Shown here: positions 1-64,000 of the stretch, in pieces
Layout of the letters: each line of letters begins with the position of its first letter
Position numbering within the stretch: the stretch's first letter is position 1
From: Pseudomonadota bacterium
GTDB lineage: Bacteria > Pseudomonadota > Alphaproteobacteria > Acetobacterales > Acetobacteraceae
Length of the DNA: 64,000 nucleotides
Reading direction: 5' to 3'
Assembly (NCBI GenBank): GCA_021809435.1
Contig: JAKBAD010000006.1
Span: forward strand, 1-64,000
Program-made: the position numbers and the translations under genes
The notes under the pieces: model-generated
Told to the model about the DNA's origin: nothing
What the model saw: the letters and a program-made list of their open reading frames with translations, nothing else
Database searches by the model: none

Positions 1-132
1 AAACCTATCTCGCCAACGTCATCGACCGCATGGCAAAGGGGCATCCAGCCAATAGGCTCGCAGAACTTCTGCCCTGGAATTGGGGCAACACCACAGAATA
101 TCACGCAAACGCGGTCACCGGCTGACGGTTAC
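1..132 (+). mobile_element. IS66-family transposase (TnpC) C-terminus and element end, partial
   Basis: The frame from base 3 to the TGA at 123-125 reads as the last 40 residues of an IS66-type TnpC, ending in the hallmark segment NRLAELLPWNW followed by a short tail. The catalytic domain lies outside the window. The sequence directly after the stop, GCTGACGGTTAC, is the right place for the element terminus, which I put at about 132. IS66 family membership is recognised from the C-terminal motif. The exact end is inferred because the other inverted repeat is not visible. Confidence 0.75.
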
Positions 133-293
133 GCTTGGCCTGCAGCACGGCCTCGGCCTGTTGCACGGCGAGGTCGGTCTTTTTGAGCGTCTCATGGTAC
201 CCGACCGCGTCCTCCAACGCGAGGTTGCTAAAAGTGAGGCTGGCGGCTCGATACTATTAACATGTATAGCTCAAAAAAACTGAAGCATATCCG
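133..293. other. Non-coding stretch between IS66 end and hpaR
   Basis: I see no convincing complete gene here. On the minus strand a short open fragment (about 101-250, ending in a TGA) reads as a charged, helix-prone peptide containing QQAEAVLQAKRNRQ, which may be the tail of a gene interrupted by the IS66 insertion. I cannot name it. The right-hand part must hold the hpaR promoter. It is AT-richer, with a weak ATAC/GTAT inverted repeat around 252-268. Confidence 0.4.
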
Positions 294-815
294 ATGATAA
301 AACAGGACAAAAACATGACTGCGAGTGGGGCGCCGGTGGCGCGGATAAGGTTGCGAGAGTTTTCCCGCTCATTGCCGATGTCGTTGCTTAGGGCGCGCGA
401 GGCTGTGATGGCCCATTTTCGCCCGGGTCTTCAGAAGTTAGGTATTACCGAGCAGCAATGGCGCGTTCTACGTGCACTCACCTCTGTTGCAGAAATTGAG
501 GTTACCGAACTGGCGAAGGCAACGTTTCTACTGGCGCCCTCGCTGTCGCGTATTGTAAAAGATCTGGAGGAGCGATGTCTCATCCGCCGACGCCCACATG
601 ACTTAGATCTCCGCCGTGGCCTCATCTGCATCAGCCCGCAGGGGCGGGCACTGATCGAGACGGCAGGGAATCAGTCGGAGGTGATATATGCCGAAATCAC
701 CCGTCGCTACGGCGAGTTGCGCCTCGCCCAGCTCCAAGAGCTACTGCGGGACTTGGAGGCGGTACTCATGGATCCGATTAGTACGGAGAACGTCGAGCGT
801 CACGAAGGGGAATAA
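294..815 (+). CDS. hpaR: MarR-family repressor of homoprotocatechuate degradation, HpaR
   Basis: This 173-residue protein has a MarR winged-helix core (roughly residues 40-145) with the wing segment DLRRGLICISPQGRAL. The N-terminal LREFSRSLPMSLLRAREAVM is typical of HpaR, which represses hpa genes until homoprotocatechuate or its precursors bind. It lies just upstream of the hpa genes and points the same way. An internal ATG at 315 is an equally good start and would trim seven residues. Its likely targets are the two matching palindromes at 2440-2471 and 13788-13819. Confidence 0.85.
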   Translation: MIKQDKNMTASGAPVARIRLREFSRSLPMSLLRAREAVMAHFRPGLQKLGITEQQWRVLRALTSVAEIEVTELAKATFLLAPSLSRIVKDLEERCLIRRRPHDLDLRRGLICISPQGRALIETAGNQSEVIYAEITRRYGELRLAQLQELLRDLEAVLMDPISTENVERHEGE

Positions 816-852
816 ATCGGACGTCGGTGATTGAAAGCTGGATTATTTATAA

Positions 853-864
853 TTAACGAGTTAA
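853..864. promoter_or_regulatory. Short inverted repeat upstream of the semialdehyde dehydrogenase
   Basis: TTAAC-GA-GTTAA is a perfect 5-bp inverted repeat in an AT-rich gap between hpaR and the next gene. It could be an operator, but it does not match the palindromes before hpaG1 and hpaE. Significance is uncertain in AT-rich DNA. Confidence 0.25.
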
Positions 865-902
865 GTTAAAGAGCCCATTATATGTGATACGGAGAAGCGC
901 TA

Positions 903-2360
903 ATGAACCTGAAGGATTCCAGCCTGTTTCGTCAAGCTGCCCTGGTGGCCGGGCAATGGGTGGAAGCGGATGGCGTGACGGGTATTCCCGTTACTAACCC
1001 CGCCAGCGGCGAGGTTATTGGTTACGTGCCGCGCCTGGGGGCGGCTGAAACCCGTGCCGCCATTGCCGCTGCAGCCGCCGCGCAACGCGACTGGGCGGCG
1101 CGCACCGCCAAAGAGCGCGGCGCTGTGTTGCGCCGCTGGTTCGAGCTGATGATGGAGAACCAGGACGACCTTGGCCGCATTCTCACCGCTGAGCAGGGCA
1201 AACCGTTGGCGGAAGCCAAGGGCGAGATCGCCTATGGCGCCAGCTTTATTGAGTGGTTCGCCGAGGAAGCCAGGCGCGTTTATGGCGACATCATCCCCGG
1301 TCATCAGCGCGACAAGCGGATCCTGGTAATGAAGCAGCCAATCGGCGTGGTTGCCGCCATAACACCCTGGAACTTCCCCAATGCGATGATCACCCGCAAG
1401 GCCGGCCCGGCGCTGGCCGCCGGCTGCGCCATGGTGCTCAAACCCGCTTCGCAGACGCCGTTTTCCGCCATCGCCCTCGCCGTACTGGCCGAGCGCGCGG
1501 GCCTCCCCGCCGGGCTGTTCAGCGTGCTCACCGGCTCGGCGCGCGAGATTGGCGGCGAAATGACCGCCAACCAGGGGGTACGCAAGCTTACCTTCACCGG
1601 TTCCACCGAGGTCGGTGCCGAGCTGTATCGTCAATGCGCGCCGACCATTAAAAAGCTCGGGCTGGAGTTGGGCGGCAACGCGCCGTTCATCGTGTTCGAC
1701 GACGCCGACCTGGATGCCGCGGTGGAGGGCGCGCTGATCGCCAAATTCCGCAATAACGGCCAGACCTGTGTATGTGCCAACCGTATTTATGTGCAGGACG
1801 CTGTGTATGACGCCTTCGCTGAAAAACTGGCCGCCGCCGTGGGTAGGCTGAAAACTGGCAATGGTATGGATGAGGGCGTGGTGCTCGGCCCGCTGATCGA
1901 CAATGCCGCGCTGGAGAAAGTGGCGGAGCATGTGGCCGATGCCGTGGCCAAGGGCGCGTGGGTGGTGAGCGGCGGGCGCCCGCATGCGCTGGGCGGCACG
2001 TTTTATGAAGCCACCGTGCTGGCCGGCGTGACCAAAGACATGGCAGTGGCGCGCGAGGAAACCTTCGGCCCCGTGGCACCGCTGTTCAGGTTCTCTGACG
2101 AGGCCGATGTTATTGCCCAGGCTAACGACACCGAATTCGGCCTTGCCTCCTATATGTATGCCAAAGACCTCGCGCGGGTGTTCCGGGTGGCGGAGGCGCT
2201 GGAATACGGCATGGTCGGGGTAAATACTGGTCTCATCTCTACCGCCGAGGCGCCGTTTGGCGGCGTGAAACTCTCAGGGCTGGGACGAGAGGGCTCGCGC
2301 TACGGCATCGAGGAGTTTGTCGAGGTGAAGTATGTTTGCCTGGGCGGGATAACCGCCTGA
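903..2360 (+). CDS. gabD: NAD(P)-dependent succinate-semialdehyde dehydrogenase
   Basis: This is a full-length 485-residue aldehyde dehydrogenase with the catalytic glutamate in ELGGNAPFIVFDDAD, the catalytic cysteine in NNGQTCVCANR and the C-terminal PFGGVKLSGLGREG. Sequence style matches GabD-type enzymes that oxidise succinate semialdehyde to succinate. The last hpa step, the HpaI aldolase, yields pyruvate and succinate semialdehyde, so this enzyme would feed the product into the TCA cycle. That role is inferred from location between hpaR and hpaG1. A strong terminator follows, so it is probably a separate transcription unit. GGAG lies seven bases before the ATG. Confidence 0.85.
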   Translation: MNLKDSSLFRQAALVAGQWVEADGVTGIPVTNPASGEVIGYVPRLGAAETRAAIAAAAAAQRDWAARTAKERGAVLRRWFELMMENQDDLGRILTAEQGKPLAEAKGEIAYGASFIEWFAEEARRVYGDIIPGHQRDKRILVMKQPIGVVAAITPWNFPNAMITRKAGPALAAGCAMVLKPASQTPFSAIALAVLAERAGLPAGLFSVLTGSAREIGGEMTANQGVRKLTFTGSTEVGAELYRQCAPTIKKLGLELGGNAPFIVFDDADLDAAVEGALIAKFRNNGQTCVCANRIYVQDAVYDAFAEKLAAAVGRLKTGNGMDEGVVLGPLIDNAALEKVAEHVADAVAKGAWVVSGGRPHALGGTFYEATVLAGVTKDMAVAREETFGPVAPLFRFSDEADVIAQANDTEFGLASYMYAKDLARVFRVAEALEYGMVGVNTGLISTAEAPFGGVKLSGLGREGSRYGIEEFVEVKYVCLGGITA

Positions 2361-2366
2361 AATACC

Positions 2367-2395
2367 AGGGGCGGGCGATGGCTCGCCCCTTTTTT
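2367..2395 (+). terminator. Rho-independent terminator after gabD
   Basis: GGGGCGGGC and GCTCGCCCC (one G-T wobble) flank a GATG loop and are followed directly by six T. The position just past the gabD stop fits termination of plus-strand transcription before the hpaG operon promoter. Confidence 0.8.
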
Positions 2396-2439
2396 GTGCA
2401 AATCCTCAGCCCAAGTGCTTGCGCTGTTAATGAAATGGC

Positions 2440-2471
2440 GTGAATATACTTAATATGATAAGTATATTCAC
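2440..2471. promoter_or_regulatory. Probable HpaR operator upstream of hpaG1
   Basis: GTGAATATACTT and its exact reverse complement AAGTATATTCAC flank an 8-base AATATGAT centre, 15 bases before the hpaG1 start. The same architecture and core (GRATATACTT, 8-bp spacer) recurs before hpaE at 13788-13819. MarR-family repressors bind such palindromes over promoters. Assignment to HpaR is inferred from its presence at both hpa blocks. Confidence 0.75.
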
Positions 2472-2486
2472 GGCGGAGGCCTAACC

Positions 2487-3083
2487 ATGACCATCAGCGG
2501 CACCGCCTATGGCGTTGTGCTCAATGACCGTGCCGAGCGCGAGGCGCTGGCGGCGGCGCTTGTTGAGAAGCCCTACCAATCTCCGCCGCAGGCGCCTGTA
2601 ATATATATCAAGCCCGGACCTTGCCTGAGCAGTGGCGGCGCGCCGGTGCCTGTGCCGGTTGAGGCGCCGGAGCTGACTGTGGCCGCTACCGTGGCGTTGC
2701 TGTTTGGGACCGGCGGCGTCGCCGCAGCCGCGCTGGCGCTGGATGTGTCGTTGCCCGGCGGCGACTACTATCGGCCTGATATCGCCCGCCGCTGCCGGGA
2801 TGGTTTTTTGCCACTCGGTGCTTTTGGCAACCCGGCGCTGCCGGACGAAATCGTCACCTTCGTCGACGGCGCCGAGGTGCATCGTTGGCGTCTGGAGCGT
2901 CTGGTCCGCGACGCGGGCCGGCTTATTGCTGATCTGAGCAGCTTCATGACACTGCGCCCGGGTGACCTGCTGCTGGTTGGCTTGCCCGGCGACCCCCCGA
3001 CCGCCCGCGCGGGCCAGAGCATCCGGGTTCAGGCCGCCGGCCTGCCAGACCTTTCCACCATGCTCGTCGCGGAGGCCGCATGA
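2487..3083 (+). CDS. hpaG1: HpaG N-terminal-type subunit (isomerase/decarboxylase)
   Basis: This 198-residue protein belongs to the fumarylacetoacetate hydrolase superfamily and matches the N-terminal half of HpaG/HpcE. That enzyme decarboxylates 5-carboxymethyl-2-oxo-hex-3-ene-1,7-dioate and isomerises the product in homoprotocatechuate breakdown. Recognisable segments are YIKPGPCLSSGGAPVPVP near the start and SSFMTLRPGDLLLVGLPG near the end. In enterobacteria the two halves are one polypeptide. Here they are separate genes overlapping by ATGA. The start has a GGAGG-like site eight bases upstream and follows the putative HpaR operator. Confidence 0.85.
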   Translation: MTISGTAYGVVLNDRAEREALAAALVEKPYQSPPQAPVIYIKPGPCLSSGGAPVPVPVEAPELTVAATVALLFGTGGVAAAALALDVSLPGGDYYRPDIARRCRDGFLPLGAFGNPALPDEIVTFVDGAEVHRWRLERLVRDAGRLIADLSSFMTLRPGDLLLVGLPGDPPTARAGQSIRVQAAGLPDLSTMLVAEAA

Positions 3084-3847
3084 AGCGCGCACGCATTGCC
3101 TATCAAGGGCGCGACCTTTGGGTTGCCGTCGCTGCCGATGGCCATGGTTTGACCCTGCCCGACGGCCGCCTCCTGGCCGCTGCCGACGCGCATTGGCTGC
3201 CTCCCATTACCCACGGTGCTTCCGTGTATGCGTTGGGCCTGAACTATGCCGACCATTCGCGCGAGTTGGGGTTTGCCGCCAAACAGGCGACACCGCTGGT
3301 GTTTCTCAAGGGCGGCAATTGCTTTGTAGGGCATCGCGGGACCACGCCGCATCCGGTGGGTGTGACGCAGATGCACCCTGAATGCGAGCTGGTTGCCGTA
3401 ATTGGCAGGGTGGCGCGCAACGTTTCACGGGCGGATGCGCTAGCTTGCGTGGCGGGCTACACCATCGCGAACGACTATGCGCTCCGCGAATATTTGGAGA
3501 ATTATCTGCGTCCCAACGTGGCGGTGAAGAACCGTGACGCCACCACGCCGCTGGGGCCATGGATTGTTGACGCCGCCGATGTGTTGGACCCGCAGGCGCT
3601 CACCCTGAGCACGCGCGTGAATGGTGCCGAGGTGCAGCATGGCTCCACGGCGGATATGATCCTCGATGTGGCCGGGCTGATCGAGTACCTCTCCAGCTTT
3701 GTCACCCTCATGCCCGGAGACATGATTCTGACGGGTACGCCCCATGGCGTACATTTTTGTGCCCCCGGAGACGAGGTGGTGTGTCAGATCGAGGGGATAG
3801 GTACCCTCACCAGCCACCTCATTGCCCCGCCAGGACGGAAAGCCTGA
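3080..3847 (+). CDS. hpaG2: HpaG C-terminal-type subunit (isomerase/decarboxylase)
   Basis: This 255-residue fumarylacetoacetate hydrolase fold protein is the partner half of HpaG. It retains the metal-binding acid pair in PECELVAVIG, the aspartate in TIANDYALREYL, and the late SSFVTLMPGDMILTGTPHGV segment of catalytically complete family members. It is expected to pair with HpaG1 in the decarboxylation and isomerisation steps. The ATG sits inside the hpaG1 stop, implying translational coupling, and one base separates its stop from the hpaF start. Confidence 0.88.
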   Translation: MKRARIAYQGRDLWVAVAADGHGLTLPDGRLLAAADAHWLPPITHGASVYALGLNYADHSRELGFAAKQATPLVFLKGGNCFVGHRGTTPHPVGVTQMHPECELVAVIGRVARNVSRADALACVAGYTIANDYALREYLENYLRPNVAVKNRDATTPLGPWIVDAADVLDPQALTLSTRVNGAEVQHGSTADMILDVAGLIEYLSSFVTLMPGDMILTGTPHGVHFCAPGDEVVCQIEGIGTLTSHLIAPPGRKA

Positions 3848-3848
3848 C

Positions 3849-4235
3849 ATGGCCCACGCGATTGTGGAATGGACCGCCAATCTGCAGGGTGAATTTGAAA
3901 TTCGCCCACTGCTGGAACTGATCGCCCAGGATATGCGCGATAATGCCGGTGGGGTGTTTCCGGTGGGCGGGATTCGTGTACGCGGCGTGTGCGTCACCGA
4001 TTATATCATCGCCGATGGCGCGGAGCCGCGTGATGCCTTCATCAATGTCGATGTGAAGATGGGCGAGGGGCGCAGCCCCTCGTTCCGCCGCGCCTATTTT
4101 GACGCTTTGAGCGCACGTATCGTGGCGCATCTGGGCGATTTGTTCACGCGTCGCCCGCTGGCCTTCTCAATGTACGTGACCGAGGCTGAAGGCTGGAAAC
4201 ACAATAACATCCACACACGTTTGAGGAAGGCTTGA
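3849..4235 (+). CDS. hpaF: 5-carboxymethyl-2-hydroxymuconate delta-isomerase
   Basis: At 128 residues this matches the size of HpaF/HpcD, a small trimeric isomerase in the tautomerase superfamily. Conserved family segments include FPVGGIRVRG and KHNNIHTRL near the C-terminus. It moves the double bond of 5-carboxymethyl-2-hydroxymuconate before the HpaG step. An upstream in-frame ATG at 3822 would overlap hpaG2. The ATG at 3849 gives the family-typical N-terminus (MAHAIVEW), whose residue after Met is alanine instead of the proline seen in E. coli HpaF. Confidence 0.85.
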   Translation: MAHAIVEWTANLQGEFEIRPLLELIAQDMRDNAGGVFPVGGIRVRGVCVTDYIIADGAEPRDAFINVDVKMGEGRSPSFRRAYFDALSARIVAHLGDLFTRRPLAFSMYVTEAEGWKHNNIHTRLRKA

Positions 4236-4238
4236 GCC

Positions 4239-5045
4239 ATGGCCCTGTCGCCTGACACCATTGCCGCGTTGGCCTCCCGCCTGGACGAGGCCGAGCGTAC
4301 GCGCACCCAGATTACCCAGTTCTCTCTGGAGTTTCCCGAAATGACGCTGGAGGACGGCTATGCCATCAGTCGCGCCTGGGTGGCGCAAAAACTGGCGGCG
4401 GGGCGCCGGATCGTCGGCCATAAGATCGGTCTGACCAGCCGCGCCATGCAACGCGCCTCCAACGTTACTGAGCCCGATTTCGGCACGCTGCTGGACGACA
4501 TGCTGTTTACCGCCGGGCAGGACATCCCGATGACGCGGTTCATCGAGCCGCGCGTGGAAGTGGAGCTGGCTTTCATCCTCAAGGCGCCGCTGCAAGGCCC
4601 GGGTGTAACCATCTTTGATGTGCTCAATGCCACCGACTACGTAACCCCGGCACTGGAGATTATCGACGCGCGTATCGAGCGGCTGGACCGCGCCAGCGGT
4701 GTCACCCGCAAGGTGTTTGATACAATCTCGGACAACGCCGCCAACGGCGGCATCGTGCTGGGCGGGCGCCCGGTGCGGCCCGACGCCATGGATTTGCGCT
4801 GGGTTTGCGCCCTGCTGTGCCGCAACGCCGTTATCGAGGAGTCTGGCGTGGCGGCAGCGGTGCTCAACCATCCGGCCACCGGGGTGGCGTGGTTGGCTAA
4901 CAAAATCGCCCCGCATGGCGAGCGGCTGGAGGCTGGGCAGATCGTGTTGGCGGGCAGTTTCACAGCGCCGGTCTTTGCCCGCGCTGGAGATAGCTTCCAT
5001 GTTGATTACGGCCCATTGGGGACTATCGCGATGAGGTTCTTATGA
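4239..5045 (+). CDS. hpaH: 2-oxo-hepta-4-ene-1,7-dioate hydratase
   Basis: This 268-residue protein is a hydratase of the HpaH/MhpD type. The segments [23 protein letters not shown] and [12 protein letters not shown] contain the expected fold and metal-ligand region. It adds water to 2-oxo-hept-4-ene-1,7-dioate to give the HpaI substrate. It is three bases after hpaF and overlaps hpaI, so it is an internal gene of a tight operon. Confidence 0.9.
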
Positions 5046-5794
5046 TGCGCTTCAAAGATCGCCTGGCAGAGGGTAAACCTCTGCGCGGGCTATGGCAGTC
5101 GCTGGCCACCCCCTACACCGCCGAAATCTGCGCCCGCGCGGGGTTTGAGTGGCTGCTATTTGACGGTGAGCACGCCCCTAATACGCTGCCGCTATTGCTG
5201 GCGCAGTTGCAAGCGGTCACGCCGTTTGGGGCTATGCCCATCGCCCGAACACCCAATGACGAACCGGCAATTATCAAGCAGTATCTCGATATCGGCTTTA
5301 CCACGCTGCTGGTGCCGATGGTAGAGAGCGCCGCTCAAGCCGCGCGCATTGTCGCCGCTACACGGTTTCCACCGCATGGGATTCGGGGCGTTGCCAGCGC
5401 CACCTCGCGAGCCTCGGGCTTTGGCGCCGACCCCACTTATCTAGCTACCGCGCATGAAAATGTGACGGTGATCTTACAAATTGAGAGCCGCGCCGGGCTG
5501 GAGGCGCTGGATGAGATTGCCGCCACGCCGGGTGTCGACGCGCTGTTCATCGGCCCGGCCGATCTCGCCGCTTCGCTTGGGCATCTGGGCAACCCCCGTC
5601 ATGACGAGGTGCAGGCGGCGATCACCAATACCCTGATGCGCGCGCGTGCGGCGGGCAAGCCGGTGGGCATTTTCGCCCTCTCTCCCGACGACGCCAAAGC
5701 CCGTTTTATCCAGGGCTTTAGCTTTGTGTCACTCGGTACCGATATCGGCCTGTTAACCACCGGCGCGTGCGCGCTGTTGGCGCAAAGTGCTTGA
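5042..5794 (+). CDS. hpaI: 4-hydroxy-2-oxoheptanedioate aldolase
   Basis: This 250-residue HpcH/HpaI-family class II aldolase cleaves 4-hydroxy-2-oxoheptanedioate to pyruvate and succinate semialdehyde. Family marks include [13 protein letters not shown] (catalytic histidine region), [15 protein letters not shown] (metal-ligand glutamate) and [15 protein letters not shown] (metal-ligand aspartate). It starts inside the hpaH stop. ATG at 5042 or 5045 is possible. It ends the first hpa operon. Confidence 0.9.
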
Positions 5795-5900
5795 GTTTTG
5801 GCGCGGTTTAACATGTTCATAGGTATTTTTAGCCGTTAGGTTTCGTTCGAAGCCTGCATCACAGAGCGTCTATAAGTCGCCAAAAGAGGGGGAAGATCTG

Positions 5901-6278
5901 ATGGCCGTCGATATCCGGAAACTGGACAGCTTAATCGCTGAAATTCAGGCACCGCTACGTGGCAGCCTGCTGGCGGCTGAGGTGTGGGAACGCAATCCGT
6001 TACGCTCTCTGGCGGCGATCAATCCGCAGCCCGCGGCCGTGGCTTTGGAAGAGCGCATCTATGAGGGGGTGCAGCAGGCGTTGTCGCAGGCGGGGTGGCC
6101 TGGCCTTCACCAATATTATCTGATGGAGCTGGCAGGCGGAGAGCTTAACATCACGCTCATCTGCGGTACCGACTTGATGATGGGCCTGCTGGTGGATGGC
6201 AAAGCCAATAATCTGGGCGTCGCGTTCAGTGTCATCATCCCTAAATGCTTGCAAGGCATTGAAGCCGCACGCCTCTAA
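5901..6278 (+). CDS. Conserved-looking hypothetical protein, 125 aa
   Basis: I do not recognise this protein. It is soluble, with no signal peptide, an acidic helical N-terminal half and a strand-rich C-terminal half (ELNITLICGTDLMMGLLVDGKANN). The shape vaguely recalls small regulatory alpha/beta folds, but that is not an assignment. A GGGG-AAG ribosome site precedes the ATG. It lies 37 bases before the first copy of the aldehyde dehydrogenase gene and is not duplicated with it, so the two may form one transcript. Confidence 0.6.
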   Translation: MAVDIRKLDSLIAEIQAPLRGSLLAAEVWERNPLRSLAAINPQPAAVALEERIYEGVQQALSQAGWPGLHQYYLMELAGGELNITLICGTDLMMGLLVDGKANNLGVAFSVIIPKCLQGIEAARL

Positions 6279-6308
6279 GCGCGCGGCAACTCAAACAATT
6301 TTACGAAG

Positions 6309-7718
6309 GAACACCATGAAACCTTACGCTTTGATTATTAATGGCCGGCGCGTTGAGACGGAGCATCATCTTGAGGTGCGGAATCCTGCGGATGGCAGTG
6401 TGGTGGGGCTGATGCCGGTTGCCACGGAAGCGGCGTTGAATGCTGCCGTGGCGGCGGCGAGCGCGGCGTTTTCTGATTGGGCGGCGATGCCGGATGCTGA
6501 ACGTCAGGCGCTGTGCAACAAGGTTGCCGATATCATTGAGGCGCATTCGGAAGAGCTGGCGCAGCTTCTGACGCTTGAGCAGGGCAAGCCGCTGGGTGGG
6601 CTGGGCTCTCGGTTCGAGCTGGGCGGCGCGGTGGCTTGGACGCGCGCCACGGCGGGGCTGAGCCTGCCTGTGGAGGTTCTGCAAGACACGCCCGAGGGGC
6701 GAGTTGAGTTGCACCGCAAACCCATAGGTGTGGTCGGTTCGATCACGCCCTGGAACTGGCCGGTGATGATCGCCTGCTGGCACCTCATTCCAGCGCTTCG
6801 GGCGGGGAACACGGTGGTGAACAAACCCTCCAGCCTGACGCCGCTCTCGACCATTCGCATGGTCGAGCTGATGAACCAGGTGCTGCCGCCCGGCGTGATG
6901 AATGTCGTGACCGGCGCGGGTGGGCTGGGCGGCTCTCTGGCCGCGCATCCGGGAGTGAGCAAGGTTGTGTTTACCGGCTCCACGCCGGTGGGCAAGAAGG
7001 TGATGGAAGCCGCCGCGGGGACGCTGAAGCGCCTGACCTTGGAGCTGGGCGGCAACGATGCGGGGATTGTGCTGCCCGGCACCGACCCGGCCGCCATCGC
7101 GGAAGGTCTATTCTGGGGCGCGTTCATCAATAACGGCCAGACCTGCGCCGCGCTCAAGCGGTTATATGTGCATGAGAGCGTGCACGACGCGGTGTGCGAT
7201 GCGCTGGTGGCTTATGCTTCAAACATCCCGGTGGGCGATGGGCGCCTGGAGACCAGCGTGCTGGGGCCGGTGCAAAATGAGAACCAGCTCAATTTGGTGC
7301 GCGAGCTGGTGGAAGATGCCAAGGCCAATGGGGGTAAGGTGCTTCTGGGGGGCAATCCGGGCAATGGGCCTGGTTATTTCTATCCGATTACGTTGGTCTC
7401 TAACGTTGATAATGGCGTGCGGCTGGTGGATGAGGAGCAGTTTGGCCCGGCGCTGCCGATTATCAAATATTCGTCGGTGGATGAGGTTATCGCCCGTGCC
7501 AATGCCTCGCCGTTTGGTTTGGGCGGGTCGGTGTGGTCGTCTGACATCGAGGCGGCCAAGGCGGTGGCCAAGCGCCTGGAGTGCGGCTCGGTGTGGATCA
7601 ACAAGCACGGTGCCATTCAGCCTAATGCCCCGTTTGGCGGCGTCAAGCAGTCGGGCATTGGCGTGGAGTTCGGGGTTGATGGGTTGAAGGAATTCACCAC
7701 AATCCAGACCCTGCTGGT
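6309..7718 (+). repeat. 1,410-bp exact direct repeat, copy 1
   Basis: This block matches 21265-22674 without any difference that I could find. It runs from seven bases before the ATG to the middle of the last sense codon and contains no IS sequence. Flanks diverge immediately at both ends (GGA versus AGA before, GTG-TGA versus GTA-TAA after). Confidence 0.95.
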
Positions 7719-7722
7719 GTGA
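6316..7722 (+). CDS. NAD(P)-dependent aldehyde dehydrogenase, copy 1
   Basis: This 468-residue aldehyde dehydrogenase has the catalytic glutamate in TLELGGNDAGIVLPG, the cysteine in NNGQTCAALKRLYV and NAPFGGVKQSGIG at the end. The start at 6316 has AAGGA upstream. A longer open frame from 6196 overlaps the previous gene and is rejected. Its substrate is unknown. Placement beside amine-oxidation genes and a FeaR-like regulator at copy 2 suggests an aromatic acetaldehyde such as 4-hydroxyphenylacetaldehyde. The protein is identical in all residues to the copy at 21272-22678. Confidence 0.9.
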   Translation: MKPYALIINGRRVETEHHLEVRNPADGSVVGLMPVATEAALNAAVAAASAAFSDWAAMPDAERQALCNKVADIIEAHSEELAQLLTLEQGKPLGGLGSRFELGGAVAWTRATAGLSLPVEVLQDTPEGRVELHRKPIGVVGSITPWNWPVMIACWHLIPALRAGNTVVNKPSSLTPLSTIRMVELMNQVLPPGVMNVVTGAGGLGGSLAAHPGVSKVVFTGSTPVGKKVMEAAAGTLKRLTLELGGNDAGIVLPGTDPAAIAEGLFWGAFINNGQTCAALKRLYVHESVHDAVCDALVAYASNIPVGDGRLETSVLGPVQNENQLNLVRELVEDAKANGGKVLLGGNPGNGPGYFYPITLVSNVDNGVRLVDEEQFGPALPIIKYSSVDEVIARANASPFGLGGSVWSSDIEAAKAVAKRLECGSVWINKHGAIQPNAPFGGVKQSGIGVEFGVDGLKEFTTIQTLLV

Positions 7723-7726
7723 TGCC

Positions 7727-7765
7727 AAGGGGCGGTGGGCAGGTGCCCCCGCCTTATTTTTTTGC
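7727..7765. terminator. Probable bidirectional terminator between ALDH copy 1 and AraC gene
   Basis: An imperfect G-rich/C-rich stem (AAGGGGCGGTGGGC with GCCCCCGCCTT) is followed by a T run at 7757-7763. The convergent araC gene stops inside it at 7754. It would serve the plus strand best. Confidence 0.5.
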
Positions 7766-8782
7766 TTTTTGGGCGCGGGCGAAAGCGGCGGGAGACATGC
7801 CTTCCCAGGCTTTGAACGCCCGCCAGAACGCGCTGGGATCGGTGTAGCCGACGGCGTGCGCCACCGCCCCCACCTGCCGGGGCTTGATGTGCAGCAGAGA
7901 ACGCGCCTGCCCTTGGCGCACTTCGCGGATGATCTCGCGCACCGAGCTACCCTCATCAGCCAGATAGCGTTGCAGCGAGCGCGCGGGTATCCCTAGTTCG
8001 GTCGCCAGACTGGCCACATTTACCCCGGCCCGGCCTAAATCCCGCATCACAATTCGTCTCACCTGCTCCACCAGCTGCATGTCCTGATCGGTGGATATCA
8101 GCATGTCCTCCATATGGCGGCGCAGGAACGGTGCAAACCCGGCATGTGCGCCCTGGACAGGCCTATCCAAATCCGCATGCTCGATGAGCAGGGTGTTGGC
8201 GGGCTGGTCAAAGCGCAGCGGCGCCCTGAACATAGACTGCAACTCCCGCCATTCCGCCGGGCGTTTATGTTCGAAATGGACCTCCAGCGGCGTCCAGTTG
8301 CCGCCCAAGAAGGCGCGCACCATGATGCAGGTGGCGGTGAGGGTGAATTCAGCATCCTGGCGTCGTGGCCACATTTTTTCGTCGGTAATGCGATACGACC
8401 ACAGCGCCACGTCGTCCTGATCATGCAACGTAATGTCCGTGATATCTTGCCAGATCTTGATAAACTGCGCCATGGCTTCCATGCCCTGGCGTAGGTTTCG
8501 GCTGCTGAGCACGAGAAATCCTATAGGGCCGAGTAATTCGCCCGGTGGCAGGGAGTGGCCCAGCCGCGCCCCAAACAGCGGGTCATTGGCTAAGGTGGCG
8601 GCGTCCTCGAACAGCTGCAGGTATCGCGCAAGCGCCATCTGGTCATAGAGGTCTGTCGAGGTTGTCCTGATATTATGCTCACGCCGCAGAAAGGCGCCGC
8701 CGTTATTACAGTGCAAAATAGCGGTGATGACCTGATTTACCACTGAGGAGCGGATCATGGGCACGGAAACATGAGCGGCCAT
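7754..8782 (-). CDS. AraC-family transcriptional regulator (arabinose-binding-like N-domain)
   Basis: The protein is about 342 residues from the ATG at 8782. Another ATG at 8758 is possible. The N-terminal two thirds carry a ligand-sensing domain of the OruR/ArgR-like type, with LGPIGFLVLSSRNLRQGMEAM. The C-terminus has paired helix-turn-helix motifs (VASLATELGIPARSLQRYL, then AVGYTDPSAFWRAFKAWEGMSP). It is divergent from the APC permease operon, which it probably controls. It is a clear paralogue of the regulator at 16383-17414, sharing the WPRRQDAE and PLEVHFEH segments. Confidence 0.85.
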   Translation of the reverse strand: MAAHVSVPMIRSSVVNQVITAILHCNNGGAFLRREHNIRTTSTDLYDQMALARYLQLFEDAATLANDPLFGARLGHSLPPGELLGPIGFLVLSSRNLRQGMEAMAQFIKIWQDITDITLHDQDDVALWSYRITDEKMWPRRQDAEFTLTATCIMVRAFLGGNWTPLEVHFEHKRPAEWRELQSMFRAPLRFDQPANTLLIEHADLDRPVQGAHAGFAPFLRRHMEDMLISTDQDMQLVEQVRRIVMRDLGRAGVNVASLATELGIPARSLQRYLADEGSSVREIIREVRQGQARSLLHIKPRQVGAVAHAVGYTDPSAFWRAFKAWEGMSPAAFARAQKAKK

Positions 8783-8925
8783 GGCGCAAATTAACCAAAT
8801 TTTGGCGCGTTTTGCAATATCTGCGCTGATTGTTTGCTTGTTAATTAAGCCCTGCCGCGTCACCAAAAAAGAACCAGTCACCGGCCCGTCCATCCGCTAT
8901 CCGAGCTTTCTGGGAGTGTTTTGTC

Positions 8926-10392
8926 ATGTCGTACGATATAGAATCCACCGCGCCATCGCTTTTGGCGCCGGCTGCCAACCAATTGCGCAAAGGCGCGTTG
9001 GGGGTGGGAGCTGTCACATTTTTTGTTATCTCCGCCGCGGGGCCGTTGGTCGCCGTGGCGGGTGGCGTGCCCATTGGCATGCTTCTGGGCAATGGCCCCG
9101 GGATACCTGGCACCTACCTGATCACTGTGCTGCTTTTGTTGCTCTTCGCTGTGGGCTATTGCGCTCTCGCGCGCCATGTCACAAATGCTGGCGCATTCTA
9201 CGCTTTTGCCGCGCGCGGTCTGGGCGGTGTGGCTGGTGGCGGAGCTTCCATGATTGCCCTCGTCGCCTACAATACCATGCAAATTGGGCTTTACGGCATG
9301 TTTGGAAATGCCGCGCAGGCGCTATTCCAAGAAGTGGGTGTGAATCTGCCTTGGTGGGCCTATGCTTACGCCGCCATGGCCAGCATCGCCGTGTTTGGCT
9401 ACCGCCAGGTTGACCTCTCCGCCAAGGTGCTGAGCATTCTGGTGGCCTGCGAGTATCTGTGCGTGCTGATCCTCGATGTCGCCATTATGCATAAAGGGGG
9501 AGATTCCGGTCTTACCGCCGCGCCATTCGAACCTGCCGCCACTTTTGGCATGTCGCCTTCCATTGGGTTGTTGTTCTGCTTTGCCTCCTTCGTCGGCTTT
9601 GAGGCAACCACCATCTATGGCGAAGAAGCGCGCGATCCCAAGCGCACAATTCCCCGTGCCACGTATATTTCGGTGCTGCTCATTGGCGGTTTCTACATGT
9701 TGTCTTCCTGGTGCATGGTGAACGCCATCGGCATGGGCAAGCTCATGGGTTATCTCAGTGGTCTCGCCGATCCCACGCGCTTCCTCTTCAACATGGCTGA
9801 CCGCTATGTTGGCCACTGGCTGTCGCTGATCATGGGCGTGTTGTTCGTCACCTCCGTCTATGCTGGTTTGCTCGCCTTCCATAACTCGGTGGCGCGCTAT
9901 TTCTACGCCATGGGCCGCGAGGGGCTTCTGCCCGCGCATTTTGGCAAAACGCATGAGCGGCATCAAAGCCCGCATACCGGATCGGTGGCGCAAACCATCC
10001 TGGCCGTCGTTGTGGTGGGCCTGTTCGCCGTCGCCAAGCTCGACCCCGTTTTGGCGCTGTTCTCCTGGCTCACCAATGTCGCCACGCTGGGTGTCATCGC
10101 CCTCATGACCATCGCCTCCATCGCCGTGCCTGCCTTCTTTATGCGCAATAAAGGCATGTCCGAGGGGGTGCTCTCAAGCTATGTCGCTCCGCTCCTTGCT
10201 GCCATTGGCTTGGCGGTGGTGCTGGTGCTTGCGGTCGTGAACTTCGCGGTGCTCACCGGCGCTTCCAACACGCTCTCCTATAGCCTCACCGGACTGCTGT
10301 TGGTTGGAGCGATCGTCGGTGTCGTGCTGGCTCTGCGTCTGAAAGCACGCGACGCGGCGCGCTACGCCACGATTGGTCACGAAAAATTCTAA
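8926..10392 (+). CDS. APC-superfamily amine/amino acid permease
   Basis: This is a 488-residue inner-membrane transporter with about 12 hydrophobic segments. The first segment contains the APC-typical SAAGPLVAVAGGVPIGMLLGNG. GFEATTIYGEEARDPKRTIPRA carries the conserved loop of the superfamily. It probably imports the amine handled by the flavin oxidase 22 bases downstream. GGGAG precedes the ATG by about ten bases. The substrate cannot be read from sequence. Confidence 0.88.
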   Translation: MSYDIESTAPSLLAPAANQLRKGALGVGAVTFFVISAAGPLVAVAGGVPIGMLLGNGPGIPGTYLITVLLLLLFAVGYCALARHVTNAGAFYAFAARGLGGVAGGGASMIALVAYNTMQIGLYGMFGNAAQALFQEVGVNLPWWAYAYAAMASIAVFGYRQVDLSAKVLSILVACEYLCVLILDVAIMHKGGDSGLTAAPFEPAATFGMSPSIGLLFCFASFVGFEATTIYGEEARDPKRTIPRATYISVLLIGGFYMLSSWCMVNAIGMGKLMGYLSGLADPTRFLFNMADRYVGHWLSLIMGVLFVTSVYAGLLAFHNSVARYFYAMGREGLLPAHFGKTHERHQSPHTGSVAQTILAVVVVGLFAVAKLDPVLALFSWLTNVATLGVIALMTIASIAVPAFFMRNKGMSEGVLSSYVAPLLAAIGLAVVLVLAVVNFAVLTGASNTLSYSLTGLLLVGAIVGVVLALRLKARDAARYATIGHEKF

Positions 10393-10413
10393 ACCATCAG
10401 GAAGAAGCGCACC

Positions 10414-11712
10414 ATGTATCCAGTCGAATCCCCCACCTACTACTTCGCGACGAAGCGGTACGACCTCTCCTTTCCGCGGCTGGCTGAGGATATTGATGCC
10501 GATGTAGTCATAATCGGCGGCGGCTTCTCAGGCATCAATACCGCGCTGGAACTTGCGGAAAAAGGCATCACCAATGTGGTGGTTCTGGAGGGCAAGTATC
10601 TAGGGTATGGCGGGACGGGACGTAATGGTGGACAAGTCATGGCCGGAATCGGCCATGACATTGAGAAGGTAAAACGCCATGTTGGCCCGCAAGGGTTAGA
10701 GACCATCTTCAAGATCGCTAATCTTGGTGCGGGCATTATCGCCGATCGTATTGCCAAATATGATATCAAGGCCGATCTCTGCCATGGCTATGGCTACCTC
10801 GCATATAATGGCCGCCAGGAAAAAACTCTACAGACTTGGCTTAAGGAGTTCAAAGAGGTTGCTCCACACGAGGACATCGAGCTGGTGACAGGGGCCGATG
10901 TGCGGAAGGTCGTGGGTTCTCCGGTCTATAAAGCAGCTCTAAAGCATATGGGGGGGGGGCATGTGCATTCGCTGAACTTGCTGCTAGGCGAAGCAAAAGC
11001 TCTGGTTGCGTTGGGTGGGCGCATCTTTGAGCATAGCCCCGCCGTGCAGGTGACCTATGGCAACCGCGTGACAGTGCGTACCCCCGGTGGCACCATACGG
11101 GCAGCAAAGTTGCTCTGGGCGTGTGACTCATTCCTCGCGAATATGGAGCCATACATCTACAAAAAAACGATTAATACCTACGCATATCAGTTGATGACCG
11201 AGCCTCTATCCGATGAGCTGATCAAACAGATCAGCCCCATCCGTGGTGCATTCTCCGATATCAGACCGATCATCAACTATTACCGCGTAACCCGTGAGAA
11301 TCGCCTGCTCTTTGGTTCGGCAACAAGATTTGTGGAGTACACGCCTTCCGACCTGAAGGCGTGGAACCGCTCTACGATGGTAGACGTGTTCCCGTACCTT
11401 GATAAGGTAAAGATAGACCTTGCTTGGGGTGGGCCCATGGCGTGCAGCGCCAATCTGTTTCCACAGATTGGCACGTTACCTGAGCACAAAAATGTCTTTT
11501 ACGTGCAGGGATATTCAGGATTTGGCGTAACGCCAAGCCATATAGTGTGTAAGGTTCTCGCCGAAGGCATGAGTGAAGGATCCGCCCGCTATGATCTTTT
11601 GGCGAGCATCCCGCACATCAACATATTTGGCAAAGATAAGCTCCGCCATACCATGCTGACCATGGGCAAGTTGTGGAACCAGGCGTCGGGTTACTGGACC
11701 GGGCGCGCCTGA
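10414..11712 (+). CDS. FAD-dependent amine oxidoreductase, PuuB-like
   Basis: This 432-residue DAO-family flavoprotein has the dinucleotide-binding motif VVIIGGGFSGINTALELAEKG near residue 28 and GYGGTGRNGGQV, the flavin-attachment-region signature of gamma-glutamylputrescine oxidase-type enzymes. It would oxidatively deaminate a primary amine to an aldehyde. Position after a permease, before a cupin and near two aldehyde dehydrogenases supports amine catabolism. The codon use looks less GC-biased than its neighbours. The coding region contains ten consecutive G at 10950-10959. Confidence 0.82.
   Translation: MYPVESPTYYFATKRYDLSFPRLAEDIDADVVIIGGGFSGINTALELAEKGITNVVVLEGKYLGYGGTGRNGGQVMAGIGHDIEKVKRHVGPQGLETIFKIANLGAGIIADRIAKYDIKADLCHGYGYLAYNGRQEKTLQTWLKEFKEVAPHEDIELVTGADVRKVVGSPVYKAALKHMGGGHVHSLNLLLGEAKALVALGGRIFEHSPAVQVTYGNRVTVRTPGGTIRAAKLLWACDSFLANMEPYIYKKTINTYAYQLMTEPLSDELIKQISPIRGAFSDIRPIINYYRVTRENRLLFGSATRFVEYTPSDLKAWNRSTMVDVFPYLDKVKIDLAWGGPMACSANLFPQIGTLPEHKNVFYVQGYSGFGVTPSHIVCKVLAEGMSEGSARYDLLASIPHINIFGKDKLRHTMLTMGKLWNQASGYWTGRA
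10950..10959 (+). repeat. Homopolymeric G10 tract inside the flavin oxidase gene
   Basis: Ten G in a row encode Met-Gly-Gly-Gly. A one-base slip would frameshift the gene at about residue 182. The frame is intact in this sequence. Confidence 0.9.
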
Positions 11713-11732
11713 TTTTATCGTGAAAGGAAAAC

Positions 11733-12092
11733 ATGATGCTGACTCTTACCCCGACGATTGTTCCCAACCTCGATTCATGGGGCACGGTTGCTGATCTCGG
11801 TTCCGTCATCCTTGAGGGCGAAGCCAAGGCCTTTGGCGCTTTTACCCATGGCAATCCTGAGACGCCCGTGAGCGGGGGTTATTTTGCAGTCACACAAAGC
11901 CAGTTTCGCATGGTTTATCCCTTCACTGAACATGCCATCGTTCTTGAAGGCGAGGTGACGCTGACCAACGAGGCAACGGGCGCCTCCCATACCTACAAGG
12001 CGGGTGAGGGATGGATGATTGAGAAGGGCACACCAGTGCTGTGGACTGTGCACACGCCGCGCATGGTGAAGCACTATATGGCCGCTGTTTAA
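11733..12092 (+). CDS. Small cupin-domain protein
   Basis: This 119-residue single-domain cupin of the DUF861/EutQ-like type has the core GEVTLTNEATGASHTYKAGEGWMIEKGT and a preceding strand region. Such proteins often accompany PuuB-like oxidases and may bind a metal or small substrate. The catalytic role is unknown. It lies 20 bases after the oxidase gene. Starts at 11733 or 11736 are both possible. Confidence 0.75.
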   Translation: MMLTLTPTIVPNLDSWGTVADLGSVILEGEAKAFGAFTHGNPETPVSGGYFAVTQSQFRMVYPFTEHAIVLEGEVTLTNEATGASHTYKAGEGWMIEKGTPVLWTVHTPRMVKHYMAAV

Positions 12093-12160
12093 GGCCGCCG
12101 ATGATGGCGGCGTCGTGCCGCCATCGATTTTTAGCAAGTAACAAACAAGGGGAGACTAAA

Positions 12161-13291
12161 ATGGCATTGAAACTCAAAACAACGACGGCACTGGGCCTGG
12201 TTATTGCGGCCGGCGTTATTGCCGCGCCTGGGGCGGCCCGGGCTATGGTCGGACCGCAGGCGATCTCGATTGACGGCGGCCCGCTGGGTACGCTTTCCCT
12301 CAGCGGCGGGGCTGACGGCTATGGCTACTATATGAGCAACGCCACCTCGGGCACCAAGGATAACGGCATGTATGCCGGCAGTGCCTTGATCGAGGTGCAG
12401 AAGACCACCGGTGTGCTGCAGTTTACCGTTGAGGTTGGTTCCTTCGGCGGTTCCACCACGCTGGGCACCACACCCTCGCAAACCTCGACCAGCGTCTTCA
12501 CCACCGGCCCGCTCTTTCTGGGCTATGTGACGATCGCCCCGTCCAACCTGCCGATCACCGTCTCAGCCGGCCAGCTGGGCTCGCTGGAGGGCTACGAAGC
12601 CGGAACCGACTACAGCAATGCCGTGCAGCTCACCACCGACCTGTTCGCTGTCGAGAACAGTAATTCGCGTGGTGTGAGCGTGGCTTACGCGCAGGGCCCG
12701 CTCGCCGCCACTGTCCAGTTCGGCGATGGGGTTGACTCAGGCGTGTGGAACACCGTGCAGGGGCTCGTGTCCTACGCTTTCAACGCCACCAACTCACTGA
12801 GCGTGTTTGGTGCCTATGATCTCGGCAAGACCGGCCCCAACACCTACGCCTATGGCGGCGGCACATCGGCAGGCATTGAGCCTTATGCCAATGAGAACAT
12901 GGTGGGTGGCTATTATTCTTACACCGCGGGAAACCTGAACGTGGTGCCAGAGGTGCAGTATGTGTACGCCAAGGTTGATCATAGCCTTGGAATTAACAAG
13001 ACCACCTCAAATTTTGGCGCGGCGCTGTTCGGTAGCTATGCTTTCGCCAACACCCCGTACTCGATCGGCGGTTGGGTTGAGTATGAGAATTCGAAGGGCG
13101 CGTATAACTGGTTCGTGAACCCGAATTCCGAGGCCATTGGCGCTGCCATTGCCCCGACTTGGCAGTACAAGGATCTGTTTGCCCGCGCCAACGCTGGCTA
13201 TCTGTATCTGACCCGCACCAAAGCCTATGGCCACAGCGGCAACGGTCGTGGCCAGTTCCTGGGCACCCTGGAAGCAGGCGTGCTGTTCTAA
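12161..13291 (+). CDS. Outer-membrane beta-barrel porin-like protein
   Basis: The protein has 376 residues with a clear signal peptide (GLVIAAGVIAAPGAARA, cleavage near residue 27). Many alternating, aromatic-rich strands follow, with a terminal phenylalanine (GTLEAGVLF) typical of BAM-assembled barrels. The start at 12161 follows GGGGAG. The longer open frame from 12041 is rejected because it overlaps the cupin gene. It probably admits the amine or aromatic substrate. The exact porin family is not assigned. Confidence 0.8.
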   Translation: MALKLKTTTALGLVIAAGVIAAPGAARAMVGPQAISIDGGPLGTLSLSGGADGYGYYMSNATSGTKDNGMYAGSALIEVQKTTGVLQFTVEVGSFGGSTTLGTTPSQTSTSVFTTGPLFLGYVTIAPSNLPITVSAGQLGSLEGYEAGTDYSNAVQLTTDLFAVENSNSRGVSVAYAQGPLAATVQFGDGVDSGVWNTVQGLVSYAFNATNSLSVFGAYDLGKTGPNTYAYGGGTSAGIEPYANENMVGGYYSYTAGNLNVVPEVQYVYAKVDHSLGINKTTSNFGAALFGSYAFANTPYSIGGWVEYENSKGAYNWFVNPNSEAIGAAIAPTWQYKDLFARANAGYLYLTRTKAYGHSGNGRGQFLGTLEAGVLF

Positions 13292-13298
13292 TTCGGCG

Positions 13299-13322
13299 GA
13301 GAGCCCTGGCAACAGGGCTCTC
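13299..13322. promoter_or_regulatory. Hairpin between porin and DoxX genes
   Basis: GAGAGCCCTG and CAGGGCTCTC form a perfect 10-bp stem with a GCAA tetraloop. No T tract follows, so it is more likely an mRNA-stabilising or partial-readthrough element than a full terminator. Confidence 0.6.
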
Positions 13323-13341
13323 ACAACCATTCGGGGGAATT

Positions 13342-13749
13342 ATGGTGTCTCAAAAAACTGCGCCCTATGGCGTTCTCATGCTGCGGGTTTTGCTCGGCGG
13401 GTTGTTCCTGGCCCATGCCGCCCTCAAATACTTTGTTTTCACACCACAGGGTACGGAGAAGTTTTTCGTGAGCCTTGGTCTGCCTGGGGAGTTTGGGCTG
13501 GTCATCATGGCATTGGAGGCCGTCGCAGGGTGCATGCTTATTCTGGGCCTTTATGCCCGGCTTACCGCGCTGGTGATGATCCCCGATTTGCTGGGAGCGA
13601 TTGTGCTGGTGCATTGGCAAAACGGCTTTTTCTTCGACAACCCCAACGGCGGCTGGGAGTACCCGTTGGTCTGGGCGGTTTCGCTGTTGGTGCTGGCGCT
13701 GCTGGGTGATGGTGCCTTGGCAATGAAGCGCACCCCCTGGTTGCCCTGA
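13342..13749 (+). CDS. DoxX-family membrane protein
   Basis: This 135-residue four-helix membrane protein has the DoxX marks RVLLGGLFLAHAALKYF and EAVAGCMLILGLYARLTAL. Family roles include redox or quinone-linked functions, but none is established here. GGGGGAA precedes the ATG at 13342. It is the last gene of the amine module, followed by the putative operator before hpaE. Confidence 0.8.
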   Translation: MVSQKTAPYGVLMLRVLLGGLFLAHAALKYFVFTPQGTEKFFVSLGLPGEFGLVIMALEAVAGCMLILGLYARLTALVMIPDLLGAIVLVHWQNGFFFDNPNGGWEYPLVWAVSLLVLALLGDGALAMKRTPWLP

Positions 13750-13787
13750 CGTAAGATCTCGTTTTTTTGATCAAAACTTATAGACGT

Positions 13788-13819
13788 GCGGATATACTTA
13801 ACATATAAAGTATATCCGC
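13788..13819. promoter_or_regulatory. Probable HpaR operator upstream of hpaE
   Basis: GCGGATATACTT and exact reverse complement AAGTATATCCGC flank AACATATA. This matches the 2440-2471 element in arm length, 8-bp spacer and core. It is 33 bases before the hpaE start. Together they define a candidate HpaR consensus, GRATATACTT-N8-AAGTATATYC. Confidence 0.75.
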
Positions 13820-13852
13820 GCATCCCGGATTAGCGCGAGAGGAACGCCACAA

Positions 13853-15364
13853 ATGTCGAAGCTAGATGAAAACCGGACGAAGGCAGCAGCTTATCTCTCG
13901 CGCTTTGGAGAGACTGGCGTGCTCAATCATATCAACGGCGCGTCCGTACCCGCGGCGTCTGGTCATACATTCGAAACCATTTCCCCCGTTGATCTCAAAC
14001 CGCTGGCCGTTGTGGCTCGCAGTGGGCGGGAGGACGTGAATGCCGCCGTGGCCGCCGCCAAGGAGGCATTTCCTGCCTGGCGCGACATGGGGGGAGTGGA
14101 GCGCCGGCGTATTCTTCACAAGGTTGCAGATGCCATTGAGGCGCGTGCTGAAGAGATCGCGTTTGTGGAGAGCATGGATACAGGGCAGGCGGTCCGCTTC
14201 ATGTCTAAGGCGGCGCTGCGTGGCGCCGAAAATTTCCGCTTCTTCGCGGACAAGGCAGCGGAAGCCTGTGACGGTAAGGCGCTGCGATCAGAAACACAGC
14301 TCAATGTCACGTCGCGGCGTCCTATTGGTCCGATTGGTGTTATCACGCCATGGAACACGCCGTTTATGCTCTCCACCTGGAAGATTGCCCCGGCGCTGGC
14401 GGCGGGGTGCACCGTGGTGCATAAGCCCGCTGAGTTTTCGCCAATGTCCGCCAAACTGTTGGTGGAGATTGCGGAATCCGCTGGTCTTCCCAAGGGGGTG
14501 CTGAATCTCGTGCAGGGATTTGGTGAAGATGCTGGGCGTGCGCTCACCGAGCACCGCGATATCAAGGCGATTGCTTTTGTTGGCGAGGGGCGCACGGGGA
14601 CGATGATTATGGCGCAGGGTGCGCCGACCCTCAAGCGCGTACATTTCGAACTGGGGGGTAAAAATCCCGTCATCGTGTTTGATGATGCCGATTTGGATCG
14701 GGCGGTCGATGCCGTGATATTCATGATTTACTCGCTCAATGGCGAGCGCTGCACGTCGTCCTCGCGCCTGCTGGTGCAAGACACGATCTATGAGGCCTTC
14801 ACAAAGCGTGTCGCCGATGCGGCGGAGCGTATCAAGGTTGGCCATCCCCTCGATCCAGAGACGGTTGTGGGGCCGCTGATCCATCCCGTGCATGAGCAAA
14901 AGGTGTTATCCTATATTGAGAAAGCCAAGGAAGATGGTGCGACCATCGCTGCTGGCGGGGTGAAGGTAGGGGTAGAGGGGTGTTATGTCCGCCCCACACT
15001 ATTCACCAACGCCACCAACAAGATGCGTGTGGCACAGGAAGAAATCTTTGGCCCGGTGCTCACCGCCATTCCATTTGCTAACGAGGTCGAGGCCATCGAG
15101 ATCGCGAATGATGTCGAATATGGCCTTACCGCCTATCTGTGGACCAACGATCTTCGCCGTGCCCTCACTATGACAGAACGTCTTGAAGCCGGTATGATGT
15201 GGATTAATTCGGAGAATGTTCGTCATTTACCAGCACCGTTTGGCGGCGTGAAGAACTCTGGAATTGGCCGTGACGGTGGTGACTGGTCGTTCGAATTCTA
15301 TATGGAGACGGTGAATGTGGCGCTGCCGTTGGCAGAGCACTCCATCGTTAAGCTCGCACAGTAA
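13853..15364 (+). CDS. hpaE: 5-carboxymethyl-2-hydroxymuconate semialdehyde dehydrogenase
   Basis: This 503-residue aldehyde dehydrogenase is of the HpaE/HpcC type. It has the catalytic glutamate in HFELGGKNPVIVFDDADLD, the cysteine in SLNGERCTSSSRLLVQ, and N-terminal NHINGASVPAASGHTFETISPVD. It oxidises the ring-cleavage product of homoprotocatechuate to the diacid. It lies immediately upstream of the ring-cleavage dioxygenase, 90 bases apart. GAGAGGA is upstream of the ATG. Confidence 0.92.
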   Translation: MSKLDENRTKAAAYLSRFGETGVLNHINGASVPAASGHTFETISPVDLKPLAVVARSGREDVNAAVAAAKEAFPAWRDMGGVERRRILHKVADAIEARAEEIAFVESMDTGQAVRFMSKAALRGAENFRFFADKAAEACDGKALRSETQLNVTSRRPIGPIGVITPWNTPFMLSTWKIAPALAAGCTVVHKPAEFSPMSAKLLVEIAESAGLPKGVLNLVQGFGEDAGRALTEHRDIKAIAFVGEGRTGTMIMAQGAPTLKRVHFELGGKNPVIVFDDADLDRAVDAVIFMIYSLNGERCTSSSRLLVQDTIYEAFTKRVADAAERIKVGHPLDPETVVGPLIHPVHEQKVLSYIEKAKEDGATIAAGGVKVGVEGCYVRPTLFTNATNKMRVAQEEIFGPVLTAIPFANEVEAIEIANDVEYGLTAYLWTNDLRRALTMTERLEAGMMWINSENVRHLPAPFGGVKNSGIGRDGGDWSFEFYMETVNVALPLAEHSIVKLAQ

Positions 15365-15454
15365 CGAAATACCGGGAGTGGATCAGTCGCTCGCCCGAAA
15401 CTGTGTAGAGAAGATACAGCGAGCTTTATAATTGTCAAAATCAGGAGGATAAAC

Positions 15455-16309
15455 ATGGGTGAAATCGTTCTGGCCGCCAAGGCAACGCATGTGCCGACAA
15501 TGGTGATGTCTGAATTTGACGGGCCGCTGAAAGGCAAGCGTCAAGCTGCAATCGATGGCCATGCGGAGATTGGCCGTCGTGCCCGGGAGGCTGGTGCCGA
15601 CACCTTTATTGTCCTTGACACCCACTGGCTGGTGAACGCCGGCTACCATCTTAATGCTAACAAACGTTTCCGAGGGCTTTTCACCTCGCGTGAATTTCCG
15701 CAGTTCATCAAGGATTTACCCTATGCCTATGACGGCAACCCGGAACTTGGTGAGCTGATTGCCCAAACGGCGCGCGATGAGGGGGTGTACACGCTGGCGC
15801 ATCAGGTGGATAGCCTGGAGCTCGAATACGGGACGTTGGTGCCGATGCGATACATGAATAGTGACGCTGCGCTCAAGGTTGTCTCAGTCGGTGCCATGTG
15901 TACCGTGCACAGCCTGGAGAAATCCCGCGCGTTGGGCGCGGCTATTCGTAAGGCGGTGGAGAGATCGAGTGCCAAGGTGGCGCTGATTGCATCGGGTTCG
16001 CTTTCGCATAAAATTTGGCCGAATGACATCTACGCGGAAAATAACGGCACTTTCACCATATCATCGGAATTCAACCGTCAGGTTGACCTGCATGTTCTCG
16101 AATTATGGCAGCGTGGCGACATTGCCACTTTTTTGAAGATGCTCCCTGATTATGCGCGCTATTGCGATGGGGAGGGTGATATGCACGATACCATAATGCT
16201 GTTTGGCGCTCTTGGCTGGGACCAGTACCAAGGATACGGCGAAGTTGTGACTGAATATTTCCCGTCATCTGGCACCGGCCAGACGAATGTCGTGTTCTCC
16301 CTGACGTAA
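15455..16309 (+). CDS. hpaD: 3,4-dihydroxyphenylacetate 2,3-dioxygenase
   Basis: This 284-residue extradiol dioxygenase is of the class III (LigB-like) HpaD type. Histidine-bearing segments KATHVPTMVMSEFDGP and LDTHWLVNAGYH, and the glutamate-rich DSLELEYGTLVPMRYM, fit the Fe(II) site. It cleaves homoprotocatechuate to 5-carboxymethyl-2-hydroxymuconate semialdehyde. AGGAGG precedes the ATG, an unusually strong ribosome site. The gene ends at a terminator. Confidence 0.92.
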   Translation: MGEIVLAAKATHVPTMVMSEFDGPLKGKRQAAIDGHAEIGRRAREAGADTFIVLDTHWLVNAGYHLNANKRFRGLFTSREFPQFIKDLPYAYDGNPELGELIAQTARDEGVYTLAHQVDSLELEYGTLVPMRYMNSDAALKVVSVGAMCTVHSLEKSRALGAAIRKAVERSSAKVALIASGSLSHKIWPNDIYAENNGTFTISSEFNRQVDLHVLELWQRGDIATFLKMLPDYARYCDGEGDMHDTIMLFGALGWDQYQGYGEVVTEYFPSSGTGQTNVVFSLT

Positions 16310-16348
16310 TATGATGGTATGGCCCCCAAGCCATCCCTCTTTATCTGC

Positions 16349-16385
16349 GGCCAGCTTCGGGTTTTTCTGGGGCTGGCCTCTTTTA
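16349..16385. terminator. Terminator between hpaD and convergent AraC gene
   Basis: GGCCAGC and GCTGGCC form a 7-bp stem with a 16-base loop, followed by TCTTTTATT. It sits between the hpaD stop and the stop of the convergent regulator, which overlaps its tail. Confidence 0.6.
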
Positions 16386-17414
16386 TTCGGTGATGTCTGA
16401 GGGGGACCAGGATCGTACGGCACGCCATAACGCTGAATGATCGGCGTAGCCCAGCGCTTGAGCAATGTCCGCGCGCCGTCGGCCTCCTGTTTTGAGTAAT
16501 GCTTCAACTTCCTGGCGGCGCACTTCCTGGGTGATTTTGCGTAGGTTGGTGTTGGCGGCCGTGAGGTGCCGCTGCAGGGAACGCGGGGAGCGCTGAAGTG
16601 TACGCGCCACCCAGTCCAGAGACATTTCCTGATGGCCAAGAGAGCGGCGGACGATCTCGCGGACCTGCCCAACGATATCTGTCTGCGGCCCGGCCGTTGG
16701 TGCCAAGGCGCACAGATAATCCTCGACATAGGGCACGAATACGGAGAAGGGCGTTGGTAGAACGGTGTCCAATGTTGAGAGTTCGAGAATCAGGCGGTTT
16801 TCTGGCTGGTTGAACCGCAGCGGGGCGCCGAACAGGCGGCGTAACGCTGGCGCGCAGGTGGGCTCGGGATGTTCAAAATGCACCTCCAAAGGCCGCCATG
16901 ATGAACCAAGACGCCCGCGTAATGCCACGCACATGATTGCCAGCGTATACTCGGCATCCTGCCGACGCGGCCAGATGGCGGCATCGTCTATACGGTACGT
17001 CCAATAGGCAAGGTCGGGTGTGCGTTGTAGTGCCACCGAGGTGCCGGTCTGCCACGTGCCGATATGGCGAGTTATGGCTTCCAGCCCCATGCTGAGCGTG
17101 GGCATGGCGAGCAAAAGAAAACCCAACAGACCCAGCGCGTCGGCGGCGGTTTGGCTGGTGCCAAGATGAGCGCCGAGCAGAGGATCGGCGTGTCGCGCGG
17201 CGAGGTCCTCAAATAAGGCGGTATAGCGCGCCAGGGGAACACCGGAAGACGCTGAGGCAAGCATGGGTGAGGAAATACCCAGGCGCTCTCGGGCTTGCCG
17301 CTGTGCCGCTGGGGAGCGCAGACTAGCCAGCAGGACATTGACAAGGGGTGAGCGAATTGCCGGCTCGGCGCTGTGTAGTCCTGTAGTCAGATGAACCTCC
17401 ATTACGCATTGCAT
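16383..17414 (-). CDS. AraC-family transcriptional regulator (arabinose-binding-like N-domain)
   Basis: This 343-residue regulator is paralogous to the one at 7754-8782. The sensor domain contains LGLLGFLLLAMPTLSMGLEAI and WPRRQDAEYTLA. The C-terminal helix-turn-helix pair includes LDWVARTLQRSPRSLQRHL and AQALGYADHSALWRAVRSWSP. It is divergent from moaF with about 105 bases between, so control of the moaF-SDR set is likely. A start at 17402 (fifth codon) is an alternative. Confidence 0.85.
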   Translation of the reverse strand: MQCVMEVHLTTGLHSAEPAIRSPLVNVLLASLRSPAAQRQARERLGISSPMLASASSGVPLARYTALFEDLAARHADPLLGAHLGTSQTAADALGLLGFLLLAMPTLSMGLEAITRHIGTWQTGTSVALQRTPDLAYWTYRIDDAAIWPRRQDAEYTLAIMCVALRGRLGSSWRPLEVHFEHPEPTCAPALRRLFGAPLRFNQPENRLILELSTLDTVLPTPFSVFVPYVEDYLCALAPTAGPQTDIVGQVREIVRRSLGHQEMSLDWVARTLQRSPRSLQRHLTAANTNLRKITQEVRRQEVEALLKTGGRRRADIAQALGYADHSALWRAVRSWSPSDITE

Positions 17415-17520
17415 GCATGGCGTAATTTATCATGCCGACGTCGTATTCAGCCATTTCGTGTGGCCTGATGCAATATATAATTATTCACACACTAAACACC
17501 AGCTTTATAGGAGGAGTGCC

Positions 17521-18324
17521 ATGACCGATACTGCCAATTGGATTTCGGTGGGAGATCTTGCCGAGGGCTTCGCGCCTGAGAGTCATATTCTGCCGCCGTG
17601 CCATGATCTCGCGGGGAAGACCTTGCGGCTGTATTTTGCTGAAGGTGGAGGCGAGGAACTCCGGCTGGAGGAGGATGGTGGCAACCAAATGGTGCAATTG
17701 TCCGACGGGACGCGCGTGGCGGCACGGGTGACCTCGCTACGCGAGGGGCTTTATTTCATCGACTACGTGGTGCGGGGCCGATCGGAAACCGTGATCGCAG
17801 ACCAGGCCAGCGGAGTTGCGCTGCATCTGGAGGGCACGTTGCCGACGGCTGAGGAAGTCCCTGCCAGCCTTGTCGCCCGCGCCCAGGCCGGTCAACCACT
17901 TACCGCTGTGAAGACCGTTTTCCGGCAGGCGCGTTTGGATGCCGCTGACGGAGCGTTTGGGTTTGAGCGTACGTCGGAGCTGGTTGGTAAGCGGATAGCT
18001 TACCGCTACAGCCAGACGGAGTTGTACGAGCACATCTATCTCAATCAATCTTTCTACACGTGGCATTGCCTGAGCGGCGTTGAGGCGGGGTTGGCCGATA
18101 CTGATCTCTGCCACTACTTCAAACTCCGCGACGAGCTTTATCTGTTTGTATGGCAGGAGAAGATCGTGCCGACGTTAGGTGTGGTGACGGTGGATTTGGC
18201 GCGCCGTAAAACCGACGGCAAAATTTTCGGTCATGCTGAGTTCGAGGCGGGAGCATTTTCAAACTTCCCTGTCGGTGCCTTTGCCAGCGTCACAAACTTC
18301 ACGCCAGCGCCGGTGTTGGTGTGA
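17521..18324 (+). CDS. moaF: MoaF-like protein of the monoamine regulon
   Basis: This 267-residue soluble protein resembles MoaF (roughly two related beta-rich domains). The N-terminal part holds GFAPESHILPPCHDLAGKTLRL and the C-terminal half holds YSQTELYEHIYLNQSFYTWHCLSGVEAGL. In Klebsiella, moaF lies with a short-chain dehydrogenase in an operon induced by monoamines such as tyramine. Here a short-chain dehydrogenase follows with a GTGA overlap. Biochemical function is not established. The start at 17521 follows AGGAGG. A longer frame lacks a good ribosome site. Confidence 0.75.
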   Translation: MTDTANWISVGDLAEGFAPESHILPPCHDLAGKTLRLYFAEGGGEELRLEEDGGNQMVQLSDGTRVAARVTSLREGLYFIDYVVRGRSETVIADQASGVALHLEGTLPTAEEVPASLVARAQAGQPLTAVKTVFRQARLDAADGAFGFERTSELVGKRIAYRYSQTELYEHIYLNQSFYTWHCLSGVEAGLADTDLCHYFKLRDELYLFVWQEKIVPTLGVVTVDLARRKTDGKIFGHAEFEAGAFSNFPVGAFASVTNFTPAPVLV

Positions 18325-19121
18325 GTAGGTTGGCGCGCTTTCAAGGTAAAGTCGCCGTGGTGACGGGCGGTGCCACAGGTATTGGCGCCGCCGTGGCGCG
18401 GCAACTGGCCGTGGAAGGCGCGCGCGTTATAATCACCGGGCGGCGGGCGGAGACGCTCGCTGCCACGGCCACGGCGCTGGGGGTTGAGGCGTTTACGGCT
18501 GACGCGGCCGATGCCATCCAGATGCGCGCCCTCCTCGCCTTTGTGACGGCACAGGCCGGAGGTGTCGATATTCTTGTTGCCAATGCCGGTGCGCATGGCT
18601 TTGCCTCGGCGGGCGGCATGGATGATGAAGCCTGGGCCGCCTGCCTCCGAGGTAATCTGGGCACCGCCTCGGTGAGCATCCGCGAGATGCTGCCCGCGTT
18701 GATCGCTCGTCAGGGGAGCATTGTAGTTGTGTCGTCTCTGGCAGGGCTGTTCGCGGGGCCGGAGGCGGCTGGCTACGTAACGGCCAAGCACGCGTTGTTG
18801 GGTTTGGTCCGCAGCGTGGCGCGCGATTATGGCCATCACGGCGTGCGTGCCAACGCCGTATGCCCGGGCTGGGTGCGTACCCCCATGGCGGACGAGGAAA
18901 TGGAGGTCCTGCGCGAACGCCACCACCTGCCCAGTGTCGAGGCTGCCTATGCCCTGGCTACGCGTCATGTGCCCCTACGCAGGGCGGCTGAGCCTGATGA
19001 CGTGGCGCGGGTCGTTGCTTTTCTGGCGTCGGAGGATGCCGCGATGGTGACGGGCGTGGCGCTGCCCGTGGATGGCGGCGCCGCGGTTGTGGATTTGCCA
19101 ACGATTGCCTTTGCTGACTGA
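18321..19121 (+). CDS. Short-chain dehydrogenase/reductase, MoaE-like
   Basis: This 266-residue classical SDR has the cofactor motif TGGATGIG near residue 16, ANAG in the central sheet, the catalytic serine in VVVSSLAG and YVTAK as the YxxxK pair. The GTG start overlaps the moaF stop. It probably oxidises or reduces a hydroxyl/carbonyl of an amine-derived aromatic. Octopamine-type side chains are one possibility, which is speculative. Confidence 0.82.
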   Translation: MSRLARFQGKVAVVTGGATGIGAAVARQLAVEGARVIITGRRAETLAATATALGVEAFTADAADAIQMRALLAFVTAQAGGVDILVANAGAHGFASAGGMDDEAWAACLRGNLGTASVSIREMLPALIARQGSIVVVSSLAGLFAGPEAAGYVTAKHALLGLVRSVARDYGHHGVRANAVCPGWVRTPMADEEMEVLRERHHLPSVEAAYALATRHVPLRRAAEPDDVARVVAFLASEDAAMVTGVALPVDGGAAVVDLPTIAFAD

Positions 19122-19136
19122 ACGAGGGCACTAAAA

Positions 19137-19913
19137 ATGCTGGATTTACTTTTAAATGGCGCCAGCGTGCTGATCACCGGAGGCGCTTCTGGTATTGGCG
19201 CGGTCTGCGCCGAGGCATTCGCGAGGCAGGGGGCTGCCGTGGCGTTGTTGGATCGCGATGCCGACAATGTCGAGGCCAAAGTTGTGGCGCTGCGCGCGCG
19301 GGGCCACGATGCCCTGGCGCTGGTTGCCGACGTGACCGACGATGCGGCGATGGCCTTGGCTGTGAACCAGGCCGCGCGATGGCGCGGCAGGTTGGACATC
19401 TTGGTCTGCTGTGCTGGGATCTCGGGTCCGGTGGGGCGGACGGCGCCAGATATTGCGCCGGCTGAATGGGCGCAGGTCATGGCGGTCAATCTTGGCGGTG
19501 TGTTTCATGCTGCCCGCCACGCTCTGCCCCTGCTGGAGACCAGCGCTCATGGGAGCATGGTTGTTCTCGCCTCCGATTCCAGCTTTGTGGCATATCCGGG
19601 CATGGCGCCCTATTCCGCGGCCAAGGGGGGAGTGCTTATGCTTACCCGCGCCCTGGCCGTGGACCATCCGCGCGTGCGGGTGAACTGCGTTTGCCCAAGC
19701 GTGGTGGACACGCCTATGTCTCGTACCGATCTTGGGATGGACGCCGTGCAGATGGCCGAGGCGCCCTTCCCGGTAATCGCTCCGGCGCAGTTGGCTAACC
19801 ACGTGTTGTTCTTGGCATCGCCGGTGAGCGCACCGATGAATGGCGCGGCGTTGATCGTCGATTTCGGGTATATGGCCCGTCCATCCTTCCCGCAGCCGGA
19901 GTTTGGTGGTTAG
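19137..19913 (+). CDS. Short-chain dehydrogenase/reductase
   Basis: This 258-residue classical SDR has TGGASGIG at about residue 13, CAG(IS) in the nucleotide-binding sheet, serine in VVLASDSSF and YSAAK. It is 15 bases after the previous SDR, so the two probably act in the same pathway. Its stop overlaps a decayed copy of the 3-prime end of the marR gene found at 22682. Confidence 0.82.
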   Translation: MLDLLLNGASVLITGGASGIGAVCAEAFARQGAAVALLDRDADNVEAKVVALRARGHDALALVADVTDDAAMALAVNQAARWRGRLDILVCCAGISGPVGRTAPDIAPAEWAQVMAVNLGGVFHAARHALPLLETSAHGSMVVLASDSSFVAYPGMAPYSAAKGGVLMLTRALAVDHPRVRVNCVCPSVVDTPMSRTDLGMDAVQMAEAPFPVIAPAQLANHVLFLASPVSAPMNGAALIVDFGYMARPSFPQPEFGG

Positions 19914-19957
19914 CCCCGTTGATCGAGGTTGCCGCCCGGATCAGCAGAGCCTCCAAT
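19909..19957 (-). pseudogene. Decayed copy of the marR 3-prime end
   Basis: These bases match 22681-22730, the 3-prime end of the MarR gene and the bases after it, at about 43 of 50 positions with one single-base gap. On the minus strand it still reads LEALLIRA against LEALLMRA in the intact protein. The remnant directly follows the second SDR gene, as the intact end follows ALDH copy 2. Confidence 0.75.
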
Positions 19958-20056
19958 CTCGTTTTACATCCGCCGATAGCATCAGACGGCAGTGCGACGA
20001 CGTTTCCTCTGGCCGTCGCATTGCCGATGGTATAGCTTGAGCCTCTAAGAACCAAT

Positions 20057-21079
20057 GTGAGTTGGAAAAAGGTGAATGGCTGTGTGGCTTTTTGGAGCTG
20101 CGTGGCGGGAGGTAGACGGTTGGATCTGAGGCATGTGCAGCTGTTGGAGAGCCGCCCTTGGACGGTGGAGCGGTTCGACGAATGGGCAGGGGATCTGCGC
20201 GCGGTTTGCGGGCGCTTTCAACCTGTCTCGGTCGAGCCGCGCATGGGGGTCCGGGGTATGGCCAAGCGCTTGGATTTGCCGGGATTGACGTTTGCCCATG
20301 TCGTCAATGACCTTGAGCGCATCATCCGGACGGCGGCCGATGTCCGGCGAGACGACGAAGAGCATCTTTTTCTGCTTATGCAGATCGATGGCAATTGCGG
20401 TGTGGAGCAGGAGGACGAGCAGGTTGTGCTTGCACCCGGAGATTGCACTTTGGTCGACTCCACACGACCTCTGTCGTTCCATTTTGGTGGCGCCCTATCC
20501 AATCATATTTCTGTGCATATGCCGCGCGGCGCGCTGCTTAGGGCGCGCCCGGGTGGGTTGAGGGGGCCAAGGCGATTAAATGCAGCGGACCCTATGGCCG
20601 TGGTGTTGAGGGCGTTGGTCGCCAAGTTGCTGAGCAATCCGAACGAGACTTCTGCCCTGCCCTTGGTCGGGTTGTTGAGGGATGCGACCGCGCAGGCCTT
20701 TTTGACGACGCCAGCCGCGTCGGATCACGTGTCTCTGCGGCTCGCAAAGGCCCGATTATTGATCGGCCGGCACTTGACCGAGCCTGAGCTTGGCCTCGCT
20801 TGGCTGGCGGCACGTCTTGGTGTGTCGGTACGCACCATGCAGGAGGATTTTCGCGCACAGGGCCAGACCTGCGCGGAGTTGATTCGTGAGATGCGCTTGC
20901 GCTTGGTGCATGAGCGTTTGTGCCAGGGGAGCGGGGAGCGGGGGGAGAGCATTTCCGCCCTGGCCTACGCAGCCGGCTTTAATGATATTTCTTATTTCAA
21001 CCGCAGTTTCCGGGCGCTCTTTGGCTGCGCGCCAGGCGATGTCAGGTCGGCCCCGCGGGGCAGCGCGCAGCTTGTTTAA
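20057..21079 (+). CDS. FeaR-like AraC-family activator
   Basis: The sensor domain aligns by eye with E. coli FeaR, the activator of tyramine and phenylethylamine oxidation: VVLAPGDCTLVDSTRPLSFHF compares with the FeaR segment ending DASRPCSFYW. The C-terminal 100 residues hold the AraC helix-turn-helix pair (GLAWLAARLGVSVRTMQEDF and ALAYAAGFNDISYFNRSFRALFG). The GTG at 20057 gives 340 residues. A later start near 20118 would better match FeaR length. It lies upstream of ALDH copy 2, which mirrors feaR/feaB pairing. Confidence 0.78.
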   Translation: MSWKKVNGCVAFWSCVAGGRRLDLRHVQLLESRPWTVERFDEWAGDLRAVCGRFQPVSVEPRMGVRGMAKRLDLPGLTFAHVVNDLERIIRTAADVRRDDEEHLFLLMQIDGNCGVEQEDEQVVLAPGDCTLVDSTRPLSFHFGGALSNHISVHMPRGALLRARPGGLRGPRRLNAADPMAVVLRALVAKLLSNPNETSALPLVGLLRDATAQAFLTTPAASDHVSLRLAKARLLIGRHLTEPELGLAWLAARLGVSVRTMQEDFRAQGQTCAELIREMRLRLVHERLCQGSGERGESISALAYAAGFNDISYFNRSFRALFGCAPGDVRSAPRGSAQLV

Positions 21080-21264
21080 CGGGCTGATGACGGGATGCCG
21101 GTCTGCGCCTGCTTAACTAAACACCAGTGCAGAGGATTAGGGAAGCGGGTTTGTATCCTCCTCACATGATAGCGCGATTGCGTGTTTGTCCAAGCCTTGC
21201 CGTGTTTAAGTCCAAGACCTTGGGCATGGCGCGGGCGTAGTGTAGGGCCAAGCTGTTCTGGGGA

Positions 21265-22674
21265 GAACACCATGAAACCTTACGCTTTGATTATTAATGG
21301 CCGGCGCGTTGAGACGGAGCATCATCTTGAGGTGCGGAATCCTGCGGATGGCAGTGTGGTGGGGCTGATGCCGGTTGCCACGGAAGCGGCGTTGAATGCT
21401 GCCGTGGCGGCGGCGAGCGCGGCGTTTTCTGATTGGGCGGCGATGCCGGATGCTGAACGTCAGGCGCTGTGCAACAAGGTTGCCGATATCATTGAGGCGC
21501 ATTCGGAAGAGCTGGCGCAGCTTCTGACGCTTGAGCAGGGCAAGCCGCTGGGTGGGCTGGGCTCTCGGTTCGAGCTGGGCGGCGCGGTGGCTTGGACGCG
21601 CGCCACGGCGGGGCTGAGCCTGCCTGTGGAGGTTCTGCAAGACACGCCCGAGGGGCGAGTTGAGTTGCACCGCAAACCCATAGGTGTGGTCGGTTCGATC
21701 ACGCCCTGGAACTGGCCGGTGATGATCGCCTGCTGGCACCTCATTCCAGCGCTTCGGGCGGGGAACACGGTGGTGAACAAACCCTCCAGCCTGACGCCGC
21801 TCTCGACCATTCGCATGGTCGAGCTGATGAACCAGGTGCTGCCGCCCGGCGTGATGAATGTCGTGACCGGCGCGGGTGGGCTGGGCGGCTCTCTGGCCGC
21901 GCATCCGGGAGTGAGCAAGGTTGTGTTTACCGGCTCCACGCCGGTGGGCAAGAAGGTGATGGAAGCCGCCGCGGGGACGCTGAAGCGCCTGACCTTGGAG
22001 CTGGGCGGCAACGATGCGGGGATTGTGCTGCCCGGCACCGACCCGGCCGCCATCGCGGAAGGTCTATTCTGGGGCGCGTTCATCAATAACGGCCAGACCT
22101 GCGCCGCGCTCAAGCGGTTATATGTGCATGAGAGCGTGCACGACGCGGTGTGCGATGCGCTGGTGGCTTATGCTTCAAACATCCCGGTGGGCGATGGGCG
22201 CCTGGAGACCAGCGTGCTGGGGCCGGTGCAAAATGAGAACCAGCTCAATTTGGTGCGCGAGCTGGTGGAAGATGCCAAGGCCAATGGGGGTAAGGTGCTT
22301 CTGGGGGGCAATCCGGGCAATGGGCCTGGTTATTTCTATCCGATTACGTTGGTCTCTAACGTTGATAATGGCGTGCGGCTGGTGGATGAGGAGCAGTTTG
22401 GCCCGGCGCTGCCGATTATCAAATATTCGTCGGTGGATGAGGTTATCGCCCGTGCCAATGCCTCGCCGTTTGGTTTGGGCGGGTCGGTGTGGTCGTCTGA
22501 CATCGAGGCGGCCAAGGCGGTGGCCAAGCGCCTGGAGTGCGGCTCGGTGTGGATCAACAAGCACGGTGCCATTCAGCCTAATGCCCCGTTTGGCGGCGTC
22601 AAGCAGTCGGGCATTGGCGTGGAGTTCGGGGTTGATGGGTTGAAGGAATTCACCACAATCCAGACCCTGCTGGT
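21265..22674 (+). repeat. 1,410-bp exact direct repeat, copy 2
   Basis: Second copy of the block at 6309-7718, with the same orientation, offset 14,956 bp. Identity extends through synonymous positions, so the event is recent or is maintained by gene conversion. Confidence 0.95.
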
Positions 22675-22678
22675 ATAA
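21272..22678 (+). CDS. NAD(P)-dependent aldehyde dehydrogenase, copy 2
   Basis: The protein is identical over all 468 residues to the gene at 6316-7722. It is downstream of a FeaR-like activator, so this copy may be the FeaB-like phenylacetaldehyde or 4-hydroxyphenylacetaldehyde dehydrogenase under amine control. The leader differs from copy 1 (GGGGAG ribosome site, different promoter). It ends three bases from the stop of the convergent marR gene. No terminator fits between them. Confidence 0.9.
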   Translation: MKPYALIINGRRVETEHHLEVRNPADGSVVGLMPVATEAALNAAVAAASAAFSDWAAMPDAERQALCNKVADIIEAHSEELAQLLTLEQGKPLGGLGSRFELGGAVAWTRATAGLSLPVEVLQDTPEGRVELHRKPIGVVGSITPWNWPVMIACWHLIPALRAGNTVVNKPSSLTPLSTIRMVELMNQVLPPGVMNVVTGAGGLGGSLAAHPGVSKVVFTGSTPVGKKVMEAAAGTLKRLTLELGGNDAGIVLPGTDPAAIAEGLFWGAFINNGQTCAALKRLYVHESVHDAVCDALVAYASNIPVGDGRLETSVLGPVQNENQLNLVRELVEDAKANGGKVLLGGNPGNGPGYFYPITLVSNVDNGVRLVDEEQFGPALPIIKYSSVDEVIARANASPFGLGGSVWSSDIEAAKAVAKRLECGSVWINKHGAIQPNAPFGGVKQSGIGVEFGVDGLKEFTTIQTLLV

Positions 22679-22681
22679 GGG

Positions 22682-23167
22682 TCAGCCCCGTTGCTCGAGG
22701 TCGCGCGCCCGCATCAGCAGCGCCTCCAACAGGCGGTTGAGCGTTGCGCGCTCCTCGGGCGAGAAGCTCTCGAGCAGATAGGTCTCGCGGGCCAGGATCA
22801 GGGGGACGATTTTGCGATAGAGCGCGCGGCCAGCTTGGGTCAGATCAAGGATTTTATTGCGCCTGTCATGAGGGGCGTCGTGGCGGCGGAGCAGGCCTCG
22901 CGCCTCCAGGCTGGCAACCGCGCGGCTGACGGTCATTTTATCCTGGGTCGAATGCGCGCAGATTTCGGTGGCCGAGACCGGCCCCAGTTCAGAGAGCGAG
23001 GCGATGATGCGCCATTCCGGGCGGGTCAGGTCGAAGCGATCGGCATAAATTTGCGCGGCTGTACGAGACACCTGATCGGCCAGCATGGTGAGCCGGTAGG
23101 GCAAAAAGCTGTTGAGCGTGAGCCCCTCGGGGAGGGTGTCGGTATCTTGCAGAATGTCTTTGGCCAT
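22682..23167 (-). CDS. MarR-family transcriptional regulator
   Basis: This 161-residue MarR protein has the DNA-binding helix in SATEICAHSTQDKMTVSRAVASLEARGLL and the wing in HDRRNKILDLTQAG. It is divergent from the VOC-mhaAB-fahA-maiA operon with 132 bases between. Three copies of a palindromic site in that gap are the likely targets. Effector unknown. A hydroxyphenylacetate or homogentisate is likely from context. Confidence 0.85.
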   Translation of the reverse strand: MAKDILQDTDTLPEGLTLNSFLPYRLTMLADQVSRTAAQIYADRFDLTRPEWRIIASLSELGPVSATEICAHSTQDKMTVSRAVASLEARGLLRRHDAPHDRRNKILDLTQAGRALYRKIVPLILARETYLLESFSPEERATLNRLLEALLMRARDLEQRG

Positions 23168-23170
23168 TTT

Positions 23171-23184
23171 GTATCTCTCGATAC
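23171..23184. promoter_or_regulatory. MarR operator-like palindrome, site 1
   Basis: GTATC-TCTC-GATAC is a perfect 5-bp inverted repeat four bases upstream of the marR start codon, suited to autorepression. It matches sites 2 and 3 in architecture. Confidence 0.6.
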
Positions 23185-23235
23185 GTTTAATCTTACATCA
23201 TAAATTTAAAAAAAGAAAAAACGATTTTTAATATA

Positions 23236-23249
23236 GTAACTCTTGATAC
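23236..23249. promoter_or_regulatory. MarR operator-like palindrome, site 2
   Basis: GTAAC-TCTT-GATAC has the same 5-4-5 layout. It is 51 bases before the VOC start and exactly 20 bp centre-to-centre from site 3, so both would lie on one face of the helix. Confidence 0.6.
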
Positions 23250-23255
23250 TAATAA

Positions 23256-23269
23256 GTAACTCGTGTTAC
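23256..23269. promoter_or_regulatory. MarR operator-like palindrome, site 3
   Basis: GTAAC-TCGT-GTTAC is a perfect inverted repeat 30 bases before the VOC start. Consensus over the three sites is GTAWC-TCKY-like spacer-GWTAC. Confidence 0.6.
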
Positions 23270-23299
23270 CAATCGCCGATAACCAAGGGAGCTACCGCC

Positions 23300-23836
23300 A
23301 TGTTGATTCAAAAAATCCACCATGTTGCCTATCGCTGTAAGGATGCCGGCGAGACGGTTGAGTTTTACAAGACGCATCTGGGGATGGAGCTTGTCGGTGC
23401 GTTTGCCGAAGACCGCGTGCCCTCCACCAAGGCGCTTGACCCGTACATGCATATTTTCCTCGACGCCGGGCGCGGCAATATTCTGGCATTCTTCGAGCTG
23501 CCGACCCAACCCGAGATGGACCGGGACCGTAATACCCCGGATTGGGTACAGCACATTGCTCTGGAAGTGGACAGTATGGAAACGCTGGTCGCCGCAAAGG
23601 CGCGGCTGGAGGCCGCTGGTATTGCCGTGGTGGGCCCAACCAACCATGCGCTGTTCCATTCCATCTATTTCTTCGACCCGAACGGCCACCGGCTGGAGCT
23701 TGCTACCAACACGGCGAGTGCTGCCGATTGGCAGCGTATGCGAGACTGTGCGCAACTCATGATCGAGGATTGGAACAAGACTAAGACGCCGCCGCGCCAT
23801 ATGGCTTGGGCGCATGTTGATGAAATGAAAAATTAA
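23300..23836 (+). CDS. VOC-superfamily (glyoxalase/extradiol dioxygenase-like) metalloprotein
   Basis: This 178-residue protein is a single VOC unit of two beta-alpha-beta-beta-beta modules. Candidate metal ligands are intact: His8 in IHHVAYRC, Glu in ILAFFELP, His in WVQHIALEV and Glu in NGHRLELAT. It is the first gene of the homogentisate-type operon, 14 bases before the flavoprotein gene. It could be a lactoylglutathione lyase-like helper, an isomerase or a ring-cleavage dioxygenase. Sequence alone does not decide. AAGGGAG precedes the ATG. An upstream in-frame TTG is rejected. Confidence 0.75.
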   Translation: MLIQKIHHVAYRCKDAGETVEFYKTHLGMELVGAFAEDRVPSTKALDPYMHIFLDAGRGNILAFFELPTQPEMDRDRNTPDWVQHIALEVDSMETLVAAKARLEAAGIAVVGPTNHALFHSIYFFDPNGHRLELATNTASAADWQRMRDCAQLMIEDWNKTKTPPRHMAWAHVDEMKN

Positions 23837-23850
23837 AGGATAGACAGTAA

Positions 23851-25464
23851 ATGTTTAAAACCTACAGCTATCCTAAATTTCCCTATATACAGTCAGAGGA
23901 GCAGAAATCCAGCCAAGTACGGCGCCATAAATTAGTGATCGTTGGCGCAGGCCCCATTGGCCTTACCGCGGCATTGGATGCCGCGGCCCACAATATACCC
24001 TGCGTGGTGCTCGATGATAACGACACGGTCTCAGTTGGCTCGCGCGCGGTGTGTTACGCCAAGCGCCCGCTGGAGGTCTGGGATCGCCTGAATGTAGGCG
24101 AACGCATGGTGGCCAAGGGGGTGGGTTGGAAACTGGGTAAGGTTTTCTTCAAGGATCGGCTGTCTTATCAGTTCGACTTGCTGCCCGAAGACGACAACAA
24201 GATGCCGGCGATGATCAACCTCCAGCAATATTATCTGGAGGAATATATGGTCGATGAGATTGGCCGCCTGCCGCAGGTGGATTTGCGGTGGAAGCACAAA
24301 CTCATGGCCATCGAGCAGCGCAACGACCATGCCGTGCTGACCGTGGAAACGCCCGATGGTGTGTTCACCATGGAGGCCGATTGGGTGCTGGCCTGCGATG
24401 GCGCAAATTCAGATGTTCGCTCCATGGTCGGCGCGCAATTCACCGGCCAGTTCTTCCAGGACCGCTTTTTGATTGCCGACGTGATCATGAAGGCCGAATA
24501 CCCGACTGAGCGCTGGTTCTGGTTTGACCCGCCGTTCCATCCCAATCAATCGGTATTGCTGCATCGCCAGCCTGATGATGTTTGGCGGATAGATTTTCAG
24601 CTTGGCTGGGATGCTGATGCCAATGAAGAGAAAAAGCCCGAGAAAATCATCCCGCGCGTGAAAGCCATGTTGGGCGATGACCGCGAATTCGAATTGGAAT
24701 GGGCCTCGGTCTATCAGTTCGCTTGCCGCCGTATCGATGATTTTCGCTATGGCCGCGTGCTATTCGCAGGCGATTCAGCGCATCAGGTGTCACCTTTTGG
24801 TGCGCGCGGTGCCAATACGGGCGTGCAGGATATCGACAACCTCATATGGAAGTTGAAGCTGGTCATCGAGGGTGATGCGCCGATCACGCTGATAGACAGC
24901 TATAATGAAGAGCGGGCATTTGCGGCGGATGACAATCTGCTCAACTCCACCCGCGCAACCGACTTCATCACGCCCAAGAGCGCGTCCAGCCGGCTCTACC
25001 GCGATGCCACATTGCAGCTTGCCGAAGATCCAGACGCTGAATTCGCCCGCAAGCTTGTGAATTCCGGCCGCCTCTCGATGCCGACGCCGTATGTGCATTC
25101 GTCGCTCAACACGCAAGATGAGGATGTTTTTGGCGGCGGTATGCACCCTGGCACCAACTGCGCTGATGCGCCGGTGAAGGTGCAGGGCAAAGATGCCTGG
25201 TTCCTCAACCAGATTGGTGGACAGTTTACCTTGCTCAGCTTTGGTACTGCGCCGGTGGAGAGCGTGGCGCACGGTCGGGTGAGCGCGAAGGTGCTACAAG
25301 TGGGGCGCGACATTGCCGACGAAAAGGGCATACTGGCGGCCCGGTACGACGCGGCACCCGGCACAACCTACCTCATTCGCCCAGACCAGCACGTGGCCGC
25401 CCGCTGGCGTGGCTTTGACGAAACCAAGATTGCCCGGGCGCTGGCCCGCGCCGTGGCCGCCTGA
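23851..25464 (+). CDS. mhaA: FAD-dependent aromatic monooxygenase, MhaA-like
   Basis: This 537-residue group A flavoprotein hydroxylase has the FAD motif VIVGAGPIGLTAALDAA near residue 30, the DG motif in ACDGANSDVRSMVG and the GD motif in VLFAGDSAHQVSPFGARG. The C-terminal thioredoxin-like extension ends in RPDQHVAARW. Genes for fumarylacetoacetase and MaiA downstream, and a DUF2783 partner next door, fit 3-hydroxyphenylacetate 6-hydroxylase (MhaAB of Pseudomonas putida), which forms homogentisate. A related MhpA-type substrate cannot be excluded. Confidence 0.78.
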   Translation: MFKTYSYPKFPYIQSEEQKSSQVRRHKLVIVGAGPIGLTAALDAAAHNIPCVVLDDNDTVSVGSRAVCYAKRPLEVWDRLNVGERMVAKGVGWKLGKVFFKDRLSYQFDLLPEDDNKMPAMINLQQYYLEEYMVDEIGRLPQVDLRWKHKLMAIEQRNDHAVLTVETPDGVFTMEADWVLACDGANSDVRSMVGAQFTGQFFQDRFLIADVIMKAEYPTERWFWFDPPFHPNQSVLLHRQPDDVWRIDFQLGWDADANEEKKPEKIIPRVKAMLGDDREFELEWASVYQFACRRIDDFRYGRVLFAGDSAHQVSPFGARGANTGVQDIDNLIWKLKLVIEGDAPITLIDSYNEERAFAADDNLLNSTRATDFITPKSASSRLYRDATLQLAEDPDAEFARKLVNSGRLSMPTPYVHSSLNTQDEDVFGGGMHPGTNCADAPVKVQGKDAWFLNQIGGQFTLLSFGTAPVESVAHGRVSAKVLQVGRDIADEKGILAARYDAAPGTTYLIRPDQHVAARWRGFDETKIARALARAVAA

Positions 25465-25476
25465 AAGGAGCACGAG

Positions 25477-25668
25477 ATGAGCTTAAATTTGAACTCGAAC
25501 ATCGCTGATCCTGATGCCTTCTATAAAGAGCTGATTGATAGCCAGCGTGGCATGGATGACGCCCAGGCGGCGATGATGAACTGCAAGCTGGTTCTGCTGT
25601 TGGCCAACCATATCGGTGACCGCGAGGTCATTCGTGAGGCCCTGAAGCGTGCCGGTGGCGCTGTGTAA
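25477..25668 (+). CDS. mhaB: DUF2783 small protein, MhaB-like coupling subunit
   Basis: This 63-residue acidic helical protein carries the DUF2783 core, GMDDAQAAMMNCKLVLLLANHIGDREVIREAL. The P. putida MhaB coupling protein is of similar size and sits beside its flavoprotein, so the same role is inferred: coupling NADH use to hydroxylation. It is 12 bases after mhaA with GAAAGGAG upstream and 20 bases before fahA. Confidence 0.72.
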   Translation: MSLNLNSNIADPDAFYKELIDSQRGMDDAQAAMMNCKLVLLLANHIGDREVIREALKRAGGAV

Positions 25669-25688
25669 GCAGCGATAAGGGGAGTAAT

Positions 25689-26963
25689 ATGAATAATAAA
25701 TCCTGGGTCGGGGGAGCAAACTCCCCCGATACCGAGTTTCCGATCCAAAATCTGCCTTATGGCGTGTTCAGCCAGGCAGGAGCGGAAGCCCGCTGCGGTG
25801 TGGCCATTGGCGATTTTGTCGCTGATCTGGCGGTGCTGGAACGCGCGGGGCTGATAGAAATCTCGGGCTTCGCGGCCCCTGTGCTCAACCCGTTCATGGC
25901 GCGGGGTTCCGTTGCCTGGGCGGCGATGCGCGCGCGGCTCACGGCGCTGTTTGCCGAGGGTGGCGACGCGGCGCTGCGCGATGATTCTGAGCTGCGCGCC
26001 GCCGTGCTCATCTCGCGCGCGGAGGTGCAGATGCACATGCCGTTTGCCGTTGCGGGTTACACCGATTTCTATGCCGGGCGACATCATGCCGAGAATGTCG
26101 GCACAATGTTCCGTGGTGCCGAGAACGCTCTGCCGCCGAACTGGCTGAGCATCCCCATTGGCTATAATGGCCGCGCGTCCACGGTGGTGGTGAGTGGCAC
26201 GCCCATTCGCCGTCCGCTCGGGCAGATTAAGCCGCCGGAAGCTGAGTTGCCGATGTTTTCACCTACCAAACGGTTGGATATCGAACTGGAATTTGGCGCG
26301 GTGCTGGGGCAGGGGAGCGAGATGGGCGTGCCGCTCACCGTTGCCGAGGCCGATGAGCTGATTTTTGGCTACGTGCTGCTCAATGACTGGTCGGCCCGCG
26401 ATATTCAAGCTTGGGAATACCAGCCGCTGGGGCCGTTTCAGGCAAAGGTGTTTGCTAGCTCCATCAGCCCGTGGGTGGTTACCAAGGCGGCGCTGGAGCC
26501 GTTTCGGGTGAGCGCGCCCAAGCGTGCCCGCCCGCTGCTGCCCTATCTGCGCGAACCGGGGCCGATGCTCTACGATATTCAGCTTGAAGTGCGGATGCGC
26601 GCGGCGGGTCAGGGGCATGATACAGTGATCTCACGCACCAATACGCGGGAGCTTTATTATTCCGCCGCCCAGCAGCTCACGCATCATGCCATTGGCGGCT
26701 GTAAAATGAGCGTGGGCGATTTGCTCGGCTCTGGCACCATCTCGGGCCCCGAGAAGGCCAGTCGCGGCTCGCTGCTTGAACTCACCTGGGGGGGCAAGGA
26801 GCCGCTGATGCTCGATGGTGGCGTCGAGCGCCGCTTTATCGAGGATGGCGACACGCTCACCCTTTCTGGCTTTGCCCAAGGTGAGGGTTATCGCATTGGC
26901 TTTGGTGAGTGTGTGGGCACTATTTTGCCCGCCCCCGCCCTGAGGCCGGAGTGGGCGGAGTGA
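25689..26963 (+). CDS. fahA: Fumarylacetoacetase
   Basis: This 424-residue full-length FAH has the N-terminal SH3-like domain (to about residue 115) and the catalytic domain with HHAENVGTMFRG, DIELEFGAVLG (metal ligands) and LLNDWSARDIQAWEYQPLGPF. Its length and two-domain layout distinguish it from the short fumarylpyruvate hydrolases of the gentisate route. It splits fumarylacetoacetate to fumarate and acetoacetate. GGGGAG lies before the ATG. Confidence 0.92.
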   Translation: MNNKSWVGGANSPDTEFPIQNLPYGVFSQAGAEARCGVAIGDFVADLAVLERAGLIEISGFAAPVLNPFMARGSVAWAAMRARLTALFAEGGDAALRDDSELRAAVLISRAEVQMHMPFAVAGYTDFYAGRHHAENVGTMFRGAENALPPNWLSIPIGYNGRASTVVVSGTPIRRPLGQIKPPEAELPMFSPTKRLDIELEFGAVLGQGSEMGVPLTVAEADELIFGYVLLNDWSARDIQAWEYQPLGPFQAKVFASSISPWVVTKAALEPFRVSAPKRARPLLPYLREPGPMLYDIQLEVRMRAAGQGHDTVISRTNTRELYYSAAQQLTHHAIGGCKMSVGDLLGSGTISGPEKASRGSLLELTWGGKEPLMLDGGVERRFIEDGDTLTLSGFAQGEGYRIGFGECVGTILPAPALRPEWAE

Positions 26964-27607
26964 GCGTGCAACTTTACTCCTACTACCGCTCCTCGGCGGC
27001 CTACCGGGTGCGTATCGCGCTCAACCTTAAGGGCGTCGGCGCGGAGATTGTGCCGGTGCATCTGCGCCGTGGTGAGCAGCGGGGCGATGCCTACCGTGCC
27101 CTCAACCCCGCGGGGCTGGTTCCCTGGTTCATTGATGGCACCGTGGCGCTCGCCCAGTCGCTGGCCATCATTGAATATCTGGAAGACGCGCACCCCATGC
27201 CAGCCCTGTTGCCGGCGGGGCTGGCTAATCGCGCCTATGCCAGGGAAATCGCCCATATCATCGCCTGCGACATCCACCCCATTGGTAATCTGCGCGTTCT
27301 AGACAAACTTTCTACTGATTATGGCGCCACGCCTGATGCCCGGGCTGCCTGGAATCGCCATTGGATGGCAGCGGGGTTTGGGGCCATTGAGACGCGGTTG
27401 AGGCAAACGGCGGGCATGTTCGCCGTGGGGGATGCCCCAAGCCTCGCCGATATCTGCATTGTGCCGCAGCTTTACAATGCGAGGCGCTTTGGGCTCGATC
27501 TCGCTCCCTATCCCCGCCTTGTTGCGGTGGATGCGGCCGCGCGCGCGTTGCCGGCTTTTATCGCCGCTGCCCCCCAAAACCAACCTGATTTTGAAGAAGG
27601 ACCATGA
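26960..27607 (+). CDS. maiA: Maleylacetoacetate isomerase
   Basis: This 215-residue zeta-class glutathione transferase has the signature YYRSSAAYRVRIALNLKG at the N-terminus and the C-terminal domain segment DAPSLADICIVPQLYNARRFGLDL. It isomerises maleylacetoacetate to fumarylacetoacetate with glutathione. The GTG start is inside the fahA stop. A second GTG two codons later is possible. The next gene overlaps its stop by ATGA. Confidence 0.9.
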   Translation: MSVQLYSYYRSSAAYRVRIALNLKGVGAEIVPVHLRRGEQRGDAYRALNPAGLVPWFIDGTVALAQSLAIIEYLEDAHPMPALLPAGLANRAYAREIAHIIACDIHPIGNLRVLDKLSTDYGATPDARAAWNRHWMAAGFGAIETRLRQTAGMFAVGDAPSLADICIVPQLYNARRFGLDLAPYPRLVAVDAAARALPAFIAAAPQNQPDFEEGP

Positions 27608-28563
27608 GCATGTCGACCCCTGCCTTTGCTTCCACCGCTGATATGGCCGAGAAAAAAGTTTCGTTCACCGAGGTTGGCGCCAATCTTTATGCGTACACGG
27701 CCGAGGGCGACCCGAATACGGGCGTGATCATCGGCGATGATTCGGTGATGATTGTCGATGCCCAGGCGACGCCCGCGATGGCCGCGCGCGTGATCGAGAA
27801 AATCCGTACTGTCACGGACAAGCCGATTAAATATGTCGTGCTCTCGCATTATCATGCGGTGCGCGTTTTGGGCGCGTCAGGGTATGGCGCGTCTGAGATC
27901 ATCGCCTCGGAGAAATGCCGTGGCATGATCCAGGAGCGTGGCAATGAGGACTGGGCCTCTGAGCTTGGCCGCTTCCCTCGTCTGTTCCAGGCGGCTGAAT
28001 CGGTGCCGGGGCTGACCTGGCCGAGTGTAACCTTCAACGGTAAGATGACTGTTTATTTGGGCAAGCGCCGGGTGGAGCTGCTCCAGCTCGGCCGCGCCCA
28101 TACGGCCGGCGATATCGTCGCCTGGGTGCCTGATGCGGGCGTGATGTTCACGGGCGATATCGTCGAATATCACTCAGCCTGCTATTGCGGGGACGCGCAT
28201 TTCACCGACTGGCCCGGCACGCTCGATGCCATTGCGCGCTATAATCCCAAATCCATCGCGCCCGGCCGTGGCGATGCGCTGGTGGGGGCGGAGCAGGTGA
28301 AAGCCGCGCTCGATGCCACCAAGGATTTTGTCACCAGCACCTATAATGCGGTGGCTGAAGCCGCGGCCAAGGGAGGCAGCCTGAAAGACGCCATGGCCGC
28401 ATGCCGGGCGGCGTGTGACCACAAGTTCGGCAATTACGCGATCTACGAGCACTGCCTGCCTTTCAACGTCGCCCGCGCCTATGACGAAGCGCTCGGCATC
28501 GACACGCCGCGTATTTGGACCGCCGAGCGCGACCGCGAAATGTGGGCTGCCTTGCAGGGCTGA
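27604..28563 (+). CDS. Metallo-beta-lactamase-fold protein with altered metal motif
   Basis: This 319-residue MBL-fold protein (core about residues 20-230, then a helical tail) is translationally coupled to maiA. The usual HxHxDH motif reads His82-Tyr-His84-Ala-Val86-Arg87. The second-site Asp and His are therefore replaced, while GRAHTAGD and MFTGDIVEYHSACYCGD keep other ligand positions. It might bind one metal or be non-hydrolytic. Proteins of this kind may be regular companions of homogentisate operons, but I cannot verify that here. Function unknown, possibly a thioester or lactone hydrolase. Confidence 0.75.
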   Translation: MSMSTPAFASTADMAEKKVSFTEVGANLYAYTAEGDPNTGVIIGDDSVMIVDAQATPAMAARVIEKIRTVTDKPIKYVVLSHYHAVRVLGASGYGASEIIASEKCRGMIQERGNEDWASELGRFPRLFQAAESVPGLTWPSVTFNGKMTVYLGKRRVELLQLGRAHTAGDIVAWVPDAGVMFTGDIVEYHSACYCGDAHFTDWPGTLDAIARYNPKSIAPGRGDALVGAEQVKAALDATKDFVTSTYNAVAEAAAKGGSLKDAMAACRAACDHKFGNYAIYEHCLPFNVARAYDEALGIDTPRIWTAERDREMWAALQG

Positions 28564-28618
28564 GCTCAGCCCTGCCGATGTTTCGTCCGCCACAAAGCGC
28601 GGGCGAAACACTCTTTTT
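28554..28618 (+). terminator. Palindrome at the MBL stop plus downstream terminator
   Basis: A perfect 22-bp palindrome (28554-28575) spans the stop codon of the MBL gene. A second stem, GTTTCGTCCGC with GCGGGCGAAAC (28580-28609, one G-T pair), follows and leads into a T run at 28614-28618. This should end most transcripts before scoA. Confidence 0.7.
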
Positions 28619-28643
28619 CCCGTTATTTACTGGAGGAAATACG

Positions 28644-29354
28644 ATGGCTTCCAAGGTGTATCCAGACGCGGAAGCGGCGTTATCTGGCCTGTTGTTTGAC
28701 GGCATGACGATTGTGTCTGGTGGGTTTGGCCTGTGCGGGATCCCTGATGTACTGATCGAGGCGATCAAGCACTCTGGCGTGAAGGACCTGACAGTGATCT
28801 CCAACAATGCGGGGATTGATGGTGTTGGCCTGGGCACGCTGCTGGAAACCCGCCAGATCAAGAAGATGATCTCATCCTACGTTGGCGAGAACGCGACTTT
28901 CGCCAAGCAATATCTCTCGGGCGAGTTGGAGATCGAGTTCAACCCGCAGGGCACTTTGGCTGAGCGCATCCGCGCGGGTGGGGCGGGGATACCGGCGTTT
29001 TTCACCGCGACCGGCTACGGCACCCTAATCGCCGAGGGCAAGGAAACCCGAGAATTCAGCGGCCGTCACTACGTGATGGAGACCGGGCTGTTCGCCGACC
29101 TCGCCGTCGTACATGCCTATAAGGCTGATACTGAGGGGAACCTCGTGTTTCGCAAGACTGCGCGTAACTTCAATCCGATGATGGCAACGGCCGCCAAAAC
29201 CACAGTGGTGCAGGTTGAGCATCTGGTCGAACCCGGCGAGATTGACCCTGACCACATCCATACGCCGGGAATTTTTGTGAAGCGCATCGTCAAGCTCAAG
29301 GCGCCGGTGAAGCGGGTTGAGCAGCGCACTGTGCGCAAGAAGGAGATTGCGTAA
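28644..29354 (+). CDS. scoA: 3-oxoacid CoA-transferase subunit A
   Basis: This 236-residue CoA-transferase family I alpha subunit contains the glycine-rich [34 protein letters not shown] and [40 protein letters not shown]. It transfers CoA from succinyl-CoA to acetoacetate, the FAH product, giving acetoacetyl-CoA. The ATG at 28644 follows TGGAGG. An upstream start would cross the terminator. One base overlaps scoB. Confidence 0.92.
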
Positions 29355-29992
29355 TGCCCTGGACACGCGATGAAATGGCCGCCAAGGCCGCGGTCGAGCT
29401 GGAAGATGGCTTCTATGTCAATCTGGGTATCGGTATCCCCACCCTGGTTGCCAACCATATTCCGGCGGGTATGACGGTGCAGCTGCAGTCCGAAAACGGG
29501 ATGCTCGGTATGGGCCCCTTTCCGTTTGAGGGCGAAGAAGATGCCGATCTCATCAATGCCGGCAAGCAGACGGTGACGGAACTGCCGACCACGAGCTTTT
29601 TCTCATCGGCCGATTCATTTGCCATGATCCGTGGCGGGCACATCAATATTTCCATCCTCGGCGCGCTGCAGGTCTCCGAGGAGGGCGATCTCGCCAACTG
29701 GATGGTGCCGGGCAAGATGGTTAAAGGCATGGGCGGGGCGATGGATCTGGTGGCGGGCGTGCCGCGTGTGGTGGTGCTGATGGAGCACACCGCCAAGGGC
29801 GAGCCTAAGATTTTGAAGCACTGCACATTGCCGCTCACCGGCAAGGGGGTGGTGAGCAAGATCATCACCGATCTCGCCGTGTTCGAGGTGAACAAGGATG
29901 CCAAGCCGGGCCTCACATTGCTCGAAATGGCGCCCGGCGTCAGCCTGGATGAAATCCGCGCCCTGACCGCCGCGGATTTTGCTGTGGCGTAA
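29354..29992 (+). CDS. scoB: 3-oxoacid CoA-transferase subunit B
   Basis: This 212-residue beta subunit has the catalytic glutamate in [14 protein letters not shown] and the conserved [32 protein letters not shown]. It works as a heteromer with ScoA. The gene ends intact, but IS3-type sequence begins within a few bases of its stop, so any native downstream gene or terminator has been displaced. Confidence 0.92.
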
Positions 29993-29994
29993 AG

Positions 29995-30660
29995 CTAAAT
30001 GGAGTAACGGGGGCTGCCACGGTCACTGTGATGGATGAGCTTGCTCCCATGCCTGGGCCTGCGCTGGTGCAAGGCTTGCTCAAGGGCATCGAGGACAAAG
30101 CTTGTGTGAGCCGTGCGGCTGACACGCCAGCCAACGATGTATCTGGCAAAAACGTCGATGATGAAGGCGACATAAACGAAGCCAGACCAGGTCGAGACAT
30201 AGGTAAAATCACTGACCCAGAGCTGGTTGGGATGCTCAGCCCGGAACTGGCGGTTGACCTTGTCCAACGGGCAGGGAGCGGCCTTGTCGCTGATCGTCAT
30301 GCGTACCACCTTGCCGCGAATAACCCCTTGTAATCCCATGGCCCACATCAACCGCTCCACGGTACAGCGGGCAACGGGCTGGCCCTCCCGGCGCAGCTGC
30401 CGCCACACTTTGCGGGCGCCGTAGACCGCGAAATTCTCACCAAAAACCCGGCCAATCTCTGACCGCAAGGTCAAATCCCGCTGCGCCCGCGCCGAGAGCC
30501 GGGACGGATCAGCCCGTTGGGCCAGATGCGCATGATAGGTGGATGGGGCAATCGGCAGAAGTTTGCAGATCGGCCTTCGCCATTGGGCTTGAACCGTTGG
30601 CGCCGCAATGGCTCAGCCCATGTGCCTCGCGGTGATCGTCGATGAAGCCGATCATGTCTT
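29995..30660 (-). pseudogene. IS3-family orfB (DDE transposase), broken
   Basis: The N-terminal piece starts MIGFIDDHREAHG at about 30660 and goes out of frame after about 15 residues. A second frame then continues through PIAPSTYHAHLAQRADPS into TLRSEIGRVFGENFAVYGARK. Catalytic aspartates are visible in WVSDFTYV and HHSDRG, but the C-terminal catalytic glutamate is deleted. Confidence 0.8.
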
Positions 30661-30713
30661 GGACCGGCGGTCGAGCTCCGCCGCCGCAAACTTGGCCCAG
30701 CGCGCCACTGGTT

Positions 30714-31016
30714 CTAGCGAAGGGCCAAGGCGCTGGCCTTGCGCAATATCTCATTGGCCTGCCGAAGCTCGCGGTTCTCCCGCTCCAAAGCCTTCAGCCG
30801 CTCCGCCACTTCCGACGGAACCCCGGGCGCACGGCCCGCCTCAATGTCCGCCCGCTTCACCCACTCCATCAGCGTGTGGGTCGAGCAGCCAATCTTGCCC
30901 GCAATCGAAGTCGCCGCAGCCCACCGGGAGGAGTGTTCACTCTCATGCTCCAATAGCATCCGAACCGCACGGGCGCGAATCTCAGGAGAAAATTTGTTCG
31001 TCGTTTTGCTCGTCAT
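30714..31016 (-). CDS. IS3-family orfA (transposase helix-turn-helix subunit)
   Basis: This 100-residue protein has [17 protein letters not shown], the helix-turn-helix around [19 protein letters not shown] and the leucine-zipper-like [24 protein letters not shown]. It is intact. The partner orfB is broken. Confidence 0.85.
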
Positions 31017-31067
31017 GGCTCCATCCTACTTGGGAGTTAGAGCCTCCGACAAAGCTGGGGCGGTTCA

Positions 31068-31121
31068 GGCCGCGCAAAATGCTACAAGGAGGGGATCAGC
31101 TGACGGTTACGTTCTAAACGC
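31068..31121. other. Short segment beside the IS3 end with an IS66-like terminus
   Basis: GCTGACGGTTACG at 31099-31111 is identical to the 13 bases at 121-133 that overlap the IS66 end. It may be the scar of a second IS66-type terminus. Nothing else is seen. Confidence 0.35.
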
Positions 31122-31715
31122 CTAGTACACGGCGCGCTCGTCGCCGCACGCGTGATAAGCGACGGAGAGCAGGCGCGCGTGGGAGGGGGCGACCAGGGCG
31201 ATGGTGCAAGGTTCGTGGGTGAGCAGCGCGTCGGCGAGGGCGAGTGTTTCTTGATGGTTGGCGATGCTCAGGGTGCAGGGGGTTTCGGCTAATAGCAGGT
31301 GGGTGTTGGCCGTGATCGGTACTGTATCGCCAGCGGCGAGGGTTAGGCGCCGAACCTCATGGCGCCATGCGCCCCGTCGGGTCATGGCGTTGAAGTCGTA
31401 AGAAATTCCGTGATGCGGGCGGCCATGAACAGGGAGCTCTCCGGGAAAGGAGAAGGGTGCGCTGGCGGCATCGAGCCGCACGAGCCCGGTGGGGGTTTCG
31501 AGCTCGAGAGCCGCGCCATCGAGCGCGGTTAGGGTGCGGTCTATGCCGTCGAAGTTCGAAAATGGCCCGTCGGTGCGAATTTCGGCGCGGCTGGCCCGCC
31601 AGAGAAAATCGTCGAACCCGGCGCCTGGCGGATGAACGGCATATTCCCAGGTTTGGCCGCCGCCATTGCGCCACAGAACGGGGGTGAGAGAGGCGAAGCG
31701 GATCAGGATCGGCAT
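31122..31715 (-). CDS. HutD/Ves-family protein
   Basis: This 197-residue cupin-like protein of the HutD family has LTPVLWRNGGGQTWEYAVHPPG at the start, FSNFDGIDRTLTALDGAALEL, and PFSFPGELPVHGRP. HutD occurs with histidine-utilisation genes and Ves is cold-linked in E. coli, but the biochemical role is unsettled. No hut genes are nearby, so it appears solitary. Confidence 0.75.
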   Translation of the reverse strand: MPILIRFASLTPVLWRNGGGQTWEYAVHPPGAGFDDFLWRASRAEIRTDGPFSNFDGIDRTLTALDGAALELETPTGLVRLDAASAPFSFPGELPVHGRPHHGISYDFNAMTRRGAWRHEVRRLTLAAGDTVPITANTHLLLAETPCTLSIANHQETLALADALLTHEPCTIALVAPSHARLLSVAYHACGDERAVY

Positions 31716-32077
31716 GAAAATCTTTGCCTTTGCGATTTAATGGCGCGCGCCTGTCTGGTATGGCGCTCATGGCCAGATGTTTGCGGAATCCGGCTGATCA
31801 TCTCATAGGCGATGGTGATTTTGGGCGCCATGGTAAAATTGTGGCCAGACGATTGGCCCAGCGTCATGCTGTGTGCGGCCACGCCCCCGCGTCGCGCAAC
31901 CAGGGCTTGGCTCGGTTCGAGCAACATTGCCTTCTGGGTTTGCCAAGGTCGCCAGAGCAATATTGGTTTAAATCGAATCGTCAGATACGATTTAAACCAA
32001 TGAAATTGCGCGCCAAAACATAAGTGGAGCGAGGGGAGGGAGCCTATCGCGCCCTAACCAAACGACATGCTGTTCTA
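31716..32077. other. Intergenic region upstream of hutD and downstream of nrsF
   Basis: This 360-bp gap shows no gene I can defend. A plus-strand open frame at 31724-32023 has no recognisable family or ribosome site. The notable content is the inverted repeat at 31962-32001. The hutD promoter should lie in the left part. Confidence 0.5.
31962..32001. promoter_or_regulatory. Perfect 14-bp inverted repeat
   Basis: ATTGGTTTAAATCG and its exact reverse complement flank a 12-base spacer. No T run follows in either direction, so it looks more like a protein-binding site or small mobile/repeat element than a terminator. It is about 250 bases upstream of hutD. Confidence 0.6.
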
Positions 32078-32719
32078 TCAGAGCGTGTTTAGGCCCAGTC
32101 TCGCCGCCATCGCGCCGAGCATGGTGAAGAGGGCGACGCTGCCCATCTGCCAGACCAGCACCATCATCATCGTGTCAGCCGCATGGAAGAGCGGCAACGC
32201 GCATTCGGCGGCGGCGGCGGCGGCCATGGTGCCGCACAGGCAGGCGTGAGTGGGGCGGAACTTGGCGCTGTGGCGCAGCAGCCACACCATCGCCGCGGCG
32301 GGGACGAGTGCGGTCATGGCGATGGCGGGCACGCACAGCCAGTCAGCGTGCAACACCAGCGCGGCGCCGTTGGTTTGCACCGAGAGCACGAAACATTGCC
32401 GCCCAAGCTCGGCCAGCCAGATGAGAAAGGCCGCCACGGGCATGAAGAGTTTCCATGTTGGCTGATCTGGCCGGCCGGCGCAGAAGGCGGCGTAGGCGGA
32501 AATCACCGTCGTGGCCGCGGCCAGCCCTTCGGTCAGCAGGAAGCGCGGTTGCGCCAGCAGGCCGGCAAGGTCTGGGCGTGGCCCCATCATCAGCACGACG
32601 GCCGCCAAAACCGGCAGGGTGAGCAACAGCCAGCGCGCCATCAGCGCGCCGGGGGAAGGCAGCCGGCGAACCGGCGCCGCGTCTCGCGCCAACCGCGCGA
32701 TTAAATCCTCAGTCTTCAT
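32078..32719 (-). CDS. nrsF: NrsF-type anti-sigma factor (DUF1109)
   Basis: This 213-residue inner-membrane protein has a short cytoplasmic N-terminus (MKTEDLIARLARDAAPVRRLPSP) and about six hydrophobic helices. Cysteines lie in FCAGRP, GRQCFV, WLCVPA and HACLCG. NrsF proteins hold the ECF factor SigF at the membrane and release it on metal or oxidant stress via conserved cysteines. The first codons overlap the sigF end by 11 bases, the standard pairing. Confidence 0.85.
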   Translation of the reverse strand: MKTEDLIARLARDAAPVRRLPSPGALMARWLLLTLPVLAAVVLMMGPRPDLAGLLAQPRFLLTEGLAAATTVISAYAAFCAGRPDQPTWKLFMPVAAFLIWLAELGRQCFVLSVQTNGAALVLHADWLCVPAIAMTALVPAAAMVWLLRHSAKFRPTHACLCGTMAAAAAAECALPLFHAADTMMMVLVWQMGSVALFTMLGAMAARLGLNTL

Positions 32720-33278
32720 CTGCCCCCCCTTTCAGGGCCTGCTTAAGCCGTTGCACGGCCCGAAACGATGCCACTTTCAGCGCCGCCACGCTCATCCCGG
32801 TTTCGGCAGTGGCCTCTTTAAGCGAAAGCTGGCGGATTTTGAGCAGTCCGAGAACTTGCCGGTCGCGCTCGCCCAGACTGGCCAACGCTTTTTGCAGCCC
32901 CGCCTGCTCGGCGTCATGCTCTTGTGTGCCGTGTGTCATCAAGGCGCTGGTATCGGCGGGCAGGTCTTCAAGCGCGGTTTCGCGGCCGGCGTGACGATGG
33001 CGGCGGCGGCGGAGATCGGCGCCGCGCAGTTTGAGAATGCCGAACAGAAAAGGTTGCACGGGACGCGCCGGATCGTAGAGGTGGCGATTCTGGTGCAGGG
33101 CCAGAAGCGTTTCCTGCAGCATGTCTTCAATATCGGCGGTGCTGGCGCCGGGCCAGCGCCCCCGCGCCCGGCGGCGCAGCCAGGGCAGCGCGGCCGCCAA
33201 CAGGGCGGCATAGGCGCGCTGGTCTCCGGCTTGCGCCGCCGCCAGCCAGATGCGCCAATTGGGGTCTTCCTCTGTCAT
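32709..33278 (-). CDS. sigF: ECF RNA polymerase sigma factor, SigF-like
   Basis: This 189-residue ECF sigma factor has region 2 (AYAALLAAALPWLRRRAR through DIEDMLQETLLALHQNRHLYDP) and region 4 (LASLGERDRQVLGLLKIRQLSLKEATAETGMSVAALKV). The start at 33278 (MTEEDPNW) is preferred over an open-frame ATG at 33347, which would run into the neighbouring gene. It is expected to read the four TGTAACCTT-N14-CGAAYA promoters found between 34374 and 39308. Confidence 0.88.
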   Translation of the reverse strand: MTEEDPNWRIWLAAAQAGDQRAYAALLAAALPWLRRRARGRWPGASTADIEDMLQETLLALHQNRHLYDPARPVQPFLFGILKLRGADLRRRRHRHAGRETALEDLPADTSALMTHGTQEHDAEQAGLQKALASLGERDRQVLGLLKIRQLSLKEATAETGMSVAALKVASFRAVQRLKQALKGGADED

Positions 33279-33339
33279 TTGCCCTCTCGCTGTGGGCAAC
33301 GCTACCGGGCGCGCGGCCAGATGCCAATGGGACAGGGCG

Positions 33340-33951
33340 CTACTCATCGGTCAGGGCCAGTTTGGCGCGCAGCCGGGCCAGCGTGGCCGGCAGGTTGAGG
33401 CGCGCGGTGCTGAGAATTTCAAGCCGCTCATCGGCCAGCGGGTCGGCGGGGGCGATGGCGGCGGCGTGGCGCGCCAGGCGCGCATCGCGGCGGCGCAGAA
33501 GGGCCGCGATCTCGCGCCGGTAGAGCACGAATAGCGCGCCAAGTGCCCGGTTTACGGGTTCGGGGCCTGGGGCTGCGCGCCAATTCATGCGGGGCAGTTG
33601 CGCGATCAGCGTTTCAGCCGGGGTGAACATATCTGTTGTGACCCATAAATTGGTGGTGAACAGGCGGGTTGGGCGGCCGGTTTGGTCTAGCCCGATGGCC
33701 ACGACATGGGTGAGGCCATTTTCAGAGTCGCGCAGAAAGCAGTGAATATGTCCGCTTTCCATCCGTCCGCGATGGGCATGGAAGTAATATTGCGCGTTGG
33801 TTTTTGGGTCGCGAATATCTTCGGGCGGATAATGCTCGAGCGCCAAGAAAGCGGCGCCATCGAGCAATGTGGTGACGATGTTGCGCCCTGCATTTTCCAT
33901 CTCGGCCAGGGCCGAGACCAGTTCCATCGCCGCCTGGATTGTCGCGTCCAT
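33340..33951 (-). CDS. Hypothetical protein, 203 aa
   Basis: This soluble protein has an N-terminal helical part and a central strand-rich segment, ESGHIHCFLRDSENGLTHVVAIGLDQTGRP, followed by TNLWVTTDMFTPAETLIAQLPRMNW and an arginine-rich helical tail. It may belong to an unnamed conserved family (possibly DUF6969), which I am not certain of. It is upstream of sigF on the same strand, 61 bases away, so co-transcription with sigF-nrsF is plausible. Confidence 0.6.
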   Translation of the reverse strand: MDATIQAAMELVSALAEMENAGRNIVTTLLDGAAFLALEHYPPEDIRDPKTNAQYYFHAHRGRMESGHIHCFLRDSENGLTHVVAIGLDQTGRPTRLFTTNLWVTTDMFTPAETLIAQLPRMNWRAAPGPEPVNRALGALFVLYRREIAALLRRRDARLARHAAAIAPADPLADERLEILSTARLNLPATLARLRAKLALTDE

Positions 33952-33980
33952 CAGAACAGCTCCGTGACAGCGCCAAGATC

Positions 33981-34049
33981 GCGGGGCATGGCCCCGCGCT
34001 TAGAGCAATATGCGTTTAGATTGACGCGATGGCGTCTAGATAAACGCAT
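33981..34049. promoter_or_regulatory. Two hairpins in the gap between Cys-rich peptide and 203-aa gene
   Basis: GCGGGGC-ATG-GCCCCGC (33981-33997) is a perfect short stem. ATGCGTTTA at 34010-34018 pairs with TAAACGCAT at 34041-34049 around an internal partly complementary GACGC/GCGTC. The AGAGCAATATGCGTTTAGA context resembles dispersed alphaproteobacterial palindromes. They may end the cysteine-rich peptide transcript. Confidence 0.45.
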
Positions 34050-34084
34050 GAGATTTCCAGCTAAAATATAAACTCTAAGGGACG

Positions 34085-34318
34085 TTAGTTGGCTTTGCAC
34101 TTGCCGGCACAAGCGCCTGTTTTGGCCTGGCAATTGCCGGTAAGGCTGGCGCAATTGCCGACTTTTTGCTTGCCGCCGCAATTGCCCGTGAGGCTGGCGC
34201 AGTTTTTGACGGTGGTGCCGGTGCAGGCGGCGCGCGCGGCCAGTGGCGTGGTGGCGGCAACCAGGCCGCCGAGCGAAACGGCGGCACCGAGGGTGAGCAT
34301 GGAGGCTTTGAGTTTCAT
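34085..34318 (-). CDS. Exported cysteine-rich repeat peptide, bufferin-like precursor candidate
   Basis: This 77-residue peptide has a Sec signal (about residues 1-30, ending PLAARA) and a mature part of about 47 residues with seven cysteines, including NCASLTGNC twice, spaced by small and lysine-rich linkers. It lacks the DUF2282 pattern of classical bufferin BufA1. Its SigF-type promoter and location in a bufferin locus suggest a metal-binding, perhaps post-translationally modified peptide. This is inference. ATG at 34318 is chosen over an upstream ATG because it begins the signal peptide. Confidence 0.7.
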   Translation of the reverse strand: MKLKASMLTLGAAVSLGGLVAATTPLAARAACTGTTVKNCASLTGNCGGKQKVGNCASLTGNCQAKTGACAGKCKAN

Positions 34319-34373
34319 CGCGGATATCCTTTTTGTGGGGTGGCGCCGGACCATCCGGGGGCCACTGTAGAGC

Positions 34374-34402
34374 TGTTCGTATGCAGGCGCGGCAAGGTTA
34401 CA
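34374..34402 (-). promoter_or_regulatory. SigF-type promoter for the Cys-rich peptide
   Basis: On the minus strand this reads TGTAACCTT, 14 bases, CGAACA. It matches the three plus-strand promoters at the -35 element and spacing, with one difference in the -10. It is 55 bases from the start codon. Confidence 0.7.
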
Positions 34403-34456
34403 GGGGGCTTGAATATTTTTTCCGCCTCCCCGAATTTATGGGCATGAAGGTGTGCG

Positions 34457-35281
34457 ATGTATTTGGGTCTTGCTGAAGCGGCCCATCTGCGCGGTGAGTT
34501 TTCGTTGGGTCTGCTGGTGTTGCTGGCGGGGGCGGAGGCAGTTTGGCCGCGCCGGGGGCGCACGCAGCCAAGGTTGCGCCGCTGGCCCGGTAATCTCGGC
34601 ATCGCGGTGGTGGATGCGCTGGCGGTACGGCTGGTCTTTCCCGTAGTGGCGCTGGGCGTGGCGCTATGGGCGGCGCGGCGTGGCTGGGGGCTGTTGAACT
34701 TGGTGGCGCTGCCGGGCTGGATGAGCATCATCTTGGCCGTTTTGGCGTTGGATTTGGCGATTTATGCGCAGCATGTGGTGTTCCACAAAGTGCCGCTGCT
34801 CTGGCGCCTGCACCGTATGCATCATGCCGATCTTGATCTGGATGTGACCTCCGGGGCGCGGTTTCATCCCTTGGAGATCATGCTCTCGATGCTGATTAAA
34901 ATGGCCGTGGTGCTGGCCTTGGGGGCGCCGCCTTTGGCTGTGCTGCTGTTTGAAATCATCCTCAACGCCACGGCTTTGTTCAACCATGGCAATCTGGGCC
35001 TACCGGCAGGGGTGGACCGGTGGCTGCGCCTGCTGGTGGTGACGCCCGACATGCACCGTGTTCATCATTCAGTGCTGCGTGCGGAAACGGACAGTAATTA
35101 TGGCTTCAACCTGCCCTGGTGGGACCGGCTATTTGGCACTTACCGCCCCCAACCCAAGCTTGGGCAACTGGGCATGGTGATTGGGCTGGAGGATTTCCAC
35201 GAACCTGGTGCCTCGCGGCTGGATGCTTTATTGATTCAGCCCTTTATCGAGAAAAAATCTACAACCGATGACATATTGTGA
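34457..35281 (+). CDS. Sterol desaturase/fatty acid hydroxylase-family membrane protein
   Basis: This 274-residue integral membrane protein has histidine boxes of the di-iron hydroxylase family: QHVVFHK, HRMHHADLD, HPLEI and DMHRVHHS. It probably hydroxylates or desaturates a membrane lipid. It lies between SigF-type promoters but has no recognisable one itself. The next gene is 94 bases away, so I would not place it in the bufferin operon. Confidence 0.82.
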   Translation: MYLGLAEAAHLRGEFSLGLLVLLAGAEAVWPRRGRTQPRLRRWPGNLGIAVVDALAVRLVFPVVALGVALWAARRGWGLLNLVALPGWMSIILAVLALDLAIYAQHVVFHKVPLLWRLHRMHHADLDLDVTSGARFHPLEIMLSMLIKMAVVLALGAPPLAVLLFEIILNATALFNHGNLGLPAGVDRWLRLLVVTPDMHRVHHSVLRAETDSNYGFNLPWWDRLFGTYRPQPKLGQLGMVIGLEDFHEPGASRLDALLIQPFIEKKSTTDDIL

Positions 35282-35298
35282 ATTAAGCTGATTGGGCC

Positions 35299-35327
35299 TG
35301 TAACCTTTTACCTTGATCGTTCGAATA
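35299..35327 (+). promoter_or_regulatory. SigF-type promoter, 109-aa... exported small protein
   Basis: TGTAACCTT, 14 bases, CGAATA. The start codon of the exported protein follows 48 bases after the -10. Elements and spacing are identical to those at 35785 and 39280. Confidence 0.78.
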
Positions 35328-35375
35328 ATGAGATGCGGCCAGAATTAAGGCTGTTCTTCATTCAGGAGACTGATC

Positions 35376-35702
35376 ATGAAACATAGATATATAGCGGCTA
35401 TAGTTTTAAGTGCGGCGCTTGGGGGCACAGCCGCCCATGCCGCCTCGTTTTTTGCGGAGACACCCACCGTGATCGTGGCGGTTGCCGCGGCAGAGTCGCA
35501 GGCGCAGCTTGCAAAAACCCTTGCGTCTGAAGGCTATGCCGATATCGCGCTCAGTGCGATACAGCCAAGTCTGGAAAATCCGCATCCGGAACTCAATCCC
35601 GCGGCACTTGCGAACCCTACCGGCACAGCTGTGCGGGAGGGCTGGAATGGTGTCGCGGAGAAAGATGGTCAGATCGTGCAGGTTTATGTCACCGGCTTGT
35701 GA
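35376..35702 (+). CDS. Small exported protein of the SigF regulon
   Basis: This 108-residue protein has a signal peptide (IAAIVLSAALGGTAAHA) and a mature part of about 85 residues without cysteine, ending DGQIVQVYVTGL. I do not recognise the family. It has its own SigF-type promoter and AGGAG ribosome site. Between it and bufA1 lies a second promoter, so it is probably monocistronic. Confidence 0.7.
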   Translation: MKHRYIAAIVLSAALGGTAAHAASFFAETPTVIVAVAAAESQAQLAKTLASEGYADIALSAIQPSLENPHPELNPAALANPTGTAVREGWNGVAEKDGQIVQVYVTGL

Positions 35703-35784
35703 GGGGGGCTGCACAGGTTGCCGCTGCCTGTGAGCTTGCTCGGCATGTCAGAGTGCATACAAGGAAATTATTTTTTCCGTCCTC

Positions 35785-35813
35785 TGTAACCTTCATATCC
35801 AGCCCCGCGAATA
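35785..35813 (+). promoter_or_regulatory. SigF-type promoter of the bufferin operon
   Basis: TGTAACCTT, 14 bases, CGAATA, with the bufA1 start 49 bases after the -10. Bufferin operons under SigF control are known from Caulobacter. Confidence 0.8.
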
Positions 35814-35862
35814 GTGAGGTGCAGCTGGATTTTGGGGCTGCATTTTGACAAGGAGAAAATTA

Positions 35863-36141
35863 ATGGATCGCCGGAATTTTGCCGCTAAAATTCTGACCGC
35901 CGCAGTTGGTATCGCCGCCTCCGCCGCCCCCATGGCGGCCAGCGCGCAGAGCATTTCGTCGCCGAAGCTTGAAAAATGTTACGGAGTCAATGCTGTTGGT
36001 CGGAATGATTGTGCCGCCGGCACCCATTCCTGCGCCGGGCAGGCGACGATGGCGCGCGACCCTGCTTCCTTCGTGCTGCTGCCGCAGGGCGATTGCTCGA
36101 AGCTTGCCGGTGGCTCGCTGACGCCGGGCAAAGCCTCGTAA
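35863..36141 (+). CDS. bufA1: Bufferin precursor peptide (BufA1-type, DUF2282)
   Basis: This 92-residue precursor has a signal peptide ending MAASAQS and a mature part with four cysteines in the family pattern KCYGVNAVGRNDC, HSCAG and GDCSKLAGGSL. In characterised bufferins, cysteines are converted by BufB to copper-binding heterocycles and the product sequesters copper in the periplasm. The start at 35863 follows AAGGAG. The locus order A-B-C-DoxX matches this type. Confidence 0.85.
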   Translation: MDRRNFAAKILTAAVGIAASAAPMAASAQSISSPKLEKCYGVNAVGRNDCAAGTHSCAGQATMARDPASFVLLPQGDCSKLAGGSLTPGKAS

Positions 36142-36207
36142 CCTCGGCACGGCGTCTGCCCCAAAGGCGGCGCCATTGCCTCCAATGGCCGGATACAGGA
36201 GCTTATC

Positions 36208-36384
36208 ATGAACAAAGTATCGATTGGCTTGATCGCCGGTTTTGCCGCCACCGGTGCCGGACTGTTCGGCCTGAATCTTGGGCTGATGGCACCTGTGGCG
36301 GCGCTCATGCTGCACATGATCTTTGGCGCGCAGATGGGCTGGGTGTTCGGCGCGTTGCATCAAGATGCTTTGACCCACTTGTGA
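36208..36384 (+). CDS. 58-aa hydrophobic protein between bufA1 and bufB
   Basis: The frame from ATG 36208 to TGA 36382-36384 encodes a very hydrophobic peptide starting MNKVSIGLIAGFAATGAGLF, with two likely membrane helices and no cysteine. A CAGGAG site precedes it. It sits 66 bases after bufA1 and 19 before bufB on the same strand, so it is almost certainly co-transcribed. I do not recognise a family. Confidence 0.7.
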   Translation: MNKVSIGLIAGFAATGAGLFGLNLGLMAPVAALMLHMIFGAQMGWVFGALHQDALTHL

Positions 36385-36403
36385 ATTTATAAAGGAGGCG
36401 AAG

Positions 36404-37252
36404 ATGTCGAAGCTGGCATCCGCCGGGATCGGATTACGCTTGCCGCACCATGCCGATTTTCTGGCCATGCACCGTTCAACCGGCTGGGTGGAGGTGCATA
36501 GCGAGAATTATCTCAGCGGCCCGGCGCTCGCGGTTCTGGAGCGCGTGCGTGCCGATTATCCGGTGTCATTGCACGGGGTAGGACTTTCGCTCGGCAGTGC
36601 CGCAGGCGTGGACGACACGCATCTTGAACGTCTTAGGGTATTGGCTAATCGTATCGACCCGTTCCTGGTCTCGGAGCACCTGGCCTGGACGGGTACGGAC
36701 GGAGCGCATCTGGCCGATTTGCTGCCGCTGCCGCTGCATGAGGAAAGTCTGGAGATTTTTTGCCGCAACGTGATGCAGGCGCAGGATGTGTTCAAATGCC
36801 AGATTCTCGTTGAAAATCCGACGACCTATCTGCAGTTTCCAGAATCGACAATTCCCGAGCCGGATTTTTTGGCGGAAGTTTCGCGCCGCACCGGGTGCGG
36901 CCTGATCTGCGACATCAACAATATTTTCGTATCAGCCCATAATCACGGCTGGGACGCGCAAACCTATCTGCGGGCACTCCCGCGTGAAGCGGTGAGGGAG
37001 TATCATCTCGCTGGCCATATGTCTGGTAAAGGTGAAGCTAAGGGGCTGTTGCTCGATACCCATGACCGCGCGATTTCTCCGGCTGTGTGGGCATTGTTTG
37101 ATGAGGCGCTACGTATCATCGGCCCGCGTCCGGTGATGATCGAGCGTGATACTCGCCTGCCCCCGCTGAGTGCGTTGCTGGAAGAAGCAGCCCTGGCGCA
37201 GGCTCGTCTCGACGCTCAGGCAGGGAGAGTTGATCATGCTCTCGTTAGGTGA
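36404..37252 (+). CDS. bufB: BufB multinuclear iron enzyme (DUF692) modifying bufferin
   Basis: This 282-residue TIM-barrel protein of the MbnB/BufB family (DUF692) has iron-ligand segments EVHSENYL, LHGVGLSLG, SEHLAWTG, LVENPTTYLQFP, CDINNIFVSAHNHG and EYHLAGH. With BufC it is expected to oxidise cysteines of the precursor to thiooxazole-type groups. The ATG at 36404 follows AAAGGAGG. It overlaps bufC by 17 bases. Confidence 0.88.
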   Translation: MSKLASAGIGLRLPHHADFLAMHRSTGWVEVHSENYLSGPALAVLERVRADYPVSLHGVGLSLGSAAGVDDTHLERLRVLANRIDPFLVSEHLAWTGTDGAHLADLLPLPLHEESLEIFCRNVMQAQDVFKCQILVENPTTYLQFPESTIPEPDFLAEVSRRTGCGLICDINNIFVSAHNHGWDAQTYLRALPREAVREYHLAGHMSGKGEAKGLLLDTHDRAISPAVWALFDEALRIIGPRPVMIERDTRLPPLSALLEEAALAQARLDAQAGRVDHALVR

Positions 37253-37985
37253 CCGGCAGAGGAAATTTCAGGCAGCTTTGTTGGCGATGTCCGCACGCGA
37301 AACCACAAATGGTTTGGGAGTTTATCGAAATAATGTGCGGGGTAATCTGACTTTGGCGCTGAAGCTGGTTTTTCCCGCAACGCTCAAATTGGTCGGGGAG
37401 GATTGTTTCTGCGCTTATGCCGAGAAATTTCTCTTGGCCCAACCGCCGCGCGATGCCGATTTGCATCGCTATGGCGAGGCTTTTCCCGACTTTCTGGCCG
37501 CTAGTGCTTTGGCGGGGCAGTTGCCGTATTTGGCCGATGTAGCCTGGTTGGACTGGGGGGTTCACCACGCCTTGCATGAGGTGGAAATCCCCCCGCTAGA
37601 TCCACAAACTTTAGCTCACGCGCCAGAGAATTTCAGCTTCGTTGGCCATCCATCGCTCTCGCTGCGGGCGCTACGGCGCGACGCGCAAGCGATTTGGGCG
37701 GCGGTTCTGGAGGAAGATGATGACCGCCTAGCCGCTATACTGCCCGACGACAGCATCGCCCCACTGATCATCTTGCGTCCACGTGGGTTATTAGAGGTCA
37801 TCGAGCTTTCACCGGCAATGTTTGATCTCGCTTTAACATTGGCGAGCGGATTTCCGCTTGACGCAGCGCTCGCCGTTATCGGTGATGAAGAAGCAGCCCA
37901 AGCCCTGGGGCTGCTGCTCTCATACGGCATGTTCAGTGGCATTACCCCAACGGCAACAGAGGAGCGATCATGTCTGTCTCGATAA
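37236..37985 (+). CDS. bufC: BufC precursor-recognition partner (DUF2063)
   Basis: This 249-residue protein has the DUF2063/HvfC-BufC N-terminal helical domain (LSLGDRQRKFQAALLAM to YGEAFPDFLAA) and a C-terminal substrate-delivery part. It presents the precursor to BufB. The start at 37236 has GGGAGAG upstream. An earlier start would overlap bufB more deeply. It ends within the DoxX gene by 16 bases. Confidence 0.85.
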   Translation: MLSLGDRQRKFQAALLAMSARETTNGLGVYRNNVRGNLTLALKLVFPATLKLVGEDCFCAYAEKFLLAQPPRDADLHRYGEAFPDFLAASALAGQLPYLADVAWLDWGVHHALHEVEIPPLDPQTLAHAPENFSFVGHPSLSLRALRRDAQAIWAAVLEEDDDRLAAILPDDSIAPLIILRPRGLLEVIELSPAMFDLALTLASGFPLDAALAVIGDEEAAQALGLLLSYGMFSGITPTATEERSCLSR

Positions 37986-38425
37986 TTGCGCAACCATTCA
38001 GGCTGGTTGATATGATGATTGGTTTATTCAGCCGTGTCCCGTACTGGTTGGTGGCGCTCACCGCGCGCGTGGCGTTGGCGCAGGTGTTTTTCAGCTCCGC
38101 TCAGACGCATCTCGCGAACTGGGACACGACGCTCTATATGTTCGCCAATTCTTATCAGGTGCCATTATTGCCGCCCACCATCGCCGCTTATCTGGCGGTG
38201 GCGCAGGAAATTGCCATGCCGCCCTTGCTGCTGCTCGGCCTGGGCACGCGTTTTGCCGCTTTGGCGCTGCTGGGCATGACAGCGGTGATCGAAATTTTCG
38301 TCTATCCTCAGGCGTGGCCCACGCATATTCAATGGGCGGCAATGATGCTGGTGCTGATTTCGCAAGGCGGTGGAGGCGTATCCCTCGATGCGCTGATTGC
38401 CCGCATCTGGCGCCGGCAAAGCTGA
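37970..38425 (+). CDS. DoxX-family membrane protein of the bufferin operon
   Basis: This 151-residue four-helix DoxX protein has RVALAQVFFSSAQTHLANW and EIAMPPLLLLGLGTRFAALALL. DoxX proteins commonly close bufferin operons and may support the redox step. It is coupled to bufC by overlap and has GAGG before its ATG. Confidence 0.82.
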   Translation: MSVSIIAQPFRLVDMMIGLFSRVPYWLVALTARVALAQVFFSSAQTHLANWDTTLYMFANSYQVPLLPPTIAAYLAVAQEIAMPPLLLLGLGTRFAALALLGMTAVIEIFVYPQAWPTHIQWAAMMLVLISQGGGGVSLDALIARIWRRQS

Positions 38426-38447
38426 ATTGGGGTGCTTGTGAAGCGTG

Positions 38448-38476
38448 TGACCGGCGCGCCTAGAGCGCGCCGGTCA
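38448..38476. terminator. Hairpin between convergent doxX and CMD-type genes
   Basis: TGACCGGCGCGC and GCGCGCCGGTCA form a perfect 12-bp stem around CTAGA. There is no T tract, but its placement between two convergent stop codons fits a bidirectional terminator. Confidence 0.6.
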
Positions 38477-38482
38477 TGGGGT

Positions 38483-39049
38483 TCAGGCGACGCGATAGTT
38501 GGCGAACGCGGCGTCAACTTCCGTATGGAAGAGATGGTTGGCGTAATTGCTCAGTGTTTTAACCGCCATTGCCAGAATGATATCGAGCGCATGGCGGTCG
38601 GCATAGCCGGCGGCGTGGAAGGAAGCGAGGTCTTTTTGGGTGGGCAGGCCGCGCGTATCGAACATGATCTGCGTGAAATTGGCGAGCGCGGCTAGCTTCG
38701 GGTCGTTGATTGTGTCGCCGCTGCGCAGTGCCGCCAGGATATCGGCGGGGACTTTGGACATCTTGTCGGCGATCATGCTGTGCGCGGCGGTGCAGTAATT
38801 GCAGCCATTGGACCGGCTGATCACCAGAAACACCACCTCTTGCTCGGCGGGTGATAGTGCGGATTCAGCCCGGAAGCGCGCATAGCCATCAAGATAGGTT
38901 TGCAGCAAGCCAGGGGCGTTCGCCATGTTGGCATACATGTTGGGTATGAAACCCACCTGGGCCTTGGCGGTTTCCAGCACCGCGCGGGCCTCTGGCGGCG
39001 CGGTTTCAAGCGTGAGAGCGGGCAGGGTTAGCCGGGCTTCAGCAGTCAT
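38483..39049 (-). CDS. Carboxymuconolactone decarboxylase-family peroxidase-like protein
   Basis: This 188-residue AhpD-like protein carries the redox motif SNGCNYCTAAHSMI (CxxC with downstream His) in a CMD domain. Such proteins act as alkylhydroperoxidases or thiol reductases, consistent with a stress locus. The start at 39049 (AGGAG upstream) is preferred over an open frame reaching 39181. No SigF-type promoter was found on its strand. Confidence 0.8.
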   Translation of the reverse strand: MTAEARLTLPALTLETAPPEARAVLETAKAQVGFIPNMYANMANAPGLLQTYLDGYARFRAESALSPAEQEVVFLVISRSNGCNYCTAAHSMIADKMSKVPADILAALRSGDTINDPKLAALANFTQIMFDTRGLPTQKDLASFHAAGYADRHALDIILAMAVKTLSNYANHLFHTEVDAAFANYRVA

Positions 39050-39279
39050 AAATAAAGCTCCTGGTATTGTTGCGGGTTTAAAAGAAAAACGTGGGCTTGA
39101 TGCCAGGCAGACCCTGACCGTGGGCAAACCTCTCTTCAACGTGAAGGGGCGTGGACGGGATGTGGTTTGGGTTTCTCGCATCGGGTTTAAATAATAGAAC
39201 GGTCGATATATAATTCAAGTCCAGATAAATTCATGGTTTGCCACCGTCTGCTCTCCTGCGTGATATTTTTTGCCGTGGC

Positions 39280-39308
39280 TGTAACCTTTGCCCTCGATCC
39301 GGCGAATA
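39280..39308 (+). promoter_or_regulatory. SigF-type promoter of the MFS/radical-SAM operon
   Basis: TGTAACCTT, 14 bases, CGAATA, with a start codon 31 bases after the -10. It is identical at both elements to the bufA1 promoter. It drives five overlapping genes. Confidence 0.8.
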
Positions 39309-39339
39309 GAGTGAAACCTGCCTTGTTTTGGGAGCCAGT

Positions 39340-40710
39340 ATGGAAACGCCTCATGAGACTGCCTTGCTCGACACGCTTTCAGCCCTGCGCTGGAACCGCT
39401 TTCATACGGTGGCGGTGCTGCTGTTTGGGCTTGGTTGGGCGCTCGATGCCTTCGAGGTCACGCTAATCGGCAATGTGATGGGGGCGCTGAAGCAGCGCTT
39501 CCATTTGGGGGCGGATGGCATGTCCCTGCTGCTGGCGGCATGGTTCGCCGGGTTAATGCTGGGCGCTTCGGGGTTTGGTGTGCTCTCGGACAGGTTCGGG
39601 CGCCGGCGGGTGTTTCTGGTCAGTCTGGTGCTCTATGGGCTGGCCACGCTGGTTACCGGCTTCGCGCCCAACCTGGTCAGCCTGCTGGCACTGCGGCTCT
39701 TGGCGGGCATCGGCGTGGGGGCGGAATATGCCGCCATCAATGCCGCCATCACCGAGCTTGTGCCCAGCCGCTCACGCGGCTGTGCCGCGGCGATGGTGCT
39801 GAATTTCTGGCCGCTGGGCAGTTTCGTGGCGGCCTTGCTGGCGTGGCTGGGGCTCTCCACCTTGCCGCCAGATATTGGTTGGCGCGTGGTGTTTGGGGTT
39901 GGCGGGGTTATCGCCCTGTCCGCCGCCTGGTTCCGCCGGCATTTACCCGAAAGCCCGCGCTGGCTTTTAGACGCTGGAAGGACCGAGGATGCGCGCGCGA
40001 TTATCGCGGGCATCGAGGCGGGGCTGACCAATATTCCGCCGCCCGCCGTTCTACCTGCAACCAGCCGTATCCGGCGCGAGGCCGGGCAGTTTTCTCGTCT
40101 GCTGCGCCGATATCCCGGCCGCTTGCTTCTGGGGGCGGCGCTCGATTTCGCGGAGGCATCCGGGTATTATGGCTTGTTCGCCTTCTTACCGATCGTGGTT
40201 CTGCCCGCCTTGCACCTAGCACCTGAAGCGCTGCCGCTGTTCTATCTGGCGGGCAGCGTTGGGGCGGCGATTGGCGGGCTGGCCGCGGCCTCTCTGCTTG
40301 ACCGCGTGGGCCGAAGCTGGACAGTGGGCGGCTTCTATCTGGCCACGGCCCTGGGGCTGGTGGGGTTTGCCGCGATCACGCCCTTTGGCGCGGGCGCGAT
40401 CATGGCTGGGTTCGCGTTGGTCAATCTGCTCGCCACCGGCAGCTGGATCGCCGCCTATCCAACCTTCTCGGAATTGTTCCCCACCGCCTTGCGGGCCACG
40501 GGCATTGGCGTTTCCGTCACGGTGGGGCGTATTGGCGCGGCGTTGGCCCCCTTTGCCGTGGGGTATGTCGGCGCGCGCAGCATGGCGGCGGCGCTGTTGA
40601 TGCTGGCGGTGTTCTGGGCGCTGGGCGCGGTGGCGATCCTGGTCTGGCGGCTGCGCGGCGGGGTGGAAGCGCGGGGGATGGCGCTGGAAAATCTGGTTCA
40701 GCATGGGTGA
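39340..40710 (+). CDS. MFS transporter
   Basis: This 456-residue, 12-helix major facilitator has the motif-A loop GVLSDRFGRRR between helices 2 and 3 and FGLGWALDAFEVTLIGNVMG in helix 1, as in sugar/aromatic acid-type carriers. The ATG at 39340 follows TTGGGAG. It is first in a coupled operon with radical-SAM and transferase genes, so it may export the product or import its precursor. Its stop overlaps the next start by eight bases. Confidence 0.85.
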   Translation: METPHETALLDTLSALRWNRFHTVAVLLFGLGWALDAFEVTLIGNVMGALKQRFHLGADGMSLLLAAWFAGLMLGASGFGVLSDRFGRRRVFLVSLVLYGLATLVTGFAPNLVSLLALRLLAGIGVGAEYAAINAAITELVPSRSRGCAAAMVLNFWPLGSFVAALLAWLGLSTLPPDIGWRVVFGVGGVIALSAAWFRRHLPESPRWLLDAGRTEDARAIIAGIEAGLTNIPPPAVLPATSRIRREAGQFSRLLRRYPGRLLLGAALDFAEASGYYGLFAFLPIVVLPALHLAPEALPLFYLAGSVGAAIGGLAAASLLDRVGRSWTVGGFYLATALGLVGFAAITPFGAGAIMAGFALVNLLATGSWIAAYPTFSELFPTALRATGIGVSVTVGRIGAALAPFAVGYVGARSMAAALLMLAVFWALGAVAILVWRLRGGVEARGMALENLVQHG

Positions 40711-42400
40711 GCTGGCGCTGGGGGGCAAAATCCTCGCTTTTGGCGGGCCCTATAGCAACATCCAGGCGCTGGAGGCCCTGTTCGCGGCGGCAAGGCGCCA
40801 TGGCATCCCGCCAGAGCGGATGATTTGCACCGGCGATATCGTGGCCTATGGCGCCGATCCACGCCCCTGCATCGGCCTGATCCGCGAGGCTGCAATTCCC
40901 ACGGTGATGGGGAATTGCGAGGAGCAGCTCGCCGCGAATGAAGGGGATTGCGGCTGCGGGTTCACGCCCGGCTCGGCGTGCGACCGGCTCTCCGCCGCCT
41001 GGTTTGCTTACGCCAGCCGTGAGGTCAGCGCCCAAGACCGCGCCTGGATGGCGGCGCTGCCCCGCCAGATCATCTTGCGGCTGGGGCGCTGGCGTTTGGC
41101 GGTGGTGCATGGCGCGCCCAGCCGCATCAACCGGTTTCTGTTTGCCTCCGACCCCGATGAGGTCTTCGCGCCAGAGCTGGATATGGCCGGGGTGGATGGC
41201 GTGATTGCGGGGCATTCCGGGCTGCCTTTCACGCGCCCCCTCAAGGATGGCCGGGTCTGGCATAATGCTGGCGCGATTGGCCTGCCCGCCAATGACGGCA
41301 CGCCGCGCGGCTGGTACACCATCATCGAGGATAAGGGTGATGAGCTGGCATTTGCTCTGCACCCATTGGCCTATGACCATATGGCCGCCGCCGCCGCCAT
41401 GCGCCGGGCGCGCCTGCCCGAGGATTATGCGCGGGCGCTGGAGACCGGCATCTGGCCGAACCTCGATATCCTGCCTCATCAGGAGCGCGCCGCCACGGCA
41501 ACGCCCTTGCCCGCCGTTCCCAAGCCCGACGCGCGGGTGGCGCTGGAGCGGCTGGAGACGCTCTGGTTCAATACCGGCACGCTCTGCAATCTGGCCTGCA
41601 AGGCGTGCTATATTGAGAGCAGCCCGCGCAATGATGCGCTTTCCTGGCTCAGTCTGGACGCCGTCCACGCCCTGCTGGATGAAGCCGCCGAGCGCCATCC
41701 GGAGCTGCGCGACGTGGCGTTCACGGGCGGCGAGCCCTTCATGAATCCAGAGATCATGGAGATGCTCGAAACCGGACTGGATCGCGGTTTGCGCGTGCTG
41801 GTGCTGACCAACGCCATGACCCCGTTGCGCCACCATCTACCCGCCTTGCGTAAGTTTGCCGGGCGGAATTTGCATCTGCGCGTGTCGCTGGACCATTACA
41901 CGGAAGTCGGACATACGCGCTTGCGTGGCCCGCGCGCCTGGCATCCGGCACTTGAGGGGATTTCGGCCTTATCGGCGGCAGGCTTCGCGCCCTCCATCGC
42001 CGCGCGGTTCAACCCTGTTGAAGAAGACGAGGCCACTACCCGCGCCGGGTTCGCGAACCTGTTTGGCAACCAGGGCTGGGACATTGACGCCTTTAACGAT
42101 CAGCAGCTGGTGTTGTTTCCAGAGATGAGCGTGCCCGCCGCGGCGCCGGGCGTGAGCGCGGCGGCCTGGGCGGCGTTGCACCCGCGCGGGGCGGATGCCA
42201 TGTGCCGCACGGCCCGCATGGTGGTGCGACGCAAGGGGGCGCCGGACGTATCCATCGTCGCCTGCACCTTGTTGCCGTTCGAGCCGCGTTTTGAGCTGGG
42301 CCATACGCTGGCCGAAGCGGCAAGACCCGTGACGCTCGACCATCCTCATTGCGCCCGGTTTTGCGTGTTCGGCGCCTCTTCCTGCATGAGTGTGCGATGA
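40703..42400 (+). CDS. Metallophosphoesterase/radical-SAM fusion protein
   Basis: This 565-residue protein has two domains. Residues 5-270 look like a calcineurin-type phosphoesterase (GDIVAYG, MGNCEE, VVHGAP, AGHSGLPF), but the first metal motif DxH reads Gly15-Pro-Tyr17. Residues 285-565 are a radical-SAM domain with Cys295-x3-Cys299-x2-Cys302, VAFTGGEPFMNPEI and a cysteine-rich end (HPHCARFCVFGASSC) that could hold a second cluster. It is translationally coupled to neighbours on both sides. Substrate unknown. Confidence 0.82.
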   Translation: MGELALGGKILAFGGPYSNIQALEALFAAARRHGIPPERMICTGDIVAYGADPRPCIGLIREAAIPTVMGNCEEQLAANEGDCGCGFTPGSACDRLSAAWFAYASREVSAQDRAWMAALPRQIILRLGRWRLAVVHGAPSRINRFLFASDPDEVFAPELDMAGVDGVIAGHSGLPFTRPLKDGRVWHNAGAIGLPANDGTPRGWYTIIEDKGDELAFALHPLAYDHMAAAAAMRRARLPEDYARALETGIWPNLDILPHQERAATATPLPAVPKPDARVALERLETLWFNTGTLCNLACKACYIESSPRNDALSWLSLDAVHALLDEAAERHPELRDVAFTGGEPFMNPEIMEMLETGLDRGLRVLVLTNAMTPLRHHLPALRKFAGRNLHLRVSLDHYTEVGHTRLRGPRAWHPALEGISALSAAGFAPSIAARFNPVEEDEATTRAGFANLFGNQGWDIDAFNDQQLVLFPEMSVPAAAPGVSAAAWAALHPRGADAMCRTARMVVRRKGAPDVSIVACTLLPFEPRFELGHTLAEAARPVTLDHPHCARFCVFGASSCMSVR

Positions 42401-44463
42401 AACCCGCCCGCCTTGCCGTGCTCATCGGCCTTGTTCTTGCCTTTCTCGCGCTGGTTTGGGGGCTGCATCATTTTGGTGTGGCCAGGATGGTGGCACGTAT
42501 TGAGGCGCTCCACGGCGCAGTGGCGTTGCATCCTTTACCCGCCGGGCTGCTGTTTCTGGGGGGCTATGTGCTCTTCACCGCGCTCTCCTTGCCCGCCGCC
42601 ACGCTGCTCACGCTGGCGGGCGGCGCGCTGTTTGGGGTGGTGTGGGGGAGCGTGCTCGTTTCGTTTGGGGCCAGCATCGGCGCCAGCCTCGCGTTTCTCG
42701 CCGCGCGGTTTTTATTGCGGGATGCGGCATCGAGACGTTTTCCCGGAATCTTCGAGCGTCTCAATGAGGGCATTGCCAGAGATGGCGCGTTATATCTGCT
42801 CTCGCTGCGGCTGGTGCCCGCCGTGCCGTTTTTTGCGGTCAATCTGCTGGCGGGGCTCACCAGCCTGTCGCTGGCGCGGTTCTATCTCGCCAGCCAGATC
42901 GGCATGCTACCCGCCACCATTATCTACGTGAATGCCGGTGCCAGTCTGGGCGGCCTGGCCGGGCATGGTGCCATTCTGACACCCCGCCTGGTGACGGGTT
43001 TGGCGCTGCTGGCCATTCTGCCCTTGGCGGCGCCGCGCTTGCGCGACGCGTTGACCGCCCGGCGCCTCTATGCCCGTTGGCCCAGGCCGAAACGCTTTGA
43101 TCGCGATGTGGTGGTGATCGGCGCTGGTGCGGCGGGGTTGGTGGCGTCTTATGTGGCCAGCGCGTTGCGGGCGAAGGTGACGCTGATCGAGCGTGCGGAG
43201 ATGGGCGGGGATTGCCTCAATTCTGGCTGTGTACCCTCCAAGGCGCTGCTGCATGCGGCGCGTGCCGGGCAGGATTTCGTCAGCGCCCGCGCGGCAGTGA
43301 AGGCGGCAATCGCCGGCATCGCTCCGCATGATTCGAAAGAGCGCTATGCCGCGCTTGGCGTGGATGTGCGCCAGGGCGACGCCTTTATCGACAGTCCCTG
43401 GCAGGTCCGCGCCGGGTGCGACAAGATCACCACCCGCGCCATTATCATCGCGGCTGGTGCTGCCCCCGTGGTGCCGCGCCTGCCGGGACTTGAAGCCTGC
43501 GCCTATGCCACCTCTGAGACGTTATGGGATATCGAGGCGCTGCCCGACCGGCTGGTGATATTGGGCGGTGGCCCCATTGGCTGTGAGATGGCGCAGGCCT
43601 TCGCCCTGCTGGGCAGCACGGTGACTTTGGTGGAAGCCGCGCCGCGCCTGATGATGCGCGAGGATGAGGAGGTTTCCGCCCTGATGGCCACAACATTGTT
43701 GGCCCATGGCGTTATCGTGCTTACCGGCCATCGCGCCATCGCTGCCCAGCCTGGCGCGTTGCGCGTTCAGGGGCCGGAGGGGGAGCGCGATCTTCCGTTC
43801 GACCGGCTGCTGCTGGCCATCGGCCGTAAGCCGCGTGTGAGCGGGTACGGGCTGGAGGCGCTGGGCATCGGCCTGGGCAAGGCTGGAACCATCGAAACCA
43901 ATGATGGGCTGCAAACGCTCTACCCCAATATCTTTGCTTGCGGCGATGTGGCGGGGCCATACCAGTTCACGCACGTGGCTGGGTATCAGGCCGGGTTTGC
44001 GGCGCTGAACGCGCTGCTGGCGCCGTTCTGGCTGCTGCGGCCACGCTATCATGCCGTTCCGGCCGTCACCTTCACCAGCCCGGAAATCGCCCGGGTTGGT
44101 TTGAACGAGCAGGAAGCGAAAGCCCGCAACATAGACTATGAGGTGACGCATTATGCGCTATCAGAACTCGACCGCGCGATCGCCGAAGCCGATACCGATG
44201 GTTTTGTGAAACTGCTGACAAAAGCTGGGTCCGATAAAATTCTTGGTGTCACCATCGCCGGAACCAATGCCGGGGAGGTTCTGACGGGCTTTACCATCGC
44301 CATGCAGCACGGGTTGGGGCTGAAAAAATTGCTGGGTGTGATCTACCCCTACCCAACACGGGCGGAACTGATGAGGGCCGTGGCCGGGCAATGGCGCCAG
44401 GCCCACGCCCCGCGCGGCGCGCTGGTGTGGCTGGAGCGGCTGCATCGCTGGCGGCGCGGATGA
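42397..44463 (+). CDS. VTT/DedA-like membrane domain fused to pyridine-nucleotide disulfide reductase
   Basis: The protein has 688 residues. The first 220 form a TVP38/TMEM64-type membrane domain. From about 235 a FAD disulfide reductase follows, with VVVIGAGAAGLVASYVA, redox pair Cys273-x4-Cys278 in GGDCLNSGCVPSK, a second NAD motif VILGGGPIGCEMA, ACGDVAGPYQFTHVAG, and an interface end PYPTRAELMRAV in which the usual His before this segment is Tyr. It could move electrons to a membrane or thiol substrate. ATG overlaps the previous stop. Confidence 0.85.
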   Translation: MKPARLAVLIGLVLAFLALVWGLHHFGVARMVARIEALHGAVALHPLPAGLLFLGGYVLFTALSLPAATLLTLAGGALFGVVWGSVLVSFGASIGASLAFLAARFLLRDAASRRFPGIFERLNEGIARDGALYLLSLRLVPAVPFFAVNLLAGLTSLSLARFYLASQIGMLPATIIYVNAGASLGGLAGHGAILTPRLVTGLALLAILPLAAPRLRDALTARRLYARWPRPKRFDRDVVVIGAGAAGLVASYVASALRAKVTLIERAEMGGDCLNSGCVPSKALLHAARAGQDFVSARAAVKAAIAGIAPHDSKERYAALGVDVRQGDAFIDSPWQVRAGCDKITTRAIIIAAGAAPVVPRLPGLEACAYATSETLWDIEALPDRLVILGGGPIGCEMAQAFALLGSTVTLVEAAPRLMMREDEEVSALMATTLLAHGVIVLTGHRAIAAQPGALRVQGPEGERDLPFDRLLLAIGRKPRVSGYGLEALGIGLGKAGTIETNDGLQTLYPNIFACGDVAGPYQFTHVAGYQAGFAALNALLAPFWLLRPRYHAVPAVTFTSPEIARVGLNEQEAKARNIDYEVTHYALSELDRAIAEADTDGFVKLLTKAGSDKILGVTIAGTNAGEVLTGFTIAMQHGLGLKKLLGVIYPYPTRAELMRAVAGQWRQAHAPRGALVWLERLHRWRRG

Positions 44464-45134
44464 GGCTGGCGGTCATCATCCCGACACTCAACGCCGGGGG
44501 GCATCTGCCCGGGCTTTTGCATGATCTGGAAGCCGGGCGCGCCATCATAGCCGAGATCATTGTCTCCGATGGTGGCAGCGCGGATGATACCGCCAATTTG
44601 GCCCGGCAAGCAGGAGCGGTTAGTCTATCCGGTCCGCCGGGGCGGGGCGGGCAGTTGCGGCGCGGCGTGGCGGCGGCGCAGGCGGAGTGGTTGTGGCTGC
44701 TGCACGCCGATTCGCGCCTGCCGCCCGATTGGCCCAAGGCGGTGGCGGCTTGTTGTGAAACCGTGCCCGCAAACAGTGCCTGGTACGGCAAGCTTCGTTT
44801 CAATAGCCACGACCCGCGCGCCCGGTTGCTCGAAGGCGGCGTGGCGTTGCGCTGCGCGCTCGCGCGCTTGCCCTATGGCGACCAGGGATTGCTGATCCAC
44901 CAGGCGCTGCTCGATGAGATTGGTGGCATTCCCGACCTGCCGTTGATGGAGGATGTTGTACTGGCCCGGCGGCTGCGCGCCCGTTTGAGGCCGATGAGCC
45001 TGGTTATAACTACCAGCGCCGCCGCCTATGAACGCGATGGCTGGTTGCGCCGCGCGGCGGTCAATTTCTGGCGGCTGGCGCGCTTTCTGTTTGGCGCCAG
45101 CGCCGCGAAGTTGGCCAAGGGGTATCGCCGGTGA
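44460..45134 (+). CDS. TIGR04283-type family 2 glycosyltransferase
   Basis: This 224-residue GT-A glycosyltransferase resembles the TIGR04283 arsenosugar-cluster family: LAVIIPTLNAGGHLPGLL, EIIVSDGGSADDTANLA, GRGGQLRRGVAAAQAEWLWLLHADSRLP, and LPLMEDVVLARRLR. The family name comes from gene neighbourhoods. No arsenic methyltransferase is in this window. It overlaps the reductase stop by ATGA and the next gene by GTGA. Confidence 0.85.
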   Translation: MRLAVIIPTLNAGGHLPGLLHDLEAGRAIIAEIIVSDGGSADDTANLARQAGAVSLSGPPGRGGQLRRGVAAAQAEWLWLLHADSRLPPDWPKAVAACCETVPANSAWYGKLRFNSHDPRARLLEGGVALRCALARLPYGDQGLLIHQALLDEIGGIPDLPLMEDVVLARRLRARLRPMSLVITTSAAAYERDGWLRRAAVNFWRLARFLFGASAAKLAKGYRR

Positions 45135-45700
45135 GCCGCCCGGTTGTTATTGTGTTCGCCCGTATTCCGCGCTTGGGCGTGGGTAAGCGGCGCTTGGCGC
45201 GGGTGGTCGGCGATCGCGCGGCGCTGAATTTTTCTCGCTTCGCACTGGCGCGGCTGCTGCGCCGTCTGCGGCGCGTGCGCGGGGCTGAATTGGTTCTTGC
45301 CGCCTCGCCCGATCATCATGCGCGCTTTCCGGCGCCGGGCTTTACGCGCATGGGCCAGGGGCAAGGCGATCTTGGCGCCCGGATGCAACGGGCTTTCAAG
45401 CGCTTTCCTCGCCGGCGCGTGGTGCTGGTGGGCAGTGATATTCCAGACATTGAGGCCACTGATATTCGTATGGCCTTTCACTGTTTGCGTGGCGCCGATG
45501 CGGTATTTGGCCCCGCCCATGATGGTGGCTACTGGCTGATTGGCATGGCGGGCCGCCGCCCGGCGGCGCCGTTTGCGGATGTTCGCTGGTCCAGCGAACA
45601 TGCTTTGGCCGACACATTGCGCAATTTTTCATCTCGCCGTAGCGCGCGACTGCAGGTGCTTAATGATATCGACGACGTAAAGAAAATAATTCTGAACTAA
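45131..45700 (+). CDS. TIGR04282-type nucleotidyl/glycosyltransferase (DUF2064)
   Basis: This 189-residue protein of the DUF2064/TIGR04282 family has VIVFARIPRLGVGKRRLARVVGD, LVGSDIPDIEATDIRMAF and GPAHDGGYWLIGM, typical of nucleotidyltransferase-like folds. It commonly neighbours TIGR04283 proteins and probably builds an activated sugar or related intermediate. GTG start inside the previous stop. It is the last gene of the operon. No clear terminator follows. Confidence 0.85.
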   Translation: MSRPVVIVFARIPRLGVGKRRLARVVGDRAALNFSRFALARLLRRLRRVRGAELVLAASPDHHARFPAPGFTRMGQGQGDLGARMQRAFKRFPRRRVVLVGSDIPDIEATDIRMAFHCLRGADAVFGPAHDGGYWLIGMAGRRPAAPFADVRWSSEHALADTLRNFSSRRSARLQVLNDIDDVKKIILN

Positions 45701-45758
45701 AAATGATATTCCAGAGGTGTGAAGCCGACAAGGTCAGGGGTATCCCTCCCCTATCGGT

Positions 45759-46382
45759 TCATTGAGTTTGACCGGCCTCACCAAGAAATTGCTGGTCAAT
45801 GCTGATCCACGGGGCGCCGGGTGGGGCGCTGGCGAGTGACTGGCGGAACAGGGCGAGTGCTTCGGGCGTGATGGCGTCGGCTCTCTCGCTCAGGGCCTGG
45901 CCGAGATAGGCTTCGCCTTCGCTGGCGTTGGCCGAGTGTGGATCGACCGTGGCCAAATGCGCGCGCAGCTGGGTGATCAGCTTGTCCAGCAATGCGTATT
46001 GCGGGGCGTTCGTGGCCATCCAGCTGGCATGGGGTTCAGAGGGAACGTTGGGGGCACCGCCGGGTAGATATAGCGCGAAACCGGCAAGCGGCACGAGGAT
46101 CAGCGCGGCGATCAGCAGCGGCTTGGCGTTGCCGGTTTGCGGGGCCTCGTGCATCTGGTCGGCGGCCAGCAGGCGGCGCTCGATTTCAAGCCGGGCGGCC
46201 TGATATTCCATCGTTGGCATGAGGCCGCTGGCGGCATCGCGCGTTAGCTCGTCAAGCTGGGCGCGATATAGGGCGAGCGCCGCGGCCCGCACCTCTGTGC
46301 TCCGGCTGCCCCGGCGCAGGGCCAGGGCCAGGGGGGAAATAAGCGCCAAGGCCAACAGTGCTTGCAGCATCAGCAGGGTCAC
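45759..46382 (-). CDS. ccmI: Cytochrome c maturation protein CcmI
   Basis: This 207-residue protein has two membrane segments (start of protein and LLIAALILVPLAGFALYLPG). The segment TEVRAAALALYRAQLDELTRDAASG is the CcmI signature. The C-terminal tetratricopeptide part is short. CcmI delivers apocytochrome to the haem lyase. Coupled to ccmH by ATGA overlap. Confidence 0.85.
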   Translation of the reverse strand: MTLLMLQALLALALISPLALALRRGSRSTEVRAAALALYRAQLDELTRDAASGLMPTMEYQAARLEIERRLLAADQMHEAPQTGNAKPLLIAALILVPLAGFALYLPGGAPNVPSEPHASWMATNAPQYALLDKLITQLRAHLATVDPHSANASEGEAYLGQALSERADAITPEALALFRQSLASAPPGAPWISIDQQFLGEAGQTQ

Positions 46383-46819
46383 AGCAATTCCTTCAGCCGC
46401 GCGGCTTCTGAGTCACTCAAAGGTTGGGGGCGCGGGGGGCGCCGGCGGGTTGCCCAAACCCCCAATGCCCCGGCCAGCAAGCCCAGCACGGGCATGGCAT
46501 AAAGCAGCCAGGTGAGGGGGCTGAACGGCGGCTTGAGCAGAATGAAGATGCCGTAGCGCTGCACCATGTAGGCTTTGATTTGCGCGGGTGCCACGCCCGC
46601 CACCACCTGTTGGCGGATAATGCCGCGCAGCTGTTTGGCCAAGGTGGCGTCAGACTCCTCCAGACTCTCGCCCTGGCATACCAGGCAACGCAACTGGTTG
46701 CCGATCTGCTCCGCTTCCGCCTCTTGGGGCTGGGTGAGTGTCACGCCATCGCGCGTCACGGTGCTTTGGGCTAATGCCAGGCTGGGCAGCAGCGCCAGGA
46801 CGAACAGCCAGCGCCTCAT
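46379..46819 (-). CDS. ccmH: Cytochrome c maturation protein CcmH
   Basis: This 146-residue protein has a signal sequence, the redox motif LRCLVCQGESLEESDA and a C-terminal membrane anchor. It reduces or holds apocytochrome thiols. Stop and start codons overlap both neighbours, as in a single ccm transcript. Confidence 0.9.
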   Translation of the reverse strand: MRRWLFVLALLPSLALAQSTVTRDGVTLTQPQEAEAEQIGNQLRCLVCQGESLEESDATLAKQLRGIIRQQVVAGVAPAQIKAYMVQRYGIFILLKPPFSPLTWLLYAMPVLGLLAGALGVWATRRRPPRPQPLSDSEAARLKELL

Positions 46820-47373
46820 GCGTAGCGCTCCAGAAGAGGTTGGAGTTGCACCGTCACCAGGTCATCGGTAAGGGCGCCGGCGAAATGCCACCGGACAATG
46901 CCGGTTTTGTCGATCATGAATGTTTCGGGCACGCCGTAAACGCCCCAGTTGATCGCCGTGAGGCCTGATTTATCATCGCCTATGCGGGCATAGGGTGTGC
47001 CGTTGGTGGAGAGAAACTGCGCCAGTGCCGCTGGGGTGTCTTCGTAATCAATGCCCCAGACTGGCACGCCCTGGCGCGCCAGAGCGGCTAGTTGTGGGGC
47101 TTCCTGCGGGCATACGGCGCACCAGGAGGAGAACCAGTTGACCAGCACGGGGCGCGGCGGGGCGGCGAGGTCGGTGCTGGCAAAACCCGGCAAGCCGCCG
47201 GCGCCCGGCAGCGAGAAAGCCGGCACCGGCTTGCCCAGCAGGGGCGAGGGAAAGGCATGGGGGTCATACTGATCGGTGCGCATGCGCTCCAGCAGCGTGT
47301 ACATGGCCGCGCCCCCGGCCGAGACCAGGGCCAGCGGCACCCCGAACAACAGGCGGCGGCGCAGGGGCGACAT
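46816..47373 (-). CDS. ccmG: Thiol:disulfide interchange protein CcmG/DsbE
   Basis: This 185-residue membrane-anchored thioredoxin has VNWFSSWCAVCPQEAP holding the CxxC pair and PETFMIDKTGIVRWHFAG downstream. It reduces apocytochrome haem-binding cysteines in the periplasm. Adjacent to ccmF with one shared base. Confidence 0.9.
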   Translation of the reverse strand: MSPLRRRLLFGVPLALVSAGGAAMYTLLERMRTDQYDPHAFPSPLLGKPVPAFSLPGAGGLPGFASTDLAAPPRPVLVNWFSSWCAVCPQEAPQLAALARQGVPVWGIDYEDTPAALAQFLSTNGTPYARIGDDKSGLTAINWGVYGVPETFMIDKTGIVRWHFAGALTDDLVTVQLQPLLERYA

Positions 47374-49301
47374 CAGACGATCCTCCGTGAGGGGGCGCCG
47401 AGGCGCAGGCGGCGGTCGGAGAGGGAAAAGAAGCCGCCGAGCGCCATGATCAGCCCGCCCAGCCAGATTTCAGGCGCCAGCGGATGCACGCTGAGCCGCA
47501 ATTCGGCATTGCCGTTGGGCTCGCCCGCGAACACCGCGTAGAGATCGAGAAATCCGTTGGTATGGATGGCGGCATCCGACGTGATAACGCCTTGCGCGGA
47601 GAAGAACCGCCGCGCGGGGTGGAGCACCAGCCCATCGACGCTGATTGTGGCGATGTGCTGGTTGTAGTTGGGGCCGGGTGCCGCGGTGATCGCATCGAGC
47701 TTCCAGCTATAGCCGCCGATTTGGGCGCTTTGGCCAGGCGAGAGCACAACCACGCTTTGGCTGGCGAGTGTCATGCCGGCAATGCCCACCACCGTGACCC
47801 CAAAGCCGATATGCCCGAGCGCCGCGCCGATTTGGGCGCGCGGCAGCGCGACCAGCCGGCCGAGGGCCGCGGTGGGCGCCACGCGCCCCAGCCCAGCGCG
47901 CAAGGCCAGGTCGGTCAAGGCTGAGAGGATAACCCAAGCTCCGCCCGCCAGCCCGAGCGCGGTGATGAGATTGGTATCGGCGGTCATGGCCAGCAGCACC
48001 ACCAGCGCCACCGCCCCAGCGAGCGCCAAGCGCTGGACCACCGGCGCCAGGCTGGCGCGTTTCCAGGCCAGCAGCGGCCCAGCCCCCATGGTGAGGATGA
48101 TGGGCACCGAGAGGGGAATGACCGTTTGGTTAAAAAAGGGCGCGCCGACGGATAGCTGAATGCCGGTGAACAGGTTGAGTATAGGCGGGTACAGCGTGCC
48201 GGTGAACACCACCGCCGTGCTCGCCCCCAGAAACACATTATTGAGCACCAGCGCGCTTTCTCGTGAGAGGGGCGCGTAAATGCCACTGGCCGTGAGAGCC
48301 GGCGCGCGGATGGCGAACAGCAGCAGCGACCCGCCGATGGTGATGCCAAGCAGCGCGAGAATGAACAGCCCTTGGTCGGGGGAGGCGGCGAAGCTGTGCA
48401 CGGAATTGAGAATGCCTGAGCGGACCAGGAACGTGCCGGTGAGCGAGAGCGAGAAGGTGGCGATGGCGAACAGCACGGTCCAGGCTTTCAGGGCTTCGCG
48501 CTTTTCAACCACGATGGCACAATGGAGCAGAGCCGTGCCGGTGAGCCAAGGCAGCAGCGAGGCGTTCTCGACGGGATCCCAGAACCAATACCCGCCCCAG
48601 CCCAGCGTGTAATAGGACCACCAGGAGCCCAGCGCGATGCCGCTGGTGAGAAAGCACCAGGACACCAGCGCCCAGGGCCGCACCCAACGGCCAAACGCGG
48701 CATCCACACGGCCTTCGAGCAGAGCGGCGATGGCGAAGGCGAACGCCACCGAAAATCCGACATAGCCGATGTAGAGCACGGGCGGATGGAAGGCGAGGCC
48801 GGGGTCTTGCAAAATCGGGTTCATGCCCTGGCCATCCTGCGGGGGGGGCCAGATGCGCGTGAACGGGTTTGAAACGGTGAGGGTGAACAGCAAAAACCCC
48901 GCCGAAACCAGCCCCAGAACGCCCAGCACCCGCGCGCGCAACGTGGCCGGCAGGTTGCCGCCCGCGACCGCCACCGCCAAACCACACAGCGAGAGGATGA
49001 GGCACCACAGCAGGATGGAGCCGTCGTGATTCCCCCATACTCCCGAGATGCGGTAGAAGAGCGGCACTTCGGCCGATGAGAAATTGGCGATGTTCTCGAC
49101 CGTGAAATCCGACACCACCCCCGCCCAGACGAGCGCGCCAAAGGCGCAGGCGGCGGCGGCGAATTGGCTGATGGCCAGCAGGGGCGCGGCGGTGAGGGCG
49201 CGCGGGTCGCGCAGCAAGGGGCCAAACAGCCCGATGACCGCCTGTGCCCCCGCGATGGCTACCGCCAGCGCCAGGGCGAAATGTCCGAGTTCAGGAATCA
49301 T
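47373..49301 (-). CDS. ccmF: Haem lyase subunit CcmF
   Basis: This 642-residue multispanning protein has the tryptophan-rich haem-handling WGGYWFWDPVENASLLPW and the flanking periplasmic histidines expected in CcmF. It ligates haem from CcmE to apocytochrome. Start overlaps ccmE stop by ATGA. Confidence 0.93.
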   Translation of the reverse strand: MIPELGHFALALAVAIAGAQAVIGLFGPLLRDPRALTAAPLLAISQFAAAACAFGALVWAGVVSDFTVENIANFSSAEVPLFYRISGVWGNHDGSILLWCLILSLCGLAVAVAGGNLPATLRARVLGVLGLVSAGFLLFTLTVSNPFTRIWPPPQDGQGMNPILQDPGLAFHPPVLYIGYVGFSVAFAFAIAALLEGRVDAAFGRWVRPWALVSWCFLTSGIALGSWWSYYTLGWGGYWFWDPVENASLLPWLTGTALLHCAIVVEKREALKAWTVLFAIATFSLSLTGTFLVRSGILNSVHSFAASPDQGLFILALLGITIGGSLLLFAIRAPALTASGIYAPLSRESALVLNNVFLGASTAVVFTGTLYPPILNLFTGIQLSVGAPFFNQTVIPLSVPIILTMGAGPLLAWKRASLAPVVQRLALAGAVALVVLLAMTADTNLITALGLAGGAWVILSALTDLALRAGLGRVAPTAALGRLVALPRAQIGAALGHIGFGVTVVGIAGMTLASQSVVVLSPGQSAQIGGYSWKLDAITAAPGPNYNQHIATISVDGLVLHPARRFFSAQGVITSDAAIHTNGFLDLYAVFAGEPNGNAELRLSVHPLAPEIWLGGLIMALGGFFSLSDRRLRLGAPSRRIV

Positions 49302-49786
49302 GAAGGGCTCCCCAGCGCGTCAGGCCCGGGCGCGGGGCCGAATTTCGGGTTCCACTTGCCGGCATCCTTGAGCGATTGCGCGACATCGCGGGGCATGTAG
49401 GTCGAGCCGTGTTTGGCCAGAACCTCCTCGGCGTGAAAGGCGCCGTCGGGCTCAAGGGCGCCGATTGTTACCACACCCTGCCCGACGCCGAACAGATCGG
49501 GCAGTATGCCGGTATAAATCACCGGCACGGCGGCCTGGCCGTCGGTCACGTCGAAGCGTGTGGTCAGGCTCTCGCCGGTTTGGGTGGTTTGCACGGTGCC
49601 TGCCTCGACAATGCCGCCGAGCCGGAATGTTTCGCCCGCGGGAGGGGCGTGGGCCGCCACTTGCCGGGGCGAGAGGAAATAGGTGAGCGAGGAGGAGAAC
49701 CCCACCAACGCCAGCGCGGTCGCGCCCCCAAAGCCCAGCAGCAAGGCTGAGAGCATATACAGGCGACGAGTTTTTGGCTTGATCAT
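49298..49786 (-). CDS. ccmE: Haem chaperone CcmE
   Basis: This 162-residue protein has an N-terminal membrane anchor and OB-fold domain. The haem-binding histidine lies in EVLAKHGSTYMP (HxxxY). The ATG at 49786 gives the family start MIKPKTRRLYML. Longer frames are not used. Confidence 0.9.
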   Translation of the reverse strand: MIKPKTRRLYMLSALLLGFGGATALALVGFSSSLTYFLSPRQVAAHAPPAGETFRLGGIVEAGTVQTTQTGESLTTRFDVTDGQAAVPVIYTGILPDLFGVGQGVVTIGALEPDGAFHAEEVLAKHGSTYMPRDVAQSLKDAGKWNPKFGPAPGPDALGSPS

Positions 49787-49926
49787 TACGAGGCTTCGAT
49801 TTGGGCGAGGCGCTTGGTGGCTTGGCGCAGGCGCCGCCATGTTAACAAAGCGGTGGCGGCCAGAAACAGCACCGAAATGCCATAGGCGCCGTTGATGAAG
49901 GGCCATGGGTTGAGATGTTCGATCAT
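49786..49926 (-). CDS. ccmD: Haem export accessory protein CcmD
   Basis: This 46-residue single-span protein, starting MIEHLNPWPFINGAYGISVL, is placed exactly between ccmC and ccmE, as in canonical ccm operons. It helps release holo-CcmE from the CcmABC complex. It overlaps both neighbours. Confidence 0.85.
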   Translation of the reverse strand: MIEHLNPWPFINGAYGISVLFLAATALLTWRRLRQATKRLAQIEAS

Positions 49927-50717
49927 GCGTCGCGCTCCGCGCTGGCCAGCAGCAAGGATGAGGTTTTGCGCTCCATGATGGCGGCCAGAATGCGCGCCAG
50001 CACCAGCGTGAGGAAACAGAGATAAAACCCCAGGGTGGAGACCAGCAGCGGGTAGAGCATCGATGGGTAAATCGAGGAGCCGGTGAAGGAGATGGAGTTG
50101 CCTTGATGCAGCGTGTTCCACCATTGCACAGAGAACACGATGATGGGCAGATTGACCACGCCCGCCAGTGCCAGAATGGCCCCCGCGCGATAGCCGCGCT
50201 CGCGGCTCTCAAACCCACGCACCAGGGCGATATGGCCGAGATAGAGGAAGAACAGGATCAGCACCGAGGTCAGCCGTGCATCCCACACCCAATATGTGCC
50301 CCAGGTTGGCCGACCCCAGAGCGCGCCAGAAACCAGGCACACAAAGGTAAAGCCCGCGCCCACGGGGCCGATCTCCTCGGCGGCGATATCGGCCAGCGGG
50401 TGGCGCCAGACCAGGGAGAAAAACGAGCAGAGCGCCAGCATCGCATAGCCCGACATCGACACCCAGGCGGCGGGCACATGAACATACATGATGCGCGCGG
50501 CATCGCCTTGCTGAAAATCGGCGGGTGCGAAGGCATAGCCCCACACAATGCCGGTGACCGCCAGCAGCGCCGAAACCGCGCCTAGCCAGGGCAGGATGGG
50601 GCGGGTGAACCGCGCGAAGCGGCCGGGATTGGCGAAGTAGTGCAGCCACCCCCCTTGGGTGCGGCCGCTTAAATTTCCCCGTGCCGTTCTCTCACCGGCG
50701 CTGTGCATGCTTTGCAT
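49923..50717 (-). CDS. ccmC: Haem exporter component CcmC
   Basis: This 264-residue six-helix protein has the WWD-type segment GRPTWGTYWVWDARLTS and conserved histidines. It loads haem on CcmE. An ATG four codons in is an alternative start. It is the first gene of ccmCDEFGHI. ccmAB are separate at 54422-55635. Confidence 0.92.
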   Translation of the reverse strand: MQSMHSAGERTARGNLSGRTQGGWLHYFANPGRFARFTRPILPWLGAVSALLAVTGIVWGYAFAPADFQQGDAARIMYVHVPAAWVSMSGYAMLALCSFFSLVWRHPLADIAAEEIGPVGAGFTFVCLVSGALWGRPTWGTYWVWDARLTSVLILFFLYLGHIALVRGFESRERGYRAGAILALAGVVNLPIIVFSVQWWNTLHQGNSISFTGSSIYPSMLYPLLVSTLGFYLCFLTLVLARILAAIMERKTSSLLLASAERDA

Positions 50718-50822
50718 GAGGTTGCTATAGCCTTGAGCCTGGAAAAATCAAAATCACGTCATGATATGACGGTAACACTAGAACCCGCCTGCAGGCAGCC
50801 TGAACAGGCGGGCTGTTTGGGA

Positions 50823-50858
50823 GCGCCGCCGGTGCGGGGACCGGCGGCGCGGTTTTTT
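50823..50858. terminator. GC-rich hairpin after the small cytochrome c gene
   Basis: GCGCCGCCGGT and ACCGGCGGCGC form a perfect 11-bp stem. Six T follow on the plus strand, which overlaps the stop of the minus-strand cytochrome gene. For the minus strand it is a stem without U tract, so efficiency there is uncertain. Confidence 0.55.
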
Positions 50859-51240
50859 ACTTGTTCGCGATGGAGGCCAGATACGCGATCACATCCGCGC
50901 GCTGGCCGGCATCGGTCAGGCCGGCGAAGGGCATCTTGGTGCCGGGCACGGTGGCCTGGGGCGCCGCCAGGAACTTGTCGAGCGTGGCATCGTTCCAGGT
51001 CAGATGGGCGTTTTTCATCGCTGGGGAGTAGTCGTAATTAGGCTGCGACGCCGCGGGTTTGCCATACACATCCGCCAGGCTGGGCCCGATGCCCACGCCG
51101 CCCGGCTGGTTGGAATGGCACAGCGCGCATTGGCTGGCGTAAACGCTCTGCCCCGCGCTGGCTGATCCGGCAGCGTGAGCAACACCAAAACCAGCCATGC
51201 CGGCCAGTACAGCGGTGAACAGGGTTAAACGAAATTTCAT
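50857..51240 (-). CDS. Small class I cytochrome c
   Basis: This 127-residue protein has a signal peptide ending GVAHA and one haem site, QCALCH, near residue 38. The sixth-ligand methionine is in GTKMPFAG, then LTDAGQRADVIAYLASI. It is a soluble periplasmic electron carrier of the c2/c550 sort. It is 19 bases after the Cyc2-like gene, so it is the likely electron partner. ATG at 51240. Confidence 0.88.
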   Translation of the reverse strand: MKFRLTLFTAVLAGMAGFGVAHAAGSASAGQSVYASQCALCHSNQPGGVGIGPSLADVYGKPAASQPNYDYSPAMKNAHLTWNDATLDKFLAAPQATVPGTKMPFAGLTDAGQRADVIAYLASIANK

Positions 51241-51259
51241 GATAATTCCTTGCAGAGGG

Positions 51260-52615
51260 TTAGAAGGCCAGCCAGATGCCGGTGAAAATAACGTTATTGT
51301 CGCTGGCATTGCGGCCCGCGCCATCATAGTTCCGCGACAGGCCGTTGAACACAGGATAGAATGTGTCTTCGACGAACACCTTGGCGTTCATCCAGGGCAT
51401 GAAGGCGGGACCGCCATTGTTCCATGGATAATAATCCAGCTCGGTGGTGAAGCTGGTGGTATTGGGCTTGCCATTGGCGTTGCCCGTGATCGGCGCCGCT
51501 GAATAGATCGCCGGATCGGCATTGCCCCAGAGGCCATTATAGGTCTCGGTGATGCCGACTTTTTGCAGGTACAGATATGAGGCGGTCAGTGTCAGCTGGT
51601 TCAGCCTGTCGGTCGGGTTCGCGGTCGCGCCCAGAGGATAGCTGGCGTTCCAATGCTGATTTTCATGCACATACAAGGCCTGTAAAGACAGGGCATGGGT
51701 GATGGTGATCCACTGGAACTGTGAATCGAGTCCGACATCGACCATTTGGTCGGACGGGCCGTGCTTGAAGCCAGACGGGTAGGGATTGTCGATGAGGCCA
51801 AGCGCGCCCGCCTCGAAGGAGCTGGCGCCCCAGCTATGCTGATAGGCAACGCGCCAATAAGGAATCACCCCAGAAATGCCGGCTTCTGGCCCAACACCCA
51901 GCGCATAGGCGGTGTGATTGGGCAGCTGGCTGTAGAAATCCGCCTCAGCATAAATCATGTCCGACGGGGTGATGTTGAGCGAGCCGTAAGCGCCCAAACC
52001 ATACACGCTCTGGCCAAGCCCGCTGAGCGCCACGCTGGCGGTGCTGCCAACGGCCAATTCATCGGGAATGAACGGATACCCCCAAGCGGGCGGTGTGTTC
52101 CACAAATCGGTCACGCCGGGGTTGTTATTGAAGGTCAGGCCGACATAAGCCGGCATGCTGCCGACATCAAACGGCCGCGCGAGGCGGATATCCATATTGT
52201 CCCAGTGGAACTGATGGGCGACGCCGTCGAACGTGCCTTGGATGAACGCGCCCAGCCCGATGGGGGCATAGAGCGCGCCACCGTAAAACAGGCTGGTCTG
52301 CTGAATGGAGAGCGCGTCGTTCGACGGGTAGTCAGCCGAGAGACCGCCAGGCACATTCTGGTTGAGATAGGTGAAGCCCGCCTGTGTCATGGCGGCAAAA
52401 TTCTTCAGGGTCGGCGTGTTGCCGCCGGCAACATAGCCTTCGAGTTTGAACAGCCGCCCATAGGCGGTGAGCTGCGGAAAGCCGATATGACAGGCTGAGC
52501 AGGGCTCACCTGTCTGGGCAGCGAACGCGGGAATGGCCTCAGCCCTTGGGGCGGCGGCGATGCCAGCCAGCAGCGGTAAGGCAGCCGCCATATAGCGGGA
52601 TGCACGAGAACTCAC
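51260..52615 (-). CDS. Cyc2-like outer-membrane cytochrome-porin fusion
   Basis: This 451-residue protein has a signal peptide, a single haem motif Cys39-Ser-Ala-Cys42-His43 in AFAAQTGEPCSACHIGFPQLTAYGRLFKLEGY, then about 390 residues of barrel strands ending in Phe (TGIWLAF). The layout and size match Cyc2/Cyt572-type cytochromes that oxidise extracellular Fe(II), though many homologues have no tested function. The GTG start at 52615 has AGGAGG seven bases upstream. The longer frame to 52717 crosses the promoter. Confidence 0.8.
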   Translation of the reverse strand: MSSRASRYMAAALPLLAGIAAAPRAEAIPAFAAQTGEPCSACHIGFPQLTAYGRLFKLEGYVAGGNTPTLKNFAAMTQAGFTYLNQNVPGGLSADYPSNDALSIQQTSLFYGGALYAPIGLGAFIQGTFDGVAHQFHWDNMDIRLARPFDVGSMPAYVGLTFNNNPGVTDLWNTPPAWGYPFIPDELAVGSTASVALSGLGQSVYGLGAYGSLNITPSDMIYAEADFYSQLPNHTAYALGVGPEAGISGVIPYWRVAYQHSWGASSFEAGALGLIDNPYPSGFKHGPSDQMVDVGLDSQFQWITITHALSLQALYVHENQHWNASYPLGATANPTDRLNQLTLTASYLYLQKVGITETYNGLWGNADPAIYSAAPITGNANGKPNTTSFTTELDYYPWNNGGPAFMPWMNAKVFVEDTFYPVFNGLSRNYDGAGRNASDNNVIFTGIWLAF

Positions 52616-52714
52616 GACAAGCCTCCTTATTACTTTGTCGAAACTACCCGCCAGTGACAGCGTCAAGGGCCGCATTTCGGGTCTGTTCCGCCTAAACAAA
52701 AACACCCTGCCTGA

Positions 52715-52732
52715 CATTGACCTGGATCAATG
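52715..52732. promoter_or_regulatory. FNR/CRP-type binding site upstream of the Cyc2-like gene
   Basis: CATTGACCTGGATCAATG contains TTGAC-N4-ATCAA, one base from the FNR/FixK consensus TTGAT-N4-ATCAA, about 100 bases upstream of the cyc2-like start. It suggests oxygen- or redox-dependent control. Confidence 0.6.
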
Positions 52733-52820
52733 CTTCGATTTGGAAATAATAAAGGCCTGCTCATTAAATTTCGAGATTAACCAAGGCCGTTCAGAAGTTT
52801 GGTAGGGCGGGTGGTTGGCC

Positions 52821-52853
52821 AAAAAAAAGCCCCCCGGCATGTGCCGGGGGGCT
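52821..52853 (-). terminator. Rho-independent terminator after the three-haem cytochrome gene
   Basis: AGCCCCCCGGCA and TGCCGGGGGGCT form a perfect 12-bp stem. On the minus strand it is followed by eight T. It lies 25 bases after the cytochrome stop. Confidence 0.9.
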
Positions 52854-52878
52854 GATTTCGGGGCGCCAGAGTGGCGGT

Positions 52879-54210
52879 TTAGTTGGTCTTTTCGGCGACG
52901 CCGGCGCGCTTGCGCAGGGCGGCCACCATGTCGGGGGTGGCGTTGGGCACGCCGGTATTGCCCCAGCTGGTCCGCACATAGTTGGCGATATCGGCGATAT
53001 CTTGATCCGAGAGCTGCGCGGCGAAGCTGGGCATCGGAATGGCGGTCCATGGATCAAGGCCCGCCAGCGTGGCGCCGATGATATTGTCGGGATAAGCGGC
53101 GGTCACCGAGTCGTTGCCCGCCAGGTTGGGCACCATTTGCGGCCCCATGCCCGCGCCTTGCGCGCCGTGGCAGGCGGCGCAGGTGCTGGCATAAAGCTTG
53201 GCGCCCCGCGCGATCGATGCGGTGGCGTCAGCCGCGGCGGGGGGAGGCGTTACCTGCTGGGGGGCCGTGGCGGTTTGCAGATAAAGGGCGATGTCTTGAT
53301 CGTCAGACACCGGGATCTGGCTGGTCGAATGGTGGGTCATTTCCCCCATTGAGGCATAAGGCGAGCCTTTCACCAGATTCCCCTCATCGTGCAGATAGGC
53401 GACCAGATCGGCGCTGCTCCATCCGCCCACGCCTTGGGTTTTATCGGACGAGATATTGGGCGCGTAGAAGGCGTCGATCGGGGCGCCGGCGAAGGCTTTG
53501 CTGGGAATCATGGCCGAGAGGAAGTTGCGCGGCGTATGGCATTCCTGGCAGTGGCCGAGCGCTTCGGTCAGATAGGCGCCGTTCTTCATCTGGTCATTCC
53601 AGGCGGGGTTCATGTGCATGGGGCCGGCATGAAAGAACAGCATCCGCCAGCCGAGCAGCACGGGGCGCTGGTTGAACGGAAACATCATCGAGGACGGCGT
53701 GGGCGCGACCTGCACGGGCGCCAGACTGTCGAGATAAGCCTTGATGGCCATGACGTCGGCATAAGACAGCTTGGTGTACGACGTATACGGCATGGCCGGG
53801 TAGAGGAAGCGCGGGAAGACCAGCCAGTCATGGCCGGGCGCGATGCCATAATGAATGGCGTCGTAGAATTGCTTGTCGGTCCAGTTGCCGATGCCGGTGG
53901 TGGGATCGGCGGTGATGTTGGGCGAGGCCAGCCCGCCAAACGGCGTGTTCATGACCAAGCCGCCGGTGAAGGGCGCGTGGTTGGGGCCGGTATGGCAGGG
54001 GGCGCAATCGGCCGCCGCGACCAGATATTTGCCGCGCGCGATCAGGGCTGTCTGATCGGTGGGCGCGGAAAGCGAGGCGGCCGGGTAGTCGGCCGAATCA
54101 TCGTTTGCGGCGGCGCCGCGCACGAAAATAACACTGCCCAGCAGCAAAACAAACGCCGCCGATGCCAGCATGAGCCGCGAAAACGGCTTAATTTTCAGGA
54201 GACGGATCAT
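52879..54210 (-). CDS. Membrane-anchored three-haem cytochrome c (AdhB/gluconate dehydrogenase subunit-like)
   Basis: This 443-residue protein has an N-terminal membrane segment and three CxxCH sites (DCAPCHTG, HCQECHTP, TCAACHGA), the layout of cytochrome subunits of membrane alcohol or sugar-acid dehydrogenases. No dehydrogenase subunit is adjacent, so it may take electrons from another donor, such as the Cyc2-like system. ATG at 54210 with AGGGA upstream. Confidence 0.85.
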   Translation of the reverse strand: MIRLLKIKPFSRLMLASAAFVLLLGSVIFVRGAAANDDSADYPAASLSAPTDQTALIARGKYLVAAADCAPCHTGPNHAPFTGGLVMNTPFGGLASPNITADPTTGIGNWTDKQFYDAIHYGIAPGHDWLVFPRFLYPAMPYTSYTKLSYADVMAIKAYLDSLAPVQVAPTPSSMMFPFNQRPVLLGWRMLFFHAGPMHMNPAWNDQMKNGAYLTEALGHCQECHTPRNFLSAMIPSKAFAGAPIDAFYAPNISSDKTQGVGGWSSADLVAYLHDEGNLVKGSPYASMGEMTHHSTSQIPVSDDQDIALYLQTATAPQQVTPPPAAADATASIARGAKLYASTCAACHGAQGAGMGPQMVPNLAGNDSVTAAYPDNIIGATLAGLDPWTAIPMPSFAAQLSDQDIADIANYVRTSWGNTGVPNATPDMVAALRKRAGVAEKTN

Positions 54211-54421
54211 GGATAAATTTCCCTGGGGGAGGCGCAATTACATCCCGCACATGGTTTGCGCTCTTAGCTCCTTCGCGCCGCAGCGAAAAGATGTGCGTTA
54301 AAAAAAGACAATAAATTTGCCAGATCCCCCCGTGGGCATGGTTGCCTGTCTCCCGGCTTGCCGGTACATCGCGCCCATACGCCGCCGGGCGCTGTATGTG
54401 CGGTGGTGCGGAAAGCGTGTG

Positions 54422-54994
54422 GTGACAGACCTCCTGACAGGCAAAGAACTTTCGGTGTTTCGTGGTGAGCGGCTGGTGCTGCGTGGCGTGTCGTTGGCCG
54501 TGACGGCGGGCGGCGCGCTGGTGCTGCGCGGCGATAACGGCACGGGCAAATCGACCTTGCTGCGCACACTGGCGGGGCTCACGCCGCTGGCCGCCGGGCA
54601 GATTCTCTGGAATGGCGCGCCAGCCTTGGCTGATTTTCCGAGTCATGCCGCGCGTATCGCCTGGCTTGGGCATCTCGATGCTGTCAAACCATCTCTCTCG
54701 GTGGCCGAGCATGTCGCCGACCAGGGGGCGCTCGTCGCCGTGGGGCTTGAACGTTTCGCGGCCCTGCCGGCTCGGTTTCTCTCCGCCGGGCAGCGCCGCC
54801 GCCTTGCCTTGGCGCGGGTCGCGGCCTCGGGCCGGCCGCTCTGGTTGCTCGATGAGCCGACCACCGGGTTGGATGCCACGTCTGTCGCCCGTTTTGCCGC
54901 GCTCTGCGCTCAGCACCGCGCGGCGGGCGGCATGATCATTACCAGTACGCATATGGCGCTCGATTTACCGGGCGCCGAGGTGCTGGCGCTATGA
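54422..54994 (+). CDS. ccmA: Haem exporter ATP-binding protein CcmA
   Basis: This ABC ATPase of about 190 residues has Walker A GDNGTGKST, signature LSAGQRRRLALARV and Walker B LWLLDEPTTGLD. The GTG at 54422 gives the family-like start VTDLLTGKELSVFRGERLVL. Longer frames from 54317 or 54338 add an atypical leader. With CcmB it forms the exporter whose ATPase frees holo-CcmE. ATGA overlap with ccmB. Confidence 0.88.
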   Translation: MTDLLTGKELSVFRGERLVLRGVSLAVTAGGALVLRGDNGTGKSTLLRTLAGLTPLAAGQILWNGAPALADFPSHAARIAWLGHLDAVKPSLSVAEHVADQGALVAVGLERFAALPARFLSAGQRRRLALARVAASGRPLWLLDEPTTGLDATSVARFAALCAQHRAAGGMIITSTHMALDLPGAEVLAL

Positions 54995-55635
54995 AGCGTT
55001 TGATCGCCCGTGAACTGCGCCTGGCTTTGCGCCAAGGGGCCGACACCGCCGCCGCTCTGGTGTTTTTTATCATCTGCGGCACCATGTTCGCGTTCGGCGT
55101 GGGCCCCGACCCCGCCCTGCTCGCCGCGCTGGCGCCGGGGGTGGTGTGGGTGGCGGCGCTGCTCGCCGCGCTCTTGCCGCTGGAAAAATTATTTGGCGCC
55201 GATTTCGAGGATGGCACGCTCGATCTGCTGCTGCTCTCAGGGCTGCCAGCCTATCTGGTGGCGCTGGCCAAGGCGTGCGCGCACTGGCTCACCACCGGCC
55301 TGCCGCTGCTGCTCATGGCCGCGCCGCTCGCCGTTATGCTGCGCCTGCCTAGCCATGCGCTGCCGTTGCTGCTGGCTGGGCTGGTGCCGGGCACGCTTAT
55401 TTTCTCGCTCATCGGCACGCTGGCGGCGGCGCTTACGCTCGGCGCGCGGCGGGCGGGGGTGCTGATGGCGCTGATCACGCTGCCTTTGATGATCCCGGCA
55501 CTGATTTTTGGTGCCAACGCCGTTACCGCGCCGCACCCCCTGGGCGCGTTTGCCTTTCTGGGCGCCATTTTATGTCTGGCCGTGCCATTGGCGCCGCTTG
55601 CCGCCGGGGCGGCGTTGCGCGTGGCGGTGGAGTGA
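54991..55635 (+). CDS. ccmB: Haem exporter membrane protein CcmB
   Basis: This 214-residue six-helix protein contains the CcmB segments ERRL-like RELRLALRQGADTAAALVFF, LEKLFGADFEDGTLDLLLLSGLP and LGARRAGVLMALITLPLMIPALIFG. Coupled to ccmA. It lies convergent with the SHOCT gene, nine bases away. Confidence 0.9.
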   Translation: MKRLIARELRLALRQGADTAAALVFFIICGTMFAFGVGPDPALLAALAPGVVWVAALLAALLPLEKLFGADFEDGTLDLLLLSGLPAYLVALAKACAHWLTTGLPLLLMAAPLAVMLRLPSHALPLLLAGLVPGTLIFSLIGTLAAALTLGARRAGVLMALITLPLMIPALIFGANAVTAPHPLGAFAFLGAILCLAVPLAPLAAGAALRVAVE

Positions 55636-55644
55636 GCGGATAGC

Positions 55645-56073
55645 TCAGCTTTGTTGCAAAATATCACGCTTTTTTTGCAGATATTCCTCACGGTTGATTT
55701 CCCCGCGCGCGTAGCGGGCATCCAGCGCGTCCAGCCCCGCCGAGGCGGCGCGGTTGCTGGGCGTTGGGTGGTGCAGCGCGTGCGACGGCCATGCCATGGT
55801 GCGGAATATGAATACCAGCAGGGCCACAACCACAATCGCCCCGAAAATCATCATCAGTAAGCCTCCGCCGTTAAATCCACCCCAGCCGCCATATCCCATC
55901 ATGGGTCCGCCGGCCCAGCCGCCCATCATCCAGGGGCCAGGGCCATATCCGCTCCATCCGGGCCCCTGATAGCCGGCGGCTGGGGAGCCGGCTGGCGTGT
56001 CGGCCCAGGCTTTAGCGGCGGCGAGGCTGAGGGCGAGAGCCGTGCCAACGCTCGTGCCGAGCAATTTGTTCAT
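55645..56073 (-). CDS. SHOCT-domain membrane protein
   Basis: This 142-residue protein has a signal-like segment, a glycine/tryptophan/methionine-rich stretch (GPGWSGYGPGPWMMGGWAGG), one membrane helix (LLMMIFGAIVVVALLVFIF) and a C-terminal SHOCT domain (LDALDARYARGEINREEYLQKKRDI). The Met/Gly-rich part suggests metal contact, which is speculative. ATG at 56073. Confidence 0.75.
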   Translation of the reverse strand: MNKLLGTSVGTALALSLAAAKAWADTPAGSPAAGYQGPGWSGYGPGPWMMGGWAGGPMMGYGGWGGFNGGGLLMMIFGAIVVVALLVFIFRTMAWPSHALHHPTPSNRAASAGLDALDARYARGEINREEYLQKKRDILQQS

Positions 56074-56183
56074 TGTCGTCTCCTTCGCGGCTTGCTGTCG
56101 CGCGTATGCGCTTGCAAGTGTGGCATTCCACATTTCGCGCTTTGATGCATTGATCTGGCCCAAATGGCGATGTTTTTTGGCGG

Positions 56184-57050
56184 TCATGCGCCTGCGGGGC
56201 TGGCGGAGATTGTGCAAATAATCCCGCCGCGCAAGCAAGCTCCTGGCGCCAAAACGCGCATCCCCTCGCGGTTGATGGCATCTATGCCGTGCGAAACCGG
56301 TTCAAAGGCAAAATATGCGTGGGTTTCCGGCACGTATAGCACCGCGTGAGCCAACGCCGCCGAGGCTCTCAGCCGCAAGCCATACCCCGCCGCCGCCTCG
56401 GTGATTTCGACCTGCCGCGCCCAGCCGTAAAAGCCGTTATCAAACCGTGCTCCGGCCAGCGCGGCGCCTTGGGCAAATTCATCGCGCCAAGTGGTTGAGC
56501 GGCGGCTGGGCAGGCCGTCGGTGCCGGTCTCCCAGTGCCCGGCGGCCCAGAAGCGCAGCCGCGTTGACAATGTGCGGGGGAAATAGAGATGATGCCCCAG
56601 CCCCGCCGGGAAGGGGCGCTTGTCATCGTTGCGCAGGCACAGGCCAATGCTCAGCCCCGTGGGCGAAAGAGTGTAGCGCTGCCAGGCGGTGTAGGCGAAT
56701 GGAAAAAACGGTGTTTGTGGCAAGTCTGGCCGGTAGGTCAGGCTTAGCAGCGCGGAAGCCGGGCCGGCGCGCGCTACCTGCCAGCGCGCATATAGCGCGT
56801 TGCCGTGCAGGGCGTGGCGCGGGTCGCGCGGGTCGCGGGGCAGGGTGAAGGCCTCGCCGCCAAAGCGGAACTGTCCGCGGGCGATGCGGTTTGAGAACGG
56901 GATCAGGGGAAACGAGGCGTGATCGCGCACATCGGCGCCGTCGGGCGGGGTTTCGCGCAGTAAAGCCCGCCCCTCGTGCCACCAGCCGTGAATCGCCCCG
57001 CCCGTTTCGGGGGCCAGCCGCAGCCGCAGGGGGCCGTTTGTCAGGTCCAT
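56184..57050 (-). CDS. Aldose 1-epimerase-family protein
   Basis: This 288-residue galactose mutarotase-like protein has PFSNRIARGQFRFGGEAF, HALHGNALYARW and PFPAGLGHHLYFP, with the catalytic histidines in place, and FEPVSHGIDAINR near the C-terminus. It interconverts sugar anomers before oxidation. It is divergent from the sugar-acid operon, 252 bases apart, suggesting shared control. Confidence 0.82.
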   Translation of the reverse strand: MDLTNGPLRLRLAPETGGAIHGWWHEGRALLRETPPDGADVRDHASFPLIPFSNRIARGQFRFGGEAFTLPRDPRDPRHALHGNALYARWQVARAGPASALLSLTYRPDLPQTPFFPFAYTAWQRYTLSPTGLSIGLCLRNDDKRPFPAGLGHHLYFPRTLSTRLRFWAAGHWETGTDGLPSRRSTTWRDEFAQGAALAGARFDNGFYGWARQVEITEAAAGYGLRLRASAALAHAVLYVPETHAYFAFEPVSHGIDAINREGMRVLAPGACLRGGIICTISASPAGA

Positions 57051-57302
57051 TGGTCGTTCTCCTGGAGCTTGGATATGGCAAATAGAACAAAATATGTAAA
57101 ATAAAATTATAAATTTATTGATAAATCATAGATCGCGCGCTAAAAGAGGGCGAATGAGTGCCGATGGGCCGGGTAAAGGAAATGCCGAAAACACACGAAA
57201 AACAGGGTGCATACGCGAGTTTTTTAGGTGGCGCGGGGTCTGGAAGCCAGGTTCGCCGGGAAGCTTTCTGGGTTAAGTTGTAAAATAAGCAAAGGGCTAT
57301 CG
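57051..57302. promoter_or_regulatory. Divergent promoter region of the pentose cluster
   Basis: This AT-rich gap between the epimerase and dehydratase starts must contain both promoters. I find no clear operator palindrome. Confidence 0.4.
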
Positions 57303-58214
57303 ATGACATATTCCCCCGAGGCGTTCCGCGCCAGCCTCTCCGGCATCTCCGGCATATTGGTGACGCCCTTCGGCCCCGATGGCCAGCTCGCCCCCGCGCG
57401 GTTGGCGCCGGTGGTTGAGCGGGCCGTGGCGGCGGGCGTGCATATCCTCACCGCCAATGGCAACACGGGTGAGTTCTACGGTCTCACCACCGATGAGGCG
57501 GTGCGCGCCGTGCAGTTCATGGCCGAGCAGATCAATGGCCGCGCGCCGCTGCTGGCGGGCATCGGCCGCTCGATCAACGATGCCCTGACCCTCACCAAGG
57601 CTTCGCGCGCGGCGGGGGCGGCGGGGCTCATGGTGCACCAGCCGCCCGACCCGTTCGTGTCGCCGCGCGGGGTGGTTGAGTATGTCAAGCGCGTGGCCGA
57701 GGCGGGGCAGGGGTTGCCGGTGGTCATTTATCTGCGCAACGACAATATCGGCTTTGATGCCATCGAGGCACTATGCGCCATCCCCGAGGTGGTGGGCGTG
57801 AAATGGGCGACCCCCGCGCCGCTCAAACTAGCCGAGGCCATGCGCCGCGCCGACCCGTCCATCGTCTGGGTGGGGGGCTTGGCCGAAATCTGGGCGCCGG
57901 CGTTCTATGCGGTTGGGGCGCGCGGCTTCACCTCCGGGTTGATCAATGTCTGGCCTGAGCAGTCCATGGCCATTCACGCGGCGCTGGAAGCGGGGGACTA
58001 TGCCGCCGCCCGCGCGCGCATCGCCATCATGGAAAGCTTCGAATCACTGCGCGCCGAGGAGGGCAACGGCACCAATGTCTCGGTGGTGAAGGCGGCGCTG
58101 GCCTTGCTGGGCGATGAGTGTGGCGCGGTGCGTCCGCCGGGCGCCTGGCCGCTCACGCCCCGCCAGCAGGCCGAGCTGGCCGCCAGCCTGCGTGCCTGGG
58201 GTCTGACCAAGTGA
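57303..58214 (+). CDS. 2-keto-3-deoxy-sugar-acid dehydratase (DHDPS family)
   Basis: This 303-residue TIM-barrel Schiff-base enzyme has the GxTGE-like [13 protein letters not shown], the catalytic tyrosine in VVIYLRNDN and lysine in VVGVKWATP. Family options are L-2-keto-3-deoxyarabonate dehydratase or 5-dehydro-4-deoxyglucarate dehydratase. Both give 2,5-dioxovalerate, the substrate of the next enzyme. The arabonate-type dehydratase downstream favours the pentose (Weimberg) option. Confidence 0.82.
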
Positions 58215-59632
58215 GCGCCGATATCGCCGCCACCTGCGCCGCCGCCGAAGCCGCGTTCGACATTTATCGCGCCCAGCCGCTCGAGGCCCGGGCTGTTTTG
58301 CTCGAGCGCATCGCCACGGAGATCATGGCGCTGGGCGAGGAGCTGATCGCCACCGTCATGGCTGAAAGCCACCTGCCGCGCGCCCGGCTGGAAGGCGAGC
58401 GCGGCCGCACCTGCGGGCAGCTCGGCCTGTTGGCCAGCATAGTGCGCGCCGGCCGGTTTCTCGATCTGCGCCACGACCCGGCCCAGCCCAGCCGCCAGCC
58501 CGCGCCCCGGCCCGATCTGCGCCTGCGTAACATTCCGCTTGGCCCCGTGGCGGTGTTTGGCGCCAGCAATTTCCCCCTCGCCTTCTCGGTGGCAGGCGGA
58601 GACACCGCCTCCGCCCTGGCGGCGGGCTGTCCGGTGGTGGTGAAAGCCCATCCCGCCCACCCCCAAACCTCGCGGCTGGTGGCGGGGGCCATCGCGCGCG
58701 CCGTGTCGGCAACTGGGCTGCCGGCGGGTTTGTTCGCCCTGGTCGAGGGCGAGGGCACCGAGCCCGGCACGGCTCTGGTCACCAATCCGCACATCAAGGC
58801 GGTGGGCTTCACCGGCTCGCGCGCGGGCGGCTTGGCGTTGGCCGCGCTCGCCCGCACGCGGCCTGAGCCAATCCCCTTTTACGGCGAGCTGAGCGCGGTC
58901 AATCCCGTGCTGCTGCTGCCCCATGCGCTCAGCACGCGGGGCACGGCGCTGGGCGCGGGGTTCGCCGCCTCGCTCACGCTGGGGGCTGGGCAGTTCTGCA
59001 CCAATCCCGGCTTGGTGCTGGCCATTGAAGGCGAGGGGATGGAGCGCTTCATCGCCAGCGCCCGCGCGGCACTGGCGGGCACGGCCGCGCAACCCATGCT
59101 CACGCCCGGCATCGCGGCGGCCTATGAGCGCGGCGTGGCCGCCCGCGGCGCGCATAAATCGCTCGCGCCGCTGGCCAATTTTGCCGGTGGCGCGCTGTTT
59201 GGCGTCTCGGCCGCCGATTTTTCATCCGATCCGCATCTGAGCGAGGAGATTTTCGGCCCCGCCGCCCTGCTGGTGCGCTGCGCCAGCGCCGCCGAACTCT
59301 GCGCCGTGATCGAGGGGCTGGACGGCCAGCTGACCGCCACCCTGCACATGGATGAGCCGGACCACCCGCTGGCCCGCATGTTGCTGCCAAGCCTCGAGCG
59401 CAAGGCCGGGCGGATTTTGGCCAATGGCTGGCCCACGGGGGTCGAGGTCGCGCACGCCATGGTGCATGGCGGCCCGTTTCCCGCCACCACCGAGAGCCGC
59501 ACCACCTCGGTGGGCGGCAAAGCCATAGAGCGGTTTCTTCGCCCCGTGTGCTATCAGGATCTGCCGGCCGCGCTGCTGCCCGAAGAGTTTAGTCAAAATC
59601 TGCCCTGCCTGATTGACGGCAAGGCCGCATAA
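58211..59632 (+). CDS. 2,5-dioxovalerate (alpha-ketoglutarate semialdehyde) dehydrogenase
   Basis: This 473-residue aldehyde dehydrogenase of the NADP-type 2,5-dioxovalerate branch has [30 protein letters not shown], glutamate in [10 protein letters not shown] and cysteine in [10 protein letters not shown]. It forms 2-oxoglutarate, the end of the Weimberg route. GTG start inside the previous stop. Confidence 0.88.
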
Positions 59633-59644
59633 AACGAGGACGCC

Positions 59645-61381
59645 ATGACCACCCGAAAACGCCCCCAAGATCTGCGCTCGGCCCGCTGGTTCGGCCCGGC
59701 CGATCTGCGCTCCTTCGGCCACCGCTCGCGCGCCATGCAAATGGGCTATTCGCCCGAGGAATGGACCGGCAAGCCCGTGATCGCCATCCTCAACACCTGG
59801 TCCGACCTCCAGCCCTGCCATTCGCATTTTAAAACCCGGGTCGAGGATGTGAAGCGTGGCGTGCTCATGGCCGGCGGCTTCCCCGTCGAGCTGCCGGCGC
59901 TGTCATTATCCGAGAGCTACCTCAAGCCCACCTCCATGCTCTATCGCAACATGCTGGCCATGGAGGCCGAGGAGCTGCTGCGCGCCCATCCCGTCGATGG
60001 CGTGGTGCTCATGGGCGGGTGCGATAAAACCACGCCCGCCCTGCTGCTGGCCGCCACCAGCATGGATCTTCCCGCCATCTTCGTGCCCGCCGGGCCGATG
60101 CTGCGCGGCAACTGGCAGGGCAAGGTGCTCGGCTCGGGCTCGGATAGCTGGAAATACTGGGACGAGCTGCGCGCGGGCAAAATCACCGAGACGGACTGGG
60201 CGGGCGTCGAGGCCGGGATCGCGCGCTCTTACGGCACCTGCATGACCATGGGCACGGCCAGCACCATGACCGCCATCGCCGAGGCGGTGGGCATGGTGCT
60301 GCCGGGCGGCTCCTCGGTGCTGGCGGCCGATGCCGGGCATATCCGCCTGGCCTCTGAGTCGGGGCGCCGGATCGTCGAGGCGGTGTGGGAGGATTTGCGG
60401 CCCAGCCGTATCCAGACCCGCGCGGCGTTTGAGAACGCCATCATGGTTGCCATGGCCATGGGCTGCTCGACCAACGCCATCATCCACCTCATCGCCATGG
60501 CGCGCCGGGCGGGGCAGGAGATCGGGCTCGATGATTTCGAGCGTTATTCGCGCCTGATCCCGGTTATTGGCAATGTCCGCCCCACGGGCAGCACCTATCT
60601 CATGGAGGATTTCTTCTATGCGGGTGGCATATTGGGGCTGATGACCCGGCTGCGCGCTCATCTCCATCTCTCCTGCCTCACCATCACCGGCCGCACGCTA
60701 GGCGAAAACATAGAGGGCGCGCGGGTTTATAACGACGATGTCATCCGCCCGCTCGATAATCCCATTTACGGTGAGGGCTCGCTCGCCGTGCTCAAGGGCA
60801 ATCTGGCGCCGTCGGGCGCGGTCATCAAGCCCGCCGCCATGGATCAGAAATTCCTCAAACATTCTGGCCCCGCCGTGGTATTTGACGATTATCCCAGCCT
60901 AAAGGCGGCGGTCGAGGATGAAAGCTGGGACATCACCGCCGACCATGTTCTGGTGTTGCGCAATGCCGGGCCGCAGGGTGGGCCGGGCATGCCTGAATGG
61001 GGCATGCTGCCGATGCCCAAAAAACTGCTCAAACAAGGCCACCGCGACATGCTCAGACTTTCGGATGCGCGCATGAGCGGCACGTCTTACGGGGCCTGCG
61101 TGCTGCATGTGGCGCCCGAGAGTTTTGTGGGCGGGCCTTTGGCTTTGCTGCGCACGGGCGATATGGTGAGCATCGACGTGGAGGCGCGTGAAATCCGCAT
61201 GGAAGTCTCGGACGAGGAACTGGCCGCGCGCCGCGCCGCCTGGGTGGCGCCCGGGAAACGCTATGAACGCGGCTATGGCTATATGTTCTCCAAACATATC
61301 CAACAGGCCGATGAAGGCTGCGACTTCGACTTTCTGCGCAGCGATTACGGTGCCCCGGTGCCAGAACCGGCCATTTACTGA
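59645..61381 (+). CDS. Sugar-acid dehydratase, IlvD/Edd family (L-arabonate/xylonate dehydratase-like)
   Basis: This 578-residue Fe-S dehydratase has cluster-region cysteines in LNTWSDLQPCHSHF, LMGGCDKTTPALL and MAMGCSTNAIIHL. The opening RSARWFGPADLRSFGHRSR is typical of pentonate dehydratases. It dehydrates the aldonate to the 2-keto-3-deoxy acid used by the DHDPS-family protein upstream. Substrate stereochemistry cannot be read here. Confidence 0.88.
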   Translation: MTTRKRPQDLRSARWFGPADLRSFGHRSRAMQMGYSPEEWTGKPVIAILNTWSDLQPCHSHFKTRVEDVKRGVLMAGGFPVELPALSLSESYLKPTSMLYRNMLAMEAEELLRAHPVDGVVLMGGCDKTTPALLLAATSMDLPAIFVPAGPMLRGNWQGKVLGSGSDSWKYWDELRAGKITETDWAGVEAGIARSYGTCMTMGTASTMTAIAEAVGMVLPGGSSVLAADAGHIRLASESGRRIVEAVWEDLRPSRIQTRAAFENAIMVAMAMGCSTNAIIHLIAMARRAGQEIGLDDFERYSRLIPVIGNVRPTGSTYLMEDFFYAGGILGLMTRLRAHLHLSCLTITGRTLGENIEGARVYNDDVIRPLDNPIYGEGSLAVLKGNLAPSGAVIKPAAMDQKFLKHSGPAVVFDDYPSLKAAVEDESWDITADHVLVLRNAGPQGGPGMPEWGMLPMPKKLLKQGHRDMLRLSDARMSGTSYGACVLHVAPESFVGGPLALLRTGDMVSIDVEAREIRMEVSDEELAARRAAWVAPGKRYERGYGYMFSKHIQQADEGCDFDFLRSDYGAPVPEPAIY

Positions 61382-61388
61382 AACCATC

Positions 61389-61489
61389 AAAAGTTTTTGG
61401 GGGTGTGGGGTGTTTTTTTAAAAACACCCCACGAAACTTGAGGGGGCTTTTTGAAAAAAGCCCCCCTCAAACTCCCCCAAAAAACTTTT
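61389..61489. repeat. Cloverleaf-forming palindromic repeat
   Basis: Outer arms AAAAGTTTTTGGGGG (61389-61403) and CCCCCAAAAAACTTTT (61474-61489) enclose two hairpins: TGGGGTGTTTTT/AAAAACACCCCA (61406-61431) and TTGAGGGGGC.../...GCCCCCCTCAA (61438-61470). The T-rich stems could terminate both convergent genes, but the three-way architecture looks like a dispersed intergenic repeat. Confidence 0.8.
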
Positions 61490-62195
61490 ATAAATTCTTC
61501 TTATAATCCTCGAATTTCCGTTCCCATTCAGGGTCGGTCGGTGGGTAGAGGCCGAGCACCGAAGCCCCCTCGCGCACCCGCGCGGTGACATAATCCTCAA
61601 ACAGCGTCATCGCCGTCGCCTCCTCGGCGATCTCATCGGCCAGATGGGCGGGAAGCACCATCACCCCATCGGCGTCGCCCACCAGCACATCGCCGGGAAA
61701 CACCGGCGCGTCGCCGCAGCCGATCGGGTCATTGATGGCAATCGCATGGTGCAGGGTCAGGTTGGTCGGCGCGCTGGGCCGGGCGTGATAGGCGGCAAAC
61801 CCCATCGCGGCGATTTCGGCGCTGTCTCTGAAGCCGCCATCGGTCACAATCCCGGCGGCGCCGCGGCTCATCAGCCGGGTGACCAAAATCGCCCCGGCCG
61901 AGGCCGCGCGTGCATCCTTGCGGCTATCGATCACCAGCACCGCGCCTGACGGGCAGGTTTCTATGGCCTGGCGCTGCAAATGCCCACGGTCGCGAAAGGC
62001 GGTGAGCGGGTTCAAATCCTCGCGCGCGGGAATATAGCGCAGCGTGAAAGCCTCGCCCACCATGCTGTGATGGGGCGGGCAGAGCGGCGTCACGCCTTGA
62101 ATGGCCTGGTTGCGCAGGCCGCGCTTGAAGAGCGCGGTGGCGATGGTGGCCGTGCTTACTTTGGCGAGTGCCGCGCGTGTTTCTGGTTTGAGCAT
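61488..62195 (-). CDS. RraA-like protein of the sugar-acid cluster
   Basis: This 235-residue RraA/HMG-aldolase-fold protein has LKPETRAALAKVSTATIATALFKRGLRN, SRKDARAASAGAILVTRLMSRGAAGIVTDGGFRD (catalytic Arg/Asp region) and DVLVGDADGVMVLPAHLADEIAEEA. Relatives occur in L-arabinose and xylose operons, where their role is uncertain. ATG at 62195. Its stop overlaps the repeat by two bases. Confidence 0.8.
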   Translation of the reverse strand: MLKPETRAALAKVSTATIATALFKRGLRNQAIQGVTPLCPPHHSMVGEAFTLRYIPAREDLNPLTAFRDRGHLQRQAIETCPSGAVLVIDSRKDARAASAGAILVTRLMSRGAAGIVTDGGFRDSAEIAAMGFAAYHARPSAPTNLTLHHAIAINDPIGCGDAPVFPGDVLVGDADGVMVLPAHLADEIAEEATAMTLFEDYVTARVREGASVLGLYPPTDPEWERKFEDYKKNL

Positions 62196-62264
62196 GGTTT
62201 CCTCACGAAAAAAGCCGGGCGCGTGGGCACCCGGCAAGTTGGTCGGCAAGCTGGGAGCCGTGGG

Positions 62265-63551
62265 TCAGAAGGTTACCTTGGTCTCGAAGCCAAAGACCCA
62301 GGCATTGGGAATGTGTGTGTAGGAGAAGGTGCCCGGATTCATGACATATTGCACGTTGGGGTGAATGAGCAGCCAGGGGGTGGCCTGGAGCCCATAGCCC
62401 GCTTCAAGCACGCCCTCGCCGTTGGAGAGATTGGCCAGGCCGGTGGCTTCCTCGCGGTCGAGTTTGCGCTGATTCACCACCGCGCGCACATAACCAATAT
62501 TGATATAGTCATTCGGCCTGGTGGCGAACGGCCCCTGGGCGATGAGCGCCGCCAGCCACGTGCCCTGGAATACGGCGGTGGTGGGGTCGGAATAAGAGAC
62601 CTGCGCCAGCGCGATCAGTCCGCGCTCGGCGGTGCCGTCGAAGCTCCAGATCATCTGGTCGGCCAGCGCGTAAAACCCATAACGCCCCTGGTCGAGTTCG
62701 CGGCTGTTGGTCACGTCGGTGGCGTTTGACGTATCCCAGTAGCCGCCGACCTTATAATGGCCCGGCAGGCCGCCGAGCGAGGCGGTATAGCCCAGCTCGA
62801 CCGGAATAATCACCCCGGTGCCGCCAGAGGTGCTCACCTTCAGCCCGTTGCCGGGGTTGGTGTAGGTGGCATTGGCCTGGAACAGCCCGGTCTCGAAATA
62901 CAGGTCCTTGGTCGGCATCAGCTTGATGCGCCCGCCCCAGCGGGCTTGCGGGTTGTCGGCCCAGCCATTGGTGCTGGCGGGCAGGTTTTGCGGATGGGCG
63001 CAGAAGCCCACATTCTGGAAATCGCACCCAAGCCCGGTGCCGGCGAAATCATTGCCCATCGGGTAGAAGCCGCCCTTGGCGTCGAGGAAATCGCCGGGAA
63101 ATTTCTGCTCATAGGAAAGTTCGGTCACGCGCTGGGTCTCGCCGGCGCCGTAAACTTCTTGCACGCCGAGCTTGTTGCCGATGAAATCGGAGCTGGCCGA
63201 ACGCCCGGCCCGCTGGTTGAAGCCGATTGTGATGGTGCCGCCCGGCAGGCCGAACAGCTTGTCAGTGTCGATCATGGCGTTTTCATAAAATTGCGAGGCG
63301 ATGCCGTTGCCCGTGCGCTTGCCGCCCGACATCACATCGGCGAATTCGCCGACATAGCCGCCCTTGAAGGTAATGCCGGCATCGGCCAGGCGTGTGCGGC
63401 CGCCATTCCAGTTGCCGGTCATGGTCGGCTGGTTCAGCCAGTCCCGCAGGCTTTGCGCGTGGGCGCCGGCCCCCAGCCCCAGCGCGGCGCAGCCGGCGAG
63501 CAGTAAGGCGCGGCACACTGGCCGCTGGTTCACGTTCGTCTGGGCTTTCAT
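62265..63551 (-). CDS. OprB-family carbohydrate-selective porin
   Basis: This 428-residue outer-membrane porin has a signal peptide (LLLAGCAALGLGAGAHA), the OprB start LRDWLNQPTMTGNWNGGRTRLADAGI and a terminal phenylalanine (FGFETKVTF). It admits sugars or sugar acids for the adjacent pathway. ATG at 63551 (MKAQTNV) is chosen. A longer frame to 63626 lacks a better site. Confidence 0.88.
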   Translation of the reverse strand: MKAQTNVNQRPVCRALLLAGCAALGLGAGAHAQSLRDWLNQPTMTGNWNGGRTRLADAGITFKGGYVGEFADVMSGGKRTGNGIASQFYENAMIDTDKLFGLPGGTITIGFNQRAGRSASSDFIGNKLGVQEVYGAGETQRVTELSYEQKFPGDFLDAKGGFYPMGNDFAGTGLGCDFQNVGFCAHPQNLPASTNGWADNPQARWGGRIKLMPTKDLYFETGLFQANATYTNPGNGLKVSTSGGTGVIIPVELGYTASLGGLPGHYKVGGYWDTSNATDVTNSRELDQGRYGFYALADQMIWSFDGTAERGLIALAQVSYSDPTTAVFQGTWLAALIAQGPFATRPNDYINIGYVRAVVNQRKLDREEATGLANLSNGEGVLEAGYGLQATPWLLIHPNVQYVMNPGTFSYTHIPNAWVFGFETKVTF

Positions 63552-63902
63552 GAATTTTCTCCCGGTTTCTGGGCTGGCTCTGCGGCTGCCCTGAGATTTG
63601 GTACAAATATGACCAATAATTGTCAATTTAAATTATGACCAATTTTACAAAAACAAGAGCATGCTGTTTGGTAATCGAGGTAAAATTTCGATATTTTGGC
63701 GCTGAATTAGATATTTTTTAATCTGATTTGCTGCGAATCTGTACTCTGATTGTGATTTAAGGGGAGGGGTTGTAGAAAAGTGGTAATTTGAATTGACAGA
63801 TTTTGGTTATTTTTGTCATATACAAATCCGCCTTCGCCTGTCCTATGGGGCGGGGGTAAAACCACAACAGCCCGCAGACCGGGTAGAATGGGAAACGATC
63901 GA
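63552..63902. promoter_or_regulatory. Divergent AT-rich promoter region with repeated ATGACCAAT
   Basis: No gene is seen. ATGACCAAT occurs at 63609-63617 and 63635-63643, 26 bp apart, the first also forming GGTacaaatatgACC with upstream bases. These may be sites for a GntR-type regulator of the porin. A third ATGACCAAT at 63903 is the start of the next gene. Confidence 0.4.
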
Positions 63903-64000
63903 ATGACCAATAACACAGTATCACGCCGCGGCGTGCTGGGGGGTATGGCCGCGGTGGCGATGGCCGATTTGGCGGCCCGCGCGGCCCGCGCGGCGGCGCC
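63903..64000 (+). CDS. Tat-exported protein, N-terminus only
   Basis: The first 32 codons read as a twin-arginine signal (VSRRGVLGGMAAVAMADLAA) with alanine-rich cleavage region. The protein runs off the window, so function is unknown. Beside pentose genes, a periplasmic sugar oxidoreductase is possible but unproven. Confidence 0.65.
   Translation, partial: MTNNTVSRRGVLGGMAAVAMADLAARAARAAA

Follow-up and report, generated by a model that had tools for sequence, protein, structure and literature searches.

The five-gene operon at positions 39,340–45,700 of the window (the whole stretch of DNA that was analysed, 64,000 nucleotides of an Acetobacteraceae contig) seems to encode a pathway of the arsenosugar type. 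In place of the canonical radical SAM enzyme ArsS, this pathway would use a distinct, ArsS-like enzyme of the radical SAM class that carries a remodelled phosphoesterase-fold domain as a fusion partner. A probability of roughly 0.6 is assigned to this reading, for which gene order, family membership, promoter, conservation and co-occurrence form the sequence basis. The features concerned are the following:

32,078–32,719, minus strand: NrsF anti-sigma factor
32,709–33,347, minus strand: ECF sigma factor (SigF-like), paired with NrsF
34,085–34,354, minus strand: small Cys-rich protein, without Pfam match
34,376–34,401, minus strand: SigF-type promoter ahead of the small Cys-rich protein (motif match)
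34,457–35,281, plus strand: fatty-acid-hydroxylase family protein
35,300–35,325, plus strand: SigF-type promoter ahead of the small secreted-looking protein (motif match)
35,376–35,702: small secreted-looking protein, without Pfam match
35,786–35,811, plus strand: SigF-type promoter ahead of the bufferin precursor (motif match)
35,863–36,141, plus strand: bufferin precursor (DUF2282)
36,404–37,252, plus strand: BufB, MNIO bufferin maturase, above the NCBIfam cut-off
37,227–37,985, plus strand: BufC-like DUF2063 protein
37,970–38,425, plus strand: DoxX-family gene of the bufferin operon
38,483–39,181, minus strand: AhpD/CMD-like peroxidase-related gene, divergent
39,281–39,306, plus strand: SigF-type promoter of the five-gene operon (exact GTAACC-N16-CGAA)
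39,340–40,710, plus strand: MFS transporter (ATG start; Pfam MFS_1)
40,703–42,400, plus strand: fusion of a SapH-like metallophosphoesterase fold (about residues 1–258) and an ArsS-like radical SAM part (278–565)
42,397–44,463, plus strand: fusion of a VTT membrane domain and a MerA/lipoamide-dehydrogenase-like FAD disulfide reductase (VTT_dom, Pyr_redox_2 and its dimerisation domain)
44,460–45,134, plus strand: TIGR04283 family glycosyltransferase, above the curated cut-off
45,131–45,700, plus strand: TIGR04282 family, CofC-like/DUF2064 transferase, above the curated cut-off

Operon layout and SigF-type promoters

With the chosen ATG and GTG starts, all five plus-strand reading frames overlap, by 8 bases between the MFS and fusion genes and by 4 bases at each of the three remaining junctions; an in-frame TTG at 39,328 is a possible alternative start for the MFS gene. 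The order runs from the MFS gene through the phosphoesterase/radical SAM and VTT/reductase fusions to the TIGR04283 and TIGR04282 genes. A sequence-only reading of this DNA had described five overlapping genes behind a SigF-type promoter, and the ORF calls, domain scores and exact motif confirm it. The TIGR04283 and TIGR04282 proteins score 189.4 bits (cut-off 182) and 153.0 bits (cut-off 134), respectively, and the reductase contains the cysteine pair CLNSGC. The best NCBIfam subfamily model for the MFS protein, that of aromatic acid/H+ symporters, scores 193.5 bits (cut-off 418.55).

GTAACC-N16-CGAA is the sigma-F sequence stated for Caulobacter crescentus in the available text of PMC3511200. 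With a spacer of 15–17, the pattern occurs 8 times in the genome, and 4 of these matches lie within a single 5-kb part of the window, adjoining the sigF/nrsF-like genes and the bufferin operon; all four (34,376–34,401 on the minus strand, 35,300, 35,786 and 39,281) start with GTAACCTT and have a spacer of 16. Since the reversed pattern gives 26 genome matches (17 + 9), the total of 8 shows no enrichment, and the informative point is solely that four sites cluster at these genes. Promoter and sigF–nrsF pair together point to a SigF/NrsF-type regulon that would include the operon, and SigF sites at both operons suggest that control is shared with bufferin, as had been proposed. Across 135 related loci, 39 motif matches were counted, 22 of them exact sites no more than 250 bases upstream of pathway genes, in 17 of the loci; with 60 permuted versions of the motif, such sites numbered 0.02 on average and never more than 1. 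This count leaves out L146 and L147, which lie on the same contigs as L034 and L036, and supersedes an earlier one of 48, which took in duplicated contigs and loci outside the family. In two loci (L102 and L106) SigF sites precede the ArsM gene. In a genome of the same genus (G087), the five genes start within about 40 bases after the bufferin-operon gene DoxX; SigF sites were detected ahead of BufB, but none between the bufferin operon and the five genes.

The promoter motif, the sigF–nrsF pair and the bufferin-type operon (DUF692/DUF2063/DUF2282) are alike in the C. crescentus sigma-F regulon, but that regulon, as far as PMC3511200 describes it, lacks the radical SAM, VTT/reductase and transferase genes, all of which are present in the window. 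Sigma-F was studied there with chromium and cadmium, and the string "arsen" is absent from the main text of that account as available. Bufferin clusters are described in PMC12452194. Among the other neighbours, the AhpD/CMD-like gene has a counterpart (a 61% identical stretch) adjoining BufB in the ArsS locus L201. The fatty-acid hydroxylase has homologues no further than 10 kb from the radical SAM gene in 15 of the 135 related loci, and homologues also adjoin ArsS in L197 and L200; that this protein belongs to the pathway is a guess.

The two halves of the fusion protein

In the fusion protein, Radical_SAM is found at residues 290–429 and Metallophos_2 falls just below its cut-off (24.6 versus 27 bits). 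Despite this, a metallophosphoesterase fold is supported by structure comparison, in which about residues 1–258 match the SapH asymmetric Ap4A hydrolase/phosphodiesterase (3qfm), 3rqz, 2gju and 1nnw, tied at Z 26–27, VIA-align having re-ranked Foldseek's own matches only. Active binuclear metallophosphoesterases carry the motifs D-x-H (motif I), GNH and GHxH. Compared with 3rqz/3qfm, the fusion has G15 and Y17 where motif I has its D and H, C72 in place of the GNH histidine and G173 in place of the second H of GHxH. These positions are metal ligands or catalytic in this fold, and three usual metal ligands are lost; D45, N71, H136 and H171 are retained. The half thus does not carry the full active motif set, and the lost ligands weaken the case for an ordinary phosphatase step. 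It also has added cysteines (C42, C72, C83, C85 and C93), which are conserved or nearly so.

The radical SAM half contains the CxxxCxxC motif (C295, C299 and C302) and five more conserved cysteines (C501, C521, C550, C554 and C561). Its best NCBIfam model is that of the Rv1681 family (95.6 bits), followed by the ArsS model TIGR04167 (60.3 bits), both below cut-off; against the ArsS cut-off of 300, and with a match confined to residues 282–430, the half lies outside canonical ArsS. Profile comparison with ArsS by hhalign gave 99.0% over columns 4–232 of 288; radical SAM families of unrelated function align as well. The columns of the eight cysteines are invariant in all 46 sequences aligned (27/27 of the own family, 4/4 intermediate and 15/15 ArsS), hhalign covering the first four and MAFFT alone giving the register of the last four. 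Judged by sequence, this half is a distant homologue of ArsS, and most likely its equivalent in an arsenosugar-type pathway. No description of this family or of the fusion was found in the open-access literature, among the titles and abstract beginnings of the matches listed.

Correspondence with ArsS loci and distribution among relatives

The sequence-only reading could not match the operon to a described system, a view that no longer holds given collinear ArsS loci, the ArsS-like half and ArsM neighbours in 8 of the 135 related loci. Twenty ArsS loci were read, GT1 and GT2 denoting tblastn homologues of the TIGR04282 and TIGR04283 proteins of the window, respectively. The exact gene order of the window occurs in two of them: L196 reads MTAP-ArsS-VTT-reductase-GT2-GT1, and L199 reads ArsS-VTT-reductase-GT2-GT1, with ArsM downstream and MTAP divergent; both GT2 genes also match TIGR04283. 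The remaining loci differ. L202 has ArsS, a gap and then VTT-reductase-GT1-GT2, and in L201 ArsS and ArsM occur together with bufferin genes, a VTT/reductase fusion, both GT2 and GT1, and a gene for an ECF sigma factor. Plasmid pPg_02 of Pseudanabaena galeata is annotated VTT-"mercuric reductase"-ArsM-VTT-ArsS.

The canonical arsenosugar cluster, exemplified by SsArsM and SsArsS of Synechocystis (PMC8552651, in the text available), comprises ArsM and ArsS and, in part of the loci, VTT, a MerA-like reductase, TIGR04283 and TIGR04282. These last four families are common to the window, where the place of ArsS is taken by an ArsS-like protein that shares its pattern of eight cysteines. The window differs in the phosphoesterase-fold fusion, the MFS gene in first place, the SigF promoter and an ArsM not found in the genome. 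The arsQML arsinothricin cluster, as far as PMC8552651 describes it, likewise joins a transporter gene to one for a C–As bond-forming radical SAM enzyme, ArsL. In that description, however, ArsQ is GntP-like, the conserved cysteines of ArsL number only three, the cluster includes ArsM, ArsR is named as the regulator, and neither the transferases nor the VTT/reductase of the window are named; an arsinothricin-type cluster was rejected on transporter type and cysteine number.

Neither ArsM (profile searches at E 1e-30 and 1e-15) nor canonical ArsS (E 1e-30) was found in the genome, in agreement with the absence noted from sequence, and a search for an ArsM/ArsS pair hidden elsewhere gave none at these thresholds. 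No ArsM match to either of two models was obtained in 6 of the 15 ArsS genomes tested with both. ArsM (NF038099) was not found in two relatives with the whole five-gene set (G087 and G068) or in one with its first two genes (G148). The genome of the window has an ACR3 arsenite efflux gene, next to an ArsR-like and two ArsC-like ORFs named by eye from sequence. It also has an MTA phosphorylase above cut-off on another contig (C4), which may simply serve methionine salvage.

The 135 related loci, some from the same genome, are those with a family match above 90 bits among 160 fetched stretches. The radical SAM gene has GT1 no more than 10 kb away in 35 of them, GT2 in 34, the reductase in 32, the phosphoesterase in 30, VTT in 24, ArsM in 8 (leaving out an apparent ArsM of 29% identity in L081) and MTA phosphorylase in 4. 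The genes are thus kept together in part of the relatives, which bears out the coherent set proposed earlier and speaks against their never being conserved together; no core partner lies within 10 kb in 69 loci and one only in 16, with some of these contigs being short; the genes of the pathway are therefore often dispersed. As a possible pointer to selenium, a SelD-N-terminal-like oxidoreductase homologue lies near the radical SAM enzyme in 8 of the 135 loci. Among 299 genomes, including that of the window, 22 have the radical SAM family and 114 have ArsS, with an overlap of 0, but this exclusion is confounded with taxonomy, no ArsS genome belonging to the class of the window. TIGR04283 is present in 21 of the 22 genomes with the family; of the 185 genomes that lack ArsS, 21/22 with the enzyme have a strong TIGR04283 match, versus 15/163 without it.

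Proposed pathway and competing explanations

In the arsenosugar-type pathway, metal stress would free SigF from NrsF, and SigF would turn on bufferin, a metal-binding peptide, and the five-gene operon. The VTT/reductase could then reduce an arsenical to the trivalent state, and the radical SAM part, by homology with ArsS, may move the 5'-deoxyadenosyl group of SAM onto arsenic, forming a carbon–arsenic bond. The nucleoside phosphorylase encoded on C4 might remove adenine, TIGR04282 and TIGR04283, as their family names suggest, could activate and attach a sugar, and the MFS protein would transport substrate or product. Counting against this reading, searches of the genome yielded no ArsM that would supply the arsenical.

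The lack of an ArsM hit would also suit the same enzymology acting on another element, in which the ArsS-like enzyme would adenosylate phosphorus or selenium species, such as imported phosphite or phosphonate, to give a C–P or C–Se sugar. Where the two halves are unfused in relatives, their genes are separated by those for an ATPase, a PhnE permease and a PhnD-like protein that binds phosphate, phosphite or phosphonate, and PhnD/PhnE or MFS homologues occur in 18 of the 30 phosphoesterase-bearing loci versus 0 of the 105 others. Nevertheless, the ArsM neighbours, two of them behind SigF sites, and the collinearity with ArsS operons make another element unlikely. The transporters may instead supply arsenic: in a tentative version contained within the arsenosugar-type reading, not additional to it, methylated arsenicals would be imported and a transporter (MFS here, PhnDEC elsewhere) would stand in place of ArsM. 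ACR3 without a detected ArsM fits this version, as do the facts that ArsM never shares a locus with the phosphoesterase (0 of 8 ArsM loci; p 0.20 over 135 loci and 0.04 over the 50 loci with at least two partners) or with PhnDEC/MFS-type transporters (p 0.09). However, these statistics are weak and tied to taxonomy, and ArsM-like matches below the family cut-off lie within about 2 kb of ACR3 in 4 of the 8 fused-type relatives tested (G111, G019, G073 and G069).

The SigF sites and bufferin neighbourhood might belong to a general thiol/metal-stress module. Protection against metals would then fall to the reductase, VTT and bufferin, and the product of the radical SAM enzyme and the transferases would be an envelope glycoconjugate with no link to metalloids. 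Some relatives have a fatty-acid hydroxylase, DUF547 and a glycosyltransferase of the dolichyl-phosphate type, which would suit such a module, but the correspondence with ArsM and ArsS operons renders it rather improbable. Far less credible still is salvage of 5'-deoxyadenosine or 5-deoxyribose, a radical SAM by-product, in place of product synthesis: such salvage is described in the available text of PMC6079011, and the MTA phosphorylase neighbours agree with it, but the transferases, VTT/reductase and SigF sites would be left unexplained.

A more speculative and rather doubtful reading would be an ArsM-independent second route to C–As bonds. Here the phosphoesterase domain, Cys-rich and with a half site, would capture arsenite, an imported arsenical or else a phosphorus analogue and pass it to the fused ArsS-like radical SAM domain. 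The outcome would be an undescribed sugar class, controlled by the metal-stress switch that also serves bufferin, and the route would be widespread among Alphaproteobacteria. The arsenosugar-type reading itself, if right, would extend this biosynthesis to Alphaproteobacteria without ArsS, provide a candidate function for an ArsS-like family of radical SAM enzymes for which no dedicated NCBIfam model passes cut-off, and tie SigF to organometalloid chemistry. Moreover, the two transferase families and the VTT/reductase become testable in one compact operon.

Operon structure and its SigF-type promoter

The source genome comprises 2.65 Mb in 12 contigs, and the window corresponds to bases 1-64000 of contig C10. 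The five operon genes are all located on the + strand, and each neighbouring pair overlaps:

39340-40710, +, MFS (ORF and domain search)
40703-42400, +, phosphoesterase/radical-SAM fusion (ORF and domain search)
42397-44463, +, VTT/disulfide-reductase fusion (ORF and domain search)
44460-45134, +, TIGR04283 (ORF and family model)
45131-45700, +, TIGR04282 (ORF and family model)

The operon is real and coherent, as the sequence-only reading had it. The SigF-type promoter proposed for it also stands: an exact GTAACC-N16-CGAA, the Caulobacter crescentus sigma-F motif according to an excerpt of PMC3511200, ends 33 bases 5' of the MFS ATG. Allowing spacers of 15 to 17, the pattern is rarer in the genome (8 matches) than its reversed control (26), and four of the eight matches, adjoined by ECF sigma factor and NrsF genes, lie inside the window, at 34376, 35300, 35786 and 39281. 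Because one of these four sites stands in front of the bufferin operon with its precursor gene (DUF2282, BufB, BufC, DoxX), the suggested common SigF control of bufferin and the five-gene operon appears well supported at the sequence level. In the congeneric genome G087, the five genes begin no more than about 40 bases after BufB, BufC and DoxX; SigF sites precede BufB, and the motif search found none between the bufferin genes and the five-gene set.

Two further secreted-looking proteins without a Pfam match have their own SigF sites: a small Cys-rich protein with repeated NCASLTGNC-like units (34085-34354, -; site 34376-34401), perhaps a second bufferin-like peptide, and a 108-residue protein (35376-35702, +; site 35300-35325). 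Moreover, the sigma factor gene starts within the 3' end of the gene for a DUF6969 protein (33340-33951, -).

Across 135 related loci (2.2 Mb), there are 39 occurrences of the exact SigF motif. Twenty-two of them, in 17 loci, precede a pathway gene in the same orientation by at most 250 bases; these genes encode the reductase, the radical SAM enzyme, GT1 (tblastn homologues of the window TIGR04282 protein), an SDR protein and, in L102 and L106, ArsM. For 60 permuted motifs, the mean was 3.2 occurrences in total (maximum 20) and 0.02 upstream of such genes (maximum 1). Therefore, SigF sites track the pathway in these members of the family even when its genes are apart; the search found no such exact upstream site in the remaining 118 of the 135 loci.

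Relatives of the fusion and arsenosugar clusters

Some match to the fusion was found in 76 of 150 genomes of the order, many being weak matches to other radical SAM proteins. Strong matches are either fused as in the window or encoded by two separate genes, and the same families recur around them in stretches of up to 20 kb. All five genes are present in G087, G068 and a metagenome locus (L082); in L080, tblastn did not detect the TIGR04282 homologue. Unfused relatives, L033 among them, read GT1-reductase-VTT-DUF547-(glycosyltransferases)-radical SAM-PhnD-PhnE-ATPase-phosphoesterase, with sigF/nrsF close by, and a plasmid of Roseomonas haemaphysalidis carries a gene set similar to such unfused relatives. 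On this plasmid, a second, different radical SAM gene (L164, 10544-11923) stands directly before the family member. A scan of named genomes returned at least 595 stretches, at least 555 of them relatives; among the best 80 used, the two domains are fused in 10, and a phosphoesterase gene directly follows the radical SAM gene in L100, L121, L124 and L138.

In the 135 loci, which were picked for carrying the enzyme, over-represent Acetobacteraceae-type genomes and include some short contigs, the partners within 10 kb are GT1 (35), GT2, the TIGR04283 homologue (34), reductase (32), phosphoesterase (30), VTT (24), ArsM at 45% identity or more (8) and MTA phosphorylase (4); 69 loci have no core partner within that distance and 16 a single one. 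A fatty-acid-hydroxylase family gene of the window (34457-35281, +) has homologues close to the radical SAM gene in 15 of the 135 loci, at least two core partners being present in 14 of these, and next to ArsS in L197 and L200, which might hint at a lipid-linked product. In 11 of the 135 loci (L102, L106, L220, L221, L227 and others), the radical SAM gene has an SDR/thioester-reductase-like gene within 10 kb, often between GT2 and the reductase and in some cases with SigF sites.

According to excerpts of PMC8552651 and PMC12159101, ArsS adenosylates arsenic at the beginning of arsenosugar synthesis, where it acts together with ArsM. Among 299 sampled genomes of the phylum, source genome included (E 1e-30 for ArsS and the window's own radical SAM family, E 1e-20 for TIGR04283), canonical ArsS occurs in 114 and the own family in 22 (5 distant matches and 17 strong ones, the latter all from the window's class), and no genome of the 299 holds both. 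TIGR04283 is found in 153 genomes, including all own-family genomes except G156; once ArsS genomes are excluded, strong matches occur in 21/22 genomes with the own-family enzyme vs 15/163 without it, although the p of 5e-17 makes the association look too strong, since the genomes are related to each other.

The sequence-only reading could not match the operon to a described system, but two of the 20 ArsS loci read for gene order offer a match: L196, with MTA phosphorylase at its start, and L199, with ArsM further along, both run ArsS-VTT-reductase-GT2-GT1, as in the window. The ArsS loci vary, the window-like partner set being present in part of them, not all; within 10 kb, the 16 over the score used have reductase (8), VTT (8), GT1 (7), GT2 (6) and ArsM (5). 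An annotated Pseudanabaena galeata plasmid carries VTT, 'mercuric reductase', ArsM, VTT and ArsS. L201 (G418, 165-12254) unites a bufferin set with an ArsS/ArsM cluster in one stretch, its genes being AhpD-like, BufB, BufC, DoxX, a 758-residue VTT/reductase fusion, GT2, GT1, an ECF sigma factor, ArsS and ArsM; the motif search found no exact SigF motif there.

The two halves of the fusion enzyme

At 60.3 bits, the radical SAM half falls short of the ArsS cut-off of 300 bits, and it scores higher with the Rv1681 family model (95.6 of 380 bits). Profile comparison of its family with ArsS gave 99.0% over columns 4-232 of 288, and in a joint MAFFT alignment, on which the cysteine register beyond these columns rests, the three cluster and all five C-terminal cysteines coincide among 27 own-family, 4 intermediate and 15 ArsS sequences. 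The intermediates, from four of the five distant genomes (G286 was left out), sit in telling gene contexts: GT1-GT2-ArsM-radical SAM-VTT-reductase in L234, ArsM-radical SAM-MTA phosphorylase in L232, and VTT-reductase-radical SAM in L233 and L235.

The phosphoesterase half folds like SapH, 3rqz and relatives (Z 26-27) in a model of the fusion with mean pLDDT 77 and pTM 0.50, weak in the linker and C-terminus. Compared with 3rqz and 3qfm, G15 and Y17 replace the D and H of motif I, C72 the GNH histidine and G173 the second H of GHxH, while D45, N71, H136 and H171 are retained; conservation is complete or almost complete at C42, C72, C83, C85 and C93. Because of the roles that we take these positions to have in the fold, this half would be a half site, no longer an ordinary phosphatase, which may bind a thiophilic ligand.

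ArsM, transport and the placement of the operon

The source genome encodes ACR3 and an MTA phosphorylase, both over cut-off; ArsR-like and two ArsC-like ORFs (named by eye) adjoin ACR3, and three queries found no ArsM. ArsM (NF008823, E 1e-30) occurs in 10/22 own-family and 8/19 ArsS genomes, and neither ArsM model matched in 6 of the 15 ArsS genomes tested with both; neither group thus carries ArsM throughout, and an arsenosugar-type role is not excluded by its absence alone. Transport could instead take the place of methylation in the pathway, as PhnD/PhnE or MFS homologues accompany 18/30 loci with the phosphoesterase half vs 0/105 others, and none of the 8 ArsM loci within the 135 has that half (p 0.20 over all 135; p 0.04 when restricted to those with at least two partners), a separation that is by itself weak evidence. 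However, in four (G111, G019, G073, G069) of the eight fused-type relatives tested, ArsM-like matches scoring below the family cut-off lie no more than about 2 kb from ACR3 and apart from the phosphoesterase/radical-SAM locus, and the replacement of methylation by transport is therefore only hypothetical. The window operon can be placed as an arsenosugar-type operon variant whose ArsS-like enzyme is a different one, and the element that it handles is likely, if not proven, to be arsenic.
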